A stretch of 64,000 bases of DNA from Denitrovibrio acetiphilus DSM 12809. Its GTDB lineage: Bacteria; Chrysiogenota; Deferribacteres; Deferribacterales; Geovibrionaceae. The stretch covers positions 2,170,001 to 2,234,000 of the forward strand of contig NC_013943.1 of NCBI RefSeq assembly GCF_000025725.1. Reading direction: 5' to 3'. This document shows positions 1 to 64,000 of the stretch, piece after piece. The notes below the pieces were generated by a model. That model did not search any database, had not been told where the DNA came from, and saw only the letters and a list, made by a program, of their open reading frames with translations. Within the stretch, counting starts at the first letter, position 1. Every line of letters begins with the position of its first letter. The position numbers and the translations under genes are program-made.

Positions 1-83
1 TACCGGTACACGAGGGGGGAGGATACCTCCTCCACTTTGGCAACGACATTACCGAGTATGCCGATGATAGTCTGTTTGCCTGA
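1..83 (+). CDS. C-terminal end of an unidentified protein (partial)
   Basis: The open frame beginning at base 3 runs 26 codons to TGA at 81-83, ending in HFGNDITEYADDSLFA. Of the three forward frames this reads most like a protein tail and is followed by a GC-rich hairpin. The gene begins outside the window. Too little is visible to name a family; the other frames are less protein-like but cannot be fully excluded. Confidence 0.4.
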   Translation, partial: PVHEGGGYLLHFGNDITEYADDSLFA

Positions 84-110
84 AACCAAATAAGTGCCGC
101 TCTGAACGAT

Positions 111-125
111 AGGGGCGGCGCCCCT
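111..125 (+). terminator. GC-rich stem-loop after the partial gene
   Basis: AGGGGC, loop GGC, GCCCCT forms a 6-bp hairpin 28 bases after the upstream stop codon. It has no T-tract, so it may be a weak or factor-assisted terminator, or an mRNA-stability or processing element before the small membrane peptide gene. Confidence 0.3.
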
Positions 126-144
126 TCTTGAAAAGGAGAATTCA

Positions 145-231
145 ATGAAAAACCTGAACGGTATTGCATTTCTTATAACAGCCGCTATTTTTATATCAGC
201 AGTCGTAATTGCTGTAATATATAATATTTGA
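145..231 (+). CDS. 28-aa single-span membrane peptide
   Basis: An ATG at 145 follows a strong ribosome binding site (AAAAGGAGAA, 131-140). The predicted peptide is 28 residues: a short polar start (MKNLNG), then about 20 uninterrupted hydrophobic residues, ending YNI. That is one transmembrane helix and little else. Its stop lies 9 bases before the response-regulator gene at 241, which has no clear binding site of its own, so the two may be translationally coupled. Small hydrophobic peptides of this kind occur as accessory subunits of membrane enzymes or sensors; nothing here shows which. The strong binding site is the main evidence that it is real. Confidence 0.5.
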   Translation: MKNLNGIAFLITAAIFISAVVIAVIYNI

Positions 232-240
232 GTACAACTT

Positions 241-942
241 ATGAAAACAAGGATAATGATTATAGATGATGACAGCAAACTAAACAGGATGCTGAACAAA
301 TACCTTTCCCAATATGCCTATATCGTCGACAGCTACACCAATCCTCTGGAAGCTATAGAAGCTCTGGAAAACGATGAGCCGTCCATAATCATCCTTGATG
401 TAATGATGCCTCATATCAACGGTTTTGAAACATGCAAAAGGATCAGAAAGATATCTGATGTACCTATAATAATGCTCACTGCCAGAGGAGATGTTTCCGA
501 CCGGATAGCCGGTCTTGAATCCGGCGTTGATGACTATATGTCAAAGCCCTTTGAGCCGAGGGAACTTGTAGCAAGAATATCTGCAATATTAAAACGGACT
601 GAACGTCAAATCTCCCCTAAAAAAGAGAAGGGCATCCTCGAATATGGCAATCTGAGAATAGACCTGTCAGCAGGCAGAGCATACCTCAGCGGGATACCAA
701 TGGAACTTACTCAGGGCGAAATGTCTGTGTTAAGCCTTTTTGCCAGACACCCATTTAATGTCATGGACAGAGATGCCATCCAGAACGAACTTAACGGCTC
801 CGACTGGGATGCGTATAACAGGTCAGTGGACGTAACTGTCAGCAGGGTAAGGGCAAAGCTTGGTGATGATCCGAAAAATCCTTCATATATCAAAACTGTG
901 TGGGGAACAGGCTATATGTTCATTGCTGAACCACCAAACTAA
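241..942 (+). CDS. OmpR/PhoB-family response regulator
   Basis: This 233-aa DNA-binding response regulator has an N-terminal receiver domain (about 4-118) with the acidic pair DDD at 9-11, phosphoacceptor D53 (ILDVMMP) and a conserved Lys in MSKPF. A C-terminal winged-helix domain (about 133-230) includes the VDVTVSRVRAKLG recognition segment and the GTGYMF wing, typical of OmpR/PhoB. No kinase is fused. The likely phosphodonors are the two kinases encoded at 2158-6781, separated from this gene by the lipoprotein gene. The arrangement recalls TorR with TorS/TorT, but orthology is not established. No strong Shine-Dalgarno precedes the ATG; coupling to the 28-aa ORF upstream is possible. Confidence 0.92.
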   Translation: MKTRIMIIDDDSKLNRMLNKYLSQYAYIVDSYTNPLEAIEALENDEPSIIILDVMMPHINGFETCKRIRKISDVPIIMLTARGDVSDRIAGLESGVDDYMSKPFEPRELVARISAILKRTERQISPKKEKGILEYGNLRIDLSAGRAYLSGIPMELTQGEMSVLSLFARHPFNVMDRDAIQNELNGSDWDAYNRSVDVTVSRVRAKLGDDPKNPSYIKTVWGTGYMFIAEPPN

Positions 943-1137
943 ACCTATAAGATAAGCACTTCATAACCTGATACGATTGTTTCTTTACGAAGAGTCGCAC
1001 CATGCTCCATAATTTTCTCAATGGGGGACGCAAACGCTGCCCCACAGCTAAAGACGAAGCTTTTTATCAAAAACAAAAATTAAACTTCATGCGCGCCTAG
1101 TAATAAGTTGTGTTATTCTTTTTACAAAAGGTGACTT

Positions 1138-2151
1138 ATGATAAAACAAAACATTATAGTTATACTAACAATTTTATTATGCATGGGATGCAATTCTGCT
1201 CAAAACAGTAAAGATGCAGAGTCTTTACAAAAAGCACGATTATGTCTTTATAACGGCGAAGCCAGCACACTCTTTTTCATTGCTGAACAGCAGGGCTTCT
1301 TTCTTAAACACGGCATTGATGCAGAAATAGCCCTCTATCCAACAGGCAGAGACGCCATAAATGCAATGCTTAACGGTGATGGACATTTTTCTGTAAGCAC
1401 AGAATTTGTCGTTGTTAAAAAAACTTTTTCCAGAACAGACTTCAAAATACTCGCATCAGTCACAGATGCTGATATCAACAATGCGTCAACTAAAATATCC
1501 AGCGGAGTTTTTGCTAAAAAATCCAGTGGTATATCAAAACCATCCGACCTAAAAGGGAAAAACATAGCAACTAACATCGACACCATCACGGAGTTCTTAT
1601 GCGGTGTGTTTCTCGAGCAAAACGGTATGGCTTATACTGATGCAAATGTTTTAAACATAGCACCGAATGAACGGATAAACTTTGTTAACAATCCTGATTT
1701 CGATGCCTTTTTTGTATGGGAAACATCTATTTTTAACATATTTAAACCTCAGACAGACAAGCTGAATTACTTCCCTATGCCTTCATCAATGCCGTTTCAC
1801 TTTATATTAGTTGTTGACGAAAAATACCACCGGGAAAACCCTGAAGTATCAGTAAAAATACTGAAATCACTTTATGATGCTGAGGAATGGGCTCAGAACA
1901 ACTATGAAGAATTGAAACAGTTGGTTAAAGAAAGGTTTAATCTTTCGGATGACTACGCCGTCAATGCCCTGAAGCGACATAAACTTATAATAAATTTCCC
2001 ATATACACTGCCAAGAGCAATGGAAAACCAGATAACATGGCTGAGTAGATACAAACACTACGGAGCAGACGAAATCATAAACTTTTCGACACTCTTTGAC
2101 ACAGCCCCTCTCAAGAGGGTTAAACCATCTTCTGTAACCATTATCGAGTGA
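1138..2151 (+). CDS. NMT1/SsuA-like periplasmic substrate-binding lipoprotein
   Basis: The 337-aa protein has an N-terminal hydrophobic segment ending LLCMGC (Cys18), a somewhat irregular lipobox, so it is probably a lipoprotein. The body resembles NMT1/THI5/SsuA binding proteins of NitT/TauT-type importers: an early AEQQGFFLKHGIDAEI segment, then GRDAINAMLNGDGHFSV and the PSDLKGKNIAT motif near the domain crossover. A good binding site (AAAGGTGA) precedes the ATG. No permease or ATPase gene is nearby. Instead the gene lies 6 bases before a membrane hybrid kinase, so I infer a sensing role as ligand receptor for that kinase, as TorT does for TorS, not transport. The ligand is unknown. Confidence 0.8.
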   Translation: MIKQNIIVILTILLCMGCNSAQNSKDAESLQKARLCLYNGEASTLFFIAEQQGFFLKHGIDAEIALYPTGRDAINAMLNGDGHFSVSTEFVVVKKTFSRTDFKILASVTDADINNASTKISSGVFAKKSSGISKPSDLKGKNIATNIDTITEFLCGVFLEQNGMAYTDANVLNIAPNERINFVNNPDFDAFFVWETSIFNIFKPQTDKLNYFPMPSSMPFHFILVVDEKYHRENPEVSVKILKSLYDAEEWAQNNYEELKQLVKERFNLSDDYAVNALKRHKLIINFPYTLPRAMENQITWLSRYKHYGADEIINFSTLFDTAPLKRVKPSSVTIIE

Positions 2152-2157
2152 TGTACT

Positions 2158-5100
2158 ATGCGAATACAAACCATCAATGCCATAATAACTATCCTTTCCC
2201 TAGTATTGTTAACATATTTTTCAGTCCTGCTCATCGATCTCTCCAAAAAGACAAAAGCGGCGGAAATCAGAAATAATCTAAGCAACGAGCTATCGATGCA
2301 GATGAATGATCTGGTAATTCTCATATATGAAATCGTTCTGTTCGACAGTAAACAGGCAAAAACAAAATGGCTCGACAAGTATGCACAGACAACCCAAACA
2401 GTAGAGAAACTCACTGAGTCTCCGGCACCTAAGCTGCTGGCTCGCAAAATGCACATTAAAATGCTCCACGAACTATTGAAAAATGTATTTACTGAATATC
2501 TGAAAATTGCAAATAAAACAGGCAATGATAATTACTATAAATATCAGATTGATATCCAGACATCAAATATATTCTCTATTTCCAGCGAGCTGAACAAAAA
2601 TGTTCTTGTTCTGCAAAAGCAAACAGTAACAGAGCTTTCCAATTTGACTCAGAAAGTTAATAAAGAAGTTCTGATGTTTATATTTTCTTTAACAATATTT
2701 CTCATTATGGCATTTATATTTCTATGGAAAAGGGTCATCAGACCAATTGTATTTATATCCAAAATCCTTCCTGAATATGCTATCGGTTCCGACCTTGAAC
2801 CTTTAAAATGGAAATACAACGATGAAATAGGAATATTTGTAAACACGTTCAACGATACGCTTGAAAAACGTAATGAATGGGAAAATGAGCTGACTCTTAT
2901 CAACAGACAGCTCCTCAATACGAATAAAGATCTGGCGAAAGCGCGCGATGCCGCAGAGCAGGCAAGCAAGGCTAAAAGTTCTTTTCTGGCAAATATGAGC
3001 CACGAGATAAGAACACCTCTGAACGGCATCATTGGTCTTACAAAACTTATGCTGGATCTAGAGCTCTCCAACAAACAAAAGGATTATATGAGAAAGATAG
3101 ACCGCTCTGCAAAGGCTCTGCTGGGTATCCTTAACGATGTCCTTGACCTATCAAAAATCGAAGCCGGGAAACTGCGTATTGATAACCATGACTTTGTCTT
3201 TGAGAGTGTTTTCAAGAGTATTGACGACCTTTTCACAATTAAGATAGAAGAAAAAGGTCTGGAGCTGTTTTTTGAAATTGATCCGGAAATCCCTCAGCAC
3301 CTCACAGGCGATCCCCTGAGAATCAAACAAGTCCTGATTAACCTAGTCAGCAATGCAGTCAAGTTTACCGACGAAGGAGAAATACACATAAAGGCTGAGG
3401 TGACAGAAATTACGGACAGTGACATCAGTATCTTGTTTTCTGTCAGAGATACGGGGGTTGGCATACCTGCAAATGAACTTGAAAAGATATTTACTGCCTT
3501 TACTCAGGTAGACGAAACTTCTACCCGCAGATACGAAGGGACAGGGTTAGGGCTTGCGATAACGAAAAACCTGGTAAGCATGATGGGTGGAACTGTCACC
3601 GTAGAAAGTGATATAAATATGGGCAGTATTTTCAGCTTCAAACTTACCTTACAAATACCTGTAAATGCTGTTTCAAGCAATCCTAACAATCTCTACGGGA
3701 TGAAAACCCTTGTCGTGGACGATAAAGAAACATCAAGGGAAATTCTGCGCAAAATACTGGAGTCATGGTCATTTGAAGTTTATACAGCAAAAGATGGTGA
3801 AAGTGCCTTAAAACTTGCCCAGGCAGAACATGAAAAAGGCTCACCTTTTCATTTAGTGTTAGTAGATTGGAAGATGCCTGGCATGGACGGATTCGAAACT
3901 GCTGAAAAGATCAGAGAATTCAGCAGAGACAGCGGTATTCATGATAAAATTATAATGATAATGGTCACAGCTTATGAGAAAGAACTCACAGAAAAAATGT
4001 CAGGAAACGATAACTTTAACTTTGTCCTGAGCAAGCCTGTCACTCCGTCAATATTATTTGACTCCATTGTGAACATTCAATATCCGAAAAACTCTGCCGA
4101 AGCTGAAACATACAATGAAGTTGCCAAGGCTTACCCGGGGAATGACATAGGCGGCAAAAGCGTGCTTCTGGTAGAAGACAATAGCGTAAACCGCCTTGTT
4201 GCTCAGGAAACATTACAAAAGTTCGGACTAACAGTTGAGGTTGCCCTGAACGGTAAAGACGCTGTGGAAAAAGTTAAGTCAAAAAAATATGATGCCGTCC
4301 TGATGGACATACACATGCCCGTAATGGACGGTTACCGTGCCACTGCAGAAATAAGACAGATATTTGATAAAAAACAACTTCCCATAATAGCGCTAACCGC
4401 TGATGCACTGGATACTCACAAGGAGAAATGCTTTGCAGTGGGCATGAATGACCATTTGTCCAAGCCTATCAATATTGAAATACTTTTTAAAGTATTATGC
4501 AAGTGGCTTCAGGTTGACTACGAAATACAGGAGATGCGCCCTTCTGATGAGTATTTTCAGCAATTGACAAAAAATAAAATCACTTGCCTCGATATAGAAT
4601 CAGCCGGAAAGCGAATAAACTATGACTGGGAACTTCTGCGGGCAGCAATCGCAACTTTCAGAAACGACTACAAAGATGCAGCAACAACCCTGAATAAGCT
4701 AATGGAAAATAAGCAATTCGAGCAGGCAGAAATATTTCTCCACGAGCTTAAAGGTGCCGCCGGATACATCGGAGCAGTGACAATTGTTAAAATGGCAATA
4801 GATCTCCGGCAGGCACTGCTTGATGAAAAACTGGATTCGACAACGTTATTGACACAAGAACTTTGCAGTGAGCTTGATAATGTCATTATAAATATAAACA
4901 ATATCGATGCAGACACATATCAAAGCAGTAATAATATCCAGTGTTCTGACCAGAGGATCAAACAAGTTTTTTCAACTGTTTTAGATATAATATCCAACTT
5001 CAAACTTGTACCGGATGAAACAATGACTGAGCTTTCAAGCGTGCTCCAAAGCTACCCTATTATATTTGAAAAACTGGAGTCTGAAATAAATGATTTTGAT

Positions 5101-5175
5101 TATTCCAAAGCAGAAGTAACGCTTAAAAAAGCCACCTTACAACTCGGCATAGACATGGAGGAATCAGATGATTAA
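2158..5175 (+). CDS. Hybrid sensor histidine kinase (TM-HAMP-HisKA-HATPase-REC-REC-Hpt)
   Basis: This 1005-aa BarA/TorS-type phosphorelay kinase has transmembrane helices at about 7-26 and 172-190 bracketing a roughly 145-residue helical periplasmic domain. A HAMP-like segment and coiled coil (about 190-270) follow, then a HisKA domain with His282 (SHEIRTPLNG), an ATPase domain with N-box NLVSNAVKF, DTGVGI and GTGLGL motifs, two receivers (phosphoacceptors near D570, VDWKMPGMDG, and D717, MDIHMPVMDG) and a C-terminal Hpt domain with His862 (HELKGAAGY). It follows the binding lipoprotein by 6 bases and overlaps the next kinase gene by 8 bases, so the three are co-transcribed. The His-Asp-Asp-His chain would deliver phosphate to a separate regulator, possibly the one at 241. 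Confidence 0.93.
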   Translation: MRIQTINAIITILSLVLLTYFSVLLIDLSKKTKAAEIRNNLSNELSMQMNDLVILIYEIVLFDSKQAKTKWLDKYAQTTQTVEKLTESPAPKLLARKMHIKMLHELLKNVFTEYLKIANKTGNDNYYKYQIDIQTSNIFSISSELNKNVLVLQKQTVTELSNLTQKVNKEVLMFIFSLTIFLIMAFIFLWKRVIRPIVFISKILPEYAIGSDLEPLKWKYNDEIGIFVNTFNDTLEKRNEWENELTLINRQLLNTNKDLAKARDAAEQASKAKSSFLANMSHEIRTPLNGIIGLTKLMLDLELSNKQKDYMRKIDRSAKALLGILNDVLDLSKIEAGKLRIDNHDFVFESVFKSIDDLFTIKIEEKGLELFFEIDPEIPQHLTGDPLRIKQVLINLVSNAVKFTDEGEIHIKAEVTEITDSDISILFSVRDTGVGIPANELEKIFTAFTQVDETSTRRYEGTGLGLAITKNLVSMMGGTVTVESDINMGSIFSFKLTLQIPVNAVSSNPNNLYGMKTLVVDDKETSREILRKILESWSFEVYTAKDGESALKLAQAEHEKGSPFHLVLVDWKMPGMDGFETAEKIREFSRDSGIHDKIIMIMVTAYEKELTEKMSGNDNFNFVLSKPVTPSILFDSIVNIQYPKNSAEAETYNEVAKAYPGNDIGGKSVLLVEDNSVNRLVAQETLQKFGLTVEVALNGKDAVEKVKSKKYDAVLMDIHMPVMDGYRATAEIRQIFDKKQLPIIALTADALDTHKEKCFAVGMNDHLSKPINIEILFKVLCKWLQVDYEIQEMRPSDEYFQQLTKNKITCLDIESAGKRINYDWELLRAAIATFRNDYKDAATTLNKLMENKQFEQAEIFLHELKGAAGYIGAVTIVKMAIDLRQALLDEKLDSTTLLTQELCSELDNVIININNIDADTYQSSNNIQCSDQRIKQVFSTVLDIISNFKLVPDETMTELSSVLQSYPIIFEKLESEINDFDYSKAEVTLKKATLQLGIDMEESDD

Positions 5176-6781
5176 ATTAACTCATTCATCCATTTTAATA
5201 GTTGACGATTCACCTGAAAATATAAGAGTGCTTGCTGACCTGCTGGGTAGTGATTTTGACATTAAAATAGCTAAAGACGGGGCAACAGCGTTAAAAATAC
5301 TTGCATCCCCCCCTTATCCTGACCTGATTCTACTCGATATTATGATGCCAGGTATGGATGGCTATGAAGTTTGCCGGGAAATTAAGAAAAGCTTTAACAC
5401 ACGTAATATTCCGGTAATATTCATAACAGCAAAATCTTTAACAGAGGATATTGTGCTTGGGTTTGAGCTGGGTGGAGTTGACTATATTACAAAACCATTC
5501 AACGAGAAGGAACTCATGGCAAGGATTCAGACTCATCTGGAACTGAAATCTATCAATGAAGAGCTGGAAACACTTGTCAAACAGGAGACATTAAAACGTC
5601 TGAATCAGGAGATGACATTTAAGCAGCTATTTGACTCCTTGAACTCTTTTATCTCAATTATAAGCATGGATTACAAATATATTCAGGTTAACAGACAATA
5701 TTTAAAATTTTTCAACAAAACAGAAAAAGAACTCATCGGACAACATGTTAGCACAATCATAGGGGCAGAGAAATTTGACTTTATCAAACCCAAATTCCAG
5801 AAAACACTTAAAGGCGAAATAGTGCAGTATGAAGGGGAAATATTTATATCAGAAGGCAAAGCAATAAATACTGAAACAACACTGTCACCCTTTTTAAATG
5901 ATGAAGGAAAAATAATCGGCATTATCTCCAACACAATAGACATCACAGAAAAACTGAACCTAAAAAAAGAGCTGAATATACAGGAACAAAAACTTATTCA
6001 ACAGAAAAAACTTGCGGATATGGGACAGATGATAAATGCCATAGCCCATCAATGGCGGCAGCCGCTAAATGCCCTCGGGCTGATCGGGCAGGAGATGGTT
6101 GAAATACTCACTGATAACAACCTCAACGATAAACTGATGAAGGATTATGACAAGGTATATAGCAAACTTATAGACCACATGTCCAAAACAATTGATGATT
6201 TCAGAAATTTCTTCAAATCTGATAAGTCAAAAGTGAATTTTGACGTGACGCTTGAAATTATAAATCTGGTGAACCTGATAGTCACACAGTTCAAAACAAA
6301 AAATATAGATATCGCTTTCTCCTGTCAATGCGATCAGGAAAAATTTCACTATACGAACTATTCTGAATACCCCGGTTGTGAAAGTCAAGATGTCATGGTA
6401 AACGGCTATGTTGGAGAATTTAAGCAGGCATTGATAAATCTGCTGTATAACGCAGCAGATTCGATAGAAGAAGAGCTGCAAAACAACACAGCAGATAAAA
6501 AAGGTCTGATAAAAATCAACGTTACGAGCACAAACAGCATAGTTAAAATCAAAATAACCGACAACGGCACAGGGATACCTAATGAAGTCCTATGCAGAGT
6601 TTTTGATCCGTATTTCACCACTAAGGAAGAAGGCAGAGGAACCGGTATCGGTCTTTACATGACCAAAATTGTGATAGAAGAACACCTTAATGGAAAAATC
6701 GCAATTGAAAACCAGAAGGACGGCGGTGCTATTGTTGAGCTTTCTATCCCCGCTGCAAAAAAACCAGACAACAGAAAATAG
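5168..6781 (+). CDS. Cytoplasmic REC-PAS-histidine kinase
   Basis: This 537-aa protein lacks membrane segments. An N-terminal receiver (about 8-125, phosphoacceptor D57 in [13 protein letters not shown]) is followed by a linker coil, a PAS domain (about 150-260) and a kinase core. The core's H-box reads [12 protein letters not shown] (His294), the HWRQP-type common in delta/epsilonproteobacteria and Deferribacteres. ATPase motifs are [17 protein letters not shown] and GTGIGLYM. A Cys-containing insert (CQCDQ and YPGCESQD) sits before the N-box. It overlaps the preceding hybrid kinase by 8 bases, so it belongs to the same signalling operon. The N-terminal receiver may take phosphate from the hybrid kinase's Hpt domain, tuning this kinase; this is inference. 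Confidence 0.9.
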
Positions 6782-6782
6782 G

Positions 6783-6813
6783 TGGTTCCGTCGGCACCCC
6801 TCCAGCGGAACCA
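6783..6813. terminator. Hairpin between convergent genes
   Basis: TGGTTCCG at 6783-6790 pairs with CGGAACCA at 6806-6813 (8-bp stem, 15-base loop) directly after the kinase stop and before the end of the convergent amidohydrolase gene. There is no strong T-tract on either strand, so efficiency is uncertain, but position and stem fit a shared terminator. Confidence 0.4.
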
Positions 6814-6829
6814 TATCACCTGTAGATCT

Positions 6830-8134
6830 TTAAGAAAGTATATTCAACACGCTCCTGACGTACAGTTCAACACCCGGTGCAAGACATGACTCGTCAAAAT
6901 TAAAATGATAGTCATGGTGCCCCGCAGTCAGTTCACTGCCGAACATAACAAAAGTACCTTTTCCGCCACTTTTCTGAACAGCAGTCATCATGTGAGAGTA
7001 ATCTTCGCTCCCACCCATATTAGTCTTATCAATAATTTCATTTTTATCAAAAAAGTCCATGGATTCAGCTATTTTTTTAACTATTTCCATCATCTCAGCG
7101 TCACTTTCTCCGCTTTTGGTTTTCCCCATCAGCTTAAGGTCGTACTTTACGCCATACATTTTAGCAGCGCCGTCGATAACATTTTTGGCACTTTCAAACA
7201 TAAAGTCGTCAATTTCTGATGTTTCGCCCCTTGTTTCCACTTTTATAAGAGCGTTGGGAGGGATAACATTGCGCCCCTGCCCTGCATTAAGAACACCAAC
7301 GGTGATGCGTGATGCACCTTCACCGTGCCTTGGGATAGCATGCAGGTTCAGTGCAGCGGCGGCGGCGGCAAGAAGTGCATTTTTCCCAGCTTCCGGAGCT
7401 CCGCCTGCGTGAGCCGGTACACCGGTAAAGGTCACATCGAATTTAGTAGTGGCAAGAAACTTGTCAGTGCTGCATATGAACTGACCTGTTTTAGTCGCTC
7501 GGAAACCAATATGCCCACCCAGTATAAAGTCAACACCATCAACAACTCCCGCGTCCACCATAGGACCGGCACCGCGTACGCCCTCTTCGCCAGGCTGAAA
7601 GATAATACGGACAGTTCCTTTTATCTGGTCTTTTAATTTTGTCAAAACCTCTGCAACGCCCAGCCCGATAGAAGCATGTCCGTCATGACCGCAAGCATGC
7701 ATAGCATTCTGGTTTATGGACACAAATCCTTCTCTGTAAGGAAAATGGCTTTCATCCTGCACTTCCGAAATATCATTGGAGTCAATATCAAAGCGCAAAG
7801 CCATAACCGGACCTTCACCACATTTAAGCTCGCCAACCACCCCAGTCAGCCCGCCTTTCATCATCTGGACAAGTTCAGGGTCAGCCCCTTGCTCCACAGC
7901 ACGCTTCATATGAAGCTCAAGGTCTTGCTCAGAGGGAACCCCCATCATGCTTTCTTTGCATATGACATCTTTCCCCAGCTTAATTTCATAACCCAGCTCT
8001 TTAAGCTTAGAGGCAATGATGGAAGTTGTACGGAACTCAGTCCATCCAGACTCCGGATGTTTGTGAAAATCACGCCTGTACTGAACGAGCTTTCCTGCTA
8101 TACCGTCAACAATCTCTTTTACTCTATCTGTCAT
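6830..8134 (-). CDS. M20 amidohydrolase, AbgA/aminoacylase-like
   Basis: This 434-aa M20D-type metallopeptidase resembles aminobenzoyl-glutamate hydrolase subunit A (about 436 aa) and other amidohydrolases that cleave N-acyl or N-aryl amino acids. Visible motifs are RRDFHKHPESGWTE near the start, HACGHDGH (metal-binding His/Asp), FQPGEEG with the catalytic and metal Glu pair, a dimerisation lid in the middle, and MGGSEDYSHM near the C-terminus. It is cytoplasmic, with no signal peptide. The ATG follows GGGGA and lies 4 bases after the upstream hydrolase gene, so it is the last gene of aspA-dcuC-hydrolase-hydrolase. I infer that it liberates an amino acid, possibly aspartate, from a conjugated substrate; the true substrate is not visible. 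Confidence 0.85.
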   Translation of the reverse strand: MTDRVKEIVDGIAGKLVQYRRDFHKHPESGWTEFRTTSIIASKLKELGYEIKLGKDVICKESMMGVPSEQDLELHMKRAVEQGADPELVQMMKGGLTGVVGELKCGEGPVMALRFDIDSNDISEVQDESHFPYREGFVSINQNAMHACGHDGHASIGLGVAEVLTKLKDQIKGTVRIIFQPGEEGVRGAGPMVDAGVVDGVDFILGGHIGFRATKTGQFICSTDKFLATTKFDVTFTGVPAHAGGAPEAGKNALLAAAAAALNLHAIPRHGEGASRITVGVLNAGQGRNVIPPNALIKVETRGETSEIDDFMFESAKNVIDGAAKMYGVKYDLKLMGKTKSGESDAEMMEIVKKIAESMDFFDKNEIIDKTNMGGSEDYSHMMTAVQKSGGKGTFVMFGSELTAGHHDYHFNFDESCLAPGVELYVRSVLNILS

Positions 8135-8138
8135 AATC

Positions 8139-9383
8139 TCATTCCCCAGCCAGCTTAATTGTGGCTTTCAGTAATAGGTCTGCCCCGAAACAAACCTCAT
8201 CCATAGAGGTATGCTCCTCGATGTTATGGCTGATACCCTTCGCACTCGGCACAAAGATCATCCCAACCTCTGTAAAGTGCGCCATATTCATAGCATCGTG
8301 CCCTGCACCGCTAGGCATAGAAAGGTATGATATCCCCATCTCATCTGCAGTTTCCTGAAGGGTGCTAATCACCCTGTCAGACAAAGCGACAGGCTCATCA
8401 TTACATAGCTGTTCGTACTCTATATCGAGATGTCTTCTCTCAGCGATGTCGGCAATCAGGTCTTTGACAGCCTGAACAGCTTTATTTTTATCTTCCATGG
8501 ATACATCACGAATATCAATCCCGAGCTCAACTTTTCCCGGAACAACATTCATAGCACCGGGAGTTACATACAAATAGCCGACAGTACCGACTGTTTTTTC
8601 ACCCGCCTCGGAAGAAGCTATCCGCTCAACACCAAGGACAAGCTCACTAGCACCGGCAAGAGCATCTTTACGCATTCCCATAGGGGTATTGCCGGAATGG
8701 TCAGCCAAGCCTTTTATAGTAACTTTAAAACGTGTAGGAGCGGCAATGGAAGTCACTATACCCACGGGATATTTTTTGGCTTCAAGAACGGGGCCCTGCT
8801 CAATATGCATCTCCAGAAAAGCATATATACTTTTCGGGTCAACCTTTGCGGATTCGATATGGTCGGCATCATAGCCACAGCCTTTCAAAGCCTCATAAAG
8901 CGAAATGCCGTTCTTGTCTTTTAGTTTATTAAGTAATGCCAGATTCAGTTTGCCTTCCATAGCTTTACTTCCCAGAGTAGCTACACCAAAGCGGCTTGAC
9001 TCTTCGGAAGAAAAGTTTACGACTTCGACAGGTCTTCTGGTTTTGACATTCCCGTCATTCAGGGTTCTAACTATCTCAAGAGCTGACAAAACGCCTATAA
9101 CACCGTCATAATGCCCGCCTTCAGGGACTGTATCTATATGAGACCCCACCATAACAGCAGGTAGGTCTTCTGTCCCCGCTCTGCATCCGCGCATGTTTCC
9201 GAAAGCGTCAATGCTTACTTCCAGCCCTGCGTCTTCCATAGCTTTTTCGAGCCAGGCTCTGGCAGCCATATCTTCTTCAGAGAAAGAAACTCTTGTAACT
9301 CCTCCGTTTTCCAGAAGCCCGAACTGTTTCAGCTCAGCAAAGTCTTTTTTAAATCTTTCCGGATTGATTTTCATGCTGGTCAT
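8139..9383 (-). CDS. M20 Zn-dependent hydrolase, N-carbamoyl-amino acid hydrolase/allantoate amidohydrolase family
   Basis: This 414-aa member of the HyuC/AllC/beta-ureidopropionase branch of M20 enzymes hydrolyses N-carbamoyl amino acids, allantoate or ureidoglycolate-type substrates. Motifs include GSHIDTVPEGGHYDGVIGV (metal His and Asp), SSEESSRFG (catalytic Glu), EMHIEQGPVLE (metal His), the lid-domain segment TRFKVTIKGLADHSGNTPM and a C-terminal PSGAGHDAMNMA (metal His). A second ATG at 9374, with AGGA 8 bases upstream, is a better-supported start than the first. It lies 7 bases after dcuC in the aspA operon. Next to aspartase and a dicarboxylate carrier, N-carbamoyl-aspartate is an attractive substrate, but the family alone does not settle this. 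Confidence 0.87.
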   Translation of the reverse strand: MTSMKINPERFKKDFAELKQFGLLENGGVTRVSFSEEDMAARAWLEKAMEDAGLEVSIDAFGNMRGCRAGTEDLPAVMVGSHIDTVPEGGHYDGVIGVLSALEIVRTLNDGNVKTRRPVEVVNFSSEESSRFGVATLGSKAMEGKLNLALLNKLKDKNGISLYEALKGCGYDADHIESAKVDPKSIYAFLEMHIEQGPVLEAKKYPVGIVTSIAAPTRFKVTIKGLADHSGNTPMGMRKDALAGASELVLGVERIASSEAGEKTVGTVGYLYVTPGAMNVVPGKVELGIDIRDVSMEDKNKAVQAVKDLIADIAERRHLDIEYEQLCNDEPVALSDRVISTLQETADEMGISYLSMPSGAGHDAMNMAHFTEVGMIFVPSAKGISHNIEEHTSMDEVCFGADLLLKATIKLAGE

Positions 9384-9390
9384 CCTGTAT

Positions 9391-10641
9391 TTAGAAAATG
9401 AAATAAACTACAACAACAGCAATACACATACCCAGAGCATTGCGTTTGGCAAGTTCTATGGGGTTAACTTTTGCGATTGAGGCACATACAATGGCAGCAC
9501 CTGCAAGAGGTGACATAGTTCTTCCTATTGCGCCCGACAGAGCAGCCATACTGCCCATGTTAACAACTTCCATTCCGAACTGATTCGCGTGAGGAGTCAC
9601 AGCTTCGTTAAATGCAAACGCTGCCGCATCACCGGAACCGCTTATAAGACCAAGAAGGAAAGGACCAAATGTCCCACCCAGCTTGGCAATGCTAGGTGTT
9701 GTTGTCAGTGTCTGAATAAACGCATCAACAAGACCTATTGCCTGCATACCGCCGACAAATACAGCTGCTGCAATGATGATCCCCATTATGTTTCCGTAAG
9801 CAGATCCCATCCCGTCGAAGAAACTTTTAGTAACTTTTGTCGGAGAAGTTCTGGTTACGGCGAGAGCCAAGAGGCACCCTATGATCATCGCCTGAGCAAC
9901 GCCCATCTTAAGAGCCGAGACGAGACCGCTTGAGCCGAGCACAAGTATTGTCAGAGGCACAAGGGGAACTATTGCATAGAGAAGATTCGGTTTTTCTATC
10001 AGAACTTCAGTTTCATCGGCTTCAGGAATATATCCTTTATGCTCTTTCATAAAAAAAGCTACTACTGTAAGACTTAAAGCTCCTATCACCCCTGCTATTA
10101 TATCTGCATGGGCGTGAACACCTATAACACTCATAACATCTACCCCGCCGAGTTTAGCGATGAAAGGGTTATGAGAAAGACCGGGACTGAGCATACTGCC
10201 GAATGTCCCTGCAAGAACTGCTGTAGCACTTAATGCCGGATGAACTCCAGCAGAAATAAGAATAGGGATAAAAATAGACCCTACCGCAGCCGCTGTACCT
10301 GCCGCACTGGGAAGTGCAGTATTAATGCCGAATGTTGCAAGTGTTGCCGCAGGGATCAATAGAAAACGTGCTTTTGCAATCACACTCGCTACAGTCTGGA
10401 TAAAGTGCTGATCGCATTTGGTAGCCTTCATGACAAACGCAAACCCCATAACAGAACAGATCGCCTGTATAAGACCGCCTGTTGTCATGCGTTTTGCGAA
10501 ACTATCAAGCACAGACAGAGGATCCATTGCGATACCAGCCATAAGCAGACCGGCCGCGATGAGAACCATCCTTGTATCATACTGCTTAACAAGAAAATAA
10601 ACTGCTGCCAAGATAATGATTATACCAAGTATAATGTTCAT
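9391..10641 (-). CDS. dcuC: DcuC-family anaerobic C4-dicarboxylate carrier
   Basis: This 416-aa polytopic inner-membrane carrier with about 12 hydrophobic segments resembles DcuC (461 aa in E. coli; this copy is somewhat shorter). Recognisable stretches are GGLIQAICSVMGFAFVMKAT, INTALPSAAGTAAAVGSIF, the GTFGSMLSPGLSHNPF loop, and GSGDAAAFAFNEAVTPHA toward the C-terminus. The family exchanges or exports C4-dicarboxylates under anaerobic conditions, such as succinate efflux or fumarate/aspartate uptake. AAGGAG precedes the ATG. It lies 60 bases downstream of aspA and 7 bases before the HyuC-like hydrolase, so it probably imports the aspartate-type substrate or exports the dicarboxylate product. 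Confidence 0.88.
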   Translation of the reverse strand: MNIILGIIIILAAVYFLVKQYDTRMVLIAAGLLMAGIAMDPLSVLDSFAKRMTTGGLIQAICSVMGFAFVMKATKCDQHFIQTVASVIAKARFLLIPAATLATFGINTALPSAAGTAAAVGSIFIPILISAGVHPALSATAVLAGTFGSMLSPGLSHNPFIAKLGGVDVMSVIGVHAHADIIAGVIGALSLTVVAFFMKEHKGYIPEADETEVLIEKPNLLYAIVPLVPLTILVLGSSGLVSALKMGVAQAMIIGCLLALAVTRTSPTKVTKSFFDGMGSAYGNIMGIIIAAAVFVGGMQAIGLVDAFIQTLTTTPSIAKLGGTFGPFLLGLISGSGDAAAFAFNEAVTPHANQFGMEVVNMGSMAALSGAIGRTMSPLAGAAIVCASIAKVNPIELAKRNALGMCIAVVVVYFIF

Positions 10642-10701
10642 AATATAACTCCTTGTGTCTTCTATAAAGTGTACACTATATTCTGCGTACTTTTACTCTC
10701 T

Positions 10702-12111
10702 CTAAACGGATATAAATTTCGGATGCATCATATTTTCAGGTGAAAGTATTTCGTCAAGTTTCTCTTTTGAAATAAGTTTTTTCTCGAGAACAAGATCATA
10801 CACTGATGCGCCTGTTTCAAGTGCTTCCTTTGCCACAGCAGTCGAATTTTCATAACCAATACAAGGATTAAGAGCCGTTACTATCCCTATACTGTTTTCC
10901 ACCATCTTTCTGCAAACTTCTCTGTTTGCTGTAATACCGGAGATACATTTATTTGCAAGAGTGATACAGCCTTTGTCCAGCAGCTTCATTGACTGAAAAA
11001 GGTTATAAGCAATAACCGGTTCCATAACATTCAGCTCAAGCTGTCCGTTCTCTGATGCCATAGTGATGGCGATATCTCCGCCGACAACCTGATACGCTAT
11101 CTGGTTAAGAACCTCAGGGATAACAGGATTCACTTTCCCCGGCATAATAGATGAACCCGGCTGCATCTTAGGAAGATTTATTTCGTTGAATCCTGCACGG
11201 GGGCCAGATGAGAGCAGGCGCAGGTCATTGCATATCTTAGATAATTTCACAGCAAACCTTTTAAGAGTCCCGGATATCTGCATGTATGCACCTGTGTCCC
11301 ATGTTGCTTCAACAAGGTTGGCAGATGTTTTGAGCGGAATACCTGTAAGGTTACGAAGACACTGAGTAGAAAGACGGGCATAGTCGGTGGGAGCATTAAG
11401 ACCTGTTCCTATTGCTGTTGCACCAAGGTTAATCTCATGCACAAGATTATGAGTTTCAAATACACGATCTATGTCTTCGCTGATTGTTGTGGCATAGGCA
11501 GCGAATTCCTGCCCAAGTGTCATTGGCACTGCGTCCTGAAGCTGTGTACGTCCCATTTTCAGTACATCAGCAAATTCCTCACCCTTTTTAGCAAATTCTT
11601 TCTGAAGAACAAGCATGCTCGCCATAAGTTTTCTAAGCTCAAAATGAAGGGCTATTCTGAAAGCTGTAGGATATGCATCATTTGTTGACTGAGAACAGTT
11701 TACATGGTTGTTCGGGTGACAATGATTATAGTCCCCCTTCTCAAACCCCATTATCTCAAGCGCAACGTTGGCTATAACTTCATTGGCGTTCATGTTGGTA
11801 GATGTTCCTGCACCACCCTGAAAGACGTCCACAACAAACTGATCGTGGAATTCGCCATCAATTATTCTGTCACAAGCTTTACATATTGCGTGAGCAACAT
11901 CAGAAGACAACAGCCCAAGCTCAAGGTTTGCCATTGCTGCTGCTTTTTTAACATATGCCAAGGCATCTATAAGTGATGATACTGATGAAATAGCTACACC
12001 GCTAAGCTCAAAGTTTTCCTTTGCACGAAGAGTCTGAACTCCGTAGTAGCAATCGTTGTCAACTTCTCTCTCGCCAAGCAAGTCGTGTTCTAAGCGATAT
12101 TTTTTGGACAT
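10702..12111 (-). CDS. aspA: Aspartate ammonia-lyase
   Basis: Aspartase converts L-aspartate to fumarate and ammonia. The 469-aa protein has the full family length and the superfamily signature GSSIMPGKVNPVIPE (catalytic Ser loop), plus VFQGGAGTSTNMNANEV, NCSQSTNDAYPTAF and GRTQLQDAVPMTLGQEF. The N-terminal EHDLLGEREV and YYGVQTLRA segments separate aspartase from argininosuccinate lyase, though fumarase C is a close relative; retention of ELSGVAI-type and GNxEL-like segments favours aspartase. It is the first gene of the aspA-dcuC-M20-M20 unit, and a sigma-54 promoter lies about 70 bases upstream. The fumarate made can feed anaerobic respiration or the TCA cycle. Confidence 0.93.
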   Translation of the reverse strand: MSKKYRLEHDLLGEREVDNDCYYGVQTLRAKENFELSGVAISSVSSLIDALAYVKKAAAMANLELGLLSSDVAHAICKACDRIIDGEFHDQFVVDVFQGGAGTSTNMNANEVIANVALEIMGFEKGDYNHCHPNNHVNCSQSTNDAYPTAFRIALHFELRKLMASMLVLQKEFAKKGEEFADVLKMGRTQLQDAVPMTLGQEFAAYATTISEDIDRVFETHNLVHEINLGATAIGTGLNAPTDYARLSTQCLRNLTGIPLKTSANLVEATWDTGAYMQISGTLKRFAVKLSKICNDLRLLSSGPRAGFNEINLPKMQPGSSIMPGKVNPVIPEVLNQIAYQVVGGDIAITMASENGQLELNVMEPVIAYNLFQSMKLLDKGCITLANKCISGITANREVCRKMVENSIGIVTALNPCIGYENSTAVAKEALETGASVYDLVLEKKLISKEKLDEILSPENMMHPKFISV

Positions 12112-12182
12112 TTTCTTTTGCTCCCGCTCATGACTGACATTAGTTATTTGTCACAAGCAAACTTAATATAACAATAAATAAA

Positions 12183-12198
12183 GCAATAGAAATGCCAA
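12183..12198 (-). promoter_or_regulatory. Sigma-54 promoter for the aspA operon
   Basis: The minus strand reads TTGGCATTTCTATTGCTT: GG at 12196-12195 and GC at 12184-12183, separated by exactly 10 bases, with the TGGCA and TTGC -24/-12 boxes. The start of transcription would fall near 12171, giving a roughly 60-base leader to aspA. An encoded sigma-54 activator with a GAFTGA motif lies directly upstream (12374-13792). Confidence 0.8.
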
Positions 12199-12334
12199 AC
12201 AGATCGAGACCCATAAAGCATTCATAATAAAAGGCATATGCTCAGAAGAGTATTTATCGAAGGGGTATAACCACAGCGATACGAAATTCTGACCGATAGC
12301 AGTAATCCTTAAATATCAAGGCATTACCAGACTT

Positions 12335-12375
12335 CCCCAAAGTTATAGCTATTACAAAAGTTATAGGGGTTTTTT
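12335..12375 (+). terminator. Possible hairpin with T-run at the end of the regulator gene
   Basis: CCCC and GGGG pair across an AT-rich interior containing GTTATA copies, followed by TTTTTT on the plus strand. The adjacent genes are on the minus strand, so the T-run faces the wrong way for them. It may be an antisense terminator or simply structured spacer. Confidence 0.2.
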
Positions 12376-13792
12376 ATGCATCCACATCGGTCATCTTTTT
12401 AAGACGCTTGCTAAGGGCTGGCTGTGAAACGCCAAGGAGCCTAGCAGCAATGGACTGGTTATTGTTACTTCTTTTCATAGCTTCATTCACTAATATATTA
12501 GAGATATCGCTCAGTTTGGGCAACGGCTTATTCGGATCGAATATATTACCAGAAGGATCCTTCACAAGAACAGTCTCAGCAGGCTGTCTGTCTATGGCAC
12601 GTTTAAAGGCATCCATCGAAAGCATCTTACTTTTATGAGTGCTCATGGCGTCAAAAACCATACCTTTAAGCTCGCGTATATTACCCGGGAAATCATAGTT
12701 AGCCAGCAGTACAGGCAGCTCGTCAGGATAAACAGGCTTAACTTTCCCCAGTTCATCGGCTGTCTGCTGTATAAAATGATCAAGAAGAACAGGGATATCA
12801 TCCTTACGTTCCCTGAGCGGCGGGACATGAACATGATGAGCGCAAAGTCTGTAGTACAGGTCTCTGCGCATCTTTCCTGATGCCTGACTAACTTCAAGAT
12901 CCTGAAGGGTCGCAACTATCACTCTGGCACTAATGCGCTTCGGGATATCGCTGCCAAGAGGGAAATATTCACCCTCCTGCAAAAGCCTGAGCAGCTTAAC
13001 CTGTGATGTAACACTGAGATCACCTATCTCATCCATGAACAAGGTCCCCTGACTGGCATTTTCAACAAGCCCTTTCCTTACAGAATCAGCCCCGGTGAAT
13101 GCACCTCTGCTGTGCCCGAAAAGAGTGTCTGAAAATACCGAATCATCCAGCCCGGCAACATTAACAGTCACCAAAGGTCCCTTCCTGTTACTAAGCTCAT
13201 GTATAGATCTTGCGATCAGCTCCTTCCCTACTCCGCTCTCGCCTGTTATAAGAACCGGTTTGGAGCTCACAGTAATTGCCTCTATATATTGGAATATCGA
13301 AAACATCTTCTGATTACAGGTTATTATATCTTTGAAAGCTTCCGGTCTGTCCAGTCTGCCCTTCATAAAGCGGCTGATAATCTCTCTATTCTCACGTTCG
13401 AGATCAACAGTTTTAATAGCTCTCTGTATCCCCTTGAGCAGGCGTTCTTTCTCACCTGTTTTAACATAAAAATCAAAAGCACCGTTCTGCATACTCTCAA
13501 CAGCAGTATCAACCTGATTCAGCCCAGAAACAATTATCACAGGGATACCGGGATATGTTGAGACTATCTGCGGCAGGAGTTCCTTTCCGCTTATATGCGG
13601 CATGTTTATATCAAGGAGAATAAGTCCGACGTTTTCGGACTCGAGAATCCCCATAACCTCCCTGCTGTCCTGACAGCGGATTACGTTATTTATCCCACCG
13701 TCCATATTGAGAGTCATGCTCATGATCCTCAGCCATGCGTTTTCATCATCCACAAGAAGCACACTGAATGACGGATAAAGAGTTTCTTCCAT
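12374..13792 (-). CDS. Sigma-54-dependent response regulator (NtrC/DctD type)
   Basis: This 472-aa transcriptional activator has a receiver domain (phosphoacceptor D61 in LLDINMPHISG), a central AAA+ ATPase with Walker A GESGVGKE, the sigma-54-contacting GAFTGA loop and Walker B TLFMDEIGDL, and a C-terminal Fis-type helix-turn-helix (AARLLGVSQPALSKRLKKM). It follows the sensor kinase gene by 3 bases, so they form a two-component pair. The nearest promoter of the kind it would act on is the sigma-54 site upstream of aspA, directly downstream of this gene. I infer that it induces the aspartate/amidohydrolase operon when the sensor's ligand is present, as DctD does for dctA. Confidence 0.93.
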   Translation of the reverse strand: MEETLYPSFSVLLVDDENAWLRIMSMTLNMDGGINNVIRCQDSREVMGILESENVGLILLDINMPHISGKELLPQIVSTYPGIPVIIVSGLNQVDTAVESMQNGAFDFYVKTGEKERLLKGIQRAIKTVDLERENREIISRFMKGRLDRPEAFKDIITCNQKMFSIFQYIEAITVSSKPVLITGESGVGKELIARSIHELSNRKGPLVTVNVAGLDDSVFSDTLFGHSRGAFTGADSVRKGLVENASQGTLFMDEIGDLSVTSQVKLLRLLQEGEYFPLGSDIPKRISARVIVATLQDLEVSQASGKMRRDLYYRLCAHHVHVPPLRERKDDIPVLLDHFIQQTADELGKVKPVYPDELPVLLANYDFPGNIRELKGMVFDAMSTHKSKMLSMDAFKRAIDRQPAETVLVKDPSGNIFDPNKPLPKLSDISNILVNEAMKRSNNNQSIAARLLGVSQPALSKRLKKMTDVDA

Positions 13793-13795
13793 TGG

Positions 13796-15514
13796 TTATT
13801 CTCCAGCTAAAGCAGGCAGAGACACAGATACTTTTGTACCCTCCCCAACCTTTGAGTCAAATTTTATTTTTCCCCTGTGTTCGGAGATAATGGTGGCAGA
13901 GATAGAAAGCCCCAGCCCTGTGCCCCCTTCGTTACGCTTCGTAGTGTAAAATGGGTCCAGCAAAGAGTCAAGCTGGTCAGCCGGTATGCCAACCCCATGA
14001 TCTTCAACTTCCAGCACCACTTCATTATTTTTCTGAGAGTAATATGTTCTTGCGTATATAGTCTGGCTTTTATCATCCCTCGCTTCACAAGCGTTTATGA
14101 TAAGATTGATTATAACCTGCTCAATACGACGGCTACTCCCCATAAAAGCGGGGATATTATCTGCGCAGGATATTTTAACTTCGCAATTCCTTTTTTTCAG
14201 AGAACCCTCAATAAGTCTAACTGCCGCAAAAAGTACATGATTCAGGAAAACTTTTTCTGTGAGCTCATCATCACCTTTTTTTGCAAACCCTTTAAGATCA
14301 TCAACAATCTGCTTTATGCGGCTTGCCCCCATTTTAATCTCTGTAAAGACCTCTCCAGACTCTTCACGAAGCATGGAGTAGCGCAGTCCGCCTATGGAAA
14401 AATCCCCCTCATCTTTATATCTCTCTTCGAGGGTCGATTCTGCTGTCTGATAAATCCTTTCCAGAACAGACAGATTATACAGTATAAGTCCGGTGGGATT
14501 GTTAATCTCATGGGCAACACCGGAGACAAGAGTTCCCAGAGATGCCAGCTTATCAACCTGAATAAGCTGCTGCTGCTGGCGTTCAAGCTCTTTTGTTCTT
14601 TTATCCACCTCTTTCTGAAGAGACCTGTTCCAAAAAGTAACGGTACAGATCAGCAGAAGAAGTGTACTCAGAATCAGTCTGCCGACTTCAATTCTGGTAT
14701 TCACTTTCTCATCAGAGCTATATGGACCGAGCCATTTGGCATAAATCTCAGAATCAACACCTCTGGTGTGCAGACTTTTAATACCCTCAACAAGCTTCCT
14801 GCTAAGCTCTGTATTCTCTTTGAGTGCAGCAAAACCATATTGAAGGGGTGGAAATATTTCACCTGCCGGAACAACCATGCTCCTGCCATAAAGTTTTTCC
14901 AGAAACATCAGCTGTCTTTCAAGGTCTCTGGTGGAAATATTAGCAAAAACAGCGTAGTCATAATCATTCAGAGCAAGCTTGCTTAATGCCTCCGCACGGG
15001 TATTGACAAGAGTAACGTTCGCTTTAAACTCATTCAGCTCCAGATATTTATCAGTCACTCCGCCCTTCGTGACCAAAATCTTTTTACCTTTAAGCCCTTC
15101 CAGAGAATTAACCGGATAATTATCTCCGGTTTTTGCGAAAATATTCTGATGTATTTCAGTATGGGGGTAGAAAAACAAATCATGCTTCCGTGCATAAACC
15201 TCACTCACCCCTTCCAGAATGCTTATCTCTCTCTGTCTGAGAAGCTTGAGGTTTTTATCAGGGTTCGCCAGTTTTATGTCAACGCTGAGCCCCATTTCTC
15301 TGGCTAAAGCACGGATAAGCTCAACATTATACCCCTGAGGTTCAACGTTTTCGTCCAGAAACTCATAAGGCGGATTACTGCTGCTCCCCCCTGCAATAAC
15401 AGTTTGATGGGGATTTGAAACCTTCTCCCCCTGAGTGGAGAAACCCGGCAGATAGACAATTTGAAGCGACAAAAGAAGCAGGAAGAACAAAACTATGGGC
15501 ACTTCACACCTCAT
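13796..15514 (-). CDS. Sensor histidine kinase with SBP_bac_3 (amino-acid-binding-type) domain
   Basis: This 572-aa membrane kinase has an N-terminal signal or anchor helix, then a periplasmic family-3 solute-binding domain (about 35-260: GGSSSNPPYEFLDE and QGYNVELIRALAREMG are typical) and one transmembrane helix (about 277-296). A coiled coil leads to the kinase core with H-box SGVAHEINNPTGL, N-box INLIINACEA and DHGVGIP and GTGLGLSI motifs. The binding-domain family usually recognises amino acids. An alternative GTG start at 15502 has GAGG six bases upstream, better than the first ATG, which lacks a binding site. It is paired with the sigma-54 regulator 3 bases downstream. Confidence 0.9.
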   Translation of the reverse strand: MRCEVPIVLFFLLLLSLQIVYLPGFSTQGEKVSNPHQTVIAGGSSSNPPYEFLDENVEPQGYNVELIRALAREMGLSVDIKLANPDKNLKLLRQREISILEGVSEVYARKHDLFFYPHTEIHQNIFAKTGDNYPVNSLEGLKGKKILVTKGGVTDKYLELNEFKANVTLVNTRAEALSKLALNDYDYAVFANISTRDLERQLMFLEKLYGRSMVVPAGEIFPPLQYGFAALKENTELSRKLVEGIKSLHTRGVDSEIYAKWLGPYSSDEKVNTRIEVGRLILSTLLLLICTVTFWNRSLQKEVDKRTKELERQQQQLIQVDKLASLGTLVSGVAHEINNPTGLILYNLSVLERIYQTAESTLEERYKDEGDFSIGGLRYSMLREESGEVFTEIKMGASRIKQIVDDLKGFAKKGDDELTEKVFLNHVLFAAVRLIEGSLKKRNCEVKISCADNIPAFMGSSRRIEQVIINLIINACEARDDKSQTIYARTYYSQKNNEVVLEVEDHGVGIPADQLDSLLDPFYTTKRNEGGTGLGLSISATIISEHRGKIKFDSKVGEGTKVSVSLPALAGE

Positions 15515-15600
15515 AAAAACATATGACTACTATTTAAGATAGATATTTACAGCATCTATTGTCAACTTTATATTATCCCGCACCATGTTACACCTCTTAA

Positions 15601-15727
15601 TAGATTCCCACGTGTAACCCCGTGGCTCTATTGCTCCGCACGTGATTAACAAACTTCGTCCATTATATTCCCCGCAATGACTTATAAGCTCGAAAGCTGT
15701 GACTAGCTCATTCATCCACGCATACAA
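15601..15727 (-). repeat. Dispersed intergenic repeat, copy A (shorter variant)
   Basis: This shares long stretches with the copies at 38197 and 42096: CTATTGCTCCGCACGTG and CCCGCAATGACTTATAAGC, plus the AAAGCTGTGAYTAGCTCATTC segment. Copy A lacks the central hairpin block present in B and C. Like them it follows the terminator of a minus-strand gene. An apparent 69-codon ORF across it is a by-product of the repeat. Confidence 0.75.
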
Positions 15728-15728
15728 A

Positions 15729-15760
15729 GAGGGCATCAACCAATAAAGGTCAATGCCCTC
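15729..15760 (-). terminator. Terminator of the PAS gene, related to the tRNA-Pro terminator
   Basis: GAGGGCAT (15729-15736) pairs with ATGCCCTC (15753-15760), an 8-bp stem 40 bases after the PAS-protein stop; a short TTT follows on the minus strand. Stem and loop are nearly the same as the tRNA-Pro terminator at 25007-25040, including the loop motif CAATAAAG. Confidence 0.6.
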
Positions 15761-15800
15761 AGCGCAGCTTTAACTGTAACAAGCGGTATAACTATGTTAT

Positions 15801-16172
15801 TCATTTCCCTCTTTTTTCGGTGATATTTCTCACTATAGAGCTGAACCCCACAACTTCGCCACCCTCTTCTATCATCTGCATAGAAAACTCTATAACGAGC
15901 TTTTCACCACTTGCAGACAATGCAGGGACTGAAAGCATTTTATCAGCATAGGCGCTCTCTCCTGTCCGTGCTGTTTTGTTGAAGCCTGTCCAGTGCCTCT
16001 CTCTGTGCCTTTCAGGAATTATTATATCCAGATTTTCCCCAATTGCCTGTTTTGCCGAAATCCCGAATATCAGCTCACATCCTCTGTTCCAATACTGTAT
16101 TGTCCCATCTACAGAAACATACATAATCCCGTCACTGGTCTTTTCTATCATCTGTTTAAAAAAATCAGTCAT
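15801..16172 (-). CDS. Stand-alone PAS-domain protein
   Basis: The 123-aa protein is essentially one PAS domain: DGIMYVSVDGTIQYWNRGCELIFG at the start, then the FG-loop region and a C-terminal GFSSIVRNITEKR PAC-like strand. It has no kinase, effector or membrane segment. AAGGAG precedes the ATG. It lies 144 bases downstream of narI on the same strand, so it may be the last gene of the nar transcript or a separate unit. Single PAS proteins can bind heme, FAD or small ligands; the conserved residues for a given cofactor are not evident. A link to nitrate or redox sensing is suggested only by position. Confidence 0.8.
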   Translation of the reverse strand: MTDFFKQMIEKTSDGIMYVSVDGTIQYWNRGCELIFGISAKQAIGENLDIIIPERHRERHWTGFNKTARTGESAYADKMLSVPALSASGEKLVIEFSMQMIEEGGEVVGFSSIVRNITEKRGK

Positions 16173-16316
16173 ATAACACTCCTTACATTTTATCTTCTCT
16201 TTTCGGTACTTGCGCCTTTAAACCGCCCAGCTCGCACGACAAAGACGGCTGTATTCAGAACAAAACGATCATATTAACTTCACGCTTAATGCAGCATGCC
16301 CCCCCTATTCACTGAA

Positions 16317-16985
16317 CTAAGCTTTCTCGTATCCCCTTACTATCTGTGGTTTTCTGAAAAGATACAGCACAGGGACATATACCAGATGCATAAGTCTGGT
16401 AAAAGGGAGTATCGCCATCAAAAGAAACCCCAACATGATATGAGCAGAGAGTACAGCCGGAATACCGGTGACATATGCTACTGACGGACGAAATATAATC
16501 AAACTCCACAAATAACCGGACATGTTAGATGCAAACCAGCTTATCCCCCACCTGTGAGCCACCGCAACGGAGATCCCGAGCACAACCTGTATACAAAGCA
16601 GCAGCAACGCTATATAGTCGGCTGAACCGGAAGACGCAAAGAGAGTCTCCTCCCCCACCCTGCGAAGAAGAAGTATTGTCACCCCAAAAAGCGCAGCGAA
16701 ACCGCCGCCGAGAGCCACGATTTCAAGCAACATCAAAGCCCCTTTAGAAGAAGAGATATTTAAAATCAGCCATGGAAATACCAGCCCGATTAAATGCCCT
16801 AACAAAACAGTCAGTATACCGAAATGCCAAGGCACAATTCCCCAGAAGAGCTTCTTTTTCTCAAAAAAGCCCGTTGCCGGAGCAGATATTCTCAGCCCGG
16901 CAAACATGATATTTGTCACCAGCCCCAATATCATCACCGAAAGACATATATATGGAAAGATTATAAACATAAAAGTATTAAGCAT
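16317..16985 (-). CDS. narI: Respiratory nitrate reductase gamma subunit (cytochrome b)
   Basis: NarI is the membrane di-heme cytochrome b that oxidises quinol and passes electrons to NarH. About five transmembrane helices are visible, with heme-ligand candidates in WHFGILTVLLGH (His54, His64) and a second pair toward the C-terminus (SAHIMLGF and RLMHLV). The length, 222 aa, matches the family. ATG at 16985 is preferred over GTG at 16988 because GGAGG lies six bases before it. The gene overlaps the end of narJ by 8 bases and closes the narGHJI set. Confidence 0.93.
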   Translation of the reverse strand: MLNTFMFIIFPYICLSVMILGLVTNIMFAGLRISAPATGFFEKKKLFWGIVPWHFGILTVLLGHLIGLVFPWLILNISSSKGALMLLEIVALGGGFAALFGVTILLLRRVGEETLFASSGSADYIALLLLCIQVVLGISVAVAHRWGISWFASNMSGYLWSLIIFRPSVAYVTGIPAVLSAHIMLGFLLMAILPFTRLMHLVYVPVLYLFRKPQIVRGYEKA

Positions 16986-17478
16986 CACTCACCTCCTGAT
17001 TCTCTGCAAACAGACAGAGCTCTTCTTTCAGCCCGCACAATACAGGCAGGTATACACTACCGGAACGGGTCAGCGCTGTTTCAATCTTTTCTACTGCCCG
17101 CAGAAGGATACCAGACATCAGACAGGCATCGTTTAACCCGCCTGTTCTTCCTGCTGCATCCTGCAAAGCGTTCAGCAGATCAGGCAGATAATCCGGCGAT
17201 GCATTCCCGCAGGAGCCGCCGTAAGTCTTTTGAAAAGACGCAAAACCCGCCAGAATATTACTGCGCTCCTTCTCTTCTTCAGTCAGATGCACCGTTATCA
17301 TCAGCGAAGACTTCTCGCTGAAATCAAACGAATCAACATACTCCTCTTGGAGATTGCCAAATTCATAATATTTCAGATGAGCTGTTCCCGCTCTTTCTAA
17401 ACTGTCTACCCCGTTGGAAAAGACGGCTTTTTCAGACGGATACCTGAGCAGTTCACTATATTGGTCAAATATTTTCAT
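16978..17478 (-). CDS. narJ: Nitrate reductase assembly chaperone
   Basis: NarJ is the cytoplasmic chaperone that binds the NarG N-terminus and permits molybdenum cofactor insertion. The 166-aa protein is rather short for the family (about 230 in E. coli), but has the YSELLRYPSEKAVF start and the YVDSFDFSEKSSLMITVHL core that typifies NarJ. Its ATG overlaps the narH stop by one base (TAATG) and its end overlaps narI, so it is translationally coupled on both sides. Confidence 0.9.
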   Translation of the reverse strand: MKIFDQYSELLRYPSEKAVFSNGVDSLERAGTAHLKYYEFGNLQEEYVDSFDFSEKSSLMITVHLTEEEKERSNILAGFASFQKTYGGSCGNASPDYLPDLLNALQDAAGRTGGLNDACLMSGILLRAVEKIETALTRSGSVYLPVLCGLKEELCLFAENQEVSDA

Positions 17479-18917
17479 TACTGCCTCCAGCTTTTCTTGC
17501 CCCTGACACCAAACCCCACTTCTCCCTGCCTCTTATATGGATCTTTGCTCTCAGCATGGGAAGACAGAGGTATAACCATACGCTCGTTGAGTGAAGCCTG
17601 AGTGATCAGGTGATAAGCCTTCTCTATCTGCTCTTCTGAAAATGCTGAATCTTTTAAAACTTTTTCAGCACCATCTCCACCAAACCTTTTTTCTCTCATA
17701 TACTTTCTGACATCCGTAAGTTTGTTCTGTATCTCCCTCACCGGCTCTGTATTCCCAGCAGAGAATAGCTTAGCAAGAAGTGTCAGCGGTATTTTCATCA
17801 TATCTGAATCAGGGAGTCCGGCATGAGCCTCAGCCCCCGCTGTAACAGGTGAAAGCGGCGGCACATAAAACACTGACGGAAAAGTTCTGTATTCCGGATG
17901 GAGAGGCAGTGCAAGCCCCAGCTCTTTAATGTAAGCATATGCAGGAGACTTTGAGGCAGCTTTGAGCCACTCATCGTTTATTCCCGCTTTTTTTGCCTGA
18001 CGTATAACATCCTTATCATTCGGGTCGAGGATGCAGCTTTCGTATGCCTCCATAAGATCGGCATCAGCAACAGTCATCACCTCTGCGAATCTATCCATGT
18101 CCACAAGCAAAACGCCTATGCTGCGTATTTTACCTGCACAGGACTGAGAACATATCGTTGGCTGACCGTTTTCTATACGTGGGTAGCAGAATATACATTT
18201 TTCTGATTTCGAAGTATTCCAGTTATAATATACTTTCTTATAAGGGCAGGCAGAAACGCAGTACCTCCATGATTTACATTTCTCCTGATCTATCAGAACA
18301 ACCCCGTCGTCCTCTCTCTTATATATAGCACCTGACGGGCACGATGCCACACACGCGGGGTTAGAGCAGTGATTACAGAGTCTGGGGAGATGAAACATAA
18401 ACACACTCTCAAACTCCATCATAAGTCTTTGTTCTTCTTCAGAAAGGTTCGGGTCGGCAGATGCATATTTATCAGAACCGCCCAGATCGTCGTCCCAGTT
18501 CGGACCGCTTTTAATCTCCATGTGCTTGCCTGTCACCTGAGAGATCGCCCTTGCGGTGGGCTGAGTTTTGCTTTCAGCCGCATCTATCAGATGTTCATAT
18601 TCGTATGTCCACGGCTCATAGTAATTTTCCATCTTCGGCTGATCAGGGTTATAGAATATCTTAGCGAGCATCCCGAACTTGCCGCCCAGTCTGAGCCTGA
18701 GCCCATCAGAGGTAACATCCCACCCCCCTTTATATTTATCCTGATCTTCCCACTTTTTAGGAAATCCGGTTCCCGGCTTTGTCTCTACATTATTCCACCA
18801 CATGTATTCGGCACCCTTTCTGTTCGTCCACATGTTTTTACATGTAACTGTACAGGTATGACAGCCGATGCATTTATCCAGATTAAGAATCATTGAAAGC
18901 TGAGCTTTTATATCCAT
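17478..18917 (-). CDS. narH: Respiratory nitrate reductase beta subunit
   Basis: NarH carries the four Fe-S clusters linking NarI to NarG. The 479-aa protein shows the Cys groups CIGCHTCTVTC near the N-terminus, CNHCSNPACVASCPSG, CKSWRYCVSACP (Trp in place of one Cys marks the [3Fe-4S] site, a NarH hallmark) and CIFCYPRIENGQPTIC. There is no signal peptide, consistent with a cytoplasm-facing enzyme. It starts one base after the narG stop and overlaps narJ by a base. Confidence 0.96.
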   Translation of the reverse strand: MDIKAQLSMILNLDKCIGCHTCTVTCKNMWTNRKGAEYMWWNNVETKPGTGFPKKWEDQDKYKGGWDVTSDGLRLRLGGKFGMLAKIFYNPDQPKMENYYEPWTYEYEHLIDAAESKTQPTARAISQVTGKHMEIKSGPNWDDDLGGSDKYASADPNLSEEEQRLMMEFESVFMFHLPRLCNHCSNPACVASCPSGAIYKREDDGVVLIDQEKCKSWRYCVSACPYKKVYYNWNTSKSEKCIFCYPRIENGQPTICSQSCAGKIRSIGVLLVDMDRFAEVMTVADADLMEAYESCILDPNDKDVIRQAKKAGINDEWLKAASKSPAYAYIKELGLALPLHPEYRTFPSVFYVPPLSPVTAGAEAHAGLPDSDMMKIPLTLLAKLFSAGNTEPVREIQNKLTDVRKYMREKRFGGDGAEKVLKDSAFSEEQIEKAYHLITQASLNERMVIPLSSHAESKDPYKRQGEVGFGVRGKKSWRQ

Positions 18918-18918
18918 A

Positions 18919-21900
18919 TCAGAACTCCACCTTATTGAGCTTTTTCACAAATACATACGTGTCTCTGTTAACACCTATAGGTCCCCAATAGTTAAAGTAA
19001 TAACTGAACTGCCCGTATCCGCCCACCATAGCAAGGGGTTTCAGCCGGACTCTTGTAAGGCTGTTATGGTTGCCCCCCCGTTCCTTTGTGCGTTCCGACA
19101 GAGGCACATTTATAGTGCGCTCCGTTGCGTGATAAATGTAACAAACTCCTCTCGGTATTCTCACAGAGACAACAGTTCTGCACACAACGGTTCCGTTCAG
19201 ATTATTAACCTCTACCCAGTCGTTATCTTCAATGCCGTGCCCCTCTGCATCTTTATTGTTCAGCCATATAACCTGACCGCCTCTGGAGAGGGTGAGCATT
19301 CGCAGATTATCGTAATATGTGCTGTGAATATGCCACTTGCCGTGGGGAGTGTGATAGTTCAGCTTAAGCCCTTTTGCAGTTTCATCGATCTCTTCGGTTT
19401 CGTTCAGAGAGTCTTCCGCCAGATTCTCTTTATAAACAGGGAGCGCCTCCCCAGCCATTTGATACCATTCATGATCCAGATAAAAATGCTGTCTTCCGGT
19501 CATGGTTCTCCATGGCAGCCCGAATTCAGTATTTATAGTATACGGGGCATAAGGTCTCCCCTTGTCTATTATCCCGCTCCAGCAAGGCGAAGTATGGATT
19601 CTCCTCGGCTGTATTACGATATCTTCCATACTCATATTGTTCTTCTCCGAGCCTTTCGTCAGTGGAGAAAAATCTATGCCGGTATTAGCTCCCAGAGCTT
19701 TAAAGCTTCTTTCGGCAACTTTACCATTCCCTTCAGGAGCCATATGCAGAATAGCATTAACAGCCTGCGAAGCCTCTTTGATAGAAGGACAGTCCTCTCC
19801 TGCGGCAGTGATTTTGCCATTGATGGACATCAGCTCGGAATACTCTTCGGAGGAATCCCAACTGACCCCATGTGCTCCCAGCTGCTTACCTGCATTAGGT
19901 CCCAAAGCAACGAATTTTTCGTATATCATGCCGTAGTCCCGTTCAGTAATCACAAATTTCGGCATAGTTTTCCCCGGAACAGGCTCGGTTTCGCCGTATT
20001 TCCAATCTTTCACAGATGTTTGTGTTACTTCATCAGGCGTATCGTGCATAAGAGGAACCGAAACAAGATCCTTCACCGGACCGTCGAAATGCAACGCCGA
20101 CAGATCGGAGAACTTCTCCGCTATCCCCTTGAATGTGTCCCAGTCACTGGCTGATTCCCATAGAGGAGGTACTGCTTTTTGCAGAGGGTGCACAAAAGAA
20201 TGCATGTCTGTGGTGTTCAGGTCGTCCTTCTCATACCATGTGGCAGCGGGCAGGATAATGTCGGAATACATGGCAGAAGTGTCCATGCGGAAATTTATAT
20301 CCACCACCAGATCAATCTTCCCTTCCGGTGCCGGCTCTTTATCTGAAACAGTGCGAAGGTCTTTTTTTACTTCTCTGGCTTCAAGCCCGTTTGACGCGCC
20401 AAGCACATGCTTCATAAAGTATTCATGTCCTTTCGCACTGGACGACAGAGCATTTGCCCGCCATATAAACCATACTCTCGGATGGTTTTCCGTCCTGTCA
20501 GGCTCTTCCACAGCAAAATTCATCTCTCCGCTTTTGAGCTTTGCAACCAGACTCTGCACAGGGTCTTTCCTCATGGCGAGGGTCAAAGGGTTTTCCCTGA
20601 AGCTCGGATAAAACGGAAGCCAGCCCAGTCTGACGGCTTTTGCGCTGAAATCTGCGTTATGTGATTCCTGAAATTTAGTTTTGTCTGGCACATCGAAATA
20701 TTCAAACACACTCTTTTCATAACGCCACTGGTCGGAATGCATATACCAGAAGGAAGGTGTATTCTGTAATCTGGGTGGTTTCTGCCAATCGGCAGCCATA
20801 GCTATAGATGCCCATGAGGATATCATGGCAACTTTCTCCTGCCCTACATAATGAGCCAGCCCGCCGCCGTTAACACCAACCGATCCGGTCAGCAGAAGCC
20901 CCATAATAGCAGACCGATACATGAGGTCGCTGTGAAACCAGTGGTTAACCCCTGCGCCTATGATTATCATAGATTTACCGTTAGTCTTTTCAGCGTTACC
21001 GGCAAATTCTTTTGCAACCTGAATTACAGTCTCCGCCTTTACGCCTGTGATACCCTCCTGCCATGCAGGGGTATAGGATTCCGTGTCTTTATAAGATTCA
21101 GGATAGTCACCGCCAAGCCCTCTGCCGACACCTAGCTGTCCGTTCAGAAGGTCAAAAACAGTTGCCGCATATCTCTTCTCTCCGTTAATCATGACCTCTT
21201 TGACCGGAACCTCTCTCAGGACTGCTTTTCTGGTGGATTTATCTCCGTAGAAGACATCGAAGCTCACATGAACTCTCTCGCCCCCTTCAAGCATACTGAG
21301 TGCAGGGCTGAACTCCCGTCCTGTAACTCCGCAGATATGTTCAAGTCTCCATTTCTGTTTATCAGTGCTTTTCTCTGCCCATCTGTAGCCCATTGAGCCT
21401 TTCGGAAACATAATCTCACCGGACTTCTCGTCCAGCACTGCTGTTTTCCATTCCGCTCTCTCCTCTGAGGCGCTCTCTGCCACATCGGAAGCCCGCAGAA
21501 ATTTACCACCCCTGAATCCCGTTGAATCTTTTTCAAGCACGACGAGACAAGGCAGATCAGTAAATTTACGTGCATATTCTTCAAAATACGGAATTTTCCG
21601 TTTATGATAAAATTCGGACAGAATCACATGGTTAACAGCCATCCAGAAAGCTCCGTCCTCCCCTTTTTTCACCGGAACCCAAAGGTCTGCCGTATTTGAC
21701 ACAGTGCTGAAATCCGGAGACAGAACGACTACTTTTGTCCCTCCATGTTTAGACTCTTTCAGGTAATGAGCGTCCGGAGTTCTGGTAACGCTCACATTTG
21801 ACCCCATCACAACAGTATACCCGGAGTTATACCAGTCTGCGGATTCGCAAACATCTGTCTGTTCCCCCCACACCTGCGGAGAGGCAGAAGGGAGATCACA

Positions 21901-22530
21901 GTACCAGTCGTAAAAACTCATAACAACACCGCCTATCAGATTCAGGTATCTTGAACCTGCGGCATAACTCACCTGGGACATGGCTGGGATGGGCGAAAAA
22001 CCTATTATCCTGTCAGGACCATATTTCTTTATCGTATAAATGTTTGAAGCGGCTATAATCTCATTGACAACCTCACGGTCTGCTCTTCGGAAGCCCCCCT
22101 TTCCTCTGCTCTTCACATAGGCATTGCGATTGTTTTTATTCTCCACAATACTTGCCCATGCTGCTACAGGGTCAGAGTTTTTCTTTTTTGCATTCTCCCA
22201 CAGATCAAGCAGAATACCCCTGATATACGGATATTTCACCCGCATAGGATTATACAGATACCATGAGAAGCTAGCACCTCTGGCACAGCCTCTCGGCTCA
22301 AGTCTGGGGATATCTCCGCCTATCTGCGGATAGTCAGTAGCCTGTATCTCTCCGGTTACAAGACCGTCTTTGACATAAACATTCCAGCTACAGCTTCCTG
22401 TGCAGTTTACCCCGTGAGTACTGCGCACAATCTTGTCGTGCTGCCATCTGTTGCGGTAAAGCTCTTCCCAGTTTCTCTCTTTATTAGACTCTATAAGCTG
22501 AAACCATTCAGGTTTTTTAATTGTTTTCAT
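18919..22530 (-). CDS. narG: Respiratory nitrate reductase alpha subunit
   Basis: NarG is the catalytic subunit that reduces nitrate to nitrite at a bis-MGD molybdenum site. The 1203-aa protein has family length. The N-terminal FS0 cluster motif HGVNCTGSC with a third Cys in RGCARGASFSWY is present (His in place of the first Cys, as in NarG). The YDWYCDLPSASPQVWGEQTD segment contains the Asp that ligates molybdenum. No full Tat signal is seen, so it faces the cytoplasm and depends on NarK for nitrate entry. The gene overlaps the upstream cytochrome gene by 4 bases (ATGA) and is followed closely by narH. Confidence 0.97.
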   Translation of the reverse strand: MKTIKKPEWFQLIESNKERNWEELYRNRWQHDKIVRSTHGVNCTGSCSWNVYVKDGLVTGEIQATDYPQIGGDIPRLEPRGCARGASFSWYLYNPMRVKYPYIRGILLDLWENAKKKNSDPVAAWASIVENKNNRNAYVKSRGKGGFRRADREVVNEIIAASNIYTIKKYGPDRIIGFSPIPAMSQVSYAAGSRYLNLIGGVVMSFYDWYCDLPSASPQVWGEQTDVCESADWYNSGYTVVMGSNVSVTRTPDAHYLKESKHGGTKVVVLSPDFSTVSNTADLWVPVKKGEDGAFWMAVNHVILSEFYHKRKIPYFEEYARKFTDLPCLVVLEKDSTGFRGGKFLRASDVAESASEERAEWKTAVLDEKSGEIMFPKGSMGYRWAEKSTDKQKWRLEHICGVTGREFSPALSMLEGGERVHVSFDVFYGDKSTRKAVLREVPVKEVMINGEKRYAATVFDLLNGQLGVGRGLGGDYPESYKDTESYTPAWQEGITGVKAETVIQVAKEFAGNAEKTNGKSMIIIGAGVNHWFHSDLMYRSAIMGLLLTGSVGVNGGGLAHYVGQEKVAMISSWASIAMAADWQKPPRLQNTPSFWYMHSDQWRYEKSVFEYFDVPDKTKFQESHNADFSAKAVRLGWLPFYPSFRENPLTLAMRKDPVQSLVAKLKSGEMNFAVEEPDRTENHPRVWFIWRANALSSSAKGHEYFMKHVLGASNGLEAREVKKDLRTVSDKEPAPEGKIDLVVDINFRMDTSAMYSDIILPAATWYEKDDLNTTDMHSFVHPLQKAVPPLWESASDWDTFKGIAEKFSDLSALHFDGPVKDLVSVPLMHDTPDEVTQTSVKDWKYGETEPVPGKTMPKFVITERDYGMIYEKFVALGPNAGKQLGAHGVSWDSSEEYSELMSINGKITAAGEDCPSIKEASQAVNAILHMAPEGNGKVAERSFKALGANTGIDFSPLTKGSEKNNMSMEDIVIQPRRIHTSPCWSGIIDKGRPYAPYTINTEFGLPWRTMTGRQHFYLDHEWYQMAGEALPVYKENLAEDSLNETEEIDETAKGLKLNYHTPHGKWHIHSTYYDNLRMLTLSRGGQVIWLNNKDAEGHGIEDNDWVEVNNLNGTVVCRTVVSVRIPRGVCYIYHATERTINVPLSERTKERGGNHNSLTRVRLKPLAMVGGYGQFSYYFNYWGPIGVNRDTYVFVKKLNKVEF

Positions 22531-22970
22531 TTATTCTCCTCCAGTTGGGTGTTGCTTCTGAAAACAAGCCGCCCGATAAACAGCAGTATCAAAAAAAGCG
22601 CGAAAGCGGATATAAGGATATTGCTCCCCCCTTCGACTGAAGCTTCATCAGGATTGAGTCCGGCAAAAGCCTGCACCAGCGCCTGTATCTCCTCATCCGG
22701 GATGTCCGAATCTGCGTATACAGCGTCCATAGGCTCTATTCCGCTTGCTTTTATAAAATCTGCAATAACCTCTGCGTCCTCTCCCATGTCAATATACAAA
22801 CTGCTTAGATCCGGCCCCCATGTTGAAATAGAGTACCCGCCTGCAGCAACAGAGTGACAGGTTGTGCAGGAGGGGCTGCCATCTGAAAACGGTTTGCCGA
22901 AAATATCAGCCCATGCACATGTAGCAGCACCTAAAACTGCTAATGTTATCAAAAAGATTATTTTTCTCAT
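22527..22970 (-). CDS. Membrane-anchored monoheme cytochrome c in the nar operon
   Basis: This 147-aa protein has an N-terminal signal peptide (to about residue 21, ATCAWA), one heme motif CTTCH (His39), a small cytochrome domain with a possible Met ligand near residues 67-80, and a C-terminal transmembrane helix (about 113-134) with a short charged tail. The heme domain therefore sits in the periplasm tethered to the membrane. It lies between narK (15 bases upstream) and narG (4-base overlap), so it is co-expressed with nitrate reductase. NarGHI enzymes usually need no c-type partner. A role in linking Nar to a periplasmic cytochrome pool is inferred. Confidence 0.88.
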   Translation of the reverse strand: MRKIIFLITLAVLGAATCAWADIFGKPFSDGSPSCTTCHSVAAGGYSISTWGPDLSSLYIDMGEDAEVIADFIKASGIEPMDAVYADSDIPDEEIQALVQAFAGLNPDEASVEGGSNILISAFALFLILLFIGRLVFRSNTQLEENK

Positions 22971-22985
22971 TTTTTCTCCTCAGAT

Positions 22986-24587
22986 TCAGGGGTTTCTGAT
23001 CTCGGCTCCCTTGCGTTGGTAGTACCACCAGTTGAGCACGAGACATATAAAATAATATGCGCCAAATCCGTAAAAGGCGTATTCAGGTGTTCCTGCAGCT
23101 ATCTGCTGACCAAATATCTTAGGGATGATAAATGCGCCATATGCCGCAATTGCAGATGTCCAGCCAAGTACAGGCCCCGCCTGATCTTTGCTAAATATGT
23201 ACGGGATACTTCTGAACGTTGAACCGTTTCCTATACCTGTTGTTATAAAGAGAATCATGAACATTCCGAAAAACGGCCACCAGAAAACCTCCGGCATCGG
23301 ACTCCCCTTTGCTGCCTTTATAAAATACGCAACGGCAAAGGTTGCGGCTATCTGGAGAATTGTGCTGACGGCTGTTACTTTCGCTCCGCTGTTCACCTTG
23401 TCGGCAAGCCATCCGCCAACAGGTCTTACGAGTGCTCCCAGAACAGGCCCGAGGAAAACCCACATGAGAAAATCAGGTGAATTCGGATTTCTGTATGCCA
23501 GATCCAACGGGTCGGTATAGACAAAAATATCCTGACAGAGCTTAGGAAAAGCCGCAGAGAATCCTATAAATGAACCGAATGTCATCGTATATATTGTGGT
23601 CATTATCCAGTTATGCTTACTTTTAAATATTGCGAACTGTTTGCTGAGGTTAACCTTTATCTCAGGCGGTGTGGCATATTTCATCAGCAGCAGTGTCATA
23701 ACCACCACAACCGGCAGCACTATCCACATATTGACATTCAGCCCCAAAAGCATATATGCGCCGATGCCGGAAGTAACAATGCCTATACTGGTCAGATAAA
23801 GAGTTTTGACCATGGCAGGAAGTGCCCGAGGCATTTTCGGAGTTCCTGCATCCACATTATTCATCAGAAAGAATGAAGCCGCGATAGTCACGACAAGCGG
23901 GATAAGCCATATCCACCCGGCATTCTGGATTCCTGAAAAAGCTGTTCCTGAAACTTCTATGCCATCACTGCCCACAGCGCTGAAAATAAAAATCCCTACG
24001 CTCCAAGGGATAGCTTTCTGCATTACCCCAACACCCAGATTACCTATCCCTGCATTCAAGCCAAGAGAAGTCCCCTGCATACGTTTCGGAAAGAAATAAC
24101 TGATATTACTCATAGACGATGCGAAATTCCCACCACCGAAACCTGATAAGGCTGCAAGTACAGCAAATGTTATATATGGGGTTCTGATATCTGAAAGTGC
24201 ATAGCCTACTCCCACAGCAGGAATTAAAAGCAGCGCAGTGGTCACGAAAATCACATTCCGCCCGCCACTGATGCCTATCAGAAAAGAATTTGGTATCCTG
24301 AGAGTAGCGCCGGACAGACCTGCTATCGCCGGAAGTGTGTAATAGAGGTTATTAATTTCTTTCAGAGCAGCATTGATCTCATCCTGATTCATTCCGTGAG
24401 TAATCATCCCGAAGTTATAACCAAACTCTTTAAGCTTAGTGGCTATTATGCTCCACATTATCCAGACAGCAAATGCCAGAAGAAGGGCGGGTATAGATAC
24501 TAAAAGATTTTTTATAGCAATCTTTTTCCCTTCACGCTCCCAAAACGAACGATCTTCAACATTCCATTTCTCAATGTTAATACGCAT
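22986..24587 (-). CDS. narK: Nitrate/nitrite transporter of the NarK family
   Basis: This 533-aa MFS transporter is longer than E. coli NarK (463 aa), with extra length in a periplasmic or loop insert before the second helix and a long N-terminal tail (MRINIEKWNVEDRSFWE). It has about 12 transmembrane helices and the nitrate-signature-like segments GGGNFASSMSNISYFFPKRMQG and TTGIGNGSTFRSIP. It imports nitrate and/or exports nitrite for the cytoplasm-facing NarG. AAGGGAG precedes the ATG. It is the first gene of narK-cytochrome-narGHJI, behind the FNR-type promoter at about 24711. Confidence 0.95.
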   Translation of the reverse strand: MRINIEKWNVEDRSFWEREGKKIAIKNLLVSIPALLLAFAVWIMWSIIATKLKEFGYNFGMITHGMNQDEINAALKEINNLYYTLPAIAGLSGATLRIPNSFLIGISGGRNVIFVTTALLLIPAVGVGYALSDIRTPYITFAVLAALSGFGGGNFASSMSNISYFFPKRMQGTSLGLNAGIGNLGVGVMQKAIPWSVGIFIFSAVGSDGIEVSGTAFSGIQNAGWIWLIPLVVTIAASFFLMNNVDAGTPKMPRALPAMVKTLYLTSIGIVTSGIGAYMLLGLNVNMWIVLPVVVVMTLLLMKYATPPEIKVNLSKQFAIFKSKHNWIMTTIYTMTFGSFIGFSAAFPKLCQDIFVYTDPLDLAYRNPNSPDFLMWVFLGPVLGALVRPVGGWLADKVNSGAKVTAVSTILQIAATFAVAYFIKAAKGSPMPEVFWWPFFGMFMILFITTGIGNGSTFRSIPYIFSKDQAGPVLGWTSAIAAYGAFIIPKIFGQQIAAGTPEYAFYGFGAYYFICLVLNWWYYQRKGAEIRNP

Positions 24588-24602
24588 AAAAAACTCCCTT
24601 AA

Positions 24603-24656
24603 ACTGGATGAACCAGTATTCTTTACATAAAGTTAAACGACAGAACCATACTGTCG
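24603..24656 (-). other. Two small hairpins in the narK leader
   Basis: ACTGG-ATGAA-CCAGT (24603-24617) and CGACAG-(7)-CTGTCG (24638-24656) lie in the roughly 124-base leader between the predicted transcription start and narK. They could affect mRNA stability or bind a regulator. No NarL heptamer pair is obvious. Confidence 0.35.
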
Positions 24657-24717
24657 GATTTCTGGGAAAATTTATGGCATCACAAAATAATAATAATAAT
24701 AACACTCACCACGATCA

Positions 24718-24758
24718 ATTATAACACTATTATAGTATCAATAATTGATCTGGATCAA
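24718..24758 (-). promoter_or_regulatory. FNR/CRP-family class II promoter of the nar operon
   Basis: TTGATCTGGATCAA (24745-24758) matches the FNR consensus TTGAT-N4-ATCAA exactly. On the minus strand a perfect TATAAT lies at 24723-24718. The predicted start, near 24711, puts the box centre about 41 bases upstream, the classic FNR class II spacing for anaerobic activation. The fnr gene itself is not in this stretch. Confidence 0.85.
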
Positions 24759-25003
24759 GAAAAGGACAATTCAGCCTATCTCCTGTTTTTAAGTATTTCA
24801 TCGAAGTACGAATACAAAACATAGTTATAATAATATATAAAGTTAATAAGTTTAATCAAATAATAAACTATCAATTCGAGATGTGATTATTCTTTTATAA
24901 TAAATGAAAATCAGAAGGGGTTCGGCACTCTCCATATGAGCACCCTTAGATGCCGGACTACGAGCTTAACAAGTCTGCTTAATCATACTTAAGCAACTTA
25001 ACG

Positions 25004-25040
25004 AAAAAAGGGCATCGATCAATAAAGACCAATGCCCTTT
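25004..25040 (-). terminator. Terminator of tRNA-Pro
   Basis: On the minus strand AAAGGGCAT (25040-25032) pairs with ATGCCCTTT (25015-25007) and is followed by TTT (25006-25004). This is a canonical intrinsic terminator 5 bases after the tRNA. It closely resembles the terminator at 15729-15760, loop included. Confidence 0.85.
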
Positions 25041-25045
25041 GCATA

Positions 25046-25119
25046 TCGGGATGACTGGATTTGAACCAGCGACCCCCTGTTCCCGAAACAGATGCGCTGC
25101 CAGGCTGCGCCACATCCCG
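25046..25119 (-). tRNA. tRNA-Pro (anticodon CGG)
   Basis: The minus strand folds as a 74-base tRNA: acceptor stem CGGGATG/CATCCCG, D-arm with GCGCAGCCTGG, anticodon stem CTGTT/AACAG around TTCGGGA (anticodon CGG), and a T-arm with GGTTCAAATCC. The discriminator base is A and the 3' CCA is not encoded. A promoter and an intrinsic terminator flank it, so it is a single-gene unit. Confidence 0.95.
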
Positions 25120-25132
25120 ATTAAGTTTTTGT

Positions 25133-25162
25133 ATTCTATAAAAAACATGACAAAAAAGTCAA
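25133..25162 (-). promoter_or_regulatory. Promoter of tRNA-Pro
   Basis: On the minus strand TTGACT (25162-25157) and TAGAAT (25138-25133) are separated by 18 bases. The start would fall a few bases before the mature tRNA end at 25119. Confidence 0.65.
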
Positions 25163-25231
25163 CACACTAATCTTAATTAAATATTAACTTTTTTAATAAC
25201 ATCTCGAACCGTAATAATAAAAATATTTCAG

Positions 25232-25272
25232 CATATGAAACTATTTTTGCGTCATATGATATTTTACGCAAA
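25232..25272 (+). promoter_or_regulatory. Candidate AraC-type operator for the TonB/ABC operon
   Basis: CATATGA occurs at 25232-25238 and again at 25253-25259, exactly 21 bases apart, each followed by a TTTT-(T/A)-(G/C)CG-like element. That is two direct repeats on the same DNA face, as AraC-family activators use. TTTGCGT (25246-25252) and ACGCAAA (25266-25272) also form an inverted pair. The site lies about 50-90 bases before the TonB receptor ATG; the AraC gene at 30565-31461 is the obvious candidate binder. Confidence 0.5.
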
Positions 25273-25321
25273 GCAATCTTACTATCATAGGCATGCTTAC
25301 TAAAATCACGGAGGCATTATT

Positions 25322-27373
25322 ATGAAAGCATGGTCTTGGGTACTCATTATGTTGTTAACAATCTCCGCCTATGCGGAAGACGATATCACGCTGGACACTG
25401 TAACAGTGACAGCTCAGAAATATGAACAGGCAGAAAACAAAACACCTGTAAGTTCAACTGTTTTCTCTGATATAGATATTGAAGAAAAAAATATTTCAAC
25501 CCTCAAAGACCTATCGATGTATTCTGCAAATGTATCTGTAAAGGCAGATAATGTCGGCAACTCCACTGTGATAAGAGGCATGGCGCCTCTAACAGCGACT
25601 ATGAACGGTCCGGCGGGGATATTTATTGACGGTATCGCCATGCCGTCAGTTTTCATGCAGCAGCCTAATATTTATGACATATCCAGAGTCGAAATACTCA
25701 AAGGTCCGCAGGGGACATTATATGGCAGAAACACAGAATCAGGCGTCATAAACATTATCAGCAGCAAGCCCGGTAACAACCTGTCCATGGGGGCAGAAGC
25801 TGAATATTACTTCTTCGATAACGGCGATACCCCTTACGGTACTAAATTCAAGTTTAACGTCAGTGGTCCTGTTGTCGAAGATAAACTTTTTGCAGGCATA
25901 TCATTTGCAACAGACAAAAATCAGGGCTATTACACCAACGAATTTAACGAAGACGACGAAGCCGGAGAGTTGAACAGAAAGGATATATCTCTGAAACTGC
26001 GGTCAACACCAAACCAAAAAACAGAAATCTACCTTTCTTCATATTATTTTGATGCTGACGACAAAAAAGGAAAATTCAGATACACACAAGGGGCAAATGC
26101 TACCGATGAATACACCATCAACTACAACGACAGATATTCACAGGATTACAATGGCTCTGTAAACAGTCTGAACATCTCATACAGTTTTGCAAACATTCAG
26201 CTTTCCTCCCTCACGGGCATTACGGCATACTCACGGAATTTTTCAAAAGACTTTGACGGATCGGCATCTTCCAGAGGGCTGACCAATTTCAGCATCGATG
26301 ATGAATCCTACAGCGAAGAACTCCGCATAAGCTCCACAGACACTAAAACAAAATGGATATTAGGACTGTACGGTTTCAAAGAAAACTCAGAAACTCTCTT
26401 TGAAAAAACTTTCATGCAGGATAAGCGCAAAGCAAACATAAACACATCCGGAGCGGCAGTTTTCGGACAGATTAGCCCACGAATCACCAAAAAAATATAT
26501 GCTGACATAGGTATGCGTATCGAACAGACGCACCTTGATGTTGACATGAACCGTAACTTCAAAACAGCCGGGCTAAAATACAGCGACGATGAAGACTTCT
26601 TTGAATTCCTGCCGAAACTATCCTTAAACTATGAAACTGAAACAGGGATAATCTATCTTTCCGCCGCAAAAGGCTACCTTGCCGGCGGCGCGAATTACAA
26701 TCTTGCAACTTCTGACGAAACCCTGATCTATGACGAAGAAGAGACCATGAACTATGAACTTGGTTTCAAATCTGTCCTCGGAAAGGGGAGGCTCAAAATA
26801 TCCGCTGCACTTTTCTATATCGACATGAAAGATAAGCAGGTAACTCAAATCCTTCCGGGGGAAATGGGCAGCATGAAGGTGGATAATGCCGCCGATGCTC
26901 ATTCATACGGAGCCGAAGTTGAATTTAAGGCTGTTATAACAAAAGGTCTGGAATTTTTTACGTCTGCCGGATACACAAAAACAGAAGCGGATGAATGGGT
27001 TGACTCTCAGTATAACAATATCACCAGGCAGGATGAGTATTATGATTATTCAGGTAATAACCTGCCGTATGCACCGGAGTATACCTTTACAGCAGGACTG
27101 CAGTACATACATACCAACGGGTTGTTCATAGCAGGAGAAGCTGTGTCCACAGGGGCATACTACCACGATGGCGCAAACAAACTGAAAGAGGACGGCAACA
27201 CCCTCTTTAACCTCCGGACAGGTTATATCGGGAAAAATATTGAGCTGACCGTTTGGTTTGAAAATCTTTTAGACAAGAGATATACAGAGACACAGACTCT
27301 ATGGGGTTCCGTCGCAGTGGTGGAGGATGCCCAGCCAAGAACTATAGGGATAAAGGCGGGGTACAGATTCTGA
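25322..27373 (+). CDS. TonB-dependent outer-membrane receptor (FyuA-like)
   Basis: This 683-aa receptor has a signal peptide (cleavage near AYA-EDD), a TonB-box-like VTVTAQK segment and a plug domain with YIDG-type motif FIDGIAMPSV, RVEILKGPQGTLYGRNTESGVINIIS, then a beta-barrel ending in an aromatic residue (KAGYRF). Size and plug motifs most resemble siderophore receptors such as FyuA (673 aa). It would take up a scarce ligand, probably a metal chelate or other larger molecule. The next gene's ATG overlaps its stop (TGATG). No Fur box was recognised upstream; an AraC-type direct-repeat site was. Confidence 0.93.
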   Translation: MKAWSWVLIMLLTISAYAEDDITLDTVTVTAQKYEQAENKTPVSSTVFSDIDIEEKNISTLKDLSMYSANVSVKADNVGNSTVIRGMAPLTATMNGPAGIFIDGIAMPSVFMQQPNIYDISRVEILKGPQGTLYGRNTESGVINIISSKPGNNLSMGAEAEYYFFDNGDTPYGTKFKFNVSGPVVEDKLFAGISFATDKNQGYYTNEFNEDDEAGELNRKDISLKLRSTPNQKTEIYLSSYYFDADDKKGKFRYTQGANATDEYTINYNDRYSQDYNGSVNSLNISYSFANIQLSSLTGITAYSRNFSKDFDGSASSRGLTNFSIDDESYSEELRISSTDTKTKWILGLYGFKENSETLFEKTFMQDKRKANINTSGAAVFGQISPRITKKIYADIGMRIEQTHLDVDMNRNFKTAGLKYSDDEDFFEFLPKLSLNYETETGIIYLSAAKGYLAGGANYNLATSDETLIYDEEETMNYELGFKSVLGKGRLKISAALFYIDMKDKQVTQILPGEMGSMKVDNAADAHSYGAEVEFKAVITKGLEFFTSAGYTKTEADEWVDSQYNNITRQDEYYDYSGNNLPYAPEYTFTAGLQYIHTNGLFIAGEAVSTGAYYHDGANKLKEDGNTLFNLRTGYIGKNIELTVWFENLLDKRYTETQTLWGSVAVVEDAQPRTIGIKAGYRF

Positions 27374-28350
27374 TGATTAAACCAGACTATAAAACACTGC
27401 TCAACGAAATGAACGGAGCTGTCCGGTGGCACCTGTTCGAAACGTCAATAAAGCTGAAAGTATTTGACTATTTACAGGGCTGGCAAACTGCCGGATTTAT
27501 AGCCGGTAAACTTAACACAGATGAGAAAAAGACTGAATTATACCTCGATGCGTTAGCATCATGTGGATATCTCATAAAATATTGCGGGAGATACAGAAAT
27601 GCTGACATCAGTAATAAATACTTAACGACGCACTCCGGTCTTTATCAGGGAACACTGATCCTCTCTCTATCTTCAAGGAGACTTGCAGGTATTGATAACA
27701 TTTCAAAACTGCTGAAAAATGATGCTGACGACATGTATCTGGGAGACGAAAAAGTCTGGACAGAAGCTCTGAAAACACTTATCCCATTTCAGAAAGCAGT
27801 TGCCAGTGAAGTTGTTTCACTCATCAAAGGACTGAAAGGCTCGGATAATTTCTCATCAATGCTGGACATTGGCGGTGGTCCCGGCTTTATAGGGCAGACA
27901 GTAGCCCAAAGCCTGAAAAATATCCACCTGACACTTTTTGATCTTCCGAAGGTTATAGAGCTGGCAGAACAAAACGCAGAGATCAAAAACATAACCTATC
28001 TCGCCGGCAGCTATTCAAAAGATGACATAGGGAGCAATTACGACATCATATGGGCGAGCAGATCCCTTTACTATGCAGACGACATCTTCCGGCTCGTTTC
28101 CAAGATGGCGGATGCTCTGAAAGACGGAGGCTACCTGATATGCCTCCACGAGGGCGTTTATAACGAAAGAACCCAGCCGCAAGAGATAATACTAAACAGA
28201 ATAGGTGTTGCTCTGAAAGGTTCAGATGTCTCCTTTGAAAGAGGAGAGATAGAATACGCCGTCCAAAAAAGCGGACTTCAGATTATCTCAACTATCTCCA
28301 CTGACGATATAGGCGGAAGCGGAGACATAATAACTGCGAGGAAAATATGA
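27373..28350 (+). CDS. SAM-dependent O-methyltransferase-family protein
   Basis: Starting at the ATG overlapping the receptor stop, the protein is 325 aa. An N-terminal winged-helix dimerisation domain (about 10-90, KVFDYLQGWQTAGFIAGKL) is followed by a Rossmann methyltransferase domain with the SAM motif LDIGGGPGFIG, an acidic LFDLPKVIELA and DALKDGGYLICLHEG. This is the layout of Methyltransf_2 enzymes (hydroxyindole/acetylserotonin O-methyltransferase type). An enzyme translationally coupled to a TonB receptor and an importer is unexpected: it may modify the imported ligand or make part of a chelator. No biosynthetic genes are adjacent. The start upstream of 27373 is not used in this reading. 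Confidence 0.87.
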   Translation: MIKPDYKTLLNEMNGAVRWHLFETSIKLKVFDYLQGWQTAGFIAGKLNTDEKKTELYLDALASCGYLIKYCGRYRNADISNKYLTTHSGLYQGTLILSLSSRRLAGIDNISKLLKNDADDMYLGDEKVWTEALKTLIPFQKAVASEVVSLIKGLKGSDNFSSMLDIGGGPGFIGQTVAQSLKNIHLTLFDLPKVIELAEQNAEIKNITYLAGSYSKDDIGSNYDIIWASRSLYYADDIFRLVSKMADALKDGGYLICLHEGVYNERTQPQEIILNRIGVALKGSDVSFERGEIEYAVQKSGLQIISTISTDDIGGSGDIITARKI

Positions 28351-29252
28351 AAAAAATATTTCTGATAATTTCTATGCTTTGTACACTAACATCCTTTGCA
28401 GGCGAGCACCTGACAATGTCCGGACCTGCAACTCTGGAAAGCTGTCCTATGATGCTAATGGCAGAAGAAAACGCTCTTTCCGTATACGGGGTCACAGCAG
28501 AATTCATACCATGGACATCACCAGACCAATACCGGGCTATGCTCTCATCTGAAAAGAACTTATATGTAATAGTCAGCACACTTGAATATGTCAGACTGAA
28601 CAAACTCATCGAAAATGCACGGCTGCTTTTCTCTGTTGAAGGTAGCCCCATATGGTTTCTAGGCAAAAAAACAGGTGTCACTCTTAAAGAACTGGAGAGC
28701 AGCATTATTGCTCTTCCGTTCAGAGGAGACATGCCGGAAATTCTCCTCATGATGCTTATGGAGAAAAGCGGAAATGATTACAAAAAAACAAAAATTGTCT
28801 CCGCAGGAGGCGGTATAACCTCAGCACAGCTTGTAATGAGAGGAAGAGCGGACTATGTTGCAATTCCTGAACCTATAGCGTCCAGTATAGTAGAGATATC
28901 CGGGAGAAAAGGGCTGAGAAAACTCAGTTATTCCCTTTCGGTTGAAAAAATATGGCGGGAACTTTATCAGTCTTCCCCTCCTCTGCTGGTTAGCAACATT
29001 ATGAGTTTCAAAAGCAGCAGGGAAGCTGATGACGCATTCAGGAAAACATACAGCAGATATTATGGAAAGTGTGTCACAAATGCAGAGGTATCTGCAAATC
29101 TTTTTGTTAAATACTTCCCCGCCGTCAGTAAAAGCGGCATTAAACAACTTATAAGCAGCAATAACATCAAAATACATACGGCAAACGAAATTACAGAACA
29201 ATTAAACGAATTTATCAGATTAATGGACAAACAGATCAAAAATGAATTCTAA
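28347..29252 (+). CDS. NitT/TauT-type ABC substrate-binding protein
   Basis: This 301-aa periplasmic binding protein has a clear signal peptide (MKKIFLIISMLCTLTSFAG). It resembles NMT1/SsuA-type binding proteins: MLMAEENALSVYGVTAEFI, FLGKKTGVTLKELESS and GRADYVAIPEPIASSIVE, the last being the typical second-domain contact region. The start overlaps the methyltransferase stop (ATGA) and the gene overlaps the permease by 11 bases. It delivers the ligand, presumably that of the TonB receptor, to the permease. The ligand cannot be read from the sequence. Confidence 0.85.
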   Translation: MKKIFLIISMLCTLTSFAGEHLTMSGPATLESCPMMLMAEENALSVYGVTAEFIPWTSPDQYRAMLSSEKNLYVIVSTLEYVRLNKLIENARLLFSVEGSPIWFLGKKTGVTLKELESSIIALPFRGDMPEILLMMLMEKSGNDYKKTKIVSAGGGITSAQLVMRGRADYVAIPEPIASSIVEISGRKGLRKLSYSLSVEKIWRELYQSSPPLLVSNIMSFKSSREADDAFRKTYSRYYGKCVTNAEVSANLFVKYFPAVSKSGIKQLISSNNIKIHTANEITEQLNEFIRLMDKQIKNEF

Positions 29253-29979
29253 CAGAAAGATACAAACTGCCGGTATAATATTTGTTCTTCTCCTGTGGCA
29301 GACAGCATCCGTCTTATCAGGAGAATTTGCCGTAGCATCCCCCTTTAGTGCTTTTCCCGTAGCTTTTCGTATGATAACCGACTTCTCGTTTCTGAAGAAT
29401 CATATGCTTATAACAGCTGTACGGGTGATTTCTGCACTTGTATTAGGGTCTGTCACAGGTTTTATTCTGGGGATTTTTGCAGGTAAATATCCTCTGATTA
29501 TGCAGTTCATAGAACCGATGAGAAGAGTTCTGACCACAATCCCCGGAATAGTGGCAGCAGTCCTCGCAATGCTGTGGCTCGGTCTAGGCAGTGCTATGGT
29601 GATTTTTCTGAACAGCATGTTCATTATCCCTGTGGTTTATATCAATGTCGCCGAGAGCATAAATAAGTGCGACAACACCTACATTGAAATGGCTGATGTA
29701 TATCAACTCAGTACATTATCAAGGATAAAAAACATATATATCCCCATTGTCAGCAGTGCCCTGTCAGCAGCTCTTGTTCTTGTCACAGGAAACAGTATGC
29801 GCATGACAGTGCTCGCAGAAGTTCTGGGAACAGGCGAAGGGCTGGGTTTTGTACTGGGCATATCCCGCGCAAGACTTGACATGCCGTCGCTTTACGGCTG
29901 TGTTCTGATATCCTTTGCTTTTGTATGGGCAGGAGAGATCCTTATCAAATTAGTTATCCAGAGGTACTGCCGTGCATAA
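29242..29979 (+). CDS. ABC transporter permease (SsuC/TauC family)
   Basis: This 245-aa inner-membrane permease has about six transmembrane helices and the BPD_transp_1 EAA loop (EMADVYQLSTLSRIKNIYIPIV). GSVTGFILGIFAGKYP and VLGTGEGLGFVLG are typical of the NitT/TauT permease family. It overlaps both flanking genes (11 bases with the binding protein and 8 with the ATPase), so the three form one importer. Confidence 0.92.
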   Translation: MNSNRKIQTAGIIFVLLLWQTASVLSGEFAVASPFSAFPVAFRMITDFSFLKNHMLITAVRVISALVLGSVTGFILGIFAGKYPLIMQFIEPMRRVLTTIPGIVAAVLAMLWLGLGSAMVIFLNSMFIIPVVYINVAESINKCDNTYIEMADVYQLSTLSRIKNIYIPIVSSALSAALVLVTGNSMRMTVLAEVLGTGEGLGFVLGISRARLDMPSLYGCVLISFAFVWAGEILIKLVIQRYCRA

Positions 29980-30568
29980 ATTTATAGCAGAACTGCACAA
30001 CATCAATCTGACTTTTAAAAATCACAATGTTTTTTCGGATTTCAGCCTGAAGATCAGCAATAACTGCATCACAGGCATATCCGGCAGAAGTGGAAAAGGG
30101 AAGACAACACTGCTTAGAATCCTCGCAGGGCTTCAGAAACCAGACAGAGGAGAAGTCATTTTACGGTATAATAAACAAGGATATGTCTTTCAGGATTATA
30201 GACTACTCCCATGGATGAATGTGCTTGAAAACATTACTTTGCCTGTCAGAGGTGAAATATCAGAATCAGATGCCGTAAGCAGGGCGAAGCTGTATCTTGG
30301 GAAATTGGGTCTGAGCGGTTCTGAAAACATGCAGCCAGCAGAGCTCTCCGGCGGAATGGCACAAAGGGTGTCGCTGGCAAGAGCGATGGTCTACAAACCG
30401 GATATAATGTTTCTGGATGAACCTTTCAGTGCTCTCGACTATGAAATGCAGTCACAGGCATCAGAAACAGTTAGGGCGTATGCAGCAGAGCATAAAATTA
30501 GTGTCCTGTATGTCAGTCACCATATTGAAAATCTACGGCTCATGTCAGACACAATAGTAGAGCTTTAA
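29972..30568 (+). CDS. ABC transporter ATP-binding protein (SsuB/TauB family)
   Basis: This 198-aa nucleotide-binding subunit is shorter than SsuB/TauB (about 255 aa), lacking a C-terminal extension. Motifs are Walker A GRSGKGKTT (an unusual G-K-G-K-T-T with Lys in the middle), Q-loop FQDYRLLPW, signature LSGGMAQRVSLARA, Walker B IMFLDEPF and H-loop YVSHHIE. It starts with GTG behind AGAGG. Its stop codon overlaps that of the convergent AraC gene by 4 bases. Confidence 0.92.
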   Translation: MHKFIAELHNINLTFKNHNVFSDFSLKISNNCITGISGRSGKGKTTLLRILAGLQKPDRGEVILRYNKQGYVFQDYRLLPWMNVLENITLPVRGEISESDAVSRAKLYLGKLGLSGSENMQPAELSGGMAQRVSLARAMVYKPDIMFLDEPFSALDYEMQSQASETVRAYAAEHKISVLYVSHHIENLRLMSDTIVEL

Positions 30569-31461
30569 ACGCTCTTTCTGTAAAGTTTCGGCGAAAGACC
30601 TTTCTCTCTACGAAAGCTTTCGCTGAAATGACTGGAAGAACAAAAGCCAGTACAGTAGGCAATTTCTGTGATAGTCATATCTGTGGTTCTGAGGTAATGC
30701 TCTGCCCTATGCACCTTTTCCTGCCTGATAAACTCAAAAACACTCAGCCCCATCTTTATCCTGAAAAGCCTGTTCAGTTTTGTATGGCTCATCCCTGCCA
30801 TATGTGCAAGTTTTGCCAGAGAGTGCTCTTCGCTAAGATTATTCCGGATATAGTTTATCACTTCCAGAACAATAGATTCTTCCCTACCCGCCGACTGGTT
30901 ATAACAACTTTTAAAGTTGTCTGTGAGAAGGTCTGTAGCCCCCGCAAGCTGCATAAGCCTGCCAGTTTCTCCTGCATATCTGCAATCTATTATTTTCCGG
31001 CACAGCATAAAGGAAAAAGGAGAAAGATAAAATAACACCTCCGTCTTTCCAGGCTCTGGCACATTTATAATGCACCCGGTATCAGACATTATATTCTCCA
31101 GTCTGTGACGACAAACTTTGATTATCAGAGCTTCGGTATCAATGTTTTTCGCTATCCGGCGGTTTATCTGTACGTCGTTAGTCTGAAAAGCATACACAGC
31201 ACCTTCAGACATAGGATGCCAGCCGGAGGCTCCGGTAAAAGTGAGATTCAGCTCGCCTTTCAGAACATAAACAAAATTTACTACTTCACCGGATTCTATA
31301 ACTGACGAATGGGAGTCTTCAGATGTTTTCAGACTGCTGTGGGTCATAGTGAAGCCATTGTCGAGCCTGCTCCTCCGGATGTTACCCACAATTTTGTCCT
31401 GTGATCTTAAAACCCACTTTTTACTGCCTGAAACCGGTTTTCCGCAAACGACAGCTGACAT
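30565..31461 (-). CDS. AraC-family transcriptional regulator (PchR/YbtA-like)
   Basis: This 298-aa regulator has an N-terminal ligand-binding cupin-like region (about 1-190) and a C-terminal AraC DNA-binding domain with two helix-turn-helix motifs (LAHMAGMSHTKLNRLFR and ITEIAYCTGFCSSSHFSESFRREKG). The domain order and length match PchR and YbtA, which activate siderophore receptor genes using the imported chelate as co-inducer. It is convergent with the TonB/ABC operon, not divergent, but the direct-repeat site at 25232-25272 is a plausible target. GGGGGAA precedes the ATG. Confidence 0.9.
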   Translation of the reverse strand: MSAVVCGKPVSGSKKWVLRSQDKIVGNIRRSRLDNGFTMTHSSLKTSEDSHSSVIESGEVVNFVYVLKGELNLTFTGASGWHPMSEGAVYAFQTNDVQINRRIAKNIDTEALIIKVCRHRLENIMSDTGCIINVPEPGKTEVLFYLSPFSFMLCRKIIDCRYAGETGRLMQLAGATDLLTDNFKSCYNQSAGREESIVLEVINYIRNNLSEEHSLAKLAHMAGMSHTKLNRLFRIKMGLSVFEFIRQEKVHRAEHYLRTTDMTITEIAYCTGFCSSSHFSESFRREKGLSPKLYRKSV

Positions 31462-31597
31462 ATTTCCCCCAGAGATTTATTGATATTGATTATTAATATC
31501 ATACAACAAAGTTTAAAACAATGCTGATATAGCAGGAGAAGAAGCTATTTATACCTTAGTAATTGTATGATTAAATAGTAGATTTAAACAGGTGAAA

Positions 31598-31617
31598 GGG
31601 CGGCTCTTACACCGCCC
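31598..31617 (-). terminator. Terminator of metNIQ
   Basis: GGGCGG (31598-31603) pairs with CCGCCC (31612-31617), 13 bases after the metQ stop. On the minus strand TTTC follows. It is a strong stem with a short T-tract. Confidence 0.6.
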
Positions 31618-31629
31618 GAATCGTATAGG

Positions 31630-32445
31630 TTATTTCATCAGTTCCTGAGCAGGGAGTATCGCTCCCTTATACTTCTCCGTTATGAATTTCTCAACGGCAG
31701 GCGAAACAAGGATTTCTGCAAGTTTCCTGAGTGCGGGTTTATCAAAATCAACTTTTCTCACAACAAGAATATTGCTGTAGGGTGAGTCTTTATCTTCGAT
31801 AAAAATTGCGTCTTTCAAAGGATTCAGGTTCCCTTCGAGTGCATAGTTGGTGTTAATAACCGCAGCGTCAACATCAGCTAGCACACGTGGAAGCTGAGCA
31901 GCGTCAAGAGCCTTGACCTTCAGCTTCTTAGGGTTGTCTACTATATCCTGAACAGTTGCGGAAACTCCGGCTCCGTCTTTTAGAGTAATGAGCTTTGCTT
32001 TGGCAAGGAGAGCAAGCGCCCTCCCGGCATTAGAAGGGTCGTTAGGGATGGCTACAATAGCTCTTTTTCTGAGATCAGCGATATTGCTTACCTTACGTGA
32101 GTAAACACCGATAGGCTCTATGTGAACCTTTGCAGCCACTGACAGATTCAGGTTGTGATCTCTGCTGAATGATTCCAGATAAGGGATATGCTGAAAAAAG
32201 TTAGCATCCAGTTCACCTCTGTCAAGGGCAAGGTTAGGCTGGACATAGTCTGTGAAGGAGATAATCTTAAGCTCAATCCCTTCTTTCTCAAGCATCGGCT
32301 TAATATACTCCAGTATCTCGGTGTGCGGGACAGGAGTCGCGCCGACCTTAAGAACAGTCTTTTCACCTGTTTCACAATAACCTGAAACACCCACCAGAAC
32401 CAGAAGAACAGTGAGCACTGTTGTTAATACTTTATTATGTTTCAT
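31630..32445 (-). CDS. metQ: Methionine ABC transporter substrate-binding protein (NlpA/MetQ family)
   Basis: MetQ binds methionine in the periplasm for the MetNI importer. The 271-aa protein has a signal peptide ending near SGYC and the family core VLKVGATPVPHTEILEYIKPMLEKEG, YVQPNLALDRGELDANFFQH and the IAIPNDPSNAGRAL type binding segment. A perfect lipobox is not evident, but Cys24 may be lipidated. It lies 32 bases after metI, the last gene of the operon. Confidence 0.92.
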   Translation of the reverse strand: MKHNKVLTTVLTVLLVLVGVSGYCETGEKTVLKVGATPVPHTEILEYIKPMLEKEGIELKIISFTDYVQPNLALDRGELDANFFQHIPYLESFSRDHNLNLSVAAKVHIEPIGVYSRKVSNIADLRKRAIVAIPNDPSNAGRALALLAKAKLITLKDGAGVSATVQDIVDNPKKLKVKALDAAQLPRVLADVDAAVINTNYALEGNLNPLKDAIFIEDKDSPYSNILVVRKVDFDKPALRKLAEILVSPAVEKFITEKYKGAILPAQELMK

Positions 32446-32477
32446 TCATACCTCCTGAGGCTTTCAGCCGTCAGCAT

Positions 32478-33146
32478 TTAATTTTTATGGGACAGTTTAA
32501 CCGCCAGCCTTGTGCCGAACGTCTGCACAAGCTGAACAAAGATTATGAGTATAGCCACTGTAACTATCATTATATCAGTACGAAACCTGTTATATCCATA
32601 CTGAATGGCAAGGTCACCCAGACCGCCGCCGCCGACAGCACCAGCCATTGCGGTGTAGCCTATCACGTTTATAACAGTTATTGCCGCTCCGAGGATAAGC
32701 GATGATTTTGATTCAGGGAGAAGAACCTTAAAAATTATCTGGAAAGTCGAAGCCCCCATAGACTCTGCTGCCTCAATCACACCGTGAGATACTTCTTTAA
32801 GAGAAGACTCCACTATCCTTGCCACAAAAGGAGCAGAAGCAACCACAAGGGGGACGATGGCGGCAGTTGTGCCTATTGATGTTCCAGCAACTATCCTTGT
32901 AAAAGGGATAAGAGCCACCATAAGGACTATGAACGGTGCTGAACGCAGTATATTGATCAGAGTTCCGAGAACCCGCTCAACCCAGGGTGCAGGCAGAATA
33001 TGGTCTTCTGATGAGACCACAAGCAGAACTCCCACCGGAAGCCCTATAATGTATGCCAGAACACAGGAAGCCACTACCATATAAAGCGTTTCCACTGTCG
33101 AAGGCCACAAAAGCCCTATTATATTATTAAAATATTCGTAATTCAT
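32478..33146 (-). CDS. metI: Methionine ABC transporter permease
   Basis: The 222-aa permease has five to six transmembrane helices and the EAA-type loop (AAESMGASTFQIIFKVLLPES), matching MetI (217 aa in E. coli). GYTAMAGAVGGGGLGDLAI is the typical C-terminal signature. It follows metN by 2 bases. Confidence 0.95.
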   Translation of the reverse strand: MNYEYFNNIIGLLWPSTVETLYMVVASCVLAYIIGLPVGVLLVVSSEDHILPAPWVERVLGTLINILRSAPFIVLMVALIPFTRIVAGTSIGTTAAIVPLVVASAPFVARIVESSLKEVSHGVIEAAESMGASTFQIIFKVLLPESKSSLILGAAITVINVIGYTAMAGAVGGGGLGDLAIQYGYNRFRTDIMIVTVAILIIFVQLVQTFGTRLAVKLSHKN

Positions 33147-33148
33147 AA

Positions 33149-34162
33149 CTATATCCTCTGAATAACGAGATTATTGTCAGTAAAATATTGATGAGCATTT
33201 GCAAGCTGCTCTTCCGTACCCCGAAGCTCAAGAAGGAGGTTACCAAAAAGGGTGCCGTGCAGATGGTCAACATTACCATATATTATATTCACAACCACAT
33301 CGCTTGACTTGATCAGTCCGTTTATCATAGGCTCAGATGCCGAATTCCCGTAAAATGATACTTTGATAAGCTCAGAATCTTTATGGGGCTTAAGGGCGCT
33401 GAGGATATCATCGGGAAGTTCTGTTCTGAAAATATCTGCCACAAAGTCCTTCGTTACCTGTGTTTTCGGAGAGATAAAAACTTCCTCAACAGTACCGTGT
33501 TCTATACACTTAGACTCTGCAAGCACGGCGACATGAGTGCATATGTCTTTGATAACATTCATTTCATGGGTAATGATGACAATAGTAAGCCCCAGATTCT
33601 GGTTGATATCTTTTAAGATACTCAGAATCGACGAGGTGGTTTTAGGGTCGAGAGCAGACGTTGCCTCGTCACAAAGCAGAACTTCAGGCTTTGTTGCCAG
33701 TGCTCTTGCTATACCGACTCTCTGTTTCTGCCCTCCGGAAAGCTCCGACGGGTATGAGTCTGCTTTATCTTCCAGCCCGACAAGGGGGAGGAGTTCGCTC
33801 ACCCTCTTTCTGATTGCGGTCTTGTCCCAGCCGGCAATCTCCAGCGGAAAACCTATATTTCCAGACACAGTCCTTGACTGAAGCAGATTAAAATGCTGAA
33901 AGATCATAGAGATCTTCTGTCTCTTCTGCCTGAGCTCTGTCTTTGAAAGAGTAGAGATATCCTGTTCTGAAATTAATACTTTCCCTTCGGTAGGCTTCTC
34001 CAGCATATTAAGACATCGAACCAGAGTGCTTTTCCCCGCACCACTGGAACCGATAATCCCGAAAATTGACCTTTCAGGTATATCAAGTGAGATATCCTGA
34101 AGAGCCTGTACTCTTCCGTTCAAAGTGTCATAAGACTTTGACAGGTTTCTGATCTGAATCAT
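33149..34162 (-). CDS. metN: Methionine ABC transporter ATP-binding protein
   Basis: The 337-aa subunit has an ATPase domain with Walker A GSSGAGKST, Q-loop FQHFNLL, signature LSGGQKQRVGIARAL, Walker B VLLCDEATSALD, and a C-terminal NIL regulatory domain (about 262-337) that binds methionine and causes trans-inhibition. GGGGG precedes the ATG. No SAM-I riboswitch was recognised in the 158 bases upstream; a TTGACA hexamer (34240-34235) is a possible -35 element. Confidence 0.95.
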   Translation of the reverse strand: MIQIRNLSKSYDTLNGRVQALQDISLDIPERSIFGIIGSSGAGKSTLVRCLNMLEKPTEGKVLISEQDISTLSKTELRQKRQKISMIFQHFNLLQSRTVSGNIGFPLEIAGWDKTAIRKRVSELLPLVGLEDKADSYPSELSGGQKQRVGIARALATKPEVLLCDEATSALDPKTTSSILSILKDINQNLGLTIVIITHEMNVIKDICTHVAVLAESKCIEHGTVEEVFISPKTQVTKDFVADIFRTELPDDILSALKPHKDSELIKVSFYGNSASEPMINGLIKSSDVVVNIIYGNVDHLHGTLFGNLLLELRGTEEQLANAHQYFTDNNLVIQRI

Positions 34163-34446
34163 TATTCCCCCGAGTCAATATTCTAAACCAACTTATCTAT
34201 TTAATCTATCTTTTTTGTAGTTATTTTAAAATTTTGTCAACAGTAATGTAAACTTGATTGCCTCAGAATGCCAGTCATTATACGTACTGCACCTCAGCAG
34301 ATAAGAAATACTTCTGACACATGATAATAAACATCAAGCATAAACTGAAAACACCTGGTCCCCATTATATTAAGCCATCTGGCACTTTCAGCAAGGCATC
34401 CCGTGCACTAATATTATCTTATTTATTAATTTTACCGGAGGACTGC

Positions 34447-34974
34447 ATGTTTCTCAAAAGAGGATTATTCACAAAAAAGCTATCTCCATGGTTAACAGGG
34501 TCACTAACGGGGATAACGGCAGCAGCGTGTTGCGTTTTCGCAGGAAAGACCCTTGGAGCATCCGGAGGTTTTGTCACTATCGACAGCTACATAGGAAATT
34601 ATTTCAACACAGGATGGGCAAAACTTCCATATTTTACTGCTGCAAAACCACCTATTTTATCTTTTCAGATAATCCAATATATAGGAATGCTCGCAGGAGC
34701 GATTATCTCTGCTCTTATGTCAAAAGATTTCCATATCAGATCCCTGCCTGCTAAAGAATGGAAACCAAATTTCGGCAAAAGTGTTGTTAAACGTTGGATA
34801 ATGATTTTTATCGGCGGAATACTTGTGGAGCTTGGAGCATGTATTGCCGGAGGCTGCACAAGCGGACTGGGCATATCCGGCATTATACAGCTTTCTCCGG
34901 CTGGTTTTATCTTTTTCATATCCGCATTCACAAGCGGCATAATTACTGCCGGAATACTCTTCAGGAGGACTTGA
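34447..34974 (+). CDS. YeeE/YedE-family sulfur transporter, first half
   Basis: The 175-aa membrane protein starts at ATG 34447, which follows CCGGAGGA; an upstream in-frame ATG has no binding site. It has about four to five transmembrane helices. The motif GACIAGGCTSGLGISG carries the Cys pair found in YeeE/YedE (TsuA) thiosulfate transporters and in the two-gene PmpA/PmpB type. The next gene encodes the partner half one base downstream. Transport of thiosulfate or another reduced sulfur species is inferred from the family. Confidence 0.85.
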   Translation: MFLKRGLFTKKLSPWLTGSLTGITAAACCVFAGKTLGASGGFVTIDSYIGNYFNTGWAKLPYFTAAKPPILSFQIIQYIGMLAGAIISALMSKDFHIRSLPAKEWKPNFGKSVVKRWIMIFIGGILVELGACIAGGCTSGLGISGIIQLSPAGFIFFISAFTSGIITAGILFRRT

Positions 34975-34975
34975 C

Positions 34976-35497
34976 ATGCAAAACTTTGCTCTCCCCCTTA
35001 TCATCGGTTTTATATTTGGTTTTTTACTTCAGAAAACAGGACTCGGGCATTATGATAAAATCGTCAATCAATTCAGATTTAGAGATAATACGATGCTTAA
35101 GTTTGTGTTGGGAGCCTTAACGTCAGGCATGATGACCATAGCAATATTCAAATCTGCCGGACTGCTGTCACCGGTTTCTATGCCGGACACATACATACTT
35201 GGTAATGCATCAGGAGGGCTCATACTAGGTATCGGGATGGTTATAGCCGGAGCATGCCCAGGTACACTGATAGCAGGGATCGGACAGGGCAACATAGACT
35301 ATCTCATTCCAGGATTATTGGGGTTTCTCGCAGGAGGACTGCTCTTCGGATATCTGTTTAGTTTTTTTGCTGTCAACATAGCTACCGTAGCATTCTACAA
35401 AGGAATATCCATTACAGACATCACCAACCTAAACAACTACATATTTGCTTTTGCTATGCTTGCTGTGAGCGTTGCAGCTGCAAAATTATTACGTTAA
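34976..35497 (+). CDS. YeeE/YedE-family sulfur transporter, second half
   Basis: The 173-aa protein has about five transmembrane helices and the family motif AGACPGTLIAGIGQG, with a Cys that in TsuA lines the pathway, plus LGALTSGMM. It is the natural partner of the preceding gene, with which it would form a full-length transporter split over two polypeptides. AGGAGGACTTGAC precedes its ATG. The rhodanese-like gene follows 18 bases later. Confidence 0.87.
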   Translation: MQNFALPLIIGFIFGFLLQKTGLGHYDKIVNQFRFRDNTMLKFVLGALTSGMMTIAIFKSAGLLSPVSMPDTYILGNASGGLILGIGMVIAGACPGTLIAGIGQGNIDYLIPGLLGFLAGGLLFGYLFSFFAVNIATVAFYKGISITDITNLNNYIFAFAMLAVSVAAAKLLR

Positions 35498-35515
35498 CAA
35501 AAAAGGATAAAAAAC

Positions 35516-35962
35516 ATGCGTAAATACATAACTATTATACTTATTGCTGCAGCTCTCATTATGTCAGCAGAGTCAATACGAAAAAATGACATACAACCGC
35601 ATACCGATATTTCAGACAGAAACATCGAACCATCATACATAATTACAGCAGAGGAACTTTACGAACTAGATAAAACAAGGCGTGCTGTAATTATCGACAC
35701 AAGAAGATATCTGGAATACTCCATCACACATATCCCCGGCTCGTTAAGCATCCCTCTGAAATATCTGGGCAACAGACTCAGCATTCTTGCCGGAAAGGAT
35801 AATATAGTTCTAGTTTCAGTATCCGAGCAGGCCGAAGCGGAAGCCCTCTCAATTATCAGAGCAGAACATTCTGACATGAATATAAAACTACTGAAAGGTG
35901 GTATAAAAACCTGGATAAAACACAACTACCCAATCAGCATTAAAATGCCGCATGGATGCTGA
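35516..35962 (+). CDS. Periplasmic rhodanese-like protein lacking the active-site Cys
   Basis: The 148-aa protein has an N-terminal signal or anchor helix (about 1-20) and a rhodanese fold: ITAEELYELDKTRRAVIIDTRRYLEYSITHIPGSLSIPL and a C-terminal LKGGIKTWIKHNYPI. The catalytic loop, normally C-R-x-G, reads VSVSEQAEA, so the active-site Cys is Ser. The only Cys in the whole protein is the final residue (PHGC). It follows the split sulfur transporter, so a periplasmic sulfur-carrier role via the terminal Cys is possible, though a purely structural role is equally open. Confidence 0.82.
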   Translation: MRKYITIILIAAALIMSAESIRKNDIQPHTDISDRNIEPSYIITAEELYELDKTRRAVIIDTRRYLEYSITHIPGSLSIPLKYLGNRLSILAGKDNIVLVSVSEQAEAEALSIIRAEHSDMNIKLLKGGIKTWIKHNYPISIKMPHGC

Positions 35963-35970
35963 CATTTCTC

Positions 35971-37242
35971 TTAACAGTCAGCAAGGACGTCATAAAGATG
36001 ATCAATCTCTGCCTCAGTGTTATACAAACCAAAGCTTACCCTAACCATACCGGGTCTTTTGTCCTGAGAGAGTGAGGAGTATTTTACAACTTCGTCAGAA
36101 GATATATCGAGCAGTTTCTGGACATATGGCTGGGCACAGAAGCATCCGCTCCGGACATCGATACCGCCGTTAAAAGCAAGATGCGCTGCAAGTTCGCTGT
36201 GATGTATGCCGTAAATATTAAATGGGATAACACCAATATTAACAGCTTTATCGTATTGGTCGGAATATATGCATATGTTTTTGACTTCTGACAATCTTCT
36301 ATAGGCATATGCAGCAAGCTTTTGCTCATATTCGTGTACTTTGCCCATACCAATATCATTCAGAGTGCGCAAAGCAGCTCCGAGGGCAACTATTCCCATG
36401 ACATTAGGAGTACCTGCCTCATATTTTAACGGAATATCATGCCACACAACAGAATCATACGTAACAATGTCAGCAGTTCCTCCACCTGAAAGATCCGGGG
36501 GATTATTCTCAAACACATGTTTATTACCGATAAGAACGCCTGTCCCGAATGGAGCATAGAGCTTGTGCCCGGAAAAAGCCATATAGTCAATACGCCTGTC
36601 TGTTTCCGGAGGATTCATATTTACTCTCATATGTGGTGCAAGCTGTGCGGCATCCACTAATATTTCTGCTCCACACCTATGTGCTGTCACTGCTATTTCA
36701 TAGATTGGGTTAACATAGCCTGTGACATTGGATGCCCCAGTAACGGCTACAAGCCTTAAGTCTCCGGAATATAATCGGCACTTCTCCTCAAAATCGTTAA
36801 GATCAAGCCGCCCTGTTCTGTCAGTATTGATATAAACGACATTAAAATTACGCCGCCAGGGCAGATCATTTGAATGATGCTCCATCCCTGAAACCAGAAC
36901 TGTCTTCCGACCTGCCGAAGCCAAAATGTTTGAAAGTCTGTTAATGCTCTCAGTTGTATTTCTCGTGAAAAGCACAGTCTGGTCAGCCTTTGAGACGTTG
37001 AAGAAATCTGCAACATATTCCCTCACAGAATCAAACATCTCTGATGTTCTCTCCGCTTTCCTGCCAGCTCCTCTGTGAACAGATGAATAGCACAGGGCAA
37101 ACTCATTAACAGCCTCCATTACAGGCACAAAGGGCGGGGTTGTTGCAGCATTATCAAAATTAATATTGCAGAGTTCTGCCTCAGAATAGTTGTTTTTAAC
37201 TACAAGATTCTTATATTGTGTGTTGTCTGTATTTTTTATCAT
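35971..37242 (-). CDS. PLP-dependent cysteine desulfurase/selenocysteine lyase-type enzyme
   Basis: This 423-aa class V aminotransferase-fold protein has the PLP-Lys motif FSGHKLYAPFGTG, NFDNAATTPPF at the start, TTESINRL, ASNVTGYVNPI and VDAAQLAPH. The C-terminal VRSGCFCAQPYV provides the catalytic Cys in a short loop, as in group II (SufS-like) desulfurases. The protein is somewhat longer than SufS (about 406 aa). The gene is convergent with the rhodanese-like gene, 8 bases apart. It probably mobilises sulfur from cysteine, making this a sulfur-handling cluster. No suf or isc genes are adjacent. Confidence 0.88.
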   Translation of the reverse strand: MIKNTDNTQYKNLVVKNNYSEAELCNINFDNAATTPPFVPVMEAVNEFALCYSSVHRGAGRKAERTSEMFDSVREYVADFFNVSKADQTVLFTRNTTESINRLSNILASAGRKTVLVSGMEHHSNDLPWRRNFNVVYINTDRTGRLDLNDFEEKCRLYSGDLRLVAVTGASNVTGYVNPIYEIAVTAHRCGAEILVDAAQLAPHMRVNMNPPETDRRIDYMAFSGHKLYAPFGTGVLIGNKHVFENNPPDLSGGGTADIVTYDSVVWHDIPLKYEAGTPNVMGIVALGAALRTLNDIGMGKVHEYEQKLAAYAYRRLSEVKNICIYSDQYDKAVNIGVIPFNIYGIHHSELAAHLAFNGGIDVRSGCFCAQPYVQKLLDISSDEVVKYSSLSQDKRPGMVRVSFGLYNTEAEIDHLYDVLADC

Positions 37243-37503
37243 AATTCCTAATGTATCCGATTAATGTTCAAAAAAAAGGACCAGTATGTACATTGTACAG
37301 AGGTCTAAATATATAAAATAAGTTATAGTGAAATGCATCTAACAAAATGTTATCAATTTACTGATGCTGGATTATACATACAAAATAAGTAAAGATATTC
37401 TGCTTGGGCATGTTTATGCATCCGGCATGCAGGGCACCCCCTATACAACTGCAAAAGTATTTGATATAATTATAACTTAATTTATTACGCAGGATTAAAA
37501 ACT

Positions 37504-38199
37504 ATGGAAATAAAAAAACCGGTTAACAGAACTCTGTCTATTCAGGTTGCTGACGAACTGGAGAAACAGATTGCAGCAGGAAACTGGAAAGTCGGCAGTA
37601 AAATACCAAGTGAAACTGAGCTGATGGAGCTGTTTGGTATAAGCCGCAACACACTTCGGGAAGCGATACGCTTTCTCGTCATCTCTGGTGTCTTAAAAAC
37701 AAAACCGGGTAACGGAACATTTATCATTACTGAAAGTGTTTTTAATGCTTCTATCAAAAAAAGGATGGAACACGAAAGCCTCAACTACATTGTTGAGACA
37801 AGAACAATTCTCGAACCGAAGATAATTGAAATGGCAACCAGAAGAGGGTCTGATAAAGAGATCGGAGAGCTTCGTAAATTACACAACCAACTTATAAGCA
37901 ATTACGAAAACTCATGGGAAAACTATGTGGATGCGGACACCAAATTTCACCGCCACATAGCCAGAATGTGCCATAACCCTTTTTTAGAAGACCTGTACCG
38001 GGCTATTGCAGAGTATCTGCCAGAATACATCATTGAAAATTTTCAAAAGTTTTGCGACGAAAACCTTGACCTGTTTCTCCATAAAGACCTTATAGATGCA
38101 ATCGAAAATAGAAACACTGAAAGAGCTGTGGAGCTAACAGAGTATATGCTTGAGCTTGAGATGGATATGGTCGAAAATGCTCCACCGCATACATCATAG
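37504..38199 (+). CDS. FadR-family (GntR/FCD) transcriptional regulator
   Basis: The 231-aa regulator has an N-terminal GntR winged helix (PSETELMELFGISRNTLREAIRFLV, then the GNGTFI wing) and an all-helical FCD ligand-binding domain with the metal or ligand-binding His and Asp of FHRHIARMCHNPFLEDL. FCD proteins usually sense organic acids. Its stop codon TAG is also the first base run of repeat copy B. Nearby candidate targets are the antiporter and esterase genes downstream on the other strand. Confidence 0.92.
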   Translation: MEIKKPVNRTLSIQVADELEKQIAAGNWKVGSKIPSETELMELFGISRNTLREAIRFLVISGVLKTKPGNGTFIITESVFNASIKKRMEHESLNYIVETRTILEPKIIEMATRRGSDKEIGELRKLHNQLISNYENSWENYVDADTKFHRHIARMCHNPFLEDLYRAIAEYLPEYIIENFQKFCDENLDLFLHKDLIDAIENRNTERAVELTEYMLELEMDMVENAPPHTS

Positions 38200-38449
38200 A
38201 TTCTCACGGGTAAAACCGTAGCTTTATTGCTTCGCACGTGCCAAACAAACGAATTTACAACTTCTTTGTAACAGCTAGAGCATATGCAAAATACGTCACT
38301 GCGAAACCCGCAGGGCTGTGGCAGTCTCGGCACTCGTTAGTTAATCCTGAGCTTCGTCATTACATTCCCCGCAATGACTTATAAGCTCGAAAGCTGTGAT
38401 TAGCTCATTCACCCAGACATAAATGCGTGGTATATGTCTTCGACTGCAT
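38197..38449 (-). repeat. Dispersed intergenic repeat, copy B (full length)
   Basis: About 250 bp closely matches copy C at 42096-42328, with shared blocks TATTGCTTCGCACGTG, AGCATATRCAAAATACGTCAC, GCAGGGCTGTGGCAGTCTC and GCAATGACTTATAAGCTC. It contains a hairpin (CTGC..AGCCC-GCA-GGGCT..GCAG) and a second (GTCATT/AATGAC). It begins within the stop codon of the FadR-type gene and lies after the terminator of the antiporter gene. Confidence 0.85.
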
Positions 38450-38496
38450 AAAAAAGAGACCGGACACATAGTGCCCAGCCTCAATAATTAACCGGT
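38450..38496 (-). terminator. Terminator of the esterase-antiporter operon
   Basis: On the minus strand GGGCAC-TAT-GTGTCC (38476-38462) nested within ACCGG...CCGGT is followed by CTCTTTTTT (to 38451). This is a good intrinsic terminator just after the antiporter stop. Confidence 0.7.
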
Positions 38497-38510
38497 GCTC
38501 ATAATTTTTT

Positions 38511-39953
38511 TTAAACTTTAGCACCGTTTGCTTTTATCATTTCGCCGGCCGGACCTTCAAACACACGCCCCCATCCGGTAAGAACCGCAACAGTCAGCAC
38601 AAAAAACAGACAAACGGTATAAACCATCCCTTTTGAAACCTCTAATGCCGTAAGCGGTTCAACAAAATCATAACCCTGAGTAAGCTGGACAGTCAAAAAA
38701 ATGTAGCAGCTTATAAAAGGTATGCTCACAGGCAGAGAGTTTGAGAATCCGTCCAGAAGATTTGCTCTTCTATACGGATGAATATTCTTTTCTTTGCCTA
38801 TGCGGTTGAAAATAGGTCCCATCGTAAGTATTGCAGGGTCCTGCGCACCGCCCATAAAGGTTGTAACGACAGTCATAGTCATACCAAGCATAAATTCCGC
38901 ACCTCTGGAGGTATTTGCAAGTCTGCTGCTGAGCATTTTTTCAATGACAAAATCAATAGCCCCTGCTGATTTCATAACTCCCATGATACCAAACATGGAT
39001 ATGATCAATATAACCACCCCGACCATACCTTTGATACCTGAATATAGAAATCCGCCCGGAGTGCCATTTACAACGCTGAATACATCCTTCGGAGTCAGTA
39101 TGCCAAACAAAAGGGCTACAGCCGTTCCTACGGTAAGCCCCACTGTCATAGCCCTGAAGATATTGCGTGTTCTGATGGAGATGTAAAGGGCAAGAGCAAC
39201 AGGAGCAAGCATAATAAGGCTTTTAGCATTCATGCTTTTTGCCAGTAGCTCTTCGGCTCCTTCCCCCAGAGAATATCCACCTGCAATGAAGTAATATATT
39301 ACGATCGATATAACTGCACTGACAAGAGCATACTTCACTCTGGTTGACACACATCCGCCAATGTCTGCCGTTCCTTTCCGGTTTTTAAATTCCTGCGTTG
39401 ATGCCGACAGAATTGTCGTATCCGATATCGGAGCGACGTTATCACCAAAAATAGCCCCTGCAAGAATCAGCCCTGCCATTATCGAAGGCTCACACCCAAG
39501 AAGTATTGAAGCCGGATAAAAAATAGGAAATCCGGTAAACAATGCAGCAAAAGATGACCCTGTTGCAGTCGAGATTATACACGTTGCCACAAATACAAAT
39601 ACGGCAAACATCCCCCCGTGCAGATTGATGCTGTGAGCAAGCCAGACAAATCCGCTTGAAATGTCACACGCCTTGATCAATGCACCAAACATCCCTACAA
39701 CAAAAAGTATAACCAAAACCGATACCGAGATAGGGTCTGCAATCCCCTTTGCCACCGCTTCCCAGTATTCGTTAAAATCCTTGCACAAAATCCCGCCGAT
39801 CACCAGTCCCACAAATGCCAGCGTGGAGAGGGCGATGAAATCAATCCCCTTCCAGATGACAAATAGCGAAAGCACCCCTAAACAGAAGATGATCAATGGT
39901 ATAAAAGCTGAAAAGATTCCGCCGCGGAAAGCTAGTTTGCTAGTTTCCTCCAT
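38511..39953 (-). CDS. NhaC-family Na+/H+ antiporter
   Basis: The 480-aa polytopic membrane protein has about 12 helices and NhaC-family features: SATGSSFAALFTGFPIFYPAS, GAIFGDNVAPISDTTILSAS (a conserved GDNxxPxSDTT motif) and TFMGGAQDPAILTMGP. Such carriers exchange Na+ for H+, or malate/lactate in the MleN subset. AGGAGGTAGGGT precedes the ATG. It overlaps the esterase gene by 14 bases, so the two are co-translated. Confidence 0.9.
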   Translation of the reverse strand: MEETSKLAFRGGIFSAFIPLIIFCLGVLSLFVIWKGIDFIALSTLAFVGLVIGGILCKDFNEYWEAVAKGIADPISVSVLVILFVVGMFGALIKACDISSGFVWLAHSINLHGGMFAVFVFVATCIISTATGSSFAALFTGFPIFYPASILLGCEPSIMAGLILAGAIFGDNVAPISDTTILSASTQEFKNRKGTADIGGCVSTRVKYALVSAVISIVIYYFIAGGYSLGEGAEELLAKSMNAKSLIMLAPVALALYISIRTRNIFRAMTVGLTVGTAVALLFGILTPKDVFSVVNGTPGGFLYSGIKGMVGVVILIISMFGIMGVMKSAGAIDFVIEKMLSSRLANTSRGAEFMLGMTMTVVTTFMGGAQDPAILTMGPIFNRIGKEKNIHPYRRANLLDGFSNSLPVSIPFISCYIFLTVQLTQGYDFVEPLTALEVSKGMVYTVCLFFVLTVAVLTGWGRVFEGPAGEMIKANGAKV

Positions 39954-40821
39954 ACCCTACCTCCTTTCTGATTGCTTTATTAGAACTATCTTGTGAATCC
40001 TCATCTATGTCAAAGAAACCGATATAATCACGGATGCTCTCGTCCCAGAAACCCCATTCATGAGTGCCTTTCCACTCATGAAATTCATAGGACATTTTAA
40101 GCTCATCCAGCAGCCTGCAATACTCGCGGTTAACATCAAAAACAAAATCATTTGTTCCGCAAGTCATCAAAATTTCCGGCAGGCAGATTTTCCGGTCTCC
40201 GGCTTTTCTCGTCAGCGCAAACAGATCCTCACTGTCTCTATATTTCAAATCTTCCCCAAACGCCCCGACACACCCCTGACGCAGTTCTTTCATCAGTTCA
40301 TAATCCTCATCATAAACCTTCGGTCTGCCTGGATCTTTCCATTCAGACAACTCTTTCAGATGCTCACGACTTCCGATCATTAAAGCGCCGGAAAATGAAG
40401 CACACTTTCCAAACTGGTCAGGAAATTTCATAGCAAGCTTAAGAGCTCCGTACCCCCCCATAGACAACCCGGCAATGAAGTAGCGTTCTCTCTCGGTACT
40501 TACATGAAACATCTTACCTAATATTTCTTTGAGCTCTATGGAGAGATAAGAGGCGTAGTCGTGCCCGCAGCTCATATCTGCATACATACTCATGTCGGCT
40601 TCCGGCATTATAACAGTCAGGTTATTTTTTTGCGCGTATCTTTCGACAGCAGTGAAACGGCTCCAGTAGGTATGATTCCCACCAAGTCCGTGTAAAAGAA
40701 TTAATGTTCTGGAGGGCTTATCCACTAAAAAGCGATGATTGTCATCATGAGGCAGATATATATGAAGCGGTGTCATTTTACTTAAATGATAGGAATATAT
40801 ATCTCCTCTGAAAAATCCCAT
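39940..40821 (-). CDS. Esterase of the esterase D/tributyrin-esterase type
   Basis: The alpha/beta-hydrolase is 293 aa from ATG 40821, which has AGGAG 8 bases upstream; the longer reading needs a GTG directly against that site. Motifs are the oxyanion segment LILLHGLGGNHTYW, the nucleophile elbow GLSMGGYGALK (catalytic Ser), Asp in TCGTNDFVFD and His in WKGTHEWGFWDES. Size and motifs fit S-formylglutathione hydrolase/esterase D relatives and acetyl-ester esterases. There is no signal peptide, so it is cytoplasmic. Its overlap with an NhaC-type antiporter suggests that the antiporter deals with the acid or Na+ produced, or shares a substrate; this is inference. Confidence 0.87.
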   Translation of the reverse strand: MGFFRGDIYSYHLSKMTPLHIYLPHDDNHRFLVDKPSRTLILLHGLGGNHTYWSRFTAVERYAQKNNLTVIMPEADMSMYADMSCGHDYASYLSIELKEILGKMFHVSTERERYFIAGLSMGGYGALKLAMKFPDQFGKCASFSGALMIGSREHLKELSEWKDPGRPKVYDEDYELMKELRQGCVGAFGEDLKYRDSEDLFALTRKAGDRKICLPEILMTCGTNDFVFDVNREYCRLLDELKMSYEFHEWKGTHEWGFWDESIRDYIGFFDIDEDSQDSSNKAIRKEVGYGGN

Positions 40822-41071
40822 TTCCAACACTCCTAATGTATAAACATAGGATGTTTATACCGCGACTTTTATTTTTTGTCAAATTGAATATAATCCTCCA
40901 AAGACCTAAGAGACGAGTTTTCTCATATACATGAGTATTATATCAAAAGAAAACCAAATACATTTTCAAAACGTCACTATTTATATGTACTGCTGGGGTA
41001 AAACTAAATGCATACCAGTGCAGGTAACGTGAATATGTGATTTATTATTTAGATAGGAGGATGTTGACAGT

Positions 41072-41977
41072 CTACGACTTTGATATATTTTGGAACTTAA
41101 TATAAATATCCACAGGCTTTTCCGACGACTCTTCATCGCTTGCAGTTTCATTATAGAAGTGAAGTCTTAAATCAAAAACAGTTTTCTCATCACCGACAAT
41201 CCTGCCAGCATAAATTGTCTTATTGCTATGCAGCGCAAGCTCTCCATCCACATTCATCATTTTCTCTTTCTCAGGGTTCTTATCAGATTTTACCCTCATA
41301 CCAGAATCAGCCTTACCATACTCATGACATACAACATCATAACTGTCTTCTCTGAGTTCAAGCATGCGACAGGTGCCTGAAACTGTCATAGCAAACCCGG
41401 ACTCCAATTTAATCGGTATTGAATATTCCCACACAGCACCAGCCCCGACATCCTCTTGCGGTTTTCGCGGATATCTTTTGAGAACATCAAGGATGTCCTT
41501 TGACGAAAATGTATTAGCAATATCTTTCTTAGTTTTCACAATATCAGAGCAAAAGGAATAACCATCGGCATTAACAGTATACGAGAAACCTGCATTATCA
41601 GGGTCAAAGGTCTTTTTTATCTTTTCGCGAATCTGCTCGACATCAGCACCTTTACTGCTCAAAGCATTTACCTCTTTGACCTCCCCTACCACATGGTAAC
41701 TGCCGTCCTCCATCACCTTGTCCACCACAAGGTCTTCCACAAACTGAAGAGTAACAGAATAGAAAGCCTTAACATTAGTCTCATCATTTTCAGCAATCAG
41801 CGTTGAAACAGTTTCCTCTAAAACAGATGTCTCTTTATGCCCTTCTTCAAAGTCATTACTGAATAAAGGCTTTGGATCTGAACCTTTATACACAACCTTG
41901 ACCACATACCCATCATCAGCATGTAGGCTGACAGCACAAAAAAACACAAACAAAGAGACGATGATATTAATTCTCAT
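41072..41977 (-). CDS. Periplasmic protein of unknown function (DUF6263-like)
   Basis: ATG at 41977 has AGGG 7 bases upstream and gives 301 aa with a signal peptide (MRINIIVSLFVFFCAVSLHA, cleaved before DDG). The mature part appears beta-rich and repetitive: alternating hydrophobic strands such as YSVTLQFVEDLVVDKVMEDGSYHV and a WEYSIPIKL stretch. It contains two Cys residues (SFCSD and GTCRM, plus VVCHEY). The plan resembles uncharacterised secreted DUF6263-type proteins; this match is from memory and moderate. It is a single-gene unit with no informative neighbour. Confidence 0.65.
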   Translation of the reverse strand: MRINIIVSLFVFFCAVSLHADDGYVVKVVYKGSDPKPLFSNDFEEGHKETSVLEETVSTLIAENDETNVKAFYSVTLQFVEDLVVDKVMEDGSYHVVGEVKEVNALSSKGADVEQIREKIKKTFDPDNAGFSYTVNADGYSFCSDIVKTKKDIANTFSSKDILDVLKRYPRKPQEDVGAGAVWEYSIPIKLESGFAMTVSGTCRMLELREDSYDVVCHEYGKADSGMRVKSDKNPEKEKMMNVDGELALHSNKTIYAGRIVGDEKTVFDLRLHFYNETASDEESSEKPVDIYIKFQNISKS

Positions 41978-42095
41978 TATCACACCCTTCCGCTCATACT
42001 CTTATACTATCAACCCTTTGTCAACATTATTTAAACGATGCAACATAGAAAAGCAGATAGGTTACAGCATTGTCCGGATAAATGATTGCTGTAAT

Positions 42096-42328
42096 CTATT
42101 GCTTCGCACGTGCTTAACACACGAAGTTACAACTTCATTGTCACAGCTAGAGCATATACAAAATACGTCACTGCGAAGCCCGCAGGGCTGTGGCAGTCTC
42201 TGGACTCATTAGTTAATCCTGAGATTGCTTCGTGTCATTACATTCCTCGCAATGACTTATAAGCTCTAAAGCTGTGATTAGCTCATTCATCCACCCATAA
42301 ATGCGTGGTGTTCTGTCTTCGACCGCAT
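42096..42328 (-). repeat. Dispersed intergenic repeat, copy C (full length)
   Basis: About 230 bp is nearly colinear with copy B, with the same hairpins and the same position just after a minus-strand terminator. It contains CACTGCGAAGCCCGCAGGG and, further on, GAGATTGCTTCG and CATTCCTCGCAATGAC. These parts echo the widespread GTCATTGCGAGG/GAAGCAATCTC repeat seen in many bacterial genomes. Confidence 0.85.
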
Positions 42329-42360
42329 AAAAAACAGCGGACAGCAATCACTGCCCGCTG
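42329..42360 (-). terminator. Hairpin with T-run after repeat copy C
   Basis: CAGCGG (42335-42340) pairs with CCGCTG (42355-42360), extended by CAG/CTG across one mismatch. The minus strand has TTTTTT at 42334-42329. It lies about 220 bases beyond the stop of the Crp-type gene, so it could end that transcript. From 42361 to 42582 nothing further was recognised. Confidence 0.65.
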
Positions 42361-42582
42361 CATTTGTAAATAAAGCATTTGCTTGACTGTAAAATTCTCT
42401 TAACAATAACTTATCTATTTTGGTTATTTTCCTTTGCCAGTGAAGCCAGATTTGTATGGTATAAAAAATAATGTATTCACATCATTTACCCTGCCGGTAT
42501 CTTCATCTGCACCCGTTTAAGAGTGACAAGAATCTTCATTTTAATTATAAAATCTTATAACACATATTAAGATCAGGAATTC

Positions 42583-43335
42583 TTAACTTATCCTGTACAC
42601 TTTGCTATCGATAAAAACTGAGTCATTGCCATCAGAATCTTCCCAATCATATAAATTATCTAAAACATTCTTCCGTATAAAACGAACTTTTTTAACTTTT
42701 TTGTAGTTACCTTCTCTTTTCAATTCCAGCAAAAGTCTATTTACTGTTAGAGGAGTTGTATAGATAATCTGGGCTATCTCGCTATGGGTGAAATCAACGG
42801 GTAACCTGTACCAACCATTTTCAATACCCACCTCGAAGCGATTTATCAACCCTTTGAAAAAACAAAACATTCTATCCTTGGGAGTGCGGGCAACAATATT
42901 AGCAAATCCTTCCAGATCAGATTCAATGTCATACATCAAGCTGTAAATCATTTTCTTGTTAAAATCATTATTAGAAAACATATAGTCCCATGCGGTTTCA
43001 TGCGGAACCTCCAGAAAAACACAATCTCTAATTGCAGTCGCTGAAACGTTAGAAGTGCGGTCTGAAAGAAAAAAAGAATCACCGATCATTGAATTGTGAA
43101 AAATAACACTGATAGCTTTATCTTTAGTCGTTTTCTGCATAAGTATATTCTCACAATACTTACTCACTATTCCACTGACTATAAGGCTCAGGTATGGGTA
43201 AAATTCTTTACCTTTAAAAATCATCTCACCTTTCCGGTAATTCCTCAGCTTACCGTACTTCATGAAAAACTTTTTAACTGTCTGGTCAACAGCCGGTCTT
43301 ATCCACGGGACGCCATGGTAACGCAACCTCATCAT
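42583..43335 (-). CDS. Crp/Fnr-family transcriptional regulator
   Basis: The 250-aa protein has a cyclic-nucleotide-binding-type beta-roll (about 25-140, with FKGKEFYPYLSLIVSG and VIFHNSMIGDSFFLSDRTS), a dimer helix, then a winged helix (about 175-235) whose recognition helix reads HSEIAQIIYTTPLTVNRLLLELKREG. The four N-terminal Cys of FNR are absent (only isolated Cys residues occur), so it is not an oxygen-sensing FNR; the ligand is unknown. It is divergent from the flavoprotein-cytochrome-porin operon, and paired 19-bp sites lie in the shared upstream region. Confidence 0.9.
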   Translation of the reverse strand: MMRLRYHGVPWIRPAVDQTVKKFFMKYGKLRNYRKGEMIFKGKEFYPYLSLIVSGIVSKYCENILMQKTTKDKAISVIFHNSMIGDSFFLSDRTSNVSATAIRDCVFLEVPHETAWDYMFSNNDFNKKMIYSLMYDIESDLEGFANIVARTPKDRMFCFFKGLINRFEVGIENGWYRLPVDFTHSEIAQIIYTTPLTVNRLLLELKREGNYKKVKKVRFIRKNVLDNLYDWEDSDGNDSVFIDSKVYRIS

Positions 43336-43420
43336 AACCCCCTAAAGTAAATACCTCGTACTTGTTTCTTAATATTTTATAACATAAAACCGTCTCATTT
43401 TTTCGTGCAGAAAACTGAAG

Positions 43421-43493
43421 TATATATCACCGGATACATATAAGCACCACTGATAACACAAAAATTCAAAACTGTACATATCACTAGATACAT
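43421..43493 (+). promoter_or_regulatory. Paired 19-bp operator candidates for the Crp-type regulator
   Basis: The pattern TAYATATCACYRGATACAT occurs at 43421-43439 and 43475-43493, 54 bases apart (about five helical turns). Each copy contains the inverted core TATC-N4-GATA, the geometry of Crp/Fnr family sites. The nearer copy is centred about 61 bases before the predicted start of the reductase operon, a classic class I activator position. Confidence 0.6.
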
Positions 43494-43510
43494 CAACATC
43501 CACTTAAATT

Positions 43511-43538
43511 TTGAACCTTGAGTCAAACTTTGTAGGAT
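43511..43538 (+). promoter_or_regulatory. Promoter of the flavoprotein operon
   Basis: TTGAAC (43511-43516), 16 bases, TAGGAT (43533-43538). The predicted start near 43545 gives a roughly 60-base leader to the ATG at 43609. The -35 and -10 are both imperfect, as expected of an activator-dependent promoter. Confidence 0.45.
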
Positions 43539-43608
43539 AAAACAGGCGAACGAAACTGTTCAGCCGGAAGAACTCCTCACATGAGGAAACTATATCAAAG
43601 GAGTTATT

Positions 43609-45114
43609 ATGAGAAAATCTTTATCAGTAATCGCATTCATCATGCTTACTGTCTGCAACCTATACGCAGCAGACAAGATCTACAATGTCGATGTATGCGT
43701 GGTCGGAGCAGGAGCAGGCGGAACAACAGCCGCAGTCTCTGCACAGGAAGCAGGACTCTCAACAGTATTACTTGAAAAAATGCCTTTCACCGGCGGCGCT
43801 GGGAACTTCATGGAAGGGTCATTTGCAGCCGAAAGTTTTATGCAGAAAAAAGCAGGTATAAAACTTACCAAAGAGCAGGCATTTAACAACATTATGCATT
43901 ACCATCACTGGATGCCAAATGCAAAACTAGTCAAAGCTTTTGTAGATGAATCATCCAAAACTATCCAATGGATATGGGATCACGGTGTACATTTTGAAGA
44001 AGTCAAAAGTGCATTCAAAGACAACCCTATCAGAACATGGCACATCTACCCCACAGCAGGTGCCTACTACATCCGAACAATGGTAAACACATACCTAGAC
44101 AACGGCGGCACTCTGCTTCTCGAAACACCAGGAAAGCAGCTTATTTTTGATAGGAATGGGAAAATAAGCGGCGTTCTCGCACAAAACCAGGATGGTGATC
44201 TGATTCAGATCAATGCTAAATACGTAATCCTGGCAACTGGCGGCTATGCTAACAACGTCGAAATGATCGTACAGTACGGCGGCCCGGAATCAGTTCCAAC
44301 TGGTCCTGAAGGGCGTGAAGGGGACGGTATCAATATGGCTCTCTCTGCCGGTGCAGCTCTTGACGGCATGGGTCCTCTCGAGGTTAACGGTGCAATGCTC
44401 ATCGCTCCCGGTGAAGCAATATGCAACGGCAACAACGCAGAACTCCGTGCGATGTTCCGCCAGTCGCTTCTTTATGTAAACCACAAAGGCGAACGTTTCT
44501 TCAACGAAGAAGTTACTATCGACTGGCCTATGGCAAGTAATGCCATAGCGCGTGGCGGAAAGTACACTTATGTTGTATTTGATGCTGATACTCTGAAAGA
44601 GTTCCAGACATCAGGCTACCTCAACCCATGCGGAAACTGGATTAAACGCGGTCAGCCTATGAAACGCTTTGACGAGCTTTTCCCTGAAAATGTCGCAAAA
44701 GGTTACGCCTACGAAGGTGCGACCCTTGAAGAAGTGGCAAAAAAGGCAGGAATGGATCCAGCAGTCCTCAACAAAACAGCCGCAGACATGACAAAATTTG
44801 CCAAAGAGGGTTATGACGAACAATTCGGTAAAAATAAACGTTTTATTCGTTCAGTTGCTAAAGGTCCGTTTTACATTCTGAAAGGTCAGATCCACCACCT
44901 CACAACACTTGGCGGAGCGAAAGTCACAGAGCATCTTCAGGTTGTTGACGAAAAAGAGCAAACAATACCTGGTCTTTACGCTATCGGACATGACGCAGGT
45001 GGTCTTTACGGAGATTCATATGACCTTACCATTGGTGAGGGCACATCAAGTGCTTTCGCTATCAATGGGGGCAGGCTCGCCGCAAAAGACATTATTAACA
45101 AAGTCAGCAAATAA
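43609..45114 (+). CDS. Periplasmic FAD-dependent reductase of the flavocytochrome c/fumarate reductase family
   Basis: The 501-aa protein has a Sec signal peptide (MRKSLSVIAFIMLTVCNLYA) and an FAD-binding domain with VCVVGAGAGGTTAAV near the start and the GLYAIGHDAGGLYGDS C-terminal FAD contact. It has the family catalytic elements RQSLLYVNHKGERFFNEE (Arg284 region) and IHHLTTLGGAKV (His429/His430). The fumarate-specific RLGGNA stretch is replaced by SYDLTIGEG (471 on), so a dicarboxylate Arg is missing. This suggests a different unsaturated acid as substrate (urocanate-, acrylate- or methacrylate-like enzymes share the plan). Electrons come from the tetraheme cytochrome encoded 17 bases downstream. 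AAAGGAGTT precedes the ATG. Confidence 0.9.
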   Translation: MRKSLSVIAFIMLTVCNLYAADKIYNVDVCVVGAGAGGTTAAVSAQEAGLSTVLLEKMPFTGGAGNFMEGSFAAESFMQKKAGIKLTKEQAFNNIMHYHHWMPNAKLVKAFVDESSKTIQWIWDHGVHFEEVKSAFKDNPIRTWHIYPTAGAYYIRTMVNTYLDNGGTLLLETPGKQLIFDRNGKISGVLAQNQDGDLIQINAKYVILATGGYANNVEMIVQYGGPESVPTGPEGREGDGINMALSAGAALDGMGPLEVNGAMLIAPGEAICNGNNAELRAMFRQSLLYVNHKGERFFNEEVTIDWPMASNAIARGGKYTYVVFDADTLKEFQTSGYLNPCGNWIKRGQPMKRFDELFPENVAKGYAYEGATLEEVAKKAGMDPAVLNKTAADMTKFAKEGYDEQFGKNKRFIRSVAKGPFYILKGQIHHLTTLGGAKVTEHLQVVDEKEQTIPGLYAIGHDAGGLYGDSYDLTIGEGTSSAFAINGGRLAAKDIINKVSK

Positions 45115-45131
45115 TCTCAACTGGAGGAAAA

Positions 45132-45515
45132 ATGAAACATTACATAGTAACACTGGTCGTGGTTATGCTGGCATCATTCAGCATGTGCGCATACGCCGCA
45201 GACAACTACAACCATAACCTTAAACCACACCACGATGAAGCAGGTCTTACCTGTGCAGACTGTCATCAGATTGAACGTCCTATAAAAGCAGCGTCTGCTG
45301 ATTCTTGTAAATCATGTCACTCAGATATTCGCAAGACTGGCAGGGTTGTAAAATTTACTGAGAGAAGAACAGGCAGAGTAATGGAATTAAATCCGCATGC
45401 ATCTCATGCCGGACCAATCAGATGTACTCTTTGCCATAGCGAACACAAAACATCCAAGCTTCTTTGTAACGATGGATGCCATGACCACCACACATGGGAT
45501 CTTATGGTTCCTTAG
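45132..45515 (+). CDS. Tetraheme cytochrome c (partner of the flavoprotein)
   Basis: The 127-aa periplasmic cytochrome has a signal peptide (to about AYA-AD) and four heme sites: CADCH, CKSCH, CTLCH and a fourth, CNDGCH, with three residues between the Cys pair instead of two. Several extra His residues (HNLKPHHDE and HASHAG) can serve as distal ligands. It matches the heme domain of flavocytochrome c3, or the separate small cytochrome of ArdAB/Mcc-type systems, encoded apart from the flavin subunit. CTGGAGGA precedes the ATG. It is followed by a terminator. Confidence 0.92.
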   Translation: MKHYIVTLVVVMLASFSMCAYAADNYNHNLKPHHDEAGLTCADCHQIERPIKAASADSCKSCHSDIRKTGRVVKFTERRTGRVMELNPHASHAGPIRCTLCHSEHKTSKLLCNDGCHDHHTWDLMVP

Positions 45516-45531
45516 AATCAACTTCTGGAAG

Positions 45532-45556
45532 CCGGGGCTGAAACATGCCCCGGTTT
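45532..45556 (+). terminator. Terminator after the tetraheme cytochrome gene
   Basis: CCGGGGC (45532-45538) pairs with GCCCCGG (45547-45553), followed by TTT. The T-tract is short, so some read-through into the porin gene is possible. Confidence 0.65.
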
Positions 45557-45690
45557 AATGACTACAGATTAATTACCGAAACAGGTCAAAACATTATATG
45601 CAAGCCAACTTCATGTAAGTTCTTTGTGAAACAGAACTTATAACGATCACAGCTTGCAGCCGGAAATCCACAGTATTAATTGGAGGAGTT

Positions 45691-46911
45691 ATGAGACTTT
45701 TATGTATTCTTATTTTTGTTATCATTACCAGTTTTGCCTCATATGCCGCCGACAACCTCGGACAAGCCTTTTCGCAAGGTACATTAAGAGGCGAATTAAG
45801 GACATTTTACTTTGACAGAGACTTCGATAGTTCTACAGAGAGAGAAGACTTTGCAACAGGAACTTTACTATACTACAAAACAGCACCGCTGCAAGGAATC
45901 AGTCTAGGGTTAGCATTTGCATCTTCCAACAATGTTGTCGTAGACAACGACAAGGATGTTTACGGACTTGTCGGCAGGGACAGTGACGGCAACCATGACA
46001 GCTATGCGAAATTGCAGGAATACTATATTCAGGGAGAATGGTTCAACACAGTGATCAAGTACGGAGCACAGGAAATATTCACCCCATTTGCTAATGTACA
46101 TGATATACGCATGACACCTAAAACATATAAAGGACTTTCTGTTATCAACAACAGCATTAACGGACTCACACTTTCAGGGTACTATCTCACAGGTTTCAGG
46201 GGTTGGAGTGACGAAAACTTCATGACAATGACAGAATCCGCAGGTTCTACCGAAGGTGACGACAACGCACTCTGGATAGGCGGTATTAAATATAAGATTC
46301 CAACTAAGATTGTAAAAGCTACAGTCGAGGGGTGGGAATACTATCTGGATGATGTTGTTCAGACTACATTCCTCAGAGCAAATGTTGACAAAACTTTTGG
46401 TGATTACAACCTTCAATTCACCCCTTCTTTTCTTACACAGAAGTCAAATGGTGACGAATATGCAGGAGACATAGACTCCACGCATTACGGATTCAACACA
46501 AGCGTTTCTGCATATGGTGTCAGCCTAACAGGATTCTATGCAAAAACAGAAGACGGCAGCATCTTTGCTCCATGGGGAGATGAGAAAGTTATCATTCAGC
46601 AGGTGCTCGCCGCAGATAGAGAAGACGAAAAAGCATATGCGGTTAAGCTGGCATACAATTTCAAAGCTCTTGGACTTGCCGGACTTGACGCATACGTTTT
46701 CCACAGCATTTATGACACACCTGAATCAGGTTCGACAGCGTCATCTGATTTTGACGAAACAGACTTTAGCCTTCAGTATAAATTCGATGAAAATTCTCCG
46801 CTGAAAGGGCTAAGTGTCAGAGTACGGTATGCAATAATAAACAAAGATACTGAAGAAGATTTTAACGACTTCCGTGTCTATATAAAATACAGCTTTGCCC
46901 TGCGCAAATAA
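45691..46911 (+). CDS. Outer-membrane porin (OprD/Opr-type), paralogue 1
   Basis: The 406-aa protein has a signal peptide (to YA-ADN) and a beta-barrel pattern of alternating residues and turns, ending in YIKYSFALRK with an aromatic near the C-terminus. It is clearly paralogous to the porin at 52843-54072: both share GTLxGELRTFYFxRDFD, LLYYKTAPLxGIS, YYIQGEWFxTVxKYGAQEI and APWGDxKVIIQQ. It probably gives the substrate of the adjacent reductase access to the periplasm. GGAGGAG precedes the ATG. A terminator-like hairpin separates it from the cytochrome gene. Confidence 0.88.
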   Translation: MRLLCILIFVIITSFASYAADNLGQAFSQGTLRGELRTFYFDRDFDSSTEREDFATGTLLYYKTAPLQGISLGLAFASSNNVVVDNDKDVYGLVGRDSDGNHDSYAKLQEYYIQGEWFNTVIKYGAQEIFTPFANVHDIRMTPKTYKGLSVINNSINGLTLSGYYLTGFRGWSDENFMTMTESAGSTEGDDNALWIGGIKYKIPTKIVKATVEGWEYYLDDVVQTTFLRANVDKTFGDYNLQFTPSFLTQKSNGDEYAGDIDSTHYGFNTSVSAYGVSLTGFYAKTEDGSIFAPWGDEKVIIQQVLAADREDEKAYAVKLAYNFKALGLAGLDAYVFHSIYDTPESGSTASSDFDETDFSLQYKFDENSPLKGLSVRVRYAIINKDTEEDFNDFRVYIKYSFALRK

Positions 46912-46945
46912 AACCTCCTTATGTTTGCCGCAAAATGACCAAAAG

Positions 46946-46978
46946 TGAGCCGGATGCTTGTACGCAGTATCCGGCTCA
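46946..46978 (+). terminator. Terminator after porin 1
   Basis: TGAGCCGGAT (46946-46955) pairs perfectly with ATCCGGCTCA (46969-46978) around a 13-base loop. It is a strong 10-bp stem with no T-run. Confidence 0.6.
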
Positions 46979-47008
46979 TCTAACCCGAATAACGAATAAG
47001 GGTACAGA

Positions 47009-48166
47009 ATGCAAAGGAAGAAACTATTTACACTACTTTTTTTTATTAACTTTGCTGTAACATTCAGCTACGGCATCTTTGACTCTTTTTTCTCTTTATA
47101 TTTATTCAGTGTCGGGGTCAGAGGCTCGCTACTAGGCATCCCTATGGCTGTTTACGCCCTTTCAAAAATTTTCCTAAGTGTACCTATTGGAAATGTTTCG
47201 GACAAAATATCCTGTAAGAAAACATTAACCGCTGCGATAGGTCTTTATACTCTGATAGCTTTTCTATACTTATTTGCTGATGACATAAGTATTATTATCT
47301 TATTGAGATTTTTACAGGGGTTCGCATCTGCGCTACTCCGCCCTACTCTGCTTTCGTACATTAATACTATTGCAGATGACGACAACATAGCATCTGTGTC
47401 TGGCAAGTTTGATATCTCATTTTACAGTGCCCTTGGACTTGGTCCCGTATGTGGCGGAATCATAAGGAATTATTGCGGATTTTACGGACTGTTCATAACC
47501 ATGTCGATTATTTGTACACTGGCGTTGTTTACATCAGCAACATTCATGAAGGATAATGACTCAGGCTCTCGCAGCAAATATCAGAAACAGGAGTTCATAA
47601 CCCCAAACATATTTGCTTTGATGATATTTATCTTCGGCAGGACGATAGGCATATCAACAGTCTTCACTTTTTTACCTATATTCATAGAAAACAGTCTTCA
47701 TCTGGACAGCATGCAAACTGGAATTATACTGGCAGCTTCTACAGTTTCAATGACGCTTCTGCTAAGCACTTTCGGGCGGATAGGCGATATCGTGCCTAAG
47801 ACAGCGCTCATAACAACTGGTGGGATATGTGCATCTTTTTTTATAACCATTCTGCCTATAACATCAGATTTTATATCTATTTTAGTTTTTTCCGCAATAC
47901 TTGGTATTTCCGGGGCTATGTCACAACCTCCAAGTGTCGCTATGCTTCTTGAAGAAGGTGGAAAGTGCGGAATAGGTAAAGCATCCGGATATTTTAATCT
48001 CTCCATGAATGCCGGTTTTGCACTGGGACCTGTTTTAGGCTCGATACTTATGGCGCACTACGGCATAAACACTGTATTTTATATATCGGGAAGTGTTGGT
48101 ATACTGTTCACATTATCATTTCTGCTAATCAGTTCCGGTTTTAAGGCAGTAACCCGGCCAGATTAA
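47009..48166 (+). CDS. Major facilitator superfamily transporter (385 aa)
   Basis: The polytopic inner-membrane protein has about 12 helices and MFS features, including the loop 2-3 motif GNVSDKISCKK and RFLQGFASALLRPTLLSYI, where small-residue helices end in a charged turn. It most resembles drug or sugar efflux carriers of the DHA1 type, but no specific substrate can be read. It follows a terminator and starts 98 bases after the porin stop, so it may be independent. AAGGGTACAGA precedes its ATG. Confidence 0.85.
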   Translation: MQRKKLFTLLFFINFAVTFSYGIFDSFFSLYLFSVGVRGSLLGIPMAVYALSKIFLSVPIGNVSDKISCKKTLTAAIGLYTLIAFLYLFADDISIIILLRFLQGFASALLRPTLLSYINTIADDDNIASVSGKFDISFYSALGLGPVCGGIIRNYCGFYGLFITMSIICTLALFTSATFMKDNDSGSRSKYQKQEFITPNIFALMIFIFGRTIGISTVFTFLPIFIENSLHLDSMQTGIILAASTVSMTLLLSTFGRIGDIVPKTALITTGGICASFFITILPITSDFISILVFSAILGISGAMSQPPSVAMLLEEGGKCGIGKASGYFNLSMNAGFALGPVLGSILMAHYGINTVFYISGSVGILFTLSFLLISSGFKAVTRPD

Positions 48167-48239
48167 ATAACAAGTACACATAGCCTCTACGACTTTTCCT
48201 GATTCTCATAATGCTTTTTATCTGAGATGCCTGCCTAGT

Positions 48240-49514
48240 TTAATGCGCAGCAGCATTGTCTTTCAGAACGAATTTCAAGCGGAGTCCTTTGGCACAGACC
48301 CTCAGCCCACGATATCTGACCAGATAACTGACCCCTACAAGAGCAGCGGCAAACCCTGATACAGCACCAACGCCAAGCGCCCATCTGGGACCAAAAGTAT
48401 CAGCAACCCAGCCTACAAAAGGCGCACCAACCGGTTTGCTCCCCATAGCAATTGCAAACATGATGGCGATAACGCGACCACGCATAGCCGGATCAGTGGT
48501 AAGCTGTACAGCACTGTTCGCTGTAGTCGTAAAGACCTGCGCAGAAACACCTATAAGCACCAGAGCCGCAGCAAACAGTCCATAAGACGGAAGAAGAGCC
48601 GCAAGAGTAAGTCCCAAACCAAAAAACGCAGCCCCCTTAAACAGAGCCGTAATCTTAGGATCGTCCCTCCCTGCAACAAAAAGTGCGCCGGCAACTGAGC
48701 CAACAGCCATTACAGATGACAAAAAGCCAAATCCGCTTGCGCCAGTATGAAATACAGAAACGGACATGGTGGAAATAAATATCTGGAAATTCAGACCAAA
48801 AGTACCTATCAGAAAAAACATTATAAGTGCAGTTCTGAGATCAGGTCTTTTCCATATATAGCGAAAACCTTCAAGCATGCTCCCGCGTGTCTGAGTAACT
48901 TTCTCACTTATGAAAAGCTCGTCTAAATGTAAAAATGCCAGAGAGCAGAGAACTGCGGCAAAAGAGACAGCATTCAGAATAAAAACCCACCCAGATCCCA
49001 CTATTACTATAAGAACTCCGGCAATAGCGGGACCTATCATCCTTGCGGAATGAAATGACGTAGAGTTCAGCGCAACAGCATTTGAAAGACCTTTTTCTGA
49101 AACAAGGTCAGTAACAAATGTCTGTCTTGCCGGGACGTCAAAAGCGGTGGCACAACCAAGCAGAAAAGCAAATATATACATATGCCAGAGCTCAGCTTTT
49201 TCAGTAAGAGTAAGCACACCAAGCCCTAATGCAAGAATCCCCATAACAGCCTGAGTAGTAAGTAATAATTTTCGGCGGTTAAAACGGTCTGCCGCATATC
49301 CTGTGAGCGGAAGCAGAAATATCTGCGGACCGAACTGAAGAGCTGTAACTATCCCAACTGAGGTGGCATTGTTGTCTGTCAGCTGAGTGAGCACTACCCA
49401 ATCCTGAGCGGTTCTCTGCATCCACGTCCCAACGTTTGAAACAATAGCCCCCAAAGCCCACAGCCTGTAGTTATAATTTTTAAATGATCTGAACATCCAT
49501 TGTAATTTACTCAC
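48240..49514 (-). CDS. MFS transporter (EntS/MFS_3-like), start codon altered by an IS insertion
   Basis: This 424-aa, roughly 12-helix transporter shows WMQRTAQDWVVLTQLTD, GYAADRFNRRKLLL and GSVAGALFVAGRDDP segments typical of the EntS/MFS_3 branch of exporters. An IS element ends exactly at its first codon: the intact gene would begin ATGAGTAAA, and the last base of the IS plus TG of the old ATG now makes GTG. The native promoter and leader are cut off and lie beyond the IS at 51047 on. It may now be silent or run from the IS. A MarR gene upstream was probably its regulator. Confidence 0.88.
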   Translation of the reverse strand: MSKLQWMFRSFKNYNYRLWALGAIVSNVGTWMQRTAQDWVVLTQLTDNNATSVGIVTALQFGPQIFLLPLTGYAADRFNRRKLLLTTQAVMGILALGLGVLTLTEKAELWHMYIFAFLLGCATAFDVPARQTFVTDLVSEKGLSNAVALNSTSFHSARMIGPAIAGVLIVIVGSGWVFILNAVSFAAVLCSLAFLHLDELFISEKVTQTRGSMLEGFRYIWKRPDLRTALIMFFLIGTFGLNFQIFISTMSVSVFHTGASGFGFLSSVMAVGSVAGALFVAGRDDPKITALFKGAAFFGLGLTLAALLPSYGLFAAALVLIGVSAQVFTTTANSAVQLTTDPAMRGRVIAIMFAIAMGSKPVGAPFVGWVADTFGPRWALGVGAVSGFAAALVGVSYLVRYRGLRVCAKGLRLKFVLKDNAAAH

Positions 49515-50915
49515 TCAAGTTTCGCACCTTTGAAACATCAGATTCTGTATTGAAAGCCTTACCATTTCCTGTATTCCAGCCAATTTATTCATAAAAACTG
49601 TAAATGTTTCCTTTGCTCCATCAATTATTGATAATAATCGGTTTATGAATTTTTCCATAAACGCCAGAATATTCAGTTCTTCGACCTCATAACGCAGACC
49701 CTCATACAGACTGCCTTTGTGACGGAAATCACCATTTATCCGTTCCATATAGCTCAGGATGATAAACCTAACGAGCGATAGTGTTAGGAAGCAAATAGTA
49801 GCCTCAAAGGTTCTGGATTGATTTTTCCCAAAGAAAAGCTTGCTCTTGGCATCTTTAAACAACACTTCTACTGCCCAACGCTGACCATAGGTTTCAATTA
49901 TTTTTGCCGATGTCAAAGATGTATCCGTAGACAGTAGAATAATAGGCTTCTTTGATTTACTTTTCTCAGATGGCTGACAGAAGACCAGCTTAACCAGAGT
50001 TGAACCGAAAAAAGCATTGATGGAAGATACAGACACCCGATCTTTGCCAATTGTTACTGTTGCCTTAATCAAATCTGGAACAACACATTCCCATAAGCGT
50101 TTGGTTGAGTATACCTTGCCATTTACAGCAACAGTCAATGTCGGTGTAGTTTTAAGCATGGCAATCACGTCATAGCCTATCTCATTATAAATTGACGACA
50201 CCAGCCTCGGCATACAGTACCAGCTGTCAAACAGAACAGCCCCAGCATCCAGACCCTTCTGTTTCGCCCGTTTAAGCATTTCCTTTACCAGTGTTGGTTT
50301 GTCTTTTACTGCTTCCTGTCGACGATGCCACGCCAGCATCCGCTTATCCATTTCAATTTCTGTCGATTGTTTGAATACTTTTCTGCTGCTTCGCTGCAAA
50401 GCAAAATCTACAGGGACAAATGACGCACGATCACTCCAGCCAAGCACAACAGCACTGAAGCCTTTCACGCTTTTACCTTTGCTATGGTCAAACACCCATG
50501 ATACTTCTTCTATCTTTTTGCCGGCTTTCTGAATTACTGTGTCATCAATTACAAGAACACGCTGCTGCCAGCTGCTGAATGATTTGAAATATCTGATCAC
50601 ATTAAGCGATATATCCATCATAAAACGCCGCCAATTGATACTTGTACGTGTACTTAAACGATAAAAAACATCTTTACCGCCTAAATCAAATAGACTGTTC
50701 CGGCAATGGGAAACAAAATGGTGAACGCTCTTACCGAGAAAAGTCAGAAAAACTAAAGCCACAAGAATCGAAAACGGCTCGACGCCCTGATTCTTTGAAA
50801 TACCGCACCTATAGGCAATTGTACGCAGTTGCAAAGCCTTCATTACTCGGAATATCTCAAATTCTTTCCACAATGCCGCTTGTATTTCAGACTGCCATGA
50901 TTTATTCTCAAGCAT
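49515..50915 (-). CDS. IS4-family transposase
   Basis: The 466-aa DDE transposase has first catalytic Asp in VLVIDDTVIQKAG, second in AVLFDSWYC, and the C-terminal Y-(2)-R-(3)-E-(6)-K signature of IS4 enzymes reads YGQRWAVEVLFKDAK, so all catalytic residues are present. The stop codon lies inside the terminal inverted repeat. AAGGAG precedes the ATG, but this site sits in the 3' arm of a 14-bp inverted repeat (50914-50927 and 50970-50983). The pairing would mask the binding site and start codon in transcripts entering from outside. Confidence 0.95.
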   Translation of the reverse strand: MLENKSWQSEIQAALWKEFEIFRVMKALQLRTIAYRCGISKNQGVEPFSILVALVFLTFLGKSVHHFVSHCRNSLFDLGGKDVFYRLSTRTSINWRRFMMDISLNVIRYFKSFSSWQQRVLVIDDTVIQKAGKKIEEVSWVFDHSKGKSVKGFSAVVLGWSDRASFVPVDFALQRSSRKVFKQSTEIEMDKRMLAWHRRQEAVKDKPTLVKEMLKRAKQKGLDAGAVLFDSWYCMPRLVSSIYNEIGYDVIAMLKTTPTLTVAVNGKVYSTKRLWECVVPDLIKATVTIGKDRVSVSSINAFFGSTLVKLVFCQPSEKSKSKKPIILLSTDTSLTSAKIIETYGQRWAVEVLFKDAKSKLFFGKNQSRTFEATICFLTLSLVRFIILSYMERINGDFRHKGSLYEGLRYEVEELNILAFMEKFINRLLSIIDGAKETFTVFMNKLAGIQEMVRLSIQNLMFQRCET

Positions 50916-50983
50916 AGAAAAAGTCTCCTTGATGTAATTGTTATTGGAAAATCAATATACCATCTATGTGAGACTTTTTCTAT
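50914..50983 (-). promoter_or_regulatory. Inverted repeat that can mask the transposase ribosome binding site
   Basis: ATAGAAAAAGTCTC (50914-50927) and GAGACTTTTTCTAT (50970-50983) are perfect 14-bp complements. The arm next to the gene includes the GAG of the binding site and the AT of the start codon. A TATATT -10-like element lies in the loop, so transcripts started there would lack the other arm and be translated. Confidence 0.7.
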
Positions 50984-51174
50984 TGTTATCCTAGCTATAA
51001 CAACAAGTTATCGCACTATATCAAGATGCGAAACTTGAGTTACTCATATAATTAATTGTCCCGTGGCACTTTTAACGCTGGATGCAGCATAATGCCGTAA
51101 TTCGTCCCTATAACGGTTAAAGATGTATTTTCGTATATGCCAGTTAATGTCACACCAAACTCCATTTAATTTAA

Positions 51175-51627
51175 TCATTTAACATTCACAACCCGCTTTA
51201 GTATATCAAGGCTCTCAAGCAGCTTCTCCTGCTCTTTATCTGTCAGAGCGGTATTAACAGCTCTATAAAGCCAATCCTCTTTTGCTGCACGTCCGCTTCT
51301 TATATTCTCCCTGCACTGGTCTGTTATATCAAGGATAGTCTGTCTGCCGTCCTCCGGGTCAGGTGAAGATGTTATAAGTCCCTCTGCCTCAAGAGATGAT
51401 ATAGTCGCTCCCAAAGACTGAGGGCGCACCCCTTCTGCCTTTGCCAAAGCCGTTACTGTCCCTGGACCTTCTCTCTCAAGACGCAGCAGCACTGATATCT
51501 GTGACCATGAGAAGTCCCCCATATGAGATTCCTTTTTAAACTTTCGGCAGAACTTACCTATAAGAATTCTAAGTTCTGCTGAGAGCACGGAAGCAGTGCT
51601 TTTCGCTGTGCCGATTTTATTATCCAT
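51175..51627 (-). CDS. MarR-family transcriptional regulator
   Basis: The 150-aa protein has a MarR winged helix (WSQISVLLRLEREGPGTVTALAKAEGVRPQSLGATISSLEAEGLI, wing SSPDPEDGRQTIL). AGGGG precedes the ATG. It lies 127 bases before the original start of the MFS exporter gene on the same strand, so it probably controlled that exporter before the IS separated them. Ligands of MarR repressors are typically small aromatics; none can be read here. Confidence 0.9.
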   Translation of the reverse strand: MDNKIGTAKSTASVLSAELRILIGKFCRKFKKESHMGDFSWSQISVLLRLEREGPGTVTALAKAEGVRPQSLGATISSLEAEGLITSSPDPEDGRQTILDITDQCRENIRSGRAAKEDWLYRAVNTALTDKEQEKLLESLDILKRVVNVK

Positions 51628-51873
51628 GACATGCCCCTTATGATCTTATAAAAGTAATATATAAACTATGAAGCAAAACTACAAAGGTTTCCTTAGCATA
51701 CACCTAAATCAAAGACTTTATTTCGTATATTAACCACATAGATAAAAGGGAATTCATCATGTCATGCACAAGCTAATAACATAGCCTGTGCACAACTATA
51801 TAAAAAAGTTATTTATAATGCAGAAATAAATATAGAATATTCGGGGCAATTCATCAGACTACTGTCTAAAGAC

Positions 51874-52269
51874 TCAGATAGTCAGAGTCTTCTTCTCTCC
51901 GCTCATGGTATGACATTCAGCTTTTGCATCTTCCAGCAGAAAGATTTCAAACTTGCCGTCATTTACAGAATACATTCTCGCAAGATCAGGCATCACATCC
52001 AAAGCTTTCTGCTGTGATTCCGCTGATGTGCAAAACACAGCCTTTCCGCAGAGGCGCAGTGTGTTATAATCTTTGTCAACACAACACATCTCAACATTCG
52101 GGTTTTCTTTCATCTGTGCATACATGTCTTTAACATTGCTTGTGCAGAAGGCAAGCTTGTTCTGATACTCCATAACAAACCCCATAGGACGCACATGCGG
52201 CTCCCCTTGACTTGCTGTTGCCATGTAAAAGACTTTATTGGTTTTAAGAAAATCTAATGTCTCACTCAT
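51874..52269 (-). CDS. FMN-binding pyridoxamine-oxidase-like (split-barrel) protein
   Basis: ATG at 52269 follows GAGGTG and gives 131 aa: a split-barrel fold of the pyridoxamine 5'-phosphate oxidase/general stress 26 type, with VFYMATASQGEPHVRPMGFV, KLAFCTSNVKDMYAQMKENPNVEMC and RLCGKAVFC. Such proteins bind FMN or F420/heme and act on small redox substrates. A longer start at 52299 has a poorer site. It is divergent from the HxlR regulator across 122 bases, the usual arrangement for an HxlR-regulated detoxification or oxidoreductase gene. Confidence 0.83.
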   Translation of the reverse strand: MSETLDFLKTNKVFYMATASQGEPHVRPMGFVMEYQNKLAFCTSNVKDMYAQMKENPNVEMCCVDKDYNTLRLCGKAVFCTSAESQQKALDVMPDLARMYSVNDGKFEIFLLEDAKAECHTMSGEKKTLTI

Positions 52270-52391
52270 TCTCACACCTCTTTGTTGTATTTTAATCAAT
52301 AGCTGATATGATAATAAGTGTTAATCAGGATTATACAAGTACGCAGATAAAAATGATATAGTATGAAATAACTGACTATGGAGCCTTTTTT

Positions 52392-52757
52392 ATGAATGAA
52401 AAGCTAAAGGTATGCCCGATACGTTATACTCTGGGAGTAATAGGCGGAAAGTGGAAACTGCCCATAATATGCCTGCTTGCATGTGACACTCCAATGCGCT
52501 ACGGAGCTATCAAGAAAAAACTGGGCGACATAACAAACATGATGCTGTCTCAGTCTCTGAAGGAGCTTGAAGCCAACGGGATGGTAAACAGAAAACAATA
52601 CAATGTTATCCCTCCGAAAGTGGAATACTCTCTCACAAACGAAGCAAAAGAACTTTTAGGTGCACTTACTATGTTTGCTAAATGGGGGAATGACCAGATT
52701 GATAAAAACGAAAATAACATAACGTCAGGATGTGAAGAATGTCAGTCTTCCTGCTGA
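52392..52757 (+). CDS. HxlR-family transcriptional regulator
   Basis: The 121-aa winged-helix protein has the conserved Cys near the start (LKVCPIRYTLGVIGGKWKL), the WKLPIICLLACDTPMRYGAIKKKL recognition region and MLSQSLKELEANGMV. It has another Cys-rich tail (SGCEECQSSC) at the C-terminus. HxlR proteins sense aldehydes, quinones or oxidants, often through the N-terminal Cys. GGAG precedes the ATG. It probably controls the divergent FMN-barrel gene. Confidence 0.9.
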   Translation: MNEKLKVCPIRYTLGVIGGKWKLPIICLLACDTPMRYGAIKKKLGDITNMMLSQSLKELEANGMVNRKQYNVIPPKVEYSLTNEAKELLGALTMFAKWGNDQIDKNENNITSGCEECQSSC

Positions 52758-52766
52758 AAAAACAAA

Positions 52767-52796
52767 CCGGATGCCATGATTTAACCTGACATCCGG
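52767..52796 (-). terminator. Terminator of porin 2 (shared with the HxlR gene)
   Basis: CCGGATG (52767-52773) pairs with CATCCGG (52790-52796). On the minus strand, TTTGTTTTTT follows, so it ends the porin transcript; on the plus strand it sits just after the HxlR stop. Confidence 0.8.
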
Positions 52797-52842
52797 ATAT
52801 AACCGCAATCTGATGTTACCCAGATTCGCTATAGGAGGTTAA

Positions 52843-54072
52843 TTATTTGCCGCTTAAGGCGAAGCTGTATTTTATATACACACGAAAGTCATTGTAATCT
52901 TCCGCAGTGTCCTGATCGATAATCGCGTATCTTACCCGCACACTAAAACCTTTCAGATAAGAATCTTCATCGAATTTATACTGAAGGCTAAAGTCTGTTT
53001 CATCAATATCTGATGAAGCTGCTGCACCTGACTCCGGCGTGTCATACATGCCGTAGAAGACATAAGCATCAAGACCTCTGAGACCAAGTGCTCCGAAGTT
53101 ATACCCAAGCTTCACAGCATAGGCGTCTTCATCTGCTCTGCCTGCTGCAATAATCTGCTGGATAATAACTTTCCCGTCGCCCCATGGTGCGAATACCCCG
53201 TCATCGGGTGTTCTGGCGTAAAAGCCTGTGAGGCTTAAACCATAAGCAGCCACACCAGCATTAAAACCATACTGAGTTGTGTCAAAATCTCCGACAAGTT
53301 CATCACCCTGTGATTTCTGAGTGAGATAGGAAGGGGTGATGTGCAGGTTATAGTCACCTATTTTTTTACCAACAGACCCTTCAAAGTAAGTTGACTGAAA
53401 CACATCCTCAAGATAGTACTGCCAGCCTGCGACAGATGCCTTCACTACACTTACAGGAAGCTGATATTTTATACCGCCGACAAGAAGCGCACTGTCATCG
53501 TCACCAGCACCGGCAGACTCTGATATTGACATGAATTCATCATCGTTCCAGCCCATGAATTCAGTAATATAATAGCCTGAAAGAGTGAGACCATTAACAC
53601 TGTTATTCACTAAAGAAAGACCTTTATAAGTTTTAGGGCTCATACGTATATCGTGTTTATTCATGAAAGGAGTATTGATTTCCTGAGCACCATATTTTAC
53701 TACAGTATCAAACCACTCCCCCTGTATATAATATTCCTGCATACGGGTGTAGCTTTCATGGTCTCCGTCATCTCCTGTTGCAAGCAAACCATAGACATTT
53801 TTGTCTTCGTCGCTTCCCAGATCATTTGATGATGCAAATGCCAGCCCTGCGCTGATGCCGTGAAGCGGAGCTGTTTTGTAGTATAGAAGCGAACCTACGG
53901 CAAAGTCTGCTCTGTCAGTTGTAGCTTCGTCAAAATCACGTTCAAAATAGAAAGTTCTAAGTTCCCCTTTCAAAGTCCCCTTTGAAAATGCTTCTGCAAG
54001 AGTGTCCGCCGAATATGCAATAGAGCTGGTCATAATAAGAACCAGCATCGTAACTAAGTTCAAAAAACGCAT
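52843..54072 (-). CDS. Outer-membrane porin (OprD/Opr-type), paralogue 2
   Basis: ATG at 54072 follows GGAGGAATTTT and gives 409 aa; a 12-residue longer reading has no binding site. A signal peptide ends near SIAYSA-DTL. Barrel strands match porin 1 closely over the whole length, for instance GTLKGELRTFYFERDFDE and MSPKTYKGLSLVNNSVNG, and it ends YIKYSFALSGK. It lies on the same strand as the TorD-like, Fe-S and molybdopterin genes upstream, after a 115-base gap. I infer that it supplies that reductase with substrate. Confidence 0.88.
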   Translation of the reverse strand: MRFLNLVTMLVLIMTSSIAYSADTLAEAFSKGTLKGELRTFYFERDFDEATTDRADFAVGSLLYYKTAPLHGISAGLAFASSNDLGSDEDKNVYGLLATGDDGDHESYTRMQEYYIQGEWFDTVVKYGAQEINTPFMNKHDIRMSPKTYKGLSLVNNSVNGLTLSGYYITEFMGWNDDEFMSISESAGAGDDDSALLVGGIKYQLPVSVVKASVAGWQYYLEDVFQSTYFEGSVGKKIGDYNLHITPSYLTQKSQGDELVGDFDTTQYGFNAGVAAYGLSLTGFYARTPDDGVFAPWGDGKVIIQQIIAAGRADEDAYAVKLGYNFGALGLRGLDAYVFYGMYDTPESGAAASSDIDETDFSLQYKFDEDSYLKGFSVRVRYAIIDQDTAEDYNDFRVYIKYSFALSGK

Positions 54073-54187
54073 AAAATTCCTCCAAAAATTATAAATACAC
54101 AACTTCATTTAGCAGAATAAAATACCTCATTCCGCCTGAGTTAGAACAAAAATGCCTAAATAGCCTATTCCAGACAAGTTAGATTTG

Positions 54188-54817
54188 TTATCGCAGCATA
54201 AGAAGAGTCAAATCCAATACACCTCTGAAATAGTCTGTCTGTATATGTTCCTGGGCTCTACGATAAAATGATTCAAACCATACTTTGATATGTTCATTAA
54301 GAAAGTTTTCAGAAGTGTCTGTCAGCTTTACATACAGTTCATCATCCCCCTTCTCCAATGCATCCATTCTTAAAAGCCCGAGAGTTCCGATAAAATCCAG
54401 CTGGATACCGATATAATCCTGACGGTTAAGGTGCTCGGCATATGTCGTATAGCCTGCCTCAAGATATATCTCTGTCAGTTTTTTCAGATGTCCTGCTACA
54501 TCCCTTTTTTTCAGGTAGAGCTCTTCATAAGGAGCTTTTGGACCGTAATCCGGGGCAATACCTCTGAAAAGTTTTGTCCAGTCACGTTTGACAGCGAGGA
54601 TATCGTCTTCGTCCTTTTCATTAAACTTTTCTGCGAATGATTTTATCTTACCAAGTGCTTCCGCCACTTCAGTCTCATTCACCAGTTCAGGGGTAAGACC
54701 ACGCATTGCCACAACTGTTTCCAGCTCCGGATTCATATTGTAAAAACTTGCCAGTAGAGAAAATATTTCAGCATCATTTTCTGCAGCAGCAGTTTCAATA
54801 TCTATAACATCACTCAT
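54188..54817 (-). CDS. TorD/DmsD-family reductase assembly chaperone
   Basis: ATG at 54817 follows AAAGGAGATAG and gives 209 aa. The helical TorD fold is suggested by IFSLLASFYNMNPELETV, LFRGIAPDYGPKAPYEELYL (the conserved Gx-P-YE region) and EHLNRQDYIGIQLDFIGTL. Such chaperones bind the Tat signal of a molybdoenzyme and help cofactor insertion. Its partner is the catalytic subunit two genes upstream. Confidence 0.9.
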   Translation of the reverse strand: MSDVIDIETAAAENDAEIFSLLASFYNMNPELETVVAMRGLTPELVNETEVAEALGKIKSFAEKFNEKDEDDILAVKRDWTKLFRGIAPDYGPKAPYEELYLKKRDVAGHLKKLTEIYLEAGYTTYAEHLNRQDYIGIQLDFIGTLGLLRMDALEKGDDELYVKLTDTSENFLNEHIKVWFESFYRRAQEHIQTDYFRGVLDLTLLMLR

Positions 54818-54890
54818 AACTATCTCCTTTTGATTTCCCGGGCACATAACTATGCCCGGGATTTTGCGATAAACCTGAAGGGATGATATT

Positions 54891-55502
54891 TTAGCCTTCT
54901 ATATAAAAGACATTAGGTTTAGTTCCTTCCTCTGGTTTATATGGTTTAGGATTGTATTTCTTAAATACTTTAGATATCTCACTTTCAGGGTCATCAAGAT
55001 CGCCAAAGATTCTGGCAACACCTGCACAAGTCGCAACACAGGCAGGCGGAAGTCCTTTTGATCTTCTTGGAGCACAAAATGTACACTTGTCCACAGTCTC
55101 ATAGACATGTTCCTTACTTCTGGTTTCTTCGTAAAGGTTCTGTTCTCCTTTCTCACTCCAGTAAGTGGGTTTCTCCTCTTCGTTAAAGTATCTGGCGCCG
55201 TACGGGCAGGCTTCCATACATGCCTGACAGCCGATGCATTCAGATGCGGTTACCTGAACTGTACCATCCGCAAGCTTTTTAGAAGCTCCTGTAGGGCAAA
55301 CCTCAACGCATGGAGCATCATCACAGTGGTTGCATATCATGGGCATGTATTCATAATGAACATTCGGAAATTTTCCATGCTCAGTTATGATAGTTTTTGT
55401 CCAGAAAGTTCCAGGAGGTGTGGCGTTTGTCTGCTTACACGCAACTGTGCACCCCTGACATGCATAGCACCTTCTTTTATCTATTATCATTGCAAGTCTC
55501 AT
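54891..55502 (-). CDS. Four-cluster [4Fe-4S] electron-transfer subunit (DmsB/PsrB type)
   Basis: The 203-aa protein has four Cys groups: CYACQGCTVACKQTN, CNHCDDAPCVEVCPTG, CIGCQACMEACPYGARYF and CTFCAPRRSKGLPPACVATC. That is the pattern of DmsB/PsrB/NrfC-like subunits that pass electrons to a molybdopterin subunit. It has no signal peptide, so it would ride with the Tat-exported catalytic subunit. It lies 14 bases after that gene. AGGAGGA precedes its ATG. Confidence 0.94.
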   Translation of the reverse strand: MRLAMIIDKRRCYACQGCTVACKQTNATPPGTFWTKTIITEHGKFPNVHYEYMPMICNHCDDAPCVEVCPTGASKKLADGTVQVTASECIGCQACMEACPYGARYFNEEEKPTYWSEKGEQNLYEETRSKEHVYETVDKCTFCAPRRSKGLPPACVATCAGVARIFGDLDDPESEISKVFKKYNPKPYKPEEGTKPNVFYIEG

Positions 55503-55516
55503 GTTTATCCTCCTGA

Positions 55517-58234
55517 CTAGGCTTTATAAATGCGAACAGGCACAGTGTTTGACACGCCTACTGATATAGGGTCACAGTCTGAGATTTTCGCATTTGTAAG
55601 TTTGTTATACATCGGGAAGCTGGCGGCTTTCTTGCCAAGTGTTTTAACCAGACGCCCAAGAGCTCCACCGAAACCAACAACTCCGGGAAAGATCATCTCT
55701 GTTATGTGGACATCACCTTTAACTTTGCCGTTTTCAGACTCAACCCAGATAGTATCCCCTTCTTTTATGCCTTTTTCTTTCGCTGTGATAGAGTTCAGGC
55801 ATATTTTGCCGTATGATGGGTCAAACTTTTCACCAACTTCATTGAGATAAGGCATCTGGTCGTCACCAGCAACTCTCATAGGGGAGATAGGTAGTTTCCA
55901 GTTAATCGAAAGCAAGTCATATTTAGAGCCTTTTTTAGCTTCAGAGATTTTTTTCGGTCTCCATGTAACCATTGGTTCATAGTATTGAAGCTGATTTTCC
56001 ATATCAAAGTCAGGGATATAAACTTTATCTTTATATTCTGTAAAGAATTCACGAAGAATATCACCGCTTTCTTTAGTTTTATTAAAGTAAATTGGGTGAC
56101 GTGTTTCACCTTTTTTAAACCATGAAGAGTTATAAGCGTCAGCAGGAGCCATAACATTAATGATAAGACCATCTTTCTTCATTGTGTCCAGCCCTTTACC
56201 AAAGTATGCTTTTGCGCCTTTATCCCATATTTCACTGATGGTATATTTCTTACCGTGTTTCAGATAATCTTTCGGATCAAGTTTGGCAAATGTAACCTCA
56301 CCAAGGATCACGCCTGTGTTGTTGATGGCGTCGTTGAAGTCATTAATCATACCCATACGGTCACAGAGCTCGATGATAATATTCTGCGGCTGCATTGTGT
56401 TATATATGGAAGGGATAGGATCCCTGTACATCATAACTCTTGTGGAAATTGTCTCTTTTGTGTAAACGTCAAAAGCCCCTTCGTATGAGTTCACAGACTC
56501 TTTTTCAAGCATGGCGTGGCTTGGCAGAAGTATGTCTGCCATATGAGCCATTTCATCATAGTGATATGCTACTGTTGCAGAAAATGGAATTTTAGATACT
56601 GATTCTGCAACAACATATGGTTCTGTCGTGCTCGCAATAGGATTACTTCCCACTGTAAGAAGGGCATCAATCTCGTACTCAAGACCGTATTTATGCGGAT
56701 CAAGAGCAACTTTATATGCCAGAGTAGGCAGTGTGTGCTTATGAGGGAAATATTCTTTAAGGTTAACATGCTGAGGAGGGTAACTAGGTTTCTTAAGCCT
56801 CGCCTCACCTTTCGCTGCCACAACGCCATCCTCGTCAGGACTTAGAAACGGTCCTCGCTGTGTTCCAAGCATACCGCCCGGCACGTCCATAGACCCCACA
56901 AGCATATTCAATGTTTTAGTGAGAAGGTCACCGGAAACACCGTCACGGAGGTTTTTAAGTCCTCTCTTACCTTCGCATACAGATGTGCGTTTCGGCAGAA
57001 CAACTTTTTCGCCTTTACCGTTGACCATTTCAATAGATTCACCGATGCTTGCGTTATCGATGAAATCTCTGGCGATTTCTCTTATTTTTGATGCAGGTAT
57101 CCCTGATTTCTCAGAAGCCCACTCAGGAGTGTATTGTTTGTAGTGTCTCTTGATAAGGACAAAAGAGGCATCCGCTTTAACACCGTTAACCATAACATTT
57201 GCTTTCTCAATGGATGGTTCCTTAAGAGTCTTATCATCAAATGATTTAACTTTTCCGTCAGACGCATCATAGATCTGAGGCTTTCCGTCTTTACCTCTGG
57301 CATAGTATCCGTCAGGACCGATGAGGTAAGGAGCGTTTGTTCTCCATTGCAGGAAGTCGACATCATATCTTTTAACATCATAAAGAATACTATTAACAAC
57401 ACCTAGAAGAAAAGCTGTCTCCCCCCCCGGACGGATCGGAACCCATTCGTTTTTGGAAGCGTCAGGGCCGCAGTGAGGGTCAACCATAACGATTTTGATG
57501 TCTTTGTCTTCATACATTCTGTCAAGAAGCCCACGTACTCCACCATCGGATGAGGCTATCCCCATACCAAGGTTCATGCCGAGAGCAAGTATGTACTTAC
57601 AGTGTGTAGCATCGGGTTTTACACCAGGGAAAACACCCTGACAAAGATCAGATGCATAGTGCAGAACACAGAGTGTTCCGTTGCTTTTAATATTATTCGG
57701 AGTACCATAGGCATCTGAAAAATAGAAAAGAAATGTTCCGAAAAAGTCGAAATCACCAAAACCTATCTGAAAGATGAACCTTCTGGGGTCTCTGTCACGA
57801 CTTTTTTTCAGAACTGAAGCTGTTGTATTCAGAGCTTCTTCCCATGATATTTCTACCCAACCCGGATCTTCATTAAGTCCTTTTTTGGGATTAGTTCGTT
57901 TCATAGGAGCTTTAACTCTGTATGGATTGTAATTGTGCTGAATGATTGAGTTACCTTTAGCACAAAGAGCACCTTTACTAGTCGGAGTGTTGAAGTTCCC
58001 CATAACCTGAACTGCAACGCCGTTTTCAACACGAATCATGTTTGGGCAGGTTCCACGCATGCACATACGGCAGTGACCGTAACGCCATCCGTCCTGCATA
58101 AGGTTTTTCATTTTGTTTGTTGATGAGAGCTCAGCCGCTTTAGCGCTGCTGAGGTTTATCCCCACAACAGAAGCAACGCCAGCTATACTGGCTGCTTTCA
58201 AAACAGACCTTCTGCTTAATTGAATACTTTTCAT
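55517..58234 (-). CDS. Tat-exported molybdopterin oxidoreductase, catalytic subunit
   Basis: This 905-aa DMSO-reductase-superfamily enzyme has a Tat signal (SRRSVLKAASIAG), the [4Fe-4S] motif CRMCMRGTC with a fourth Cys in GALCAKG and two MopB domains. The residue aligning with the molybdenum ligand is the Cys of SNGTLCVLHYASD, as in formate-dehydrogenase or polysulfide/arsenate-reductase relatives, not the Ser of DmsA. GEKVVLPKRTSVCEGKRGLKNLRDG and DILLPSHAMLEKESVNSYEG are typical of polysulfide, thiosulfate or arsenate-like reductases. There is no membrane anchor gene in the cluster. The electron acceptor cannot be fixed from this. Confidence 0.94.
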   Translation of the reverse strand: MKSIQLSRRSVLKAASIAGVASVVGINLSSAKAAELSSTNKMKNLMQDGWRYGHCRMCMRGTCPNMIRVENGVAVQVMGNFNTPTSKGALCAKGNSIIQHNYNPYRVKAPMKRTNPKKGLNEDPGWVEISWEEALNTTASVLKKSRDRDPRRFIFQIGFGDFDFFGTFLFYFSDAYGTPNNIKSNGTLCVLHYASDLCQGVFPGVKPDATHCKYILALGMNLGMGIASSDGGVRGLLDRMYEDKDIKIVMVDPHCGPDASKNEWVPIRPGGETAFLLGVVNSILYDVKRYDVDFLQWRTNAPYLIGPDGYYARGKDGKPQIYDASDGKVKSFDDKTLKEPSIEKANVMVNGVKADASFVLIKRHYKQYTPEWASEKSGIPASKIREIARDFIDNASIGESIEMVNGKGEKVVLPKRTSVCEGKRGLKNLRDGVSGDLLTKTLNMLVGSMDVPGGMLGTQRGPFLSPDEDGVVAAKGEARLKKPSYPPQHVNLKEYFPHKHTLPTLAYKVALDPHKYGLEYEIDALLTVGSNPIASTTEPYVVAESVSKIPFSATVAYHYDEMAHMADILLPSHAMLEKESVNSYEGAFDVYTKETISTRVMMYRDPIPSIYNTMQPQNIIIELCDRMGMINDFNDAINNTGVILGEVTFAKLDPKDYLKHGKKYTISEIWDKGAKAYFGKGLDTMKKDGLIINVMAPADAYNSSWFKKGETRHPIYFNKTKESGDILREFFTEYKDKVYIPDFDMENQLQYYEPMVTWRPKKISEAKKGSKYDLLSINWKLPISPMRVAGDDQMPYLNEVGEKFDPSYGKICLNSITAKEKGIKEGDTIWVESENGKVKGDVHITEMIFPGVVGFGGALGRLVKTLGKKAASFPMYNKLTNAKISDCDPISVGVSNTVPVRIYKA

Positions 58235-58519
58235 GTTTCACCTCAAACTGGTCTTCTATGAATAGCTATTTCATGACAGTAAAGTGGCACATTGTTCTTA
58301 TTGTTTGAAGGTCTAGAGATTGCAATTCCAAAGGGACAAGTTCAGTAAAAAAACTTATAATCTAAATATAGAAAGGAAGTATTCTGAGAAAAAAACGGCT
58401 TATGACCGGACTGATTCCACAGGCGGATACCTTTTGCAGGCAATCTAGTCCCTCTTTTTTCTCAATAACTAGACCTTAAAAAACACTGCAAAATTATTAT
58501 TAATGATTAGTAATAATAA

Positions 58520-58549
58520 AGATAAACTGCTCTAACTATAAGATAGACT
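58520..58549 (+). promoter_or_regulatory. Direct repeat AGATARACT before the MocR gene
   Basis: AGATAAACT (58520-58528) and AGATAGACT (58541-58549) are spaced 21 bases, two helical turns, 32 bases before the MocR ATG and within the region shared with the molybdoenzyme operon. MocR proteins often bind such direct repeats. The start of transcription is not determined. Confidence 0.4.
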
Positions 58550-58581
58550 CTCTTATCTCTTGCAGCTTACACGGAGACGAT

Positions 58582-60000
58582 ATGCTACTGACATGGAAAT
58601 ATGATGAGAAGCTGAATTCACCTATGTACATGCAGCTCGCTGACTACATCCGAATGAAGATAAGAACAGGAGACCTGAAAGACGGTACCAAACTGCCCGG
58701 CAGAAACTCGCTAATGACAATTTTCGGTGTGAGTAAAACCACACTGCTGTCTGCTTTTGATCAGCTTCAGCGTGAAGGTCTGCTTCAGGCATACCCGAAA
58801 TCAGGCTTTTTTGTCACATATAACAACGAAGAAAGTAAAATCGACTGGAAGAAATATATAGAAAAAGCAAAACACAGGACAACTATTGACGAATACAGAT
58901 ACTGGGGGGAGTCTGACGGATTGGTAAATTTCAGCCTCAGCAGTGACTTTGAAATGGGACATTACTTAAAAGATGCTATGATAAACGCCTCTGAAAGGGT
59001 CATCAACATTGACGCTGCATCAGAAATTTCCAAATACGGGCTTAATTCTCTCAGAGAGTCCGTCAGGGAACATGTAAAACATTTCGGCATAAAAACTGAT
59101 ATCGAAAACATATTGATCACATCAGAAACAATACAAAGACTCTATTTCGTTTATGAAACTCTGCTGAACTCATGCTCTAATTTTCTGTATGAAGATACGA
59201 ATATTATTAATACCATATCAAATGTTCACTCACTGGGCATGAACATGATTCCTATCAAAATGGACAAAAACGGCATGTCATCCGCTGAGCTTGAGAAGAA
59301 ACTTATCAAATCAAAATTCTGCCCTATAATACACATCGATCCCACAGACCAGGCTCCCACAGGGGTTGTTATGAGCAAGAAACGCAGGCAGGAGATTATC
59401 AATATTATACAAAAATACAGAGTGCCTCTGGTGGAAGTTGATCACTCTGCAAACATATGGCACGACAAACCCACCCTTGCCCCTTTAAAATCAATGGATA
59501 AGAACGGAAATATTATCTATCTGGGCAGTATGCTGAAAATACACCCTTTTGACTTCCAGCTTTCATGGATTATAGCAGACAGGTATTTCATAGAACATCT
59601 GAGTAATGTTTTTATTCAAAACGGTGTAAAACCCAACTTTATGATGCAGCTTATCACAGACGAAATGATCAAAAATGGTAAGATGTATGAAATGATGGGC
59701 GATATAAAAAAATTTGTAAATAACAGGAGGGAGAAAACTCTCCGGCTATGTGATAAATATTTCAAATCAAAGGGATACTGGATAGAAAAGAACTGCTCAT
59801 TTCACTTTTGGATAGATTTCCCTGAAGTGAACATAAAAAATATAGTTGCCAGAAACAAACTGGAAAAAACAATCTATCCCGGCTATTTTTTCAACCCACA
59901 GGATACAAGCCACATTCTGATATGCCCTTCATGCATTAAAGAAGATGCACTGGAAAGGAGTTTCGCACACATCAGCAAACTTGTTGATGAAGCAAGGTAA
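58582..60000 (+). CDS. MocR-type regulator (GntR HTH fused to an aminotransferase-like domain)
   Basis: The 472-aa protein has an N-terminal GntR winged helix (YMQLADYIRMKIRTG, LPGRNSLMTIFGVSKTTL and GLLQAYPKSGFFV) and a C-terminal fold-type I aminotransferase-like domain. The Lys that binds PLP in MocR is present (IYLGSMLK), but the usual E-DDYDSEF segment reads EVDHSANIW, so the Tyr is His and cofactor binding may be altered. It is divergent from the molybdoenzyme operon and probably controls it or itself. GGAGACGAT precedes the ATG. Confidence 0.9.
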   Translation: MLLTWKYDEKLNSPMYMQLADYIRMKIRTGDLKDGTKLPGRNSLMTIFGVSKTTLLSAFDQLQREGLLQAYPKSGFFVTYNNEESKIDWKKYIEKAKHRTTIDEYRYWGESDGLVNFSLSSDFEMGHYLKDAMINASERVINIDAASEISKYGLNSLRESVREHVKHFGIKTDIENILITSETIQRLYFVYETLLNSCSNFLYEDTNIINTISNVHSLGMNMIPIKMDKNGMSSAELEKKLIKSKFCPIIHIDPTDQAPTGVVMSKKRRQEIINIIQKYRVPLVEVDHSANIWHDKPTLAPLKSMDKNGNIIYLGSMLKIHPFDFQLSWIIADRYFIEHLSNVFIQNGVKPNFMMQLITDEMIKNGKMYEMMGDIKKFVNNRREKTLRLCDKYFKSKGYWIEKNCSFHFWIDFPEVNIKNIVARNKLEKTIYPGYFFNPQDTSHILICPSCIKEDALERSFAHISKLVDEAR

Positions 60001-60704
60001 CAATAAGCTTCAGGCACTGTTTATTCCTTCAGTGCCAAGAACCGTGCTGAGTAATAAATATTCCTCCTCTGTACTTTGCCGTAAAACATCTCACCATAAT
60101 GAAATTTCGTTCCAAGAGGTGCAACATGCGCCTAAATAGTTATCATCAATTTCTATTCGCTTAAGTTCATCAGGCTGAGTTTCATCACAAGCATGTCTCT
60201 GCCGTTAACGATAAAACATAAGGAACCTGTCTCATGATTTCAGTCAGCACCAACAGTATTCCTGATTCCTGCTGTTTCAGTTCTGAAGTTGGTTCCATCG
60301 GGTTTTATATTATGCAGAGCAGCATAAGGTATTTTTTTACAAACATTGCACGAAGCACCTGCAGAAATATACAGCCTGCCGTCAGATCTAAATATAATAT
60401 ATTACAATATTCATTTAGATGTTTTCTATATAAACAATCTTCATACAAAACAAGGCTATCGCTATTTTCAAACATAGATATATTCATATACTCTCCACAC
60501 CCAACGACCTAAACAACAGATACTATTAGTATCTACGTAGATCAAACTAGAACAGGCATACGCCATATCAATACACTCAATATCAATATTTGCAAAACCA
60601 ATAGGATTAAAACTTAACAATTATATGATTTATCCATATATACCAAAACTTTATCTACACTATTATAAATAGGTTATAAAATCTAAAAAACTAACACCAG
60701 CCCC
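60001..60704. other. Intergenic stretch without recognised genes
   Basis: Both strands carry only short, low-quality ORFs, one of 92 codons at 60234 with no binding site and an implausible Cys/Ser-rich composition. The segment is AT-rich toward its right end. No RNA gene or repeat was recognised. Confidence 0.6.
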
Positions 60705-60819
60705 TTGACAAGTAAATGTTATGGAAGTATTTTAAATTTATCAGACAACCCATTTAAAATTTGCTTTCAAAAGTAAATTATCACTGTTTTATGCACTATT
60801 TCACTAAAAGTTGTCTGAT
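60705..60819 (+). promoter_or_regulatory. Promoter and inverted-repeat operator of the GntR-mtnK operon
   Basis: TTGACA (60705-60710), 17 bases, TATTTT (60728-60733). ATCAGACAAC (60740-60749), at the predicted start site, is repeated in inverse as GTTGTCTGAT (60810-60819), a perfect 10-bp match with 60 bases between. Placement at the start site fits repression by the GntR protein encoded at 60858. Confidence 0.65.
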
Positions 60820-60857
60820 GTCATATGATTGATGCAATTTTGAACAAATGGTGACAC

Positions 60858-61586
60858 ATGAAGGTCAAAGTAGAAAAATCGCTGCAATCCCTTGTACAGA
60901 AAGAAATATTACGTATCATACGTGACAGACGACTTGGTCCGGGGTCACAGATTCCTACGGAAAGTGAGCTGATCAAGCTCATAGGGATAGGTCGTTCAAC
61001 ACTGCGAGAGGCTCTCTCTAACCTTGTCTATCAGGGGCTTCTGTACAAAGTGCAGGGGAAAGGCACTTTCATAAGACAACTTCCCGTTGTCGTAAAAAAC
61101 GGTATTGACAACCTCTTCAGCGTTACCGAAGCAATCAAAGCTGTCGGATACACACCTTCAACAAGCAGGCTCACCATGGAGACAAAAGAGCCAGATCCGA
61201 GAATAGCAGAGCTGCTGGATATAGAAGAGACCGACCAATGCTACTATCTGGAGCGCCTCAGGCGGGCAGATGATATGATCGCAGCGTACTGTATAGAGGT
61301 TTTACCTGTTCAAGTTTTCCCATCCGACATCACGGCAAACGATTTCAAAGGCTCCATATTCACCATACTCAACAATAGCGGACATATCATGTCACACACA
61401 GAATCAACACTCAGCCCTGTAGTGCTGACCCCTAGGGATATTCCTGAGCTTACAAATCCTCTGTCGCTTTTCCTTCTTTTCGAAGAAGTTTACTACAACA
61501 CGCAGGGCAAGCCTGTATGTTACAGCAACGACTATTACAGTGCTGATGTTTTTGATTTTCGTATGATACGGAAACGTCAGCTTTAA
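60858..61586 (+). CDS. GntR-family regulator with a UTRA-type sensing domain
   Basis: The 242-aa protein has a GntR winged helix (QIPTESELIKLIGIGRSTLREALSNLVYQGLL, wing GKGTFIRQL) and a C-terminal HutC/UTRA-like domain (DDMIAAYCIEVLPVQVFP and YYNTQGKPVCYSNDYYSADVFDF). UTRA domains bind small sugars or amino-acid derivatives. It heads an operon with mtnK (24 bases downstream) and an ABC ATPase, so methylthioribose or its phosphate is the likely effector. GGTGACAC precedes the ATG. Confidence 0.92.
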   Translation: MKVKVEKSLQSLVQKEILRIIRDRRLGPGSQIPTESELIKLIGIGRSTLREALSNLVYQGLLYKVQGKGTFIRQLPVVVKNGIDNLFSVTEAIKAVGYTPSTSRLTMETKEPDPRIAELLDIEETDQCYYLERLRRADDMIAAYCIEVLPVQVFPSDITANDFKGSIFTILNNSGHIMSHTESTLSPVVLTPRDIPELTNPLSLFLLFEEVYYNTQGKPVCYSNDYYSADVFDFRMIRKRQL

Positions 61587-61610
61587 AAATACAGTTTTAA
61601 GGAGGATCTA

Positions 61611-62867
61611 ATGCCTTATAAACAATTAGATCAAGATAGCGTTATAGAGTACATCAAATCTGTACCTGAGATGAAGCAGGTCTTCTCCTCTTTCGACAAT
61701 CTGAATGTAAGCGAGATCGGAGACGGAAACCTTAACTTCGTTTACAATGTAACAAATAATGAGAAGCCGAAAGAAACGGTTATCGTTAAACAGGCTGTTC
61801 CTTTCCTGAGGATTGTCGGCGAATCATGGCCTCTGCCGAAAGAACGCATGAATTTTGAGATTATGGCTTTGCAGCATGCAGCGAAATACTGCCCTGCCCT
61901 TGTGCCTGAAATATACCACGCCAGCCATGAGATGTGTCTCATTATAATGCAGAACCTCACTGATCATAAAGTTATCCGGGGCGAAATCATTCAGGGTAAG
62001 TATTTCCCTAGACTGGCAGAAGACACCTCAACCTACATGGCTGAAAACCTTTTCCACACCACTGACTGGTTCCTTGACCACAAAACTAAAAAAGAACTCG
62101 TGGGCAAATTTATAAATGTTGACCTCTGTAAAATCACCGAGGACTTTGTGTTCACAAATCCTTACGAAAAATCCGATACTAACTCCTTTAACCCGGAGCT
62201 CACTCAGGAAAATATAGATTTCATCCAGAAAGACAGTGAGCTAAAGCTGGCTGTCGCAGAGATGAAATATAAATTTATGAACAATGCCGAAGCTCTCCTG
62301 CACGGCGACCTGCACATCGGCAGCATAATGGCGAATGAAGATGAAACTTATGTTATAGACCCTGAGTTTGCCTTCTTCGGTCCGATAGGTTTCGACATCG
62401 GTGCATTTATTGGCAATCTGATCATGGCTTACTTCTCACACGAACACCGCCAGAAGCTTCTCGGCAACGAACCGTATCAATACCGAAAATGGCTTCTCGA
62501 CACAGTTGAAGCTACATGGGAACTCTTCGAGCAGAAATTTGATAAGCTGTGGGCTGACCATCAGGAGAAAGAAAACCTCCCCTACTGGCAGTATGAAGGC
62601 GGTAAAGAAGCAGCAGCGGAGCAGCGTAAAAGATTTATCAGAAAGATATTCTCAGACACTGTCGGATTTGCAGCATGTAAAATGATGCGGCGGATACTCG
62701 GTCTGGCAAAAGTTGCTGATATCGCAGATATAGAAGACCTCAAAGAGCGTGCCCGCATCGAGCGCATGACTCTTAAAATGGGCAAACAGATGGTAATCAA
62801 CAGGGACAGCTACAGCTCTATACAGGAGCTCACAGCCCTCGCAAAAGAGTTATCGCCTTTAGTCTGA
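61611..62867 (+). CDS. mtnK: S-methyl-5-thioribose kinase
   Basis: MtnK phosphorylates methylthioribose, the first step of methionine salvage after 5'-methylthioadenosine cleavage. The 418-aa protein has the family's length and motifs: the GDGNLNFVYNV nucleotide-binding loop, VIVKQAVPFLRIVGESWPLPKERM, the catalytic LLHGDLHIGSIMA and the metal-binding DPEFAFFGPIGFDIGAFIGNL. It follows the GntR gene by 24 bases (AAGGAGGATCT before the ATG) and precedes an ABC transporter by 17 bases. Together they suggest uptake and phosphorylation of external methylthioribose. Confidence 0.95.
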   Translation: MPYKQLDQDSVIEYIKSVPEMKQVFSSFDNLNVSEIGDGNLNFVYNVTNNEKPKETVIVKQAVPFLRIVGESWPLPKERMNFEIMALQHAAKYCPALVPEIYHASHEMCLIIMQNLTDHKVIRGEIIQGKYFPRLAEDTSTYMAENLFHTTDWFLDHKTKKELVGKFINVDLCKITEDFVFTNPYEKSDTNSFNPELTQENIDFIQKDSELKLAVAEMKYKFMNNAEALLHGDLHIGSIMANEDETYVIDPEFAFFGPIGFDIGAFIGNLIMAYFSHEHRQKLLGNEPYQYRKWLLDTVEATWELFEQKFDKLWADHQEKENLPYWQYEGGKEAAAEQRKRFIRKIFSDTVGFAACKMMRRILGLAKVADIADIEDLKERARIERMTLKMGKQMVINRDSYSSIQELTALAKELSPLV

Positions 62868-62884
62868 AAACACGGAGCAATGAC

Positions 62885-64000
62885 TTGAAAGAGAAAAAGC
62901 CACTGGTTTCATTAAGAAATATAGGCAAATCATTTGGAGCCACCAGAGCACTGGATGGAGTTTCTTTTGACTTCTACCCAGGTGAAATATTCGCCATGGT
63001 GGGAGCCAACGGTGCGGGTAAGTCCACACTGATAAAGATAATATGCGGTTATTACCCCGACTATGAAGGGGAGATAACCATAGCAGGCGAGAACGTAAAA
63101 TTCTCAACCCCGCAGGATGCATACCAGAAAGGGATACAAACCGTCCATCAGATTATTAATCAGGGTGTAATCCCGAATATGACAGTTGCAGAAAATCTGG
63201 CACTGGCGCACATGCTGTCACCGGAGCAGTCCTTCTGGTACAAGCCAAAGGAAGTATCAGAGGTCGCCAGAGAAATTGCTGATAATATGGAGCTTGACCT
63301 GGACCTTAATGAAGAAGTGGAAAACCTCTCTCAGAGCGACCGTCAGCTTATAGCTATCGCAAGAGCACTGGCAGCAAAGCCAAAACTGCTTATTCTGGAT
63401 GAACCCACATCATCTATCTCAGAGAAAGAGTCAGAAAGACTCTTCGAAATGCTTCTCAAGCTTCGGGACAAAGGGGTGTCTATCCTTTACGTATCACACA
63501 GACTTCACGAGATTGAGCGCATCGCAGACAGAGTAGGCGTCATCCGCGACGGGAAACAGGGGGATCTCCTTATACGCCCCTTTAATGTGAAGCAGATAGT
63601 CACCTCTATGGTCGGCGAAATAGAAACACACAAACGTGCAGCGGCAGAAACCCTTGCCGATGGTGAAATAAAGCTTGAGTTCAGAAACCTTGTGGTAACG
63701 GAAAACACTCCTCCGATAAACATGAAAGTTATGGACGGTGAAATACTTGGGATAACAGGTCTTATCGGCGCCGGGAAATCAGAACTTGCCGAGGTGCTCT
63801 TCGGCATCAGAAAACCGATATCCGGTCAGATATTGATCGAAGGGAAAGAGTTTGAACCGAAAAATATTGCTGACGCCATAAAAAAAGGTGTTCACCTTGT
63901 ACCGGAAGACAGAAACAACAATGCGGTTATCCCTGAAAACAGCATCAGCTATAACGTCACAATACCTTTCCTGAACATGTTCTCCAAACTGGGGATAATG
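62885..64000 (+). CDS. Sugar-type ABC transporter ATP-binding protein (partial)
   Basis: A TTG start at 62885, with CGGAG nine bases before it, opens a frame that runs to the window's end (372 codons, so the C-terminus is missing). It is an RbsA/MglA-type double-ATPase subunit: the first domain has Walker A VGANGAGKST, signature LSQSDRQLIAIARAL (slightly degenerate), Walker B LLILDEPTS; the second has the Walker A-like GLIGAGKSEL. Immediately after mtnK, it probably energises methylthioribose or methylthio-pentose import. The permease and binding-protein genes would lie beyond the window. Confidence 0.9.
   Translation, partial: MKEKKPLVSLRNIGKSFGATRALDGVSFDFYPGEIFAMVGANGAGKSTLIKIICGYYPDYEGEITIAGENVKFSTPQDAYQKGIQTVHQIINQGVIPNMTVAENLALAHMLSPEQSFWYKPKEVSEVAREIADNMELDLDLNEEVENLSQSDRQLIAIARALAAKPKLLILDEPTSSISEKESERLFEMLLKLRDKGVSILYVSHRLHEIERIADRVGVIRDGKQGDLLIRPFNVKQIVTSMVGEIETHKRAAAETLADGEIKLEFRNLVVTENTPPINMKVMDGEILGITGLIGAGKSELAEVLFGIRKPISGQILIEGKEFEPKNIADAIKKGVHLVPEDRNNNAVIPENSISYNVTIPFLNMFSKLGIM

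Follow-up and report, generated by a model that had tools for sequence, protein, structure and literature searches.

Six adjoining genes of Denitrovibrio acetiphilus DSM 12809, lying within a 64,000-nucleotide stretch of the genome (the window), are on balance best read as an operon that imports a ferric chelate and is repressed by iron, and in which a methyltransferase (MT) would act on the ligand after entry. The analysis confirmed all six genes of the original prediction, namely a receptor, the MT, three importer components and an AraC-type regulator, which are arranged with two putative regulatory sites as follows:

25322-27373, + strand: TonB-dependent receptor (TBDT), FyuA-like; 683 aa, plug and barrel domains far over cut-off
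27373-28350, + strand: S-adenosylmethionine (SAM)-dependent MT of the COMT fold; 325 aa, Methyltransf_2 and dimerisation domains, Tyr233 replacing the catalytic His
28347-29252, + strand: periplasmic binding protein (SBP), NitT/TauT (NMT1-like) fold by predicted structure; 301 aa
29242-29979, + strand: ABC permease, SsuC/NtrB/SaoP-like by NCBIfam models
29972-30568, + strand: ABC ATPase; GTG start, 198 aa, with Walker A GRSGKGKTT, LSGGMAQR and FLDEPFSALD all found
30565-31461, - strand: AraC-family regulator, convergent with the operon; DNA-binding domain matched by library models
25236-25272, no strand: candidate AraC operator in the receptor promoter; TGAAACTATTTTTGCGTCATATGATATTTT (25236-25265) overlaps the inverted repeat TTTGCGTCATAT/ATTTTACGCAAA (25246-25272)
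31482-31500, no strand: Fur-box-like palindrome GATATTAATAATCAATATC, 16/19 to the Fur consensus, with the AraC start codon 21 bp downstream

The receptor and MT genes overlap by 1 nt (TGATG at 27371-27375), followed by overlaps of 4 nt (MT/SBP), 11 nt (SBP/permease) and 8 nt (permease/ATPase), and the stop ends of the ATPase and AraC genes overlap by 4 nt. Together with the conserved order elsewhere, these overlaps bear out the view that the genes form one unit. The segment first singled out begins at 25232, 90 bp 5' of the receptor ATG, and takes in the receptor promoter.

The order TBDT-MT-SBP-permease-ATPase recurs in at least 16 genomes of Deferribacterota, Desulfobacterota and Alphaproteobacteria (three phyla or classes), one of 16 five-gene copies being broken by an insertion element, and this recurrence indicates that the arrangement is not due to chance. 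The neighbourhood survey proposed with the original prediction thus disposes of the objection that the order might be unique to this genome. All six genes are also found together on a plasmid of Rhodobacter capsulatus SB1003 (RCAP_RS17780 to RCAP_RS17755). Relatives of the operon were located through MT alignment; an SBP-only scan of the genome contigs gave no relatives. In Azospirillum and Dethiosulfatarculus, MFS genes replace the ABC importer in the order AraC-MFS-TBDT-MT. The Dethiosulfatarculus MFS protein is AmpG/RhtX-FptX-like (152.7 bits, cut-off 356), and assignment of the Azospirillum protein to RhtX/FptX was ruled out, as it is Tet/BcbE-like. A Bacillota MAG (L029) encodes the MT and an ABC importer with redox genes and without a receptor, which suggests that the MT is tied to inner-membrane import and not to the receptor, and MT relatives of archaea and Vallitaleaceae adjoin FecB/C/D-like and heterodimeric CydDC/MsbA-like ABC genes. 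However, at L014, L036 and L038 the MT adjoins a receptor but ABC genes are lacking, and no import gene was recognised near the MT homologues at L017, L019, L027, L028 and L039, both of which count against the favoured reading.

The AraC gene appears to be under Fur control, as read from its operator in four lineages. The palindrome is one of 17 sites in the genome with at most three mismatches, the reversed control pattern giving 0, and a Fur box also lies 5' of AraC in the orthologous loci of Seleniivibrio (19/19, perfect), Azospirillum (17/19) and a Desulfovibrio MAG (15/19). Against this, no Fur box was detected at the orthologous loci L011, L013, L020 and L023 or in R. capsulatus and Rhodovulum, although a single gammaproteobacterial consensus was used for scoring. 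The 17 sites lie, among others, at feoAB, at genes for ExbB, flavodoxin, a FecCD-type (siderophore-type) permease and a Cys-rich protein associated with FeoB, and at AraC genes close to other receptors. The regulator, first described as PchR/YbtA-like, was matched by library models in its DNA-binding domain only, at the level of the AraC family, and an AraC gene is linked in most loci holding operon relatives. The segment at 25236-25272 may serve as its operator: the candidate shares 22/30 identity with the receptor promoter of the Seleniivibrio orthologue, a value that 0/100 dinucleotide shuffles matched, and no counterpart was found in locus L011. Genes flanking the operon include 2,3-DHB synthesis genes in Rhodovulum, an iron-chelate ABC system in R. 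capsulatus and FecBCD in Seleniivibrio. The operator being of the Fur type, the Ni, Co, Cu or Zn entertained earlier as the metal finds no support.

FyuA (4epa) is the top solved relative of the receptor (6.5e-42), and the next best lies about 20 orders of magnitude behind, in agreement with its original description as FyuA-like. It is the nearest solved receptor for the window receptor trio and for the Desulfoluna receptor alike; the window receptor is 54% identical to each of both orthologues and scores 145 bits against TIGR01783, under the model cut-off of 223.5. YncD/PqqU is second best, and the SBP has PqqT and MqnD among its structural matches; both would suit an imported ligand that serves as redox cofactor or shuttle (PQQ- or quinone-like) and undergoes methylation and reduction once in the cell. 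In addition, operons of Desulfobacterota and Bacillota are joined by genes for a flavin/Fe-S reductase, a GidA-like flavoprotein, a P-loop ATPase and DUF6064, accompanied at two loci by a UbiE-type MT. Such a cofactor is nevertheless very improbable, given the apparent Fur control and the distance of the PqqU match behind FyuA. The redox genes (DUF6064, PRK05802, GidA-like, PRK06851) were rejected as part of the operon core because they are absent from Deferribacterota and the PRK05802/GidA-like pair is found widely in Bacillota among unrelated genes. PqqU (YncD) and PqqT likewise combine a receptor with an NMT1-like SBP, each a lesser match to the operon part. However, the window receptor gave no match to the PqqU model in the NCBIfam search, the Azospirillum receptor reached 70.9 bits against a cut-off of 1200, and we know of no MT or Fur-AraC control for PqqU/PqqT.

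No SBP model of Pfam or NCBIfam matched the SBP significantly, and its AlphaFold model (pLDDT 90.8) is structurally closest to NMT1/TauA/SsuA/ThiY-type proteins. The permease belongs to BPD_transp_1, with SaoP, SsuC and NtrB as its best NCBIfam models, each below cut-off. The SBP is therefore predicted to be of the NitT/TauT type, in line with the importer class first proposed, which was not FecCD. Since SaoP is the best permease model, the Sao (selenocysteine-assisted organometal) system was considered and rejected (permease 65/295 bits, ATPase 132/360 bits, SBP no match); the mlp/Sao paper (PMC10418091) does not deal with TonB or NitT. A conserved SBP Cys was ruled out as a soft-metal site, being confined to Deferribacterota, and the Pseudomonadota relatives of the SBP were set aside as a distinct NitT group that lacks the MT and is found next to NnrS/NorB and some receptors. 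The usual cargo of NitT/TauT importers is small anions, thiamin precursors or PQQ rather than siderophores, which counts against a chelate, and in Pseudomonas aromatic sulfate-ester uptake a TonB receptor is paired with a NitT-type importer. TauA and SsuA among the SBP matches and SsuC among the nearest permease models would likewise fit an importer of sulfonates, sulfate esters or phosphonates that has a receptor of its own and supplies sulfur, the MT belonging to unrelated metabolism. We regard this as the least probable reading, because a Fur box lies at the regulator in four lineages, the receptor is FyuA-like, the MT is fixed in the operon, neither a sulfatase nor a monooxygenase is nearby, and MFS transporters substitute for the ABC importer at some loci. 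A ferric chelate is, with modest confidence, the ligand class: the chelate of the original prediction gains support specifically as an iron chelate from the Fur boxes and the FyuA-like receptor, and further from the flanking siderophore genes and the MFS replacements, one of them distantly RhtX/FptX-related.

The chelate is probably a siderophore made by other microbes. The whole genome of D. acetiphilus contains no NRPS condensation domain and no IucA/IucC (NIS) domain, and this lack of recognisable NRPS/NIS siderophore synthesis makes a foreign chelate likely. The same result tells against the earlier suggestion of a self-made methylated metallophore, which the MT would help to make and which the organism would secrete and take back. 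Co-translation of the MT with the receptor, and the synthesis genes adjoining the Rhodovulum operon, are compatible with such a role, but amino-acid- or phenol-modifying and other biosynthetic genes are missing from the operon in the examined genomes, and the MT travels with several kinds of importer, in the Bacillota MAG with ABC and redox genes only; we judge it improbable.

The MT matches Methyltransf_2 (50.4 bits, cut-off 22.3) and the dimerisation domain (29.2 bits, cut-off 25.6), and no signal peptide was apparent on inspection. Its Tyr233 aligns with the catalytic His of ASMT (LHxx motif of COMT/ASMT), a position occupied by Tyr in nearly all receptor/ABC-linked relatives and mostly by Asn in the archaeal clade. 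Because of this replacement O-methylation is unproven, so that, of the O-methyltransferase first proposed, the methyltransferase identity and the coupling to the receptor stand, whereas the O-specificity finds no support. Fold and domain order are shared with ASMT, PigF, DsyB (S-methyl), RedM, DtpM (holomycin MT) and BchU (C-methyl), but the operon MT differs from these enzymes in adjoining importers instead of biosynthesis genes and in carrying Tyr/Asn in place of the His of O-methyltransferases. A literature search found no description of a receptor and methyltransferase pairing, of the gene combination or of the R. capsulatus locus tags, and nothing on BchU active-site residues.

The presence of BchU among the fold matches would also fit an unlikely alternative, by analogy with ChuW/HutW, the radical-SAM methyltransferase of anaerobic heme breakdown: the ligand might be a tetrapyrrole or tetrapyrrole-like chelate (heme, corrin, degraded porphyrin) modified by the MT. 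FecBCD and NifH/D/K-like genes precede the Seleniivibrio operon; this NifH is closest to CfbC (335 bits, cut-off 402), and the third subunit is closest to BchB. A ChuW/HutW-like protein (231 bits, cut-off 400) is encoded at an ANME-1 locus that also has MT homologues. However, the receptor is only weakly like heme receptors, the FecBCD-NifHDK unit stands alone in Bacillota without this operon, BchU is one among many COMT-fold matches, and the operon lacks a heme-degradation gene.

For the ferric-chelate import system favoured here, the following sequence of events may be envisaged. Fur would repress the AraC gene and, under iron shortage, AraC would activate the receptor promoter, with the ligand probably serving as the signal. 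The FyuA-like receptor would then move the chelate across the outer membrane, and the NitT/TauT-type SBP, permease and ATPase would move it across the inner membrane, after which the co-translated cytoplasmic MT would methylate the imported ligand. Methylation on or after entry is the best guess for the MT, judging from its constant company of importers, and action on the ligand in the cytoplasm is given slightly less than an even chance. Its purpose is more tentative: methylation may either lower the affinity of the ligand, which would release the iron and prevent its rebinding, or serve to detoxify or tag the chelator once it is spent. More speculative still is metal release in the strict sense, whereby, once the ferric chelate has entered intact, the MT would cap an O or S donor atom of the ligand, irreversibly freeing the iron in the cytoplasm and leaving the spent chelator unable to bind it again.

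The system suggests the known Fur/AraC pattern of chelate uptake, as judged from sequence, from which the NitT/TauT importer and the built-in MT depart. Like FyuA/YbtA/YbtPQ (yersiniabactin) and FptA/PchR/FptX (pyochelin), it combines a FyuA-near receptor, a linked AraC gene with a Fur-box-like operator, and a dedicated inner-membrane importer. Unlike them, it uses a three-part NitT/TauT ABC importer rather than the YbtPQ/FptX/FecCD type and contains an MT in a genome without siderophore synthesis. The predicted SBP fold and the permease and ATPase families are those of NitT/TauT/SsuABC importers, whereas the tie to a TonB receptor and an MT, the iron regulation suggested by the Fur box, and an SBP too divergent for the family models set it apart. 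Importers annotated as "nitrate/taurine/sulfonate" that adjoin TonB receptors may accordingly be iron systems. The operon points to chelates used by anaerobes that are not yet named, and the full six-gene set in R. capsulatus SB1003, a laboratory strain that is tractable, makes the ligand and the role of the MT directly testable. Siderophore uptake usually ends with the chelate reduced or hydrolysed, and the fixed presence of an MT in an iron-regulated importer across distant lineages suggests that iron acquisition includes methylation of the ligand. If metal release by capping is true, it would be a third iron-release route beside reduction and hydrolysis, common to Deferribacterota, Desulfobacterota, Alphaproteobacteria, some Bacillota and perhaps ANME archaea.

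In the single 3,222,077-base contig of the host genome, of which the window covers C1:2170001-2234000, five genes on the plus strand (for a TonB-dependent receptor, a methyltransferase, a NitT/TauT-type periplasmic binding protein, a permease and an ATPase) form a compact operon that is met at its far end by a convergent AraC-type regulator gene. As originally predicted, the genes overlap at their junctions: the four overlaps inside the operon measure 1, 4, 11 and 8 nt, and the stop ends of the ATPase and AraC genes share 4 nt. The operon has the same composition as its surroundings (GC 43.1% versus 42.5%), and the nearest relatives found belong to Deferribacterota. The downstream neighbors (31630-35497) appear to lie outside the operon: they are a split YeeE/YedE-type sulfur transporter pair and, on the minus strand, a MetQ/NlpA-type ABC methionine importer.

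Features of the window
25322-31461, operon and regulator, six genes: receptor, methyltransferase, binding protein, permease and ATPase (plus strand), AraC (minus strand, convergent)
31482-31500, Fur-box-like site GATATTAATAATCAATATC in the AraC promoter, 16/19 to the Fur consensus
41963-41981, second Fur-box-like site, 16/19, overlapping the start of a gene for a 303-aa predicted secreted protein (41072-41983, minus strand)

The site in the AraC promoter is one of the two best Fur-box-like sites in the 64-kb window, as scored against one gammaproteobacterial consensus. Genome-wide, 17 distinct sites carry three mismatches or fewer, and a reversed control pattern gives none. Other genomic sites precede feoAB, an FecCD-type permease, an ExbB-like gene, a flavodoxin, AraC genes close to other receptors and the gene of a FeoB-associated Cys-rich protein (all named by eye from their sequences). 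AraC promoters elsewhere match at 19/19 (the Seleniivibrio orthologue, a perfect consensus), 17/19 (Azospirillum) and 15/19 (a Desulfovibrio MAG), and no such site was found in several other operon loci scanned. In Seleniivibrio, Rhodobacter capsulatus and Rhodovulum, the operon lies amid iron-chelate ABC genes or genes for catechol siderophore synthesis. Because neither NRPS condensation nor IucA/IucC domains were found in the host genome, the imported chelate is probably made by other organisms. Upstream of the receptor gene, a 30-bp stretch (25236-25265) is identical to Seleniivibrio at 22 positions, a value reached by 0 of 100 shuffles; it overlaps an inverted repeat and is a candidate AraC site.

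The neighborhood survey, which combined a genome-collection scan with a methyltransferase alignment, Desulfobacterota profile searches and a plasmid search, shows that the five-gene order is not unique to this genome but is kept in 16, the window included. The other loci are L011, L012, L013, L015, L016, L020, L023, L025, L042, L060, L061, L062 and L063, together with plasmids of Rhodovulum sulfidophilum (L065) and R. capsulatus SB1003 (L066). In the Desulfobacterota copy L063, insertion-element genes (8373-10677) break the binding-protein gene. The operon is rare: it occurs in 3 of 51 Deferribacterota genomes, representing three genera of one family (the other two at L005/L011 and L006/L012), and matches were found in only 6 of 395 sampled Desulfobacterota genomes, two of them already in the set. 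The AraC gene adjoins the operon in most loci, downstream and convergent in Deferribacterota, upstream in others.

Four redox-type genes, encoding a DUF6064 membrane protein, a PRK05802 flavin/Fe-S reductase, a GidA/TrmFO-like flavoprotein and a PRK06851 double-P-loop ATPase, are attached to the operon, on one side or the other, in L016 (13392-18225), L025 (3678-7873), L042, L061, L063 and L029, accompanied in L016 and L029 by a UbiE-type methyltransferase. This suggests redox processing of the ligand in hosts that carry the quartet. Judged by its GidA-like protein, the quartet was found in none of the 51 Deferribacterota genomes, which gave short Rossmann- or TrmFO-type matches only. The PRK05802/GidA-like pair is common at other places in Bacillota, and the GidA-like protein occurs there in 114 of 398 genomes. 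In Seleniivibrio (L008, 13768-16988), a NifH/NifD/NifK-like set comes immediately after FecBCD-type chelate importer genes and ahead of the operon; its NifH is nearest CfbC and its third subunit nearest BchB. Since five Bacillota genomes (L150-L154) also contain an FecCD/ATPase-NifHDK unit, a nitrogenase-like reductase appears to be linked with iron-chelate or tetrapyrrole import.

The original prediction of a FyuA-like receptor is supported: the protein has plug and barrel domains, and a profile of three Deferribacterota orthologues finds FyuA (4epa, 6.5e-42) as the closest solved relative, followed by YncD/PqqU (about 5e-21), a ranking repeated by the Desulfoluna receptor. The binding protein has no significant Pfam or NCBIfam binding-protein match, and its AlphaFold model (pLDDT 90.8) matches NMT1/ThiY/TauA/SsuA/PqqT-type proteins. 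The best models for the permease are SaoP, SsuC and NtrB, every score being far under its cut-off, and the ATPase contains Walker A, signature and Walker B motifs. Elsewhere in the host genome (L007, 5720-11621, within C1:2302000-2316000), a second NitT-type system contains the closest genomic paralogue of the binding protein (25%). It also has a regulator of the Crp type and an ABC ATPase that carries fused DUF2249, hemerythrin and PAS domains, and looks like an importer responding to nitrogen oxides or oxygen. Related NitT-type sets in Pseudomonadota (L132-L140) lack a methyltransferase and adjoin NnrS, NorB-like or TonB-receptor genes, perhaps being tied to denitrification.

The predicted O-methyltransferase does have the COMT fold, with 2r3s, 3mcz, ASMT and PigF nearest the window protein and DsyB and RedM nearest its Desulfoluna counterpart. 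At the position of the LHxx-motif His of ASMT, PigF, 2r3s and 3mcz, almost every relative linked to a receptor or ABC genes has Tyr, as does the window protein, and members of an archaeal clade mostly have Asn. Because this catalytic-position His is replaced, and is also missing in the S-methyltransferase DsyB, the name describes the fold only and O-methylation is not implied. Distant relatives in ANME-1, Methanotrichaceae and Vallitaleaceae adjoin FecB/C/D-like and heterodimeric ABC genes at several loci, and at others no import gene was found nearby. ANME-1/Methanophagales clusters (L024 1924-19598, L018, L026, L041) hold several related methyltransferases, CydDC/MsbA-like heterodimeric ABC genes and FecB-like binding proteins, with a ChuW/HutW-like radical SAM protein in L024, and possibly represent an archaeal chelate or tetrapyrrole system.

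Collectively, the operon resembles FyuA-YbtA and FptA-PchR in control and receptor, but differs in its importer type, the absence of recognizable siderophore synthesis from the genome and the added methyltransferase. A literature search reaching few subscription journals found no account of this receptor-methyltransferase-NitT importer combination. Most likely, iron shortage would lift Fur repression of the AraC gene, and AraC, probably ligand-bound, would turn on the receptor operon. The ferric chelate would then enter via the receptor and the NitT-type importer, and the methyltransferase, translated with both through the gene overlaps, would methylate the ligand inside the cell. That it acts on the imported ligand is suggested by its gene company, and the suggestion is strengthened because the methyltransferase stays when the receptor is lost, as in a Bacillota MAG (L029, binding protein-permease-ATPase-methyltransferase), or when the ABC importer is exchanged for an MFS transporter, as in the AraC-MFS-receptor-methyltransferase loci of Azospirillum (L064, L067) and Dethiosulfatarculus (L044; its MFS transporter scores 174.9 bits against AmpG and 152.7 bits against RhtX/FptX, both under cut-off).

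What the first reader, a model, noticed from the sequence alone, without database searches (positions are those of the whole stretch)
34447..35962. Rhodanese-like protein whose only Cys is its last residue
The active-site Cys is replaced (VSVSEQ) and the sole Cys ends the chain (PHGC). It is periplasmic by its N-terminus and follows a two-part YeeE/YedE transporter. A mobile terminal Cys recalls the C-terminal Cys arm of DsrC/TusE, so it may be a sulfur carrier feeding the transporter.
Basis: partly seen in the sequence, partly recalled or inferred. Interest (0 to 1): 0.65.

Follow-up and report, generated by a model that had tools for sequence, protein, structure and literature searches.

The report
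Tail-cysteine rhodanese beside sulfur importer
A small, probably secreted relative of sulfur-transfer enzymes has lost its usual reactive cysteine and instead ends in one, a feature kept in every close relative found, beside genes for a split sulfur importer and a sulfur-releasing enzyme, so it may be a new style of sulfur-carrying protein.

Summary
Window 35516-35962 encodes a 148-aa rhodanese-domain protein with a signal-like N-terminus. The active-site Cys is Ser; the only Cys is the last residue. None of 34 other rhodanese ORFs ends in Cys.

The gene belongs to a four-gene cassette: split YeeE/YedE importer (PmpA-type and PmpB-type halves), this protein, and a SufS-like desulfurase. In one relative the cassette is a ~3.0-kb block between genes that are nearly adjacent in a sister genome. 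The desulfurase occurs in exactly the same five genomes; a Tat-type Mo-oxidoreductase (Psr/Phs/Arr-like) in those five plus one.

Best reading: a periplasmic sulfane-sulfur carrier presenting a persulfide on a mobile tail to the split importer. Conservation and linkage are shown; location, persulfide, docking and direction are inferred. Homologous split pairs import zero-valent sulfur (published). Selenoprotein supply is contradicted (two of the five lack selD). DsrC/TusE is analogy only. My named literature searches returned no description. New variant of a known kind.

The parts
34447..34974 (+). PmpA-type half of a split YeeE/YedE transporter (matches the C-terminal half of PF04143)
   Evidence: PF04143 E 4.9e-19, profile 168-307; one Cys (C137, GGCTSG) invariant in 4 of 4 aligned
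34976..35497 (+). PmpB-type half of the split transporter (matches the N-terminal half of PF04143)
   Evidence: PF04143 E 5.9e-15, profile 10-146; one Cys (C94, AGxCPGT) invariant in 4 of 4 aligned
35516..35962 (+). rhodanese-like protein, cradle Cys replaced by Ser101, sole Cys = last residue (PHGC-stop), signal-like N-terminus
   Evidence: 5 of 5 family members end in PxGC
35948..35959 (+). codons of the C-terminal Pro-His-Gly-Cys
   Evidence: CCG CAT GGA TGC before stop TGA
35971..37242 (-). SufS-like class-V PLP enzyme (cysteine desulfurase-like) with an RSGCFCAQPY loop; catalytic Lys and Cys aligned with SufS
   Evidence: PF00266 E 1.5e-91; NCBIfam sufS 305 bits, below its cut-off of 475; alignment to 5j8q; same five genomes as the rhodanese
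52843..58234 (-). linked operon, 15.6 kb away here but next to the cassette in relatives: porin, TorD-type chaperone, 4Fe-4S subunit, 905-aa twin-arginine Mo-oxidoreductase
58582..60000 (+). MocR-type regulator divergent to the Mo operon
   Evidence: NCBIfam MocR models (PdxR 1.1e-62, below cut-off); next to the Mo operon in G021, G022 and G031 and, cut by the region's end, in G026 and G027

Best explanation
A periplasmic sulfane-sulfur carrier. The rhodanese fold is kept as a scaffold, its cradle cysteine is gone, and the reactive thiol has moved to the last residue of a short, probably flexible tail. Sulfane sulfur formed or met in the periplasm, perhaps through the linked Mo-oxidoreductase, would be held as a persulfide on Cys148. 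The tail would present it to the outer mouth of the split YeeE/YedE importer, whose two conserved cysteines pass it inward, and the SufS-like enzyme would handle sulfur on the cytoplasmic side. Shown by sequence: the tail Cys and its conservation, loss of the cradle Cys, the four-gene unit, co-occurrence. Inferred: export to the periplasm, persulfide, docking, direction, the role of the desulfurase and the substrate of the Mo enzyme.
For: All five copies end in PxGC at fixed distance from the last Trp while most other columns vary (15 of 150 invariant). The cradle position is S, A, A, F, F. Gene order PmpA-type, PmpB-type, rhodanese in the 4 of 5 loci where it can be read, with a 4-base overlap of the last two in 3 of them. 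The four genes form a block present in G021 and absent at the same site in G022. The desulfurase is in the same 5 of 50 genomes. [quoted passage not shown] both Cys positions are kept here. Tail residues 142-148 have pLDDT below 50 in the model, in line with a mobile tail.
Against: No biochemistry. A cytoplasmic desulfurase makes sulfane sulfur inside, which does not call for import. G031 has a second desulfurase plus split pair without a rhodanese (L072) and G002 a split pair without one (L071), so the carrier is not needed by every pair. The structural model is weak (mean pLDDT 60.7) and the second was worse (48.4). Only five copies, all in one phylum.
Confidence: 0.5

Rival explanations
1. 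Structural or redox tail: the terminal Cys forms a disulfide (a dimer, or a bond to a partner such as the transporter) and carries no sulfur; the dead rhodanese is an adaptor.
For: Sole mature Cys, dead cradle, poorly ordered tail.
Against: It would not by itself explain the steady company of a desulfurase and a sulfur importer.
Confidence: 0.17
2. Outward route: the desulfurase takes sulfur from cysteine in the cytoplasm, the split pair passes it out, and the tail Cys delivers it to the exported Mo-oxidoreductase (for its cofactor or as substrate).
For: Desulfurase, pair, carrier and Mo enzyme are linked. Precedent for desulfurase-to-Mo-pterin relay through a Cys at the end of the chain (Cys1135, module 747-1136) in Caldithrix ergothioneine synthase, a single cytoplasm-tested polypeptide (PMC9516567, passages).
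Against: YedE1E2 did not speed export (PMC10812762). G022 has a 92% identical Mo enzyme and no cassette. The Mo operon is 15.6 kb away in the window.
Confidence: 0.13
3. Metal or metalloid handling: the terminal Cys binds a soft metal or arsenite and the pair and desulfurase serve resistance.
For: A desulfurase relative with the same CFC loop (45.5%) lies in a copper and heavy-metal efflux region of a Methylobacterium plasmid. The Mo enzyme resembles ArrA among others.
Against: No metal-efflux or metal-regulator gene was recognised in the cassette loci; a lone Cys is a poor metal site; the pair is of a sulfur-transport family.
Confidence: 0.08
4. Selenium delivery for selenoproteins.
For: Weak matches of the halves to YedE selenium families; one carrier is a Seleniivibrio MAG.
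Against: selD was not found in G021 (100% complete) or G031 (88% complete), 2 of the 5 carriers.
Confidence: 0.05

Closest known systems
YedE1E2 / PmpA-PmpB split YeeE/YedE transporters
   Same: Two half-proteins matching the two halves of PF04143, one conserved Cys each; reported near rhodanese and PDO genes (PMC10812762, passages)
   Different: Halves of 171-175 aa here against about 130 aa reported for PmpA and PmpB; partner is a tail-Cys rhodanese and a desulfurase, not PDO
SoxT with SoxYZ (sulfur import in sulfur oxidisers)
   Same: YeeE-family importer thought to take sulfur from a periplasmic carrier (PMC11582611, passages)
   Different: Full-length transporter; the carrier is SoxYZ; no tail-Cys rhodanese in the passages read
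Single-domain rhodaneses (3gk5, YgaP domain)
   Same: Same domain by profile and by fold search
   Different: Cradle Cys lost in 5 of 5; sole mature Cys at the very end
DsrC / TusE C-terminal Cys arm
   Same: Works-alike idea: a reactive Cys at the end of a mobile tail (recalled)
   Different: No family match; last rather than penultimate residue and one Cys rather than two (DsrC details recalled); probably periplasmic
Caldithrix metallopterin-dependent ergothioneine synthase
   Same: Desulfurase paired with a Mo-pterin module, with a relay Cys at the end of the chain (PMC9516567, passages)
   Different: One fused polypeptide with no transporter; here separate proteins on two sides of a membrane
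Cys-Cys-COOH selenoprotein SaoC
   Same: Named for a terminal Cys in a protein listed with transporter subunits (PMC13188914, one passage)
   Different: Listed with ABC transporter subunits; no rhodanese relation seen

Membership tests
Rhodanese domain family (PF00581) | Profile match above the curated cut-off | tested here: met
   43 bits against 22.2, E 6.6e-11
Rhodanese domain family (PF00581) | Rhodanese fold | tested here: met
   Foldseek best hit 3gk5 E 7.5e-5, prob 1.00, from a low-confidence model
Active rhodanese / sulfurtransferase | Catalytic Cys in the cradle loop | tested here: not met
   S, A, A, F, F in the five copies
DsrC/TusE | Sequence family match | tested here: not met
   Pfam scan at E 0.01 returned Rhodanese only
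DsrC/TusE | Two conserved Cys in the C-terminal arm, one penultimate (recalled definition) | tested here: not met
   One Cys, the last residue
Split YeeE/YedE pair (YedE1E2, PmpAB) | Two adjacent genes matching opposite halves of PF04143 | tested here: met
   profile 168-307 and 10-146
Split YeeE/YedE pair (YedE1E2, PmpAB) | One conserved Cys in each half | tested here: met
   C137 and C94 invariant in 4 of 4 aligned
Split YeeE/YedE pair (YedE1E2, PmpAB) | Import of zero-valent sulfur | not testable with these tools
   needs a transport assay
SufS cysteine desulfurase | PLP Lys and catalytic Cys | tested here: met
   SGHKLYAPFG and C369 align with the Lys and Cys of 5j8q
SufS cysteine desulfurase | Curated NCBIfam cut-off (TIGR01979) | tested here: not met
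   305.4 bits against 475.1
PhsA / ArrA (linked Mo enzyme) | Curated NCBIfam cut-off | tested here: not met
   184 against 694 and 144 against 1600 bits
Selenium-supply locus | selD in all carriers | tested here: not met
   not found in G021 and G031, 2 of 5 carriers

The most novel reading that the evidence does not exclude
A rhodanese family in which the sulfur-carrying cysteine has left the catalytic cradle and moved to the very end of the chain, making a periplasmic persulfide arm that docks into a split YeeE/YedE channel: a dedicated loading protein for sulfur import, carried as a four-gene unit with its own desulfurase and tied to an unassigned exported Mo-oxidoreductase.
Probability: 0.35. 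Interest if true: 0.75.

Novelty: new variant of a known kind. Interest (0 to 1): 0.57.

Why it matters
How sulfane sulfur is handed to YeeE/YedE transporters from outside is poorly understood: the SoxT paper calls sulfur import poorly understood and considers SoxYZ as donor (PMC11582611). A small protein whose only candidate reactive group is one terminal Cys is an unusually clean test, since one substitution should abolish function. If true it also shows a reactive cysteine moving from the core of a fold to its tail within the rhodanese family.

Tried and rejected
Chance terminal Cys: rejected by 5 of 5 family members against 4 of 253 ORFs of 150 aa or more and 0 of 34 other rhodanese ORFs. 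One search scored 40 rows; 6 were the family itself (one a truncated second copy of G021's, L086). The 34 include domains of larger proteins, ORFs that may be cut at locus ends, and one ORF from a plasmid record (L015).

Conservation forced by the overlapping desulfurase gene: in G026 and G027 the last 32 bases overlap it, but not in the window, G021 or G031, where PxGC is also kept.

Terminal Cys-Sec by readthrough: the stop after the Cys codon is TGA in all five, but the frames downstream are not conserved, two of the five genomes lack selD, and I saw no shared hairpin in the single-sequence folds. Rejected.

Relatives outside the phylum: two genome-contig scans gave only two loci, both Deferribacterota records; A1 in viral contigs gave none; the plasmid search gave other rhodaneses, none covering 80% of the query. 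The patterns were narrow, so absence elsewhere is not shown.

Structure: both models are weak and the distance from tail Cys to cradle was not measured. Mo enzyme substrate: not resolved.

Papers: searches (YeeE, rhodanese, thiosulfate; rhodanese, C-terminal cysteine, sulfur carrier; PmpA, PmpB, rhodanese; YedE, cysteine desulfurase, rhodanese; terminal cysteine, sulfurtransferase, YeeE) showed no description of this protein or cassette in the listings; passages were read in PMC9516567, PMC11582611, PMC13047784, PMC13188914, PMC12170894, PMC10812762, PMC9312934 and PMC13186404. Searches were also run.

Full report
What is there. Window 35516-35962 (+) encodes 148 aa with a charged, strongly hydrophobic N-terminus and a rhodanese domain (PF00581, E 6.6e-11). 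The residue aligned with the loop Cys of 3gk5 is Ser101, and the only Cys is residue 148, the last. It is the third gene of a tight run: two half-length PF04143 proteins (34447-34974, C-terminal half of the profile; 34976-35497, N-terminal half), 1 bp apart, then 18 bp to the rhodanese gene. A convergent SufS-like class-V enzyme follows (35971-37242). The genome is one contig of 3,222,077 bases; I recall this as the size of the Denitrovibrio acetiphilus chromosome, which no call confirms.

Is the terminal Cys conserved? The protein was searched in all 50 genomes held for the phylum (150 were asked for, 50 exist) and again as a profile. Five loci stand out (profile E below 1e-47): the window, G026, G027, G021 and G031; the next match is 2.5e-11. 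Their pairwise identity is 26-53%. All five end in P-x-G-C-stop, the last Trp is 15 residues from the end in each, and the cradle position reads S, A, A, F, F. Fifteen of 150 columns are invariant and three of these are P145, G147 and C148. G026 and G021 have one further Cys each, at residues 13 and 4, inside the hydrophobic N-terminus. G031's copy starts at a contig edge, so its N-terminus is unknown. Controls: 4 of 253 ORFs of 150 aa or more in the window and fetched loci end in Cys; 0 of 34 other rhodanese ORFs do. Codons of the tail differ synonymously between copies. In G026 and G027 the end of the gene overlaps the desulfurase gene, but the tail is kept in the three genomes without overlap.

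What travels with it. In G026, G027 and G021 the rhodanese gene overlaps the PmpB-type gene by four bases, and a desulfurase gene is part of the locus, convergent in G026 and G027 and co-directional in G021. In G031, contig C93 ends inside the PmpB-type gene, after desulfurase and PmpA-type genes, and contig C58 begins inside the rhodanese gene; that these contigs adjoin is inferred. The desulfurase (E up to 1e-60) occurs in exactly the five genomes with the rhodanese and in none of the other 45. Such a coincidence has a chance of 1 in about 2.1 million (ways to choose 5 of 50, my arithmetic), not corrected for kinship. Carriers are scattered: 1 of 3, 1 of 3, 2 of 5 and 1 of 2 genomes in four genera.

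The unit. G022 has the same Mo enzyme and MocR regulator as G021 (92% and 85% identical) and the same MFS gene beyond (67%), but no cassette. In G021 the two homologous flanks are about 3.04 kb apart; in G022 about 95 bp. The extra block holds rhodanese, PmpB-type, PmpA-type and desulfurase genes (L018 8072-10863). No cassette protein was found in the 20 kb around the G022 locus, nor anywhere in G022 at their thresholds. So the four genes came or went together, and the Mo enzyme can exist without them.

The Mo-oxidoreductase. A 905-aa enzyme with a twin-arginine-like N-terminus, a 203-aa ferredoxin subunit, TorD-type chaperone and porin lies beside the cassette in G027 and G021. In G026 the same order is seen, with a reading-frame overlap hiding the ferredoxin gene in my non-overlapping list. 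In G031 the enzyme and the MocR gene lie beside desulfurase and importer genes on C93. In the window the operon is 15.6 kb away (52843-58234). Hits at E up to 1e-60 occur in the five carriers and G022, with paralogues in G021, G022 and G027. It resembles PhsA, ArrA and PsrA but reaches no curated cut-off; a Cys aligns with the Cys of PsrA that I recall as the Mo ligand. A recent study of the order notes that telling such enzymes apart from sequence remains challenging (PMC13186404, passages). Its substrate is unknown.

How it most likely works. Published on homologues: PmpA and PmpB match the C- and N-terminal halves of full-length YeeE, each with one conserved Cys (PMC11582611, passages). [quoted passage not shown] The halves here keep one invariant Cys each in the four copies aligned. 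The simplest role for a probably exported rhodanese fold with a dead cradle and an invariant terminal Cys beside such an importer is a carrier that lifts sulfane sulfur on its tail and presents it to the pair. The AlphaFold model is poor (mean pLDDT 60.7) but gives a rhodanese fold (best Foldseek hit 3gk5) with residues 142-148 below pLDDT 50. That agrees with a flexible tail but does not prove one; with three sequences in the alignment low confidence is expected anyway, and the second model was worse.

What speaks against it or stays open. A cytoplasmic cysteine desulfurase makes sulfane sulfur inside, so the opposite direction must be considered. In Caldithrix ergothioneine synthase a fused desulfurase passes sulfur to a Mo-pterin site through Cys1074 and Cys1135, the latter at the end of a module given as residues 747-1136 (PMC9516567, passages). 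Against an outward route stand the published import direction and G022, whose Mo enzyme does without the cassette. G031 has a second desulfurase-importer set with no rhodanese (L072) and G002 a split pair with none (L071), so the tail protein is not obligatory for every pair. A relative of the desulfurase in a Methylobacterium copper-resistance region (45.5%) has the same CFC loop: the enzyme subtype is not confined to this cassette, and a metal-related reading stays alive. Selenium supply for selenoproteins is contradicted because selD was not found in G021 and G031.

Comparison with the known. It is a rhodanese-domain protein by profile but fails the defining feature of an active rhodanese. 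It is not DsrC/TusE (no family match, one Cys, last residue), though it may work alike. The transporter is a split YeeE/YedE pair by the sequence features tested. A rhodanese with an invariant terminal Cys, and this cassette, did not appear in the listings and passages that my searches returned.

Verdict. Mechanism at 0.5; interest 0.57; new variant of a known kind.

Noticed in passing
window 31630-34162: NlpA-family lipoprotein, permease and ATPase genes (MetQ/MetI/MetN-like; only the lipoprotein was profiled) diverge from the cassette; a similar set also neighbours the importer genes in G027 (L017 9466-12044).
   Followed up: partly
window 35960-35962 and the same site in L002-L005: The stop after the terminal Cys codon is TGA in all five copies (TGY TGA); about a third of the stops counted in these loci are TGA. 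Two of the genomes lack selD, so readthrough to Sec is unlikely.
   Followed up: yes
L072 (G031 contig C74) 1329-3636: A second desulfurase plus split YeeE/YedE set without the rhodanese, followed by a possible outer-membrane protein and preceded by multihaem cytochromes.
   Followed up: partly
L097 7408-9317 (Methylobacterium aquaticum plasmid): Closest plasmid relative of the desulfurase (45.5%), with the same CFC loop, beside a DUF4395 gene and a heavy-metal P-type ATPase.
   Followed up: partly
window 45691-46911 and 52843-54108: Two OprD/Opr-type porins with similar N-terminal sequences; one follows an FAD-binding oxidoreductase and a haem-motif gene, the other closes the Mo operon.
   Followed up: no
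G010, G013, G026 and others (selD hits): Most selD matches in the phylum carry one in-frame TGA, so SelD is probably itself a selenoprotein there.
   Followed up: no
window 16317-24587: By eye a respiratory nitrate reductase-like operon (1203-aa NarG-like, 479-aa NarH-like subunits) (names recalled, not profiled).
   Followed up: no

Follow-up and report, generated by a model that had tools for sequence, protein, structure and literature searches.

A gene cassette that recurs in the genomes of the family of Denitrovibrio acetiphilus combines a regulator, a flavoprotein with tyrosine in the place of a fumarate-reductase arginine (hereafter Tyr type), a multiheme cytochrome, often an OprD-family porin, and an MFS transporter from a single clade; this repeated arrangement is new, and no description of an MFS-linked Tyr-type cassette was found in the open-licence papers searched. 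The copy described here lies in a window of 64,000 nucleotides (the whole stretch of DNA analyzed; NC_013943.1, positions 2,170,001 to 2,234,000) of the D. acetiphilus DSM 12809 genome, which is a single contig of 3,222,077 bases. We read it, with moderate confidence, as a cytochrome-fed periplasmic C=C reductase cassette in which Tyr471 of the flavoprotein would anchor the acceptor, probably an aromatic or carbonyl-conjugated alkene and not fumarate. The parts of the cassette, in window coordinates, are:

42583–43335, minus strand: divergent Crp/Fnr-like regulator (Pfam cNMP_binding and HTH_Crp_2), with divergent orthologues in loci L054 and L039
43425–43436, plus strand: operator-like inverted repeat TATC-N4-GATA, copy 1, read from the sequence
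43479–43490, plus strand: operator-like inverted repeat, copy 2
43609–45114, plus strand: FAD flavoprotein reductase of the Tyr type, 501 aa, with a Sec-like N-terminus lacking a twin Arg
44518–44520, plus strand: Ile304, aligned with the proton-donor Arg of fumarate reductases
44893–44898, plus strand: His429-His430, upstream of the catalytic-His column
45019–45021, plus strand: Tyr471, aligned with the second fumarate Arg
45132–45515, plus strand: tetraheme c-type cytochrome (Cytochrom_c3_2), 127 aa, homologous to the flavocytochrome c3 heme domain
45465–45482, plus strand: fourth heme site of the cytochrome, CNDGCH (CX3CH)
45691–46911, plus strand: OprD-family outer-membrane porin (Pfam OprD, 134 bits), with a homologue in L054 and none in L039
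47009–48166, plus strand: MFS transporter (Pfam MFS_1) of the cassette-linked clade, reciprocally associated with Tyr-type flavoproteins

Both genes of the flavoprotein–cytochrome pair described in the first-pass annotation of this DNA, with their reading frames, are borne out; they lie on the same strand with 17 bp between them. The N-terminus of the flavoprotein is hydrophobic and reads as a putative Sec signal, and the twin-Arg motif is absent from all 36 N-termini compared. A second MFS gene (MFS_3) occupies 48240–49514, and a DDE transposase (Pfam DDE_5 and DDE_Tnp_1; 49515–50915, minus strand) lies just beyond it, near the end of the cassette. At 37504–40830 the window also holds a GntR/FCD regulator, with a Na+/H+-antiporter-family gene and an esterase on the opposite strand, possibly a separate uptake unit. 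A PADLOC search gave a weak match only.

The two TATC-N4-GATA sites lie 54 bp apart (43425 and 43479) in the divergent intergenic region. Orthologue L054 has both sites at the same spacing (5000 and 5054), and L039 has neither. Two or more matches to the pattern occurred in 8 of 100 shuffles, a figure that is not a fair test because counting began only after the pattern had been recognized in the sequence; such weight as the sites have comes from the repetition of the pair and its spacing in L054. Matches in a promoter and terminator scan were near chance.

For Fcc3-type enzymes we take the residue numbers to be Arg544 and His504, with HHTMGG as the segment of His504. Enzymes of the Fcc3/UrdA type hold the substrate carboxylate by Arg402/411, Arg544/560, and a histidine (PMC7921117). 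We aligned the flavoprotein (alignment A1) with 33 flavoproteins matching it at no less than 225 bits and at least 400 aa, plus three from other families, omitting a stop-broken paralogue in L060 and the locus L039, which is a copy of L047. The alignment confirms that SYDLTIGEG replaces the RLGGNA stretch of Arg-type enzymes, as noted at first pass, and places Tyr471 at the Fcc3 Arg544 column; this Tyr, together with Gly478, Tyr422, and His145, is identical in 36/36 aligned relatives. An earlier statement that the catalytic pair of Arg and His is retained fails for the Arg: pairwise, multiple, and profile–profile alignments all place Ile304 at the proton-donor column (Fcc3 Arg402, UrdA Arg411), where only one of the 36 relatives has Arg. 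Retention of the catalytic His is doubtful, as an ungapped profile alignment puts Leu431 at its column with His429-His430 two residues upstream, and a two-residue shift of the chain would be needed for the pair to take the catalytic role. The pair is found only in the three orthologues, and L059 has one His there. In favor of an equivalent His, phmmer pairs this HH with the catalytic His by opening a two-residue gap. Both substrate arginines are, by these alignments, absent across the clade.

These residues bear directly on the acceptor. A diverged fumarate reductase is scarcely credible, for although the fold is shared and Fcc3 is the top phmmer match, the columns of Fcc3 Arg402, Arg544, and His365 hold Ile, Tyr, and Asn, and membership was rejected on these residues. 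Nor does the locus encode a fumarate reductase that has lost one carboxylate clamp, as first suggested, since both arginines are missing clade-wide. The earlier view of a periplasmic flavoprotein/tetraheme-cytochrome pair for which fumarate is a very unlikely acceptor is upheld by the residues. Its proposal of a different alkene acid stands as to non-fumarate, but an acid becomes only one option, because both substrate arginines are absent across the clade and the Tyr is common to VprA and the ketosteroid dehydrogenases (KSTDs). An enoate reductase proper, acting on a monocarboxylic alkene acid (of the cinnamate, sorbate, or crotonate type) through a new anchor, for example Glu278/Arg280/Arg284, is a possibility that we regard as real but probably incorrect. 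The segment NAELRAMFRQS is unchanged among the three orthologues, and an OprD porin lies alongside. In at least one sibling cassette (L050) a GntR/FCD regulator takes the place of the Crp-like one; the ligands of this regulator class are organic acids, which would fit an enoate and counts against our preferred reading. However, both known substrate arginines are missing, and for VprA, which shows these substitutions too, the assigned substrate is not an acid (PMC10295242).

Pfam FAD_binding_2 matches the flavoprotein, only FAD/NAD-binding families being found and no FMN-binding domain. The top NCBIfam model is vinyl phenol reductase, at 343.8 bits and thus below its equivalog cut-off of 600, and the TIGR01813 flavocytochrome c subfamily likewise falls short (206.7 bits against a cut-off of 285.45). 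An AlphaFold model (pLDDT 90.6) gave Foldseek/VIA Z scores of 39.6–42.7 for UrdA, Fcc3, KSTD, and cyclohexanone dehydrogenase (all near 40–43), a ranking that recovers the fold but does not distinguish Arg-side from Tyr-side enzymes. A tree of 53 rows, built by a quick method with SH-aLRT only and containing several long branches, split eight RLGGNA-type rows from the other 45 (SH-aLRT 97); the Arg-type rows include UrdA and the Mrd homologue of D. acetiphilus, and VprA is placed with the Tyr-type rows. The Arg544 column also holds Tyr in VprA, two annotated KSTDs, and TcuA. By residues and tree the flavoprotein lies on the vinylphenol-reductase/ketosteroid-dehydrogenase (Tyr) side and not on the fumarate/urocanate/methacrylate (Arg) side. 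We consider it highly improbable that the protein is the methacrylate/acrylate reductase (Mrd/Mcc) of D. acetiphilus. A flavoprotein–multiheme cytochrome operon is indeed published for this species, with Tat motif RRGLLQ in the Mrd homologue (PMC4427408), but that homologue matches L072, a locus elsewhere in the genome that keeps RRD and RLGGNA and whose flavoprotein is 28% identical to that of the window over 26–470; Mrd membership was rejected on residues, leader, and separate locus.

In the cytochrome the motifs CADCH, CKSCH, CTLCH, and CNDGCH, the last of them noted at first pass, are confirmed within 45132–45515, and the protein exceeds the gathering score of PF14537 (Cytochrom_c3_2; 60.1 bits against 25). 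It aligns with the flavocytochrome c3 heme domain, the fourth site of which is CNECH where here it is CNDGCH. The suggestion that CX3CH is unusual for this group is contradicted by 23 aligned cytochromes (alignment A2; hand-chosen four-motif proteins, the window's included), in which the fourth site is CX3CH in 15, CX2CH in six, and CX4CH in two; it was accordingly dropped as a mark of novelty, and it is typical of the family. Seven-motif cytochromes were left out of A2, as were some near copies (in L051 and next to the first flavoprotein of L052) and the cytochromes of L080, L083, and L091 (CNECH, CNEGCH, CNYCH). Besides its four Cys-Cys-His sites the window cytochrome has other conserved His; because published surveys accept both CX3CH and CX4CH as heme sites (PMC10734462, PMC5566968), four covalent hemes would be expected. 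In L045, L046, L048, L056, L057, L058 (first flavoprotein), L059, L060, and L062 the partner of the Tyr-type flavoprotein is not a four-heme cytochrome but a longer one with 6–7 CXXCH motifs, and two of these longer cytochromes carry an extra CSEKCH.

Within 4.5 kb of Tyr-type flavoproteins lie a cytochrome homologue (34/34), an MFS homologue (29/34), an OprD homologue (14/34), and a Crp-like regulator (11/34), compared with 11/13, 3/13, 4/13, and 0/13 for 13 other flavoproteins, the queries being the window's own proteins and adjacent flavoproteins possibly sharing neighbors. The converse count covered 12 family genomes, with 34 Tyr-type flavoproteins (>200 bits; six of 40 matches scored below 200 bits and were not counted as Tyr type). 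The MFS clade has 32 members in these genomes (E up to 1e-15), 28 of them within 3 kb of a Tyr-type flavoprotein, where 0.70 would be expected under uniform placement, and 31 within 5.5 kb. Numbers of MFS and flavoprotein genes run in step from genome to genome (3/3, 2/3, 2/2, 7/7, 3/3, 1/1, 12/13, and 2/2), with none of either in four genomes at the thresholds used. D. acetiphilus itself has three Tyr-type flavoproteins with MFS partners, and a stop codon interrupts one of the three. The interrupted one is the paralogue in L060 (9648–11183; 1644683–1646146 in its own genome), which has one in-frame TAG and open MFS and multiheme cytochrome neighbors. The family genome G009 has an unusually large expansion, with 13 Tyr-type flavoproteins in about 2.9 Mb and MFS counterparts numbering 12. 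A scan of genome contigs returned one relative only. On a Rhizobium plasmid, a more distant relative likewise comes directly after an MFS gene.

Flavoprotein and MFS distances were correlated (rho 0.42 for 27 pairs, a value reached in 1/2000 permutations), and the correlation fell when close copies were removed (rho 0.26 for 16 pairs, 94/2000 as high; rho 0.17 for 12 pairs, 497/2000), so that co-diversification is not claimed. The MFS proteins retain a glycine/proline-rich segment like GLGPVCGG, and such segments are typical of antiporters. Tentatively, and with limited confidence, we suggest that these are plug-in respiration cassettes expanded in the family, and that a regulator, a Tyr-type flavoprotein, a multiheme cytochrome, and an MFS transporter of the dedicated clade belong to every one of them; the transporter would exchange the alkene and its reduced product across the inner membrane, tying periplasmic alkene reduction to uptake, and each copy would serve a different acceptor.

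In the preferred reading of the window locus, electrons from menaquinol would pass through a membrane quinol dehydrogenase to the small tetraheme cytochrome (45132–45515), which would reduce the FAD of the flavoprotein (43609–45114) for hydride transfer to an activated C=C bond. Of five NapC/NirT-family matches in the genome, four are over the cut-off, all unlinked to the locus, and such proteins could feed the cytochrome. The substrate would be held by Tyr471 and the main chain at invariant Gly478, in the manner of vinylphenol reductase and the ketosteroid dehydrogenases, and its carbonyl, phenol, or acid group would be polarized by them. With this anchor in place of the Arg/Arg/His clamp, the acceptor would probably be aromatic or carbonyl-conjugated, for example a vinylphenol-, hydroxycinnamate-, or enone-like alkene. 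The OprD porin could admit it through the outer membrane, the MFS transporter could carry substrate or product through the inner membrane, whether by taking up product, by exchange, or by efflux, and the Crp-like regulator may sense the acceptor. Against this scheme, the porin and the regulator each accompany only a minority of Tyr-type flavoproteins, flavoprotein and MFS distances agree weakly without close copies, and D. acetiphilus is reported not to grow on acceptors other than nitrate (PMC3035293).

Direction is the weakest step of the mechanism, since the Tyr side also includes the dehydrogenases TcuA and KSTD and the sequence does not fix direction. The flavoprotein could instead oxidize a saturated compound in the periplasm and pass electrons to the cytochrome, the MFS transporter importing the unsaturated product for growth. 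We think this unlikely, even though the Tyr is common to KSTD and TcuA and an MFS transporter suits a carbon source better than a spent acceptor. Against it, cytochromes of the c3-like type are usually low-potential donors. Published relatives with cytochrome partners, too, are reductases (PMC4427408, PMC8238504).

Read as a reductase, the cassette would probably enable an unsaturated compound other than fumarate to serve as electron acceptor in a nitrate-breathing marine bacterium. Nitrate is the sole acceptor reported to support growth of D. acetiphilus (PMC3035293), yet the genome holds three Tyr-type flavoproteins with MFS partners. A common MFS partner and a Tyr-type site give a handle for finding the compounds that such bacteria respire, and the fumarate-reductase label is misleading on Tyr-type proteins. 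As to the earlier idea of a new enoate respiration system, the pair is real, but separate flavoprotein–cytochrome pairs are already known, with 147 clusters counted across 108 genomes (PMC8238504); the MFS-linked surroundings are the new part.

Among characterized systems, VprA of Lactiplantibacillus plantarum (NF053717), represented in our comparisons by a plasmid gene that passes the VprA cut-off (783.8 bits), is 33% identical to the flavoprotein over its whole length, and the two share the loss of both arginines, the Tyr-type site, and the GD(S/T)Y and TWH motifs; unlike the window gene, the VprA-model gene starts at the FAD domain without a leader and has a LysR neighbor and no listed cytochrome. 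The Mrd/Mcc system of Geobacter sulfurreducens AM-1 likewise pairs a periplasmic flavoprotein with a separate multiheme cytochrome in one operon (PMC4427408), but it has a Tat signal, and its D. acetiphilus homologue L072 has an Arg-type site and a seven-heme partner. Methacrylate reductase and UrdA had both been named for comparison at first pass, and neither fits, the window flavoprotein having no Tat leader and no Arg at the UrdA Arg411 and Arg560 columns. With flavocytochrome c3 and UrdA it shares the fold, and its cytochrome is homologous to the Fcc3 heme domain, but flavin and heme parts are separate proteins and the FMN-binding domain of UrdA was not found by Pfam. KSTDs and TcuA have Tyr at the Tyr471 column and rank close in structure, but they are dehydrogenases, and the flavoprotein falls far below their NCBIfam cut-offs. 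Of the Tyr and Gly that serve as active-site residues in the FAD domain of 3-ketosteroid dehydrogenase, the Tyr aligns with Tyr471 in two KSTDs, and the spacing of the Gly differs. Finally, the Cgr1/Cgr2 digoxin reductase of Eggerthella lenta combines a flavoprotein that lacks fumarate-reductase residues, and has Tyr and Gly as in ketosteroid dehydrogenases, with an adjacent PF14537 cytochrome gene; it differs in that Cgr2 activity depends on [4Fe-4S], Cgr1 is membrane-anchored, and Y532 is not required (PMC5953540).
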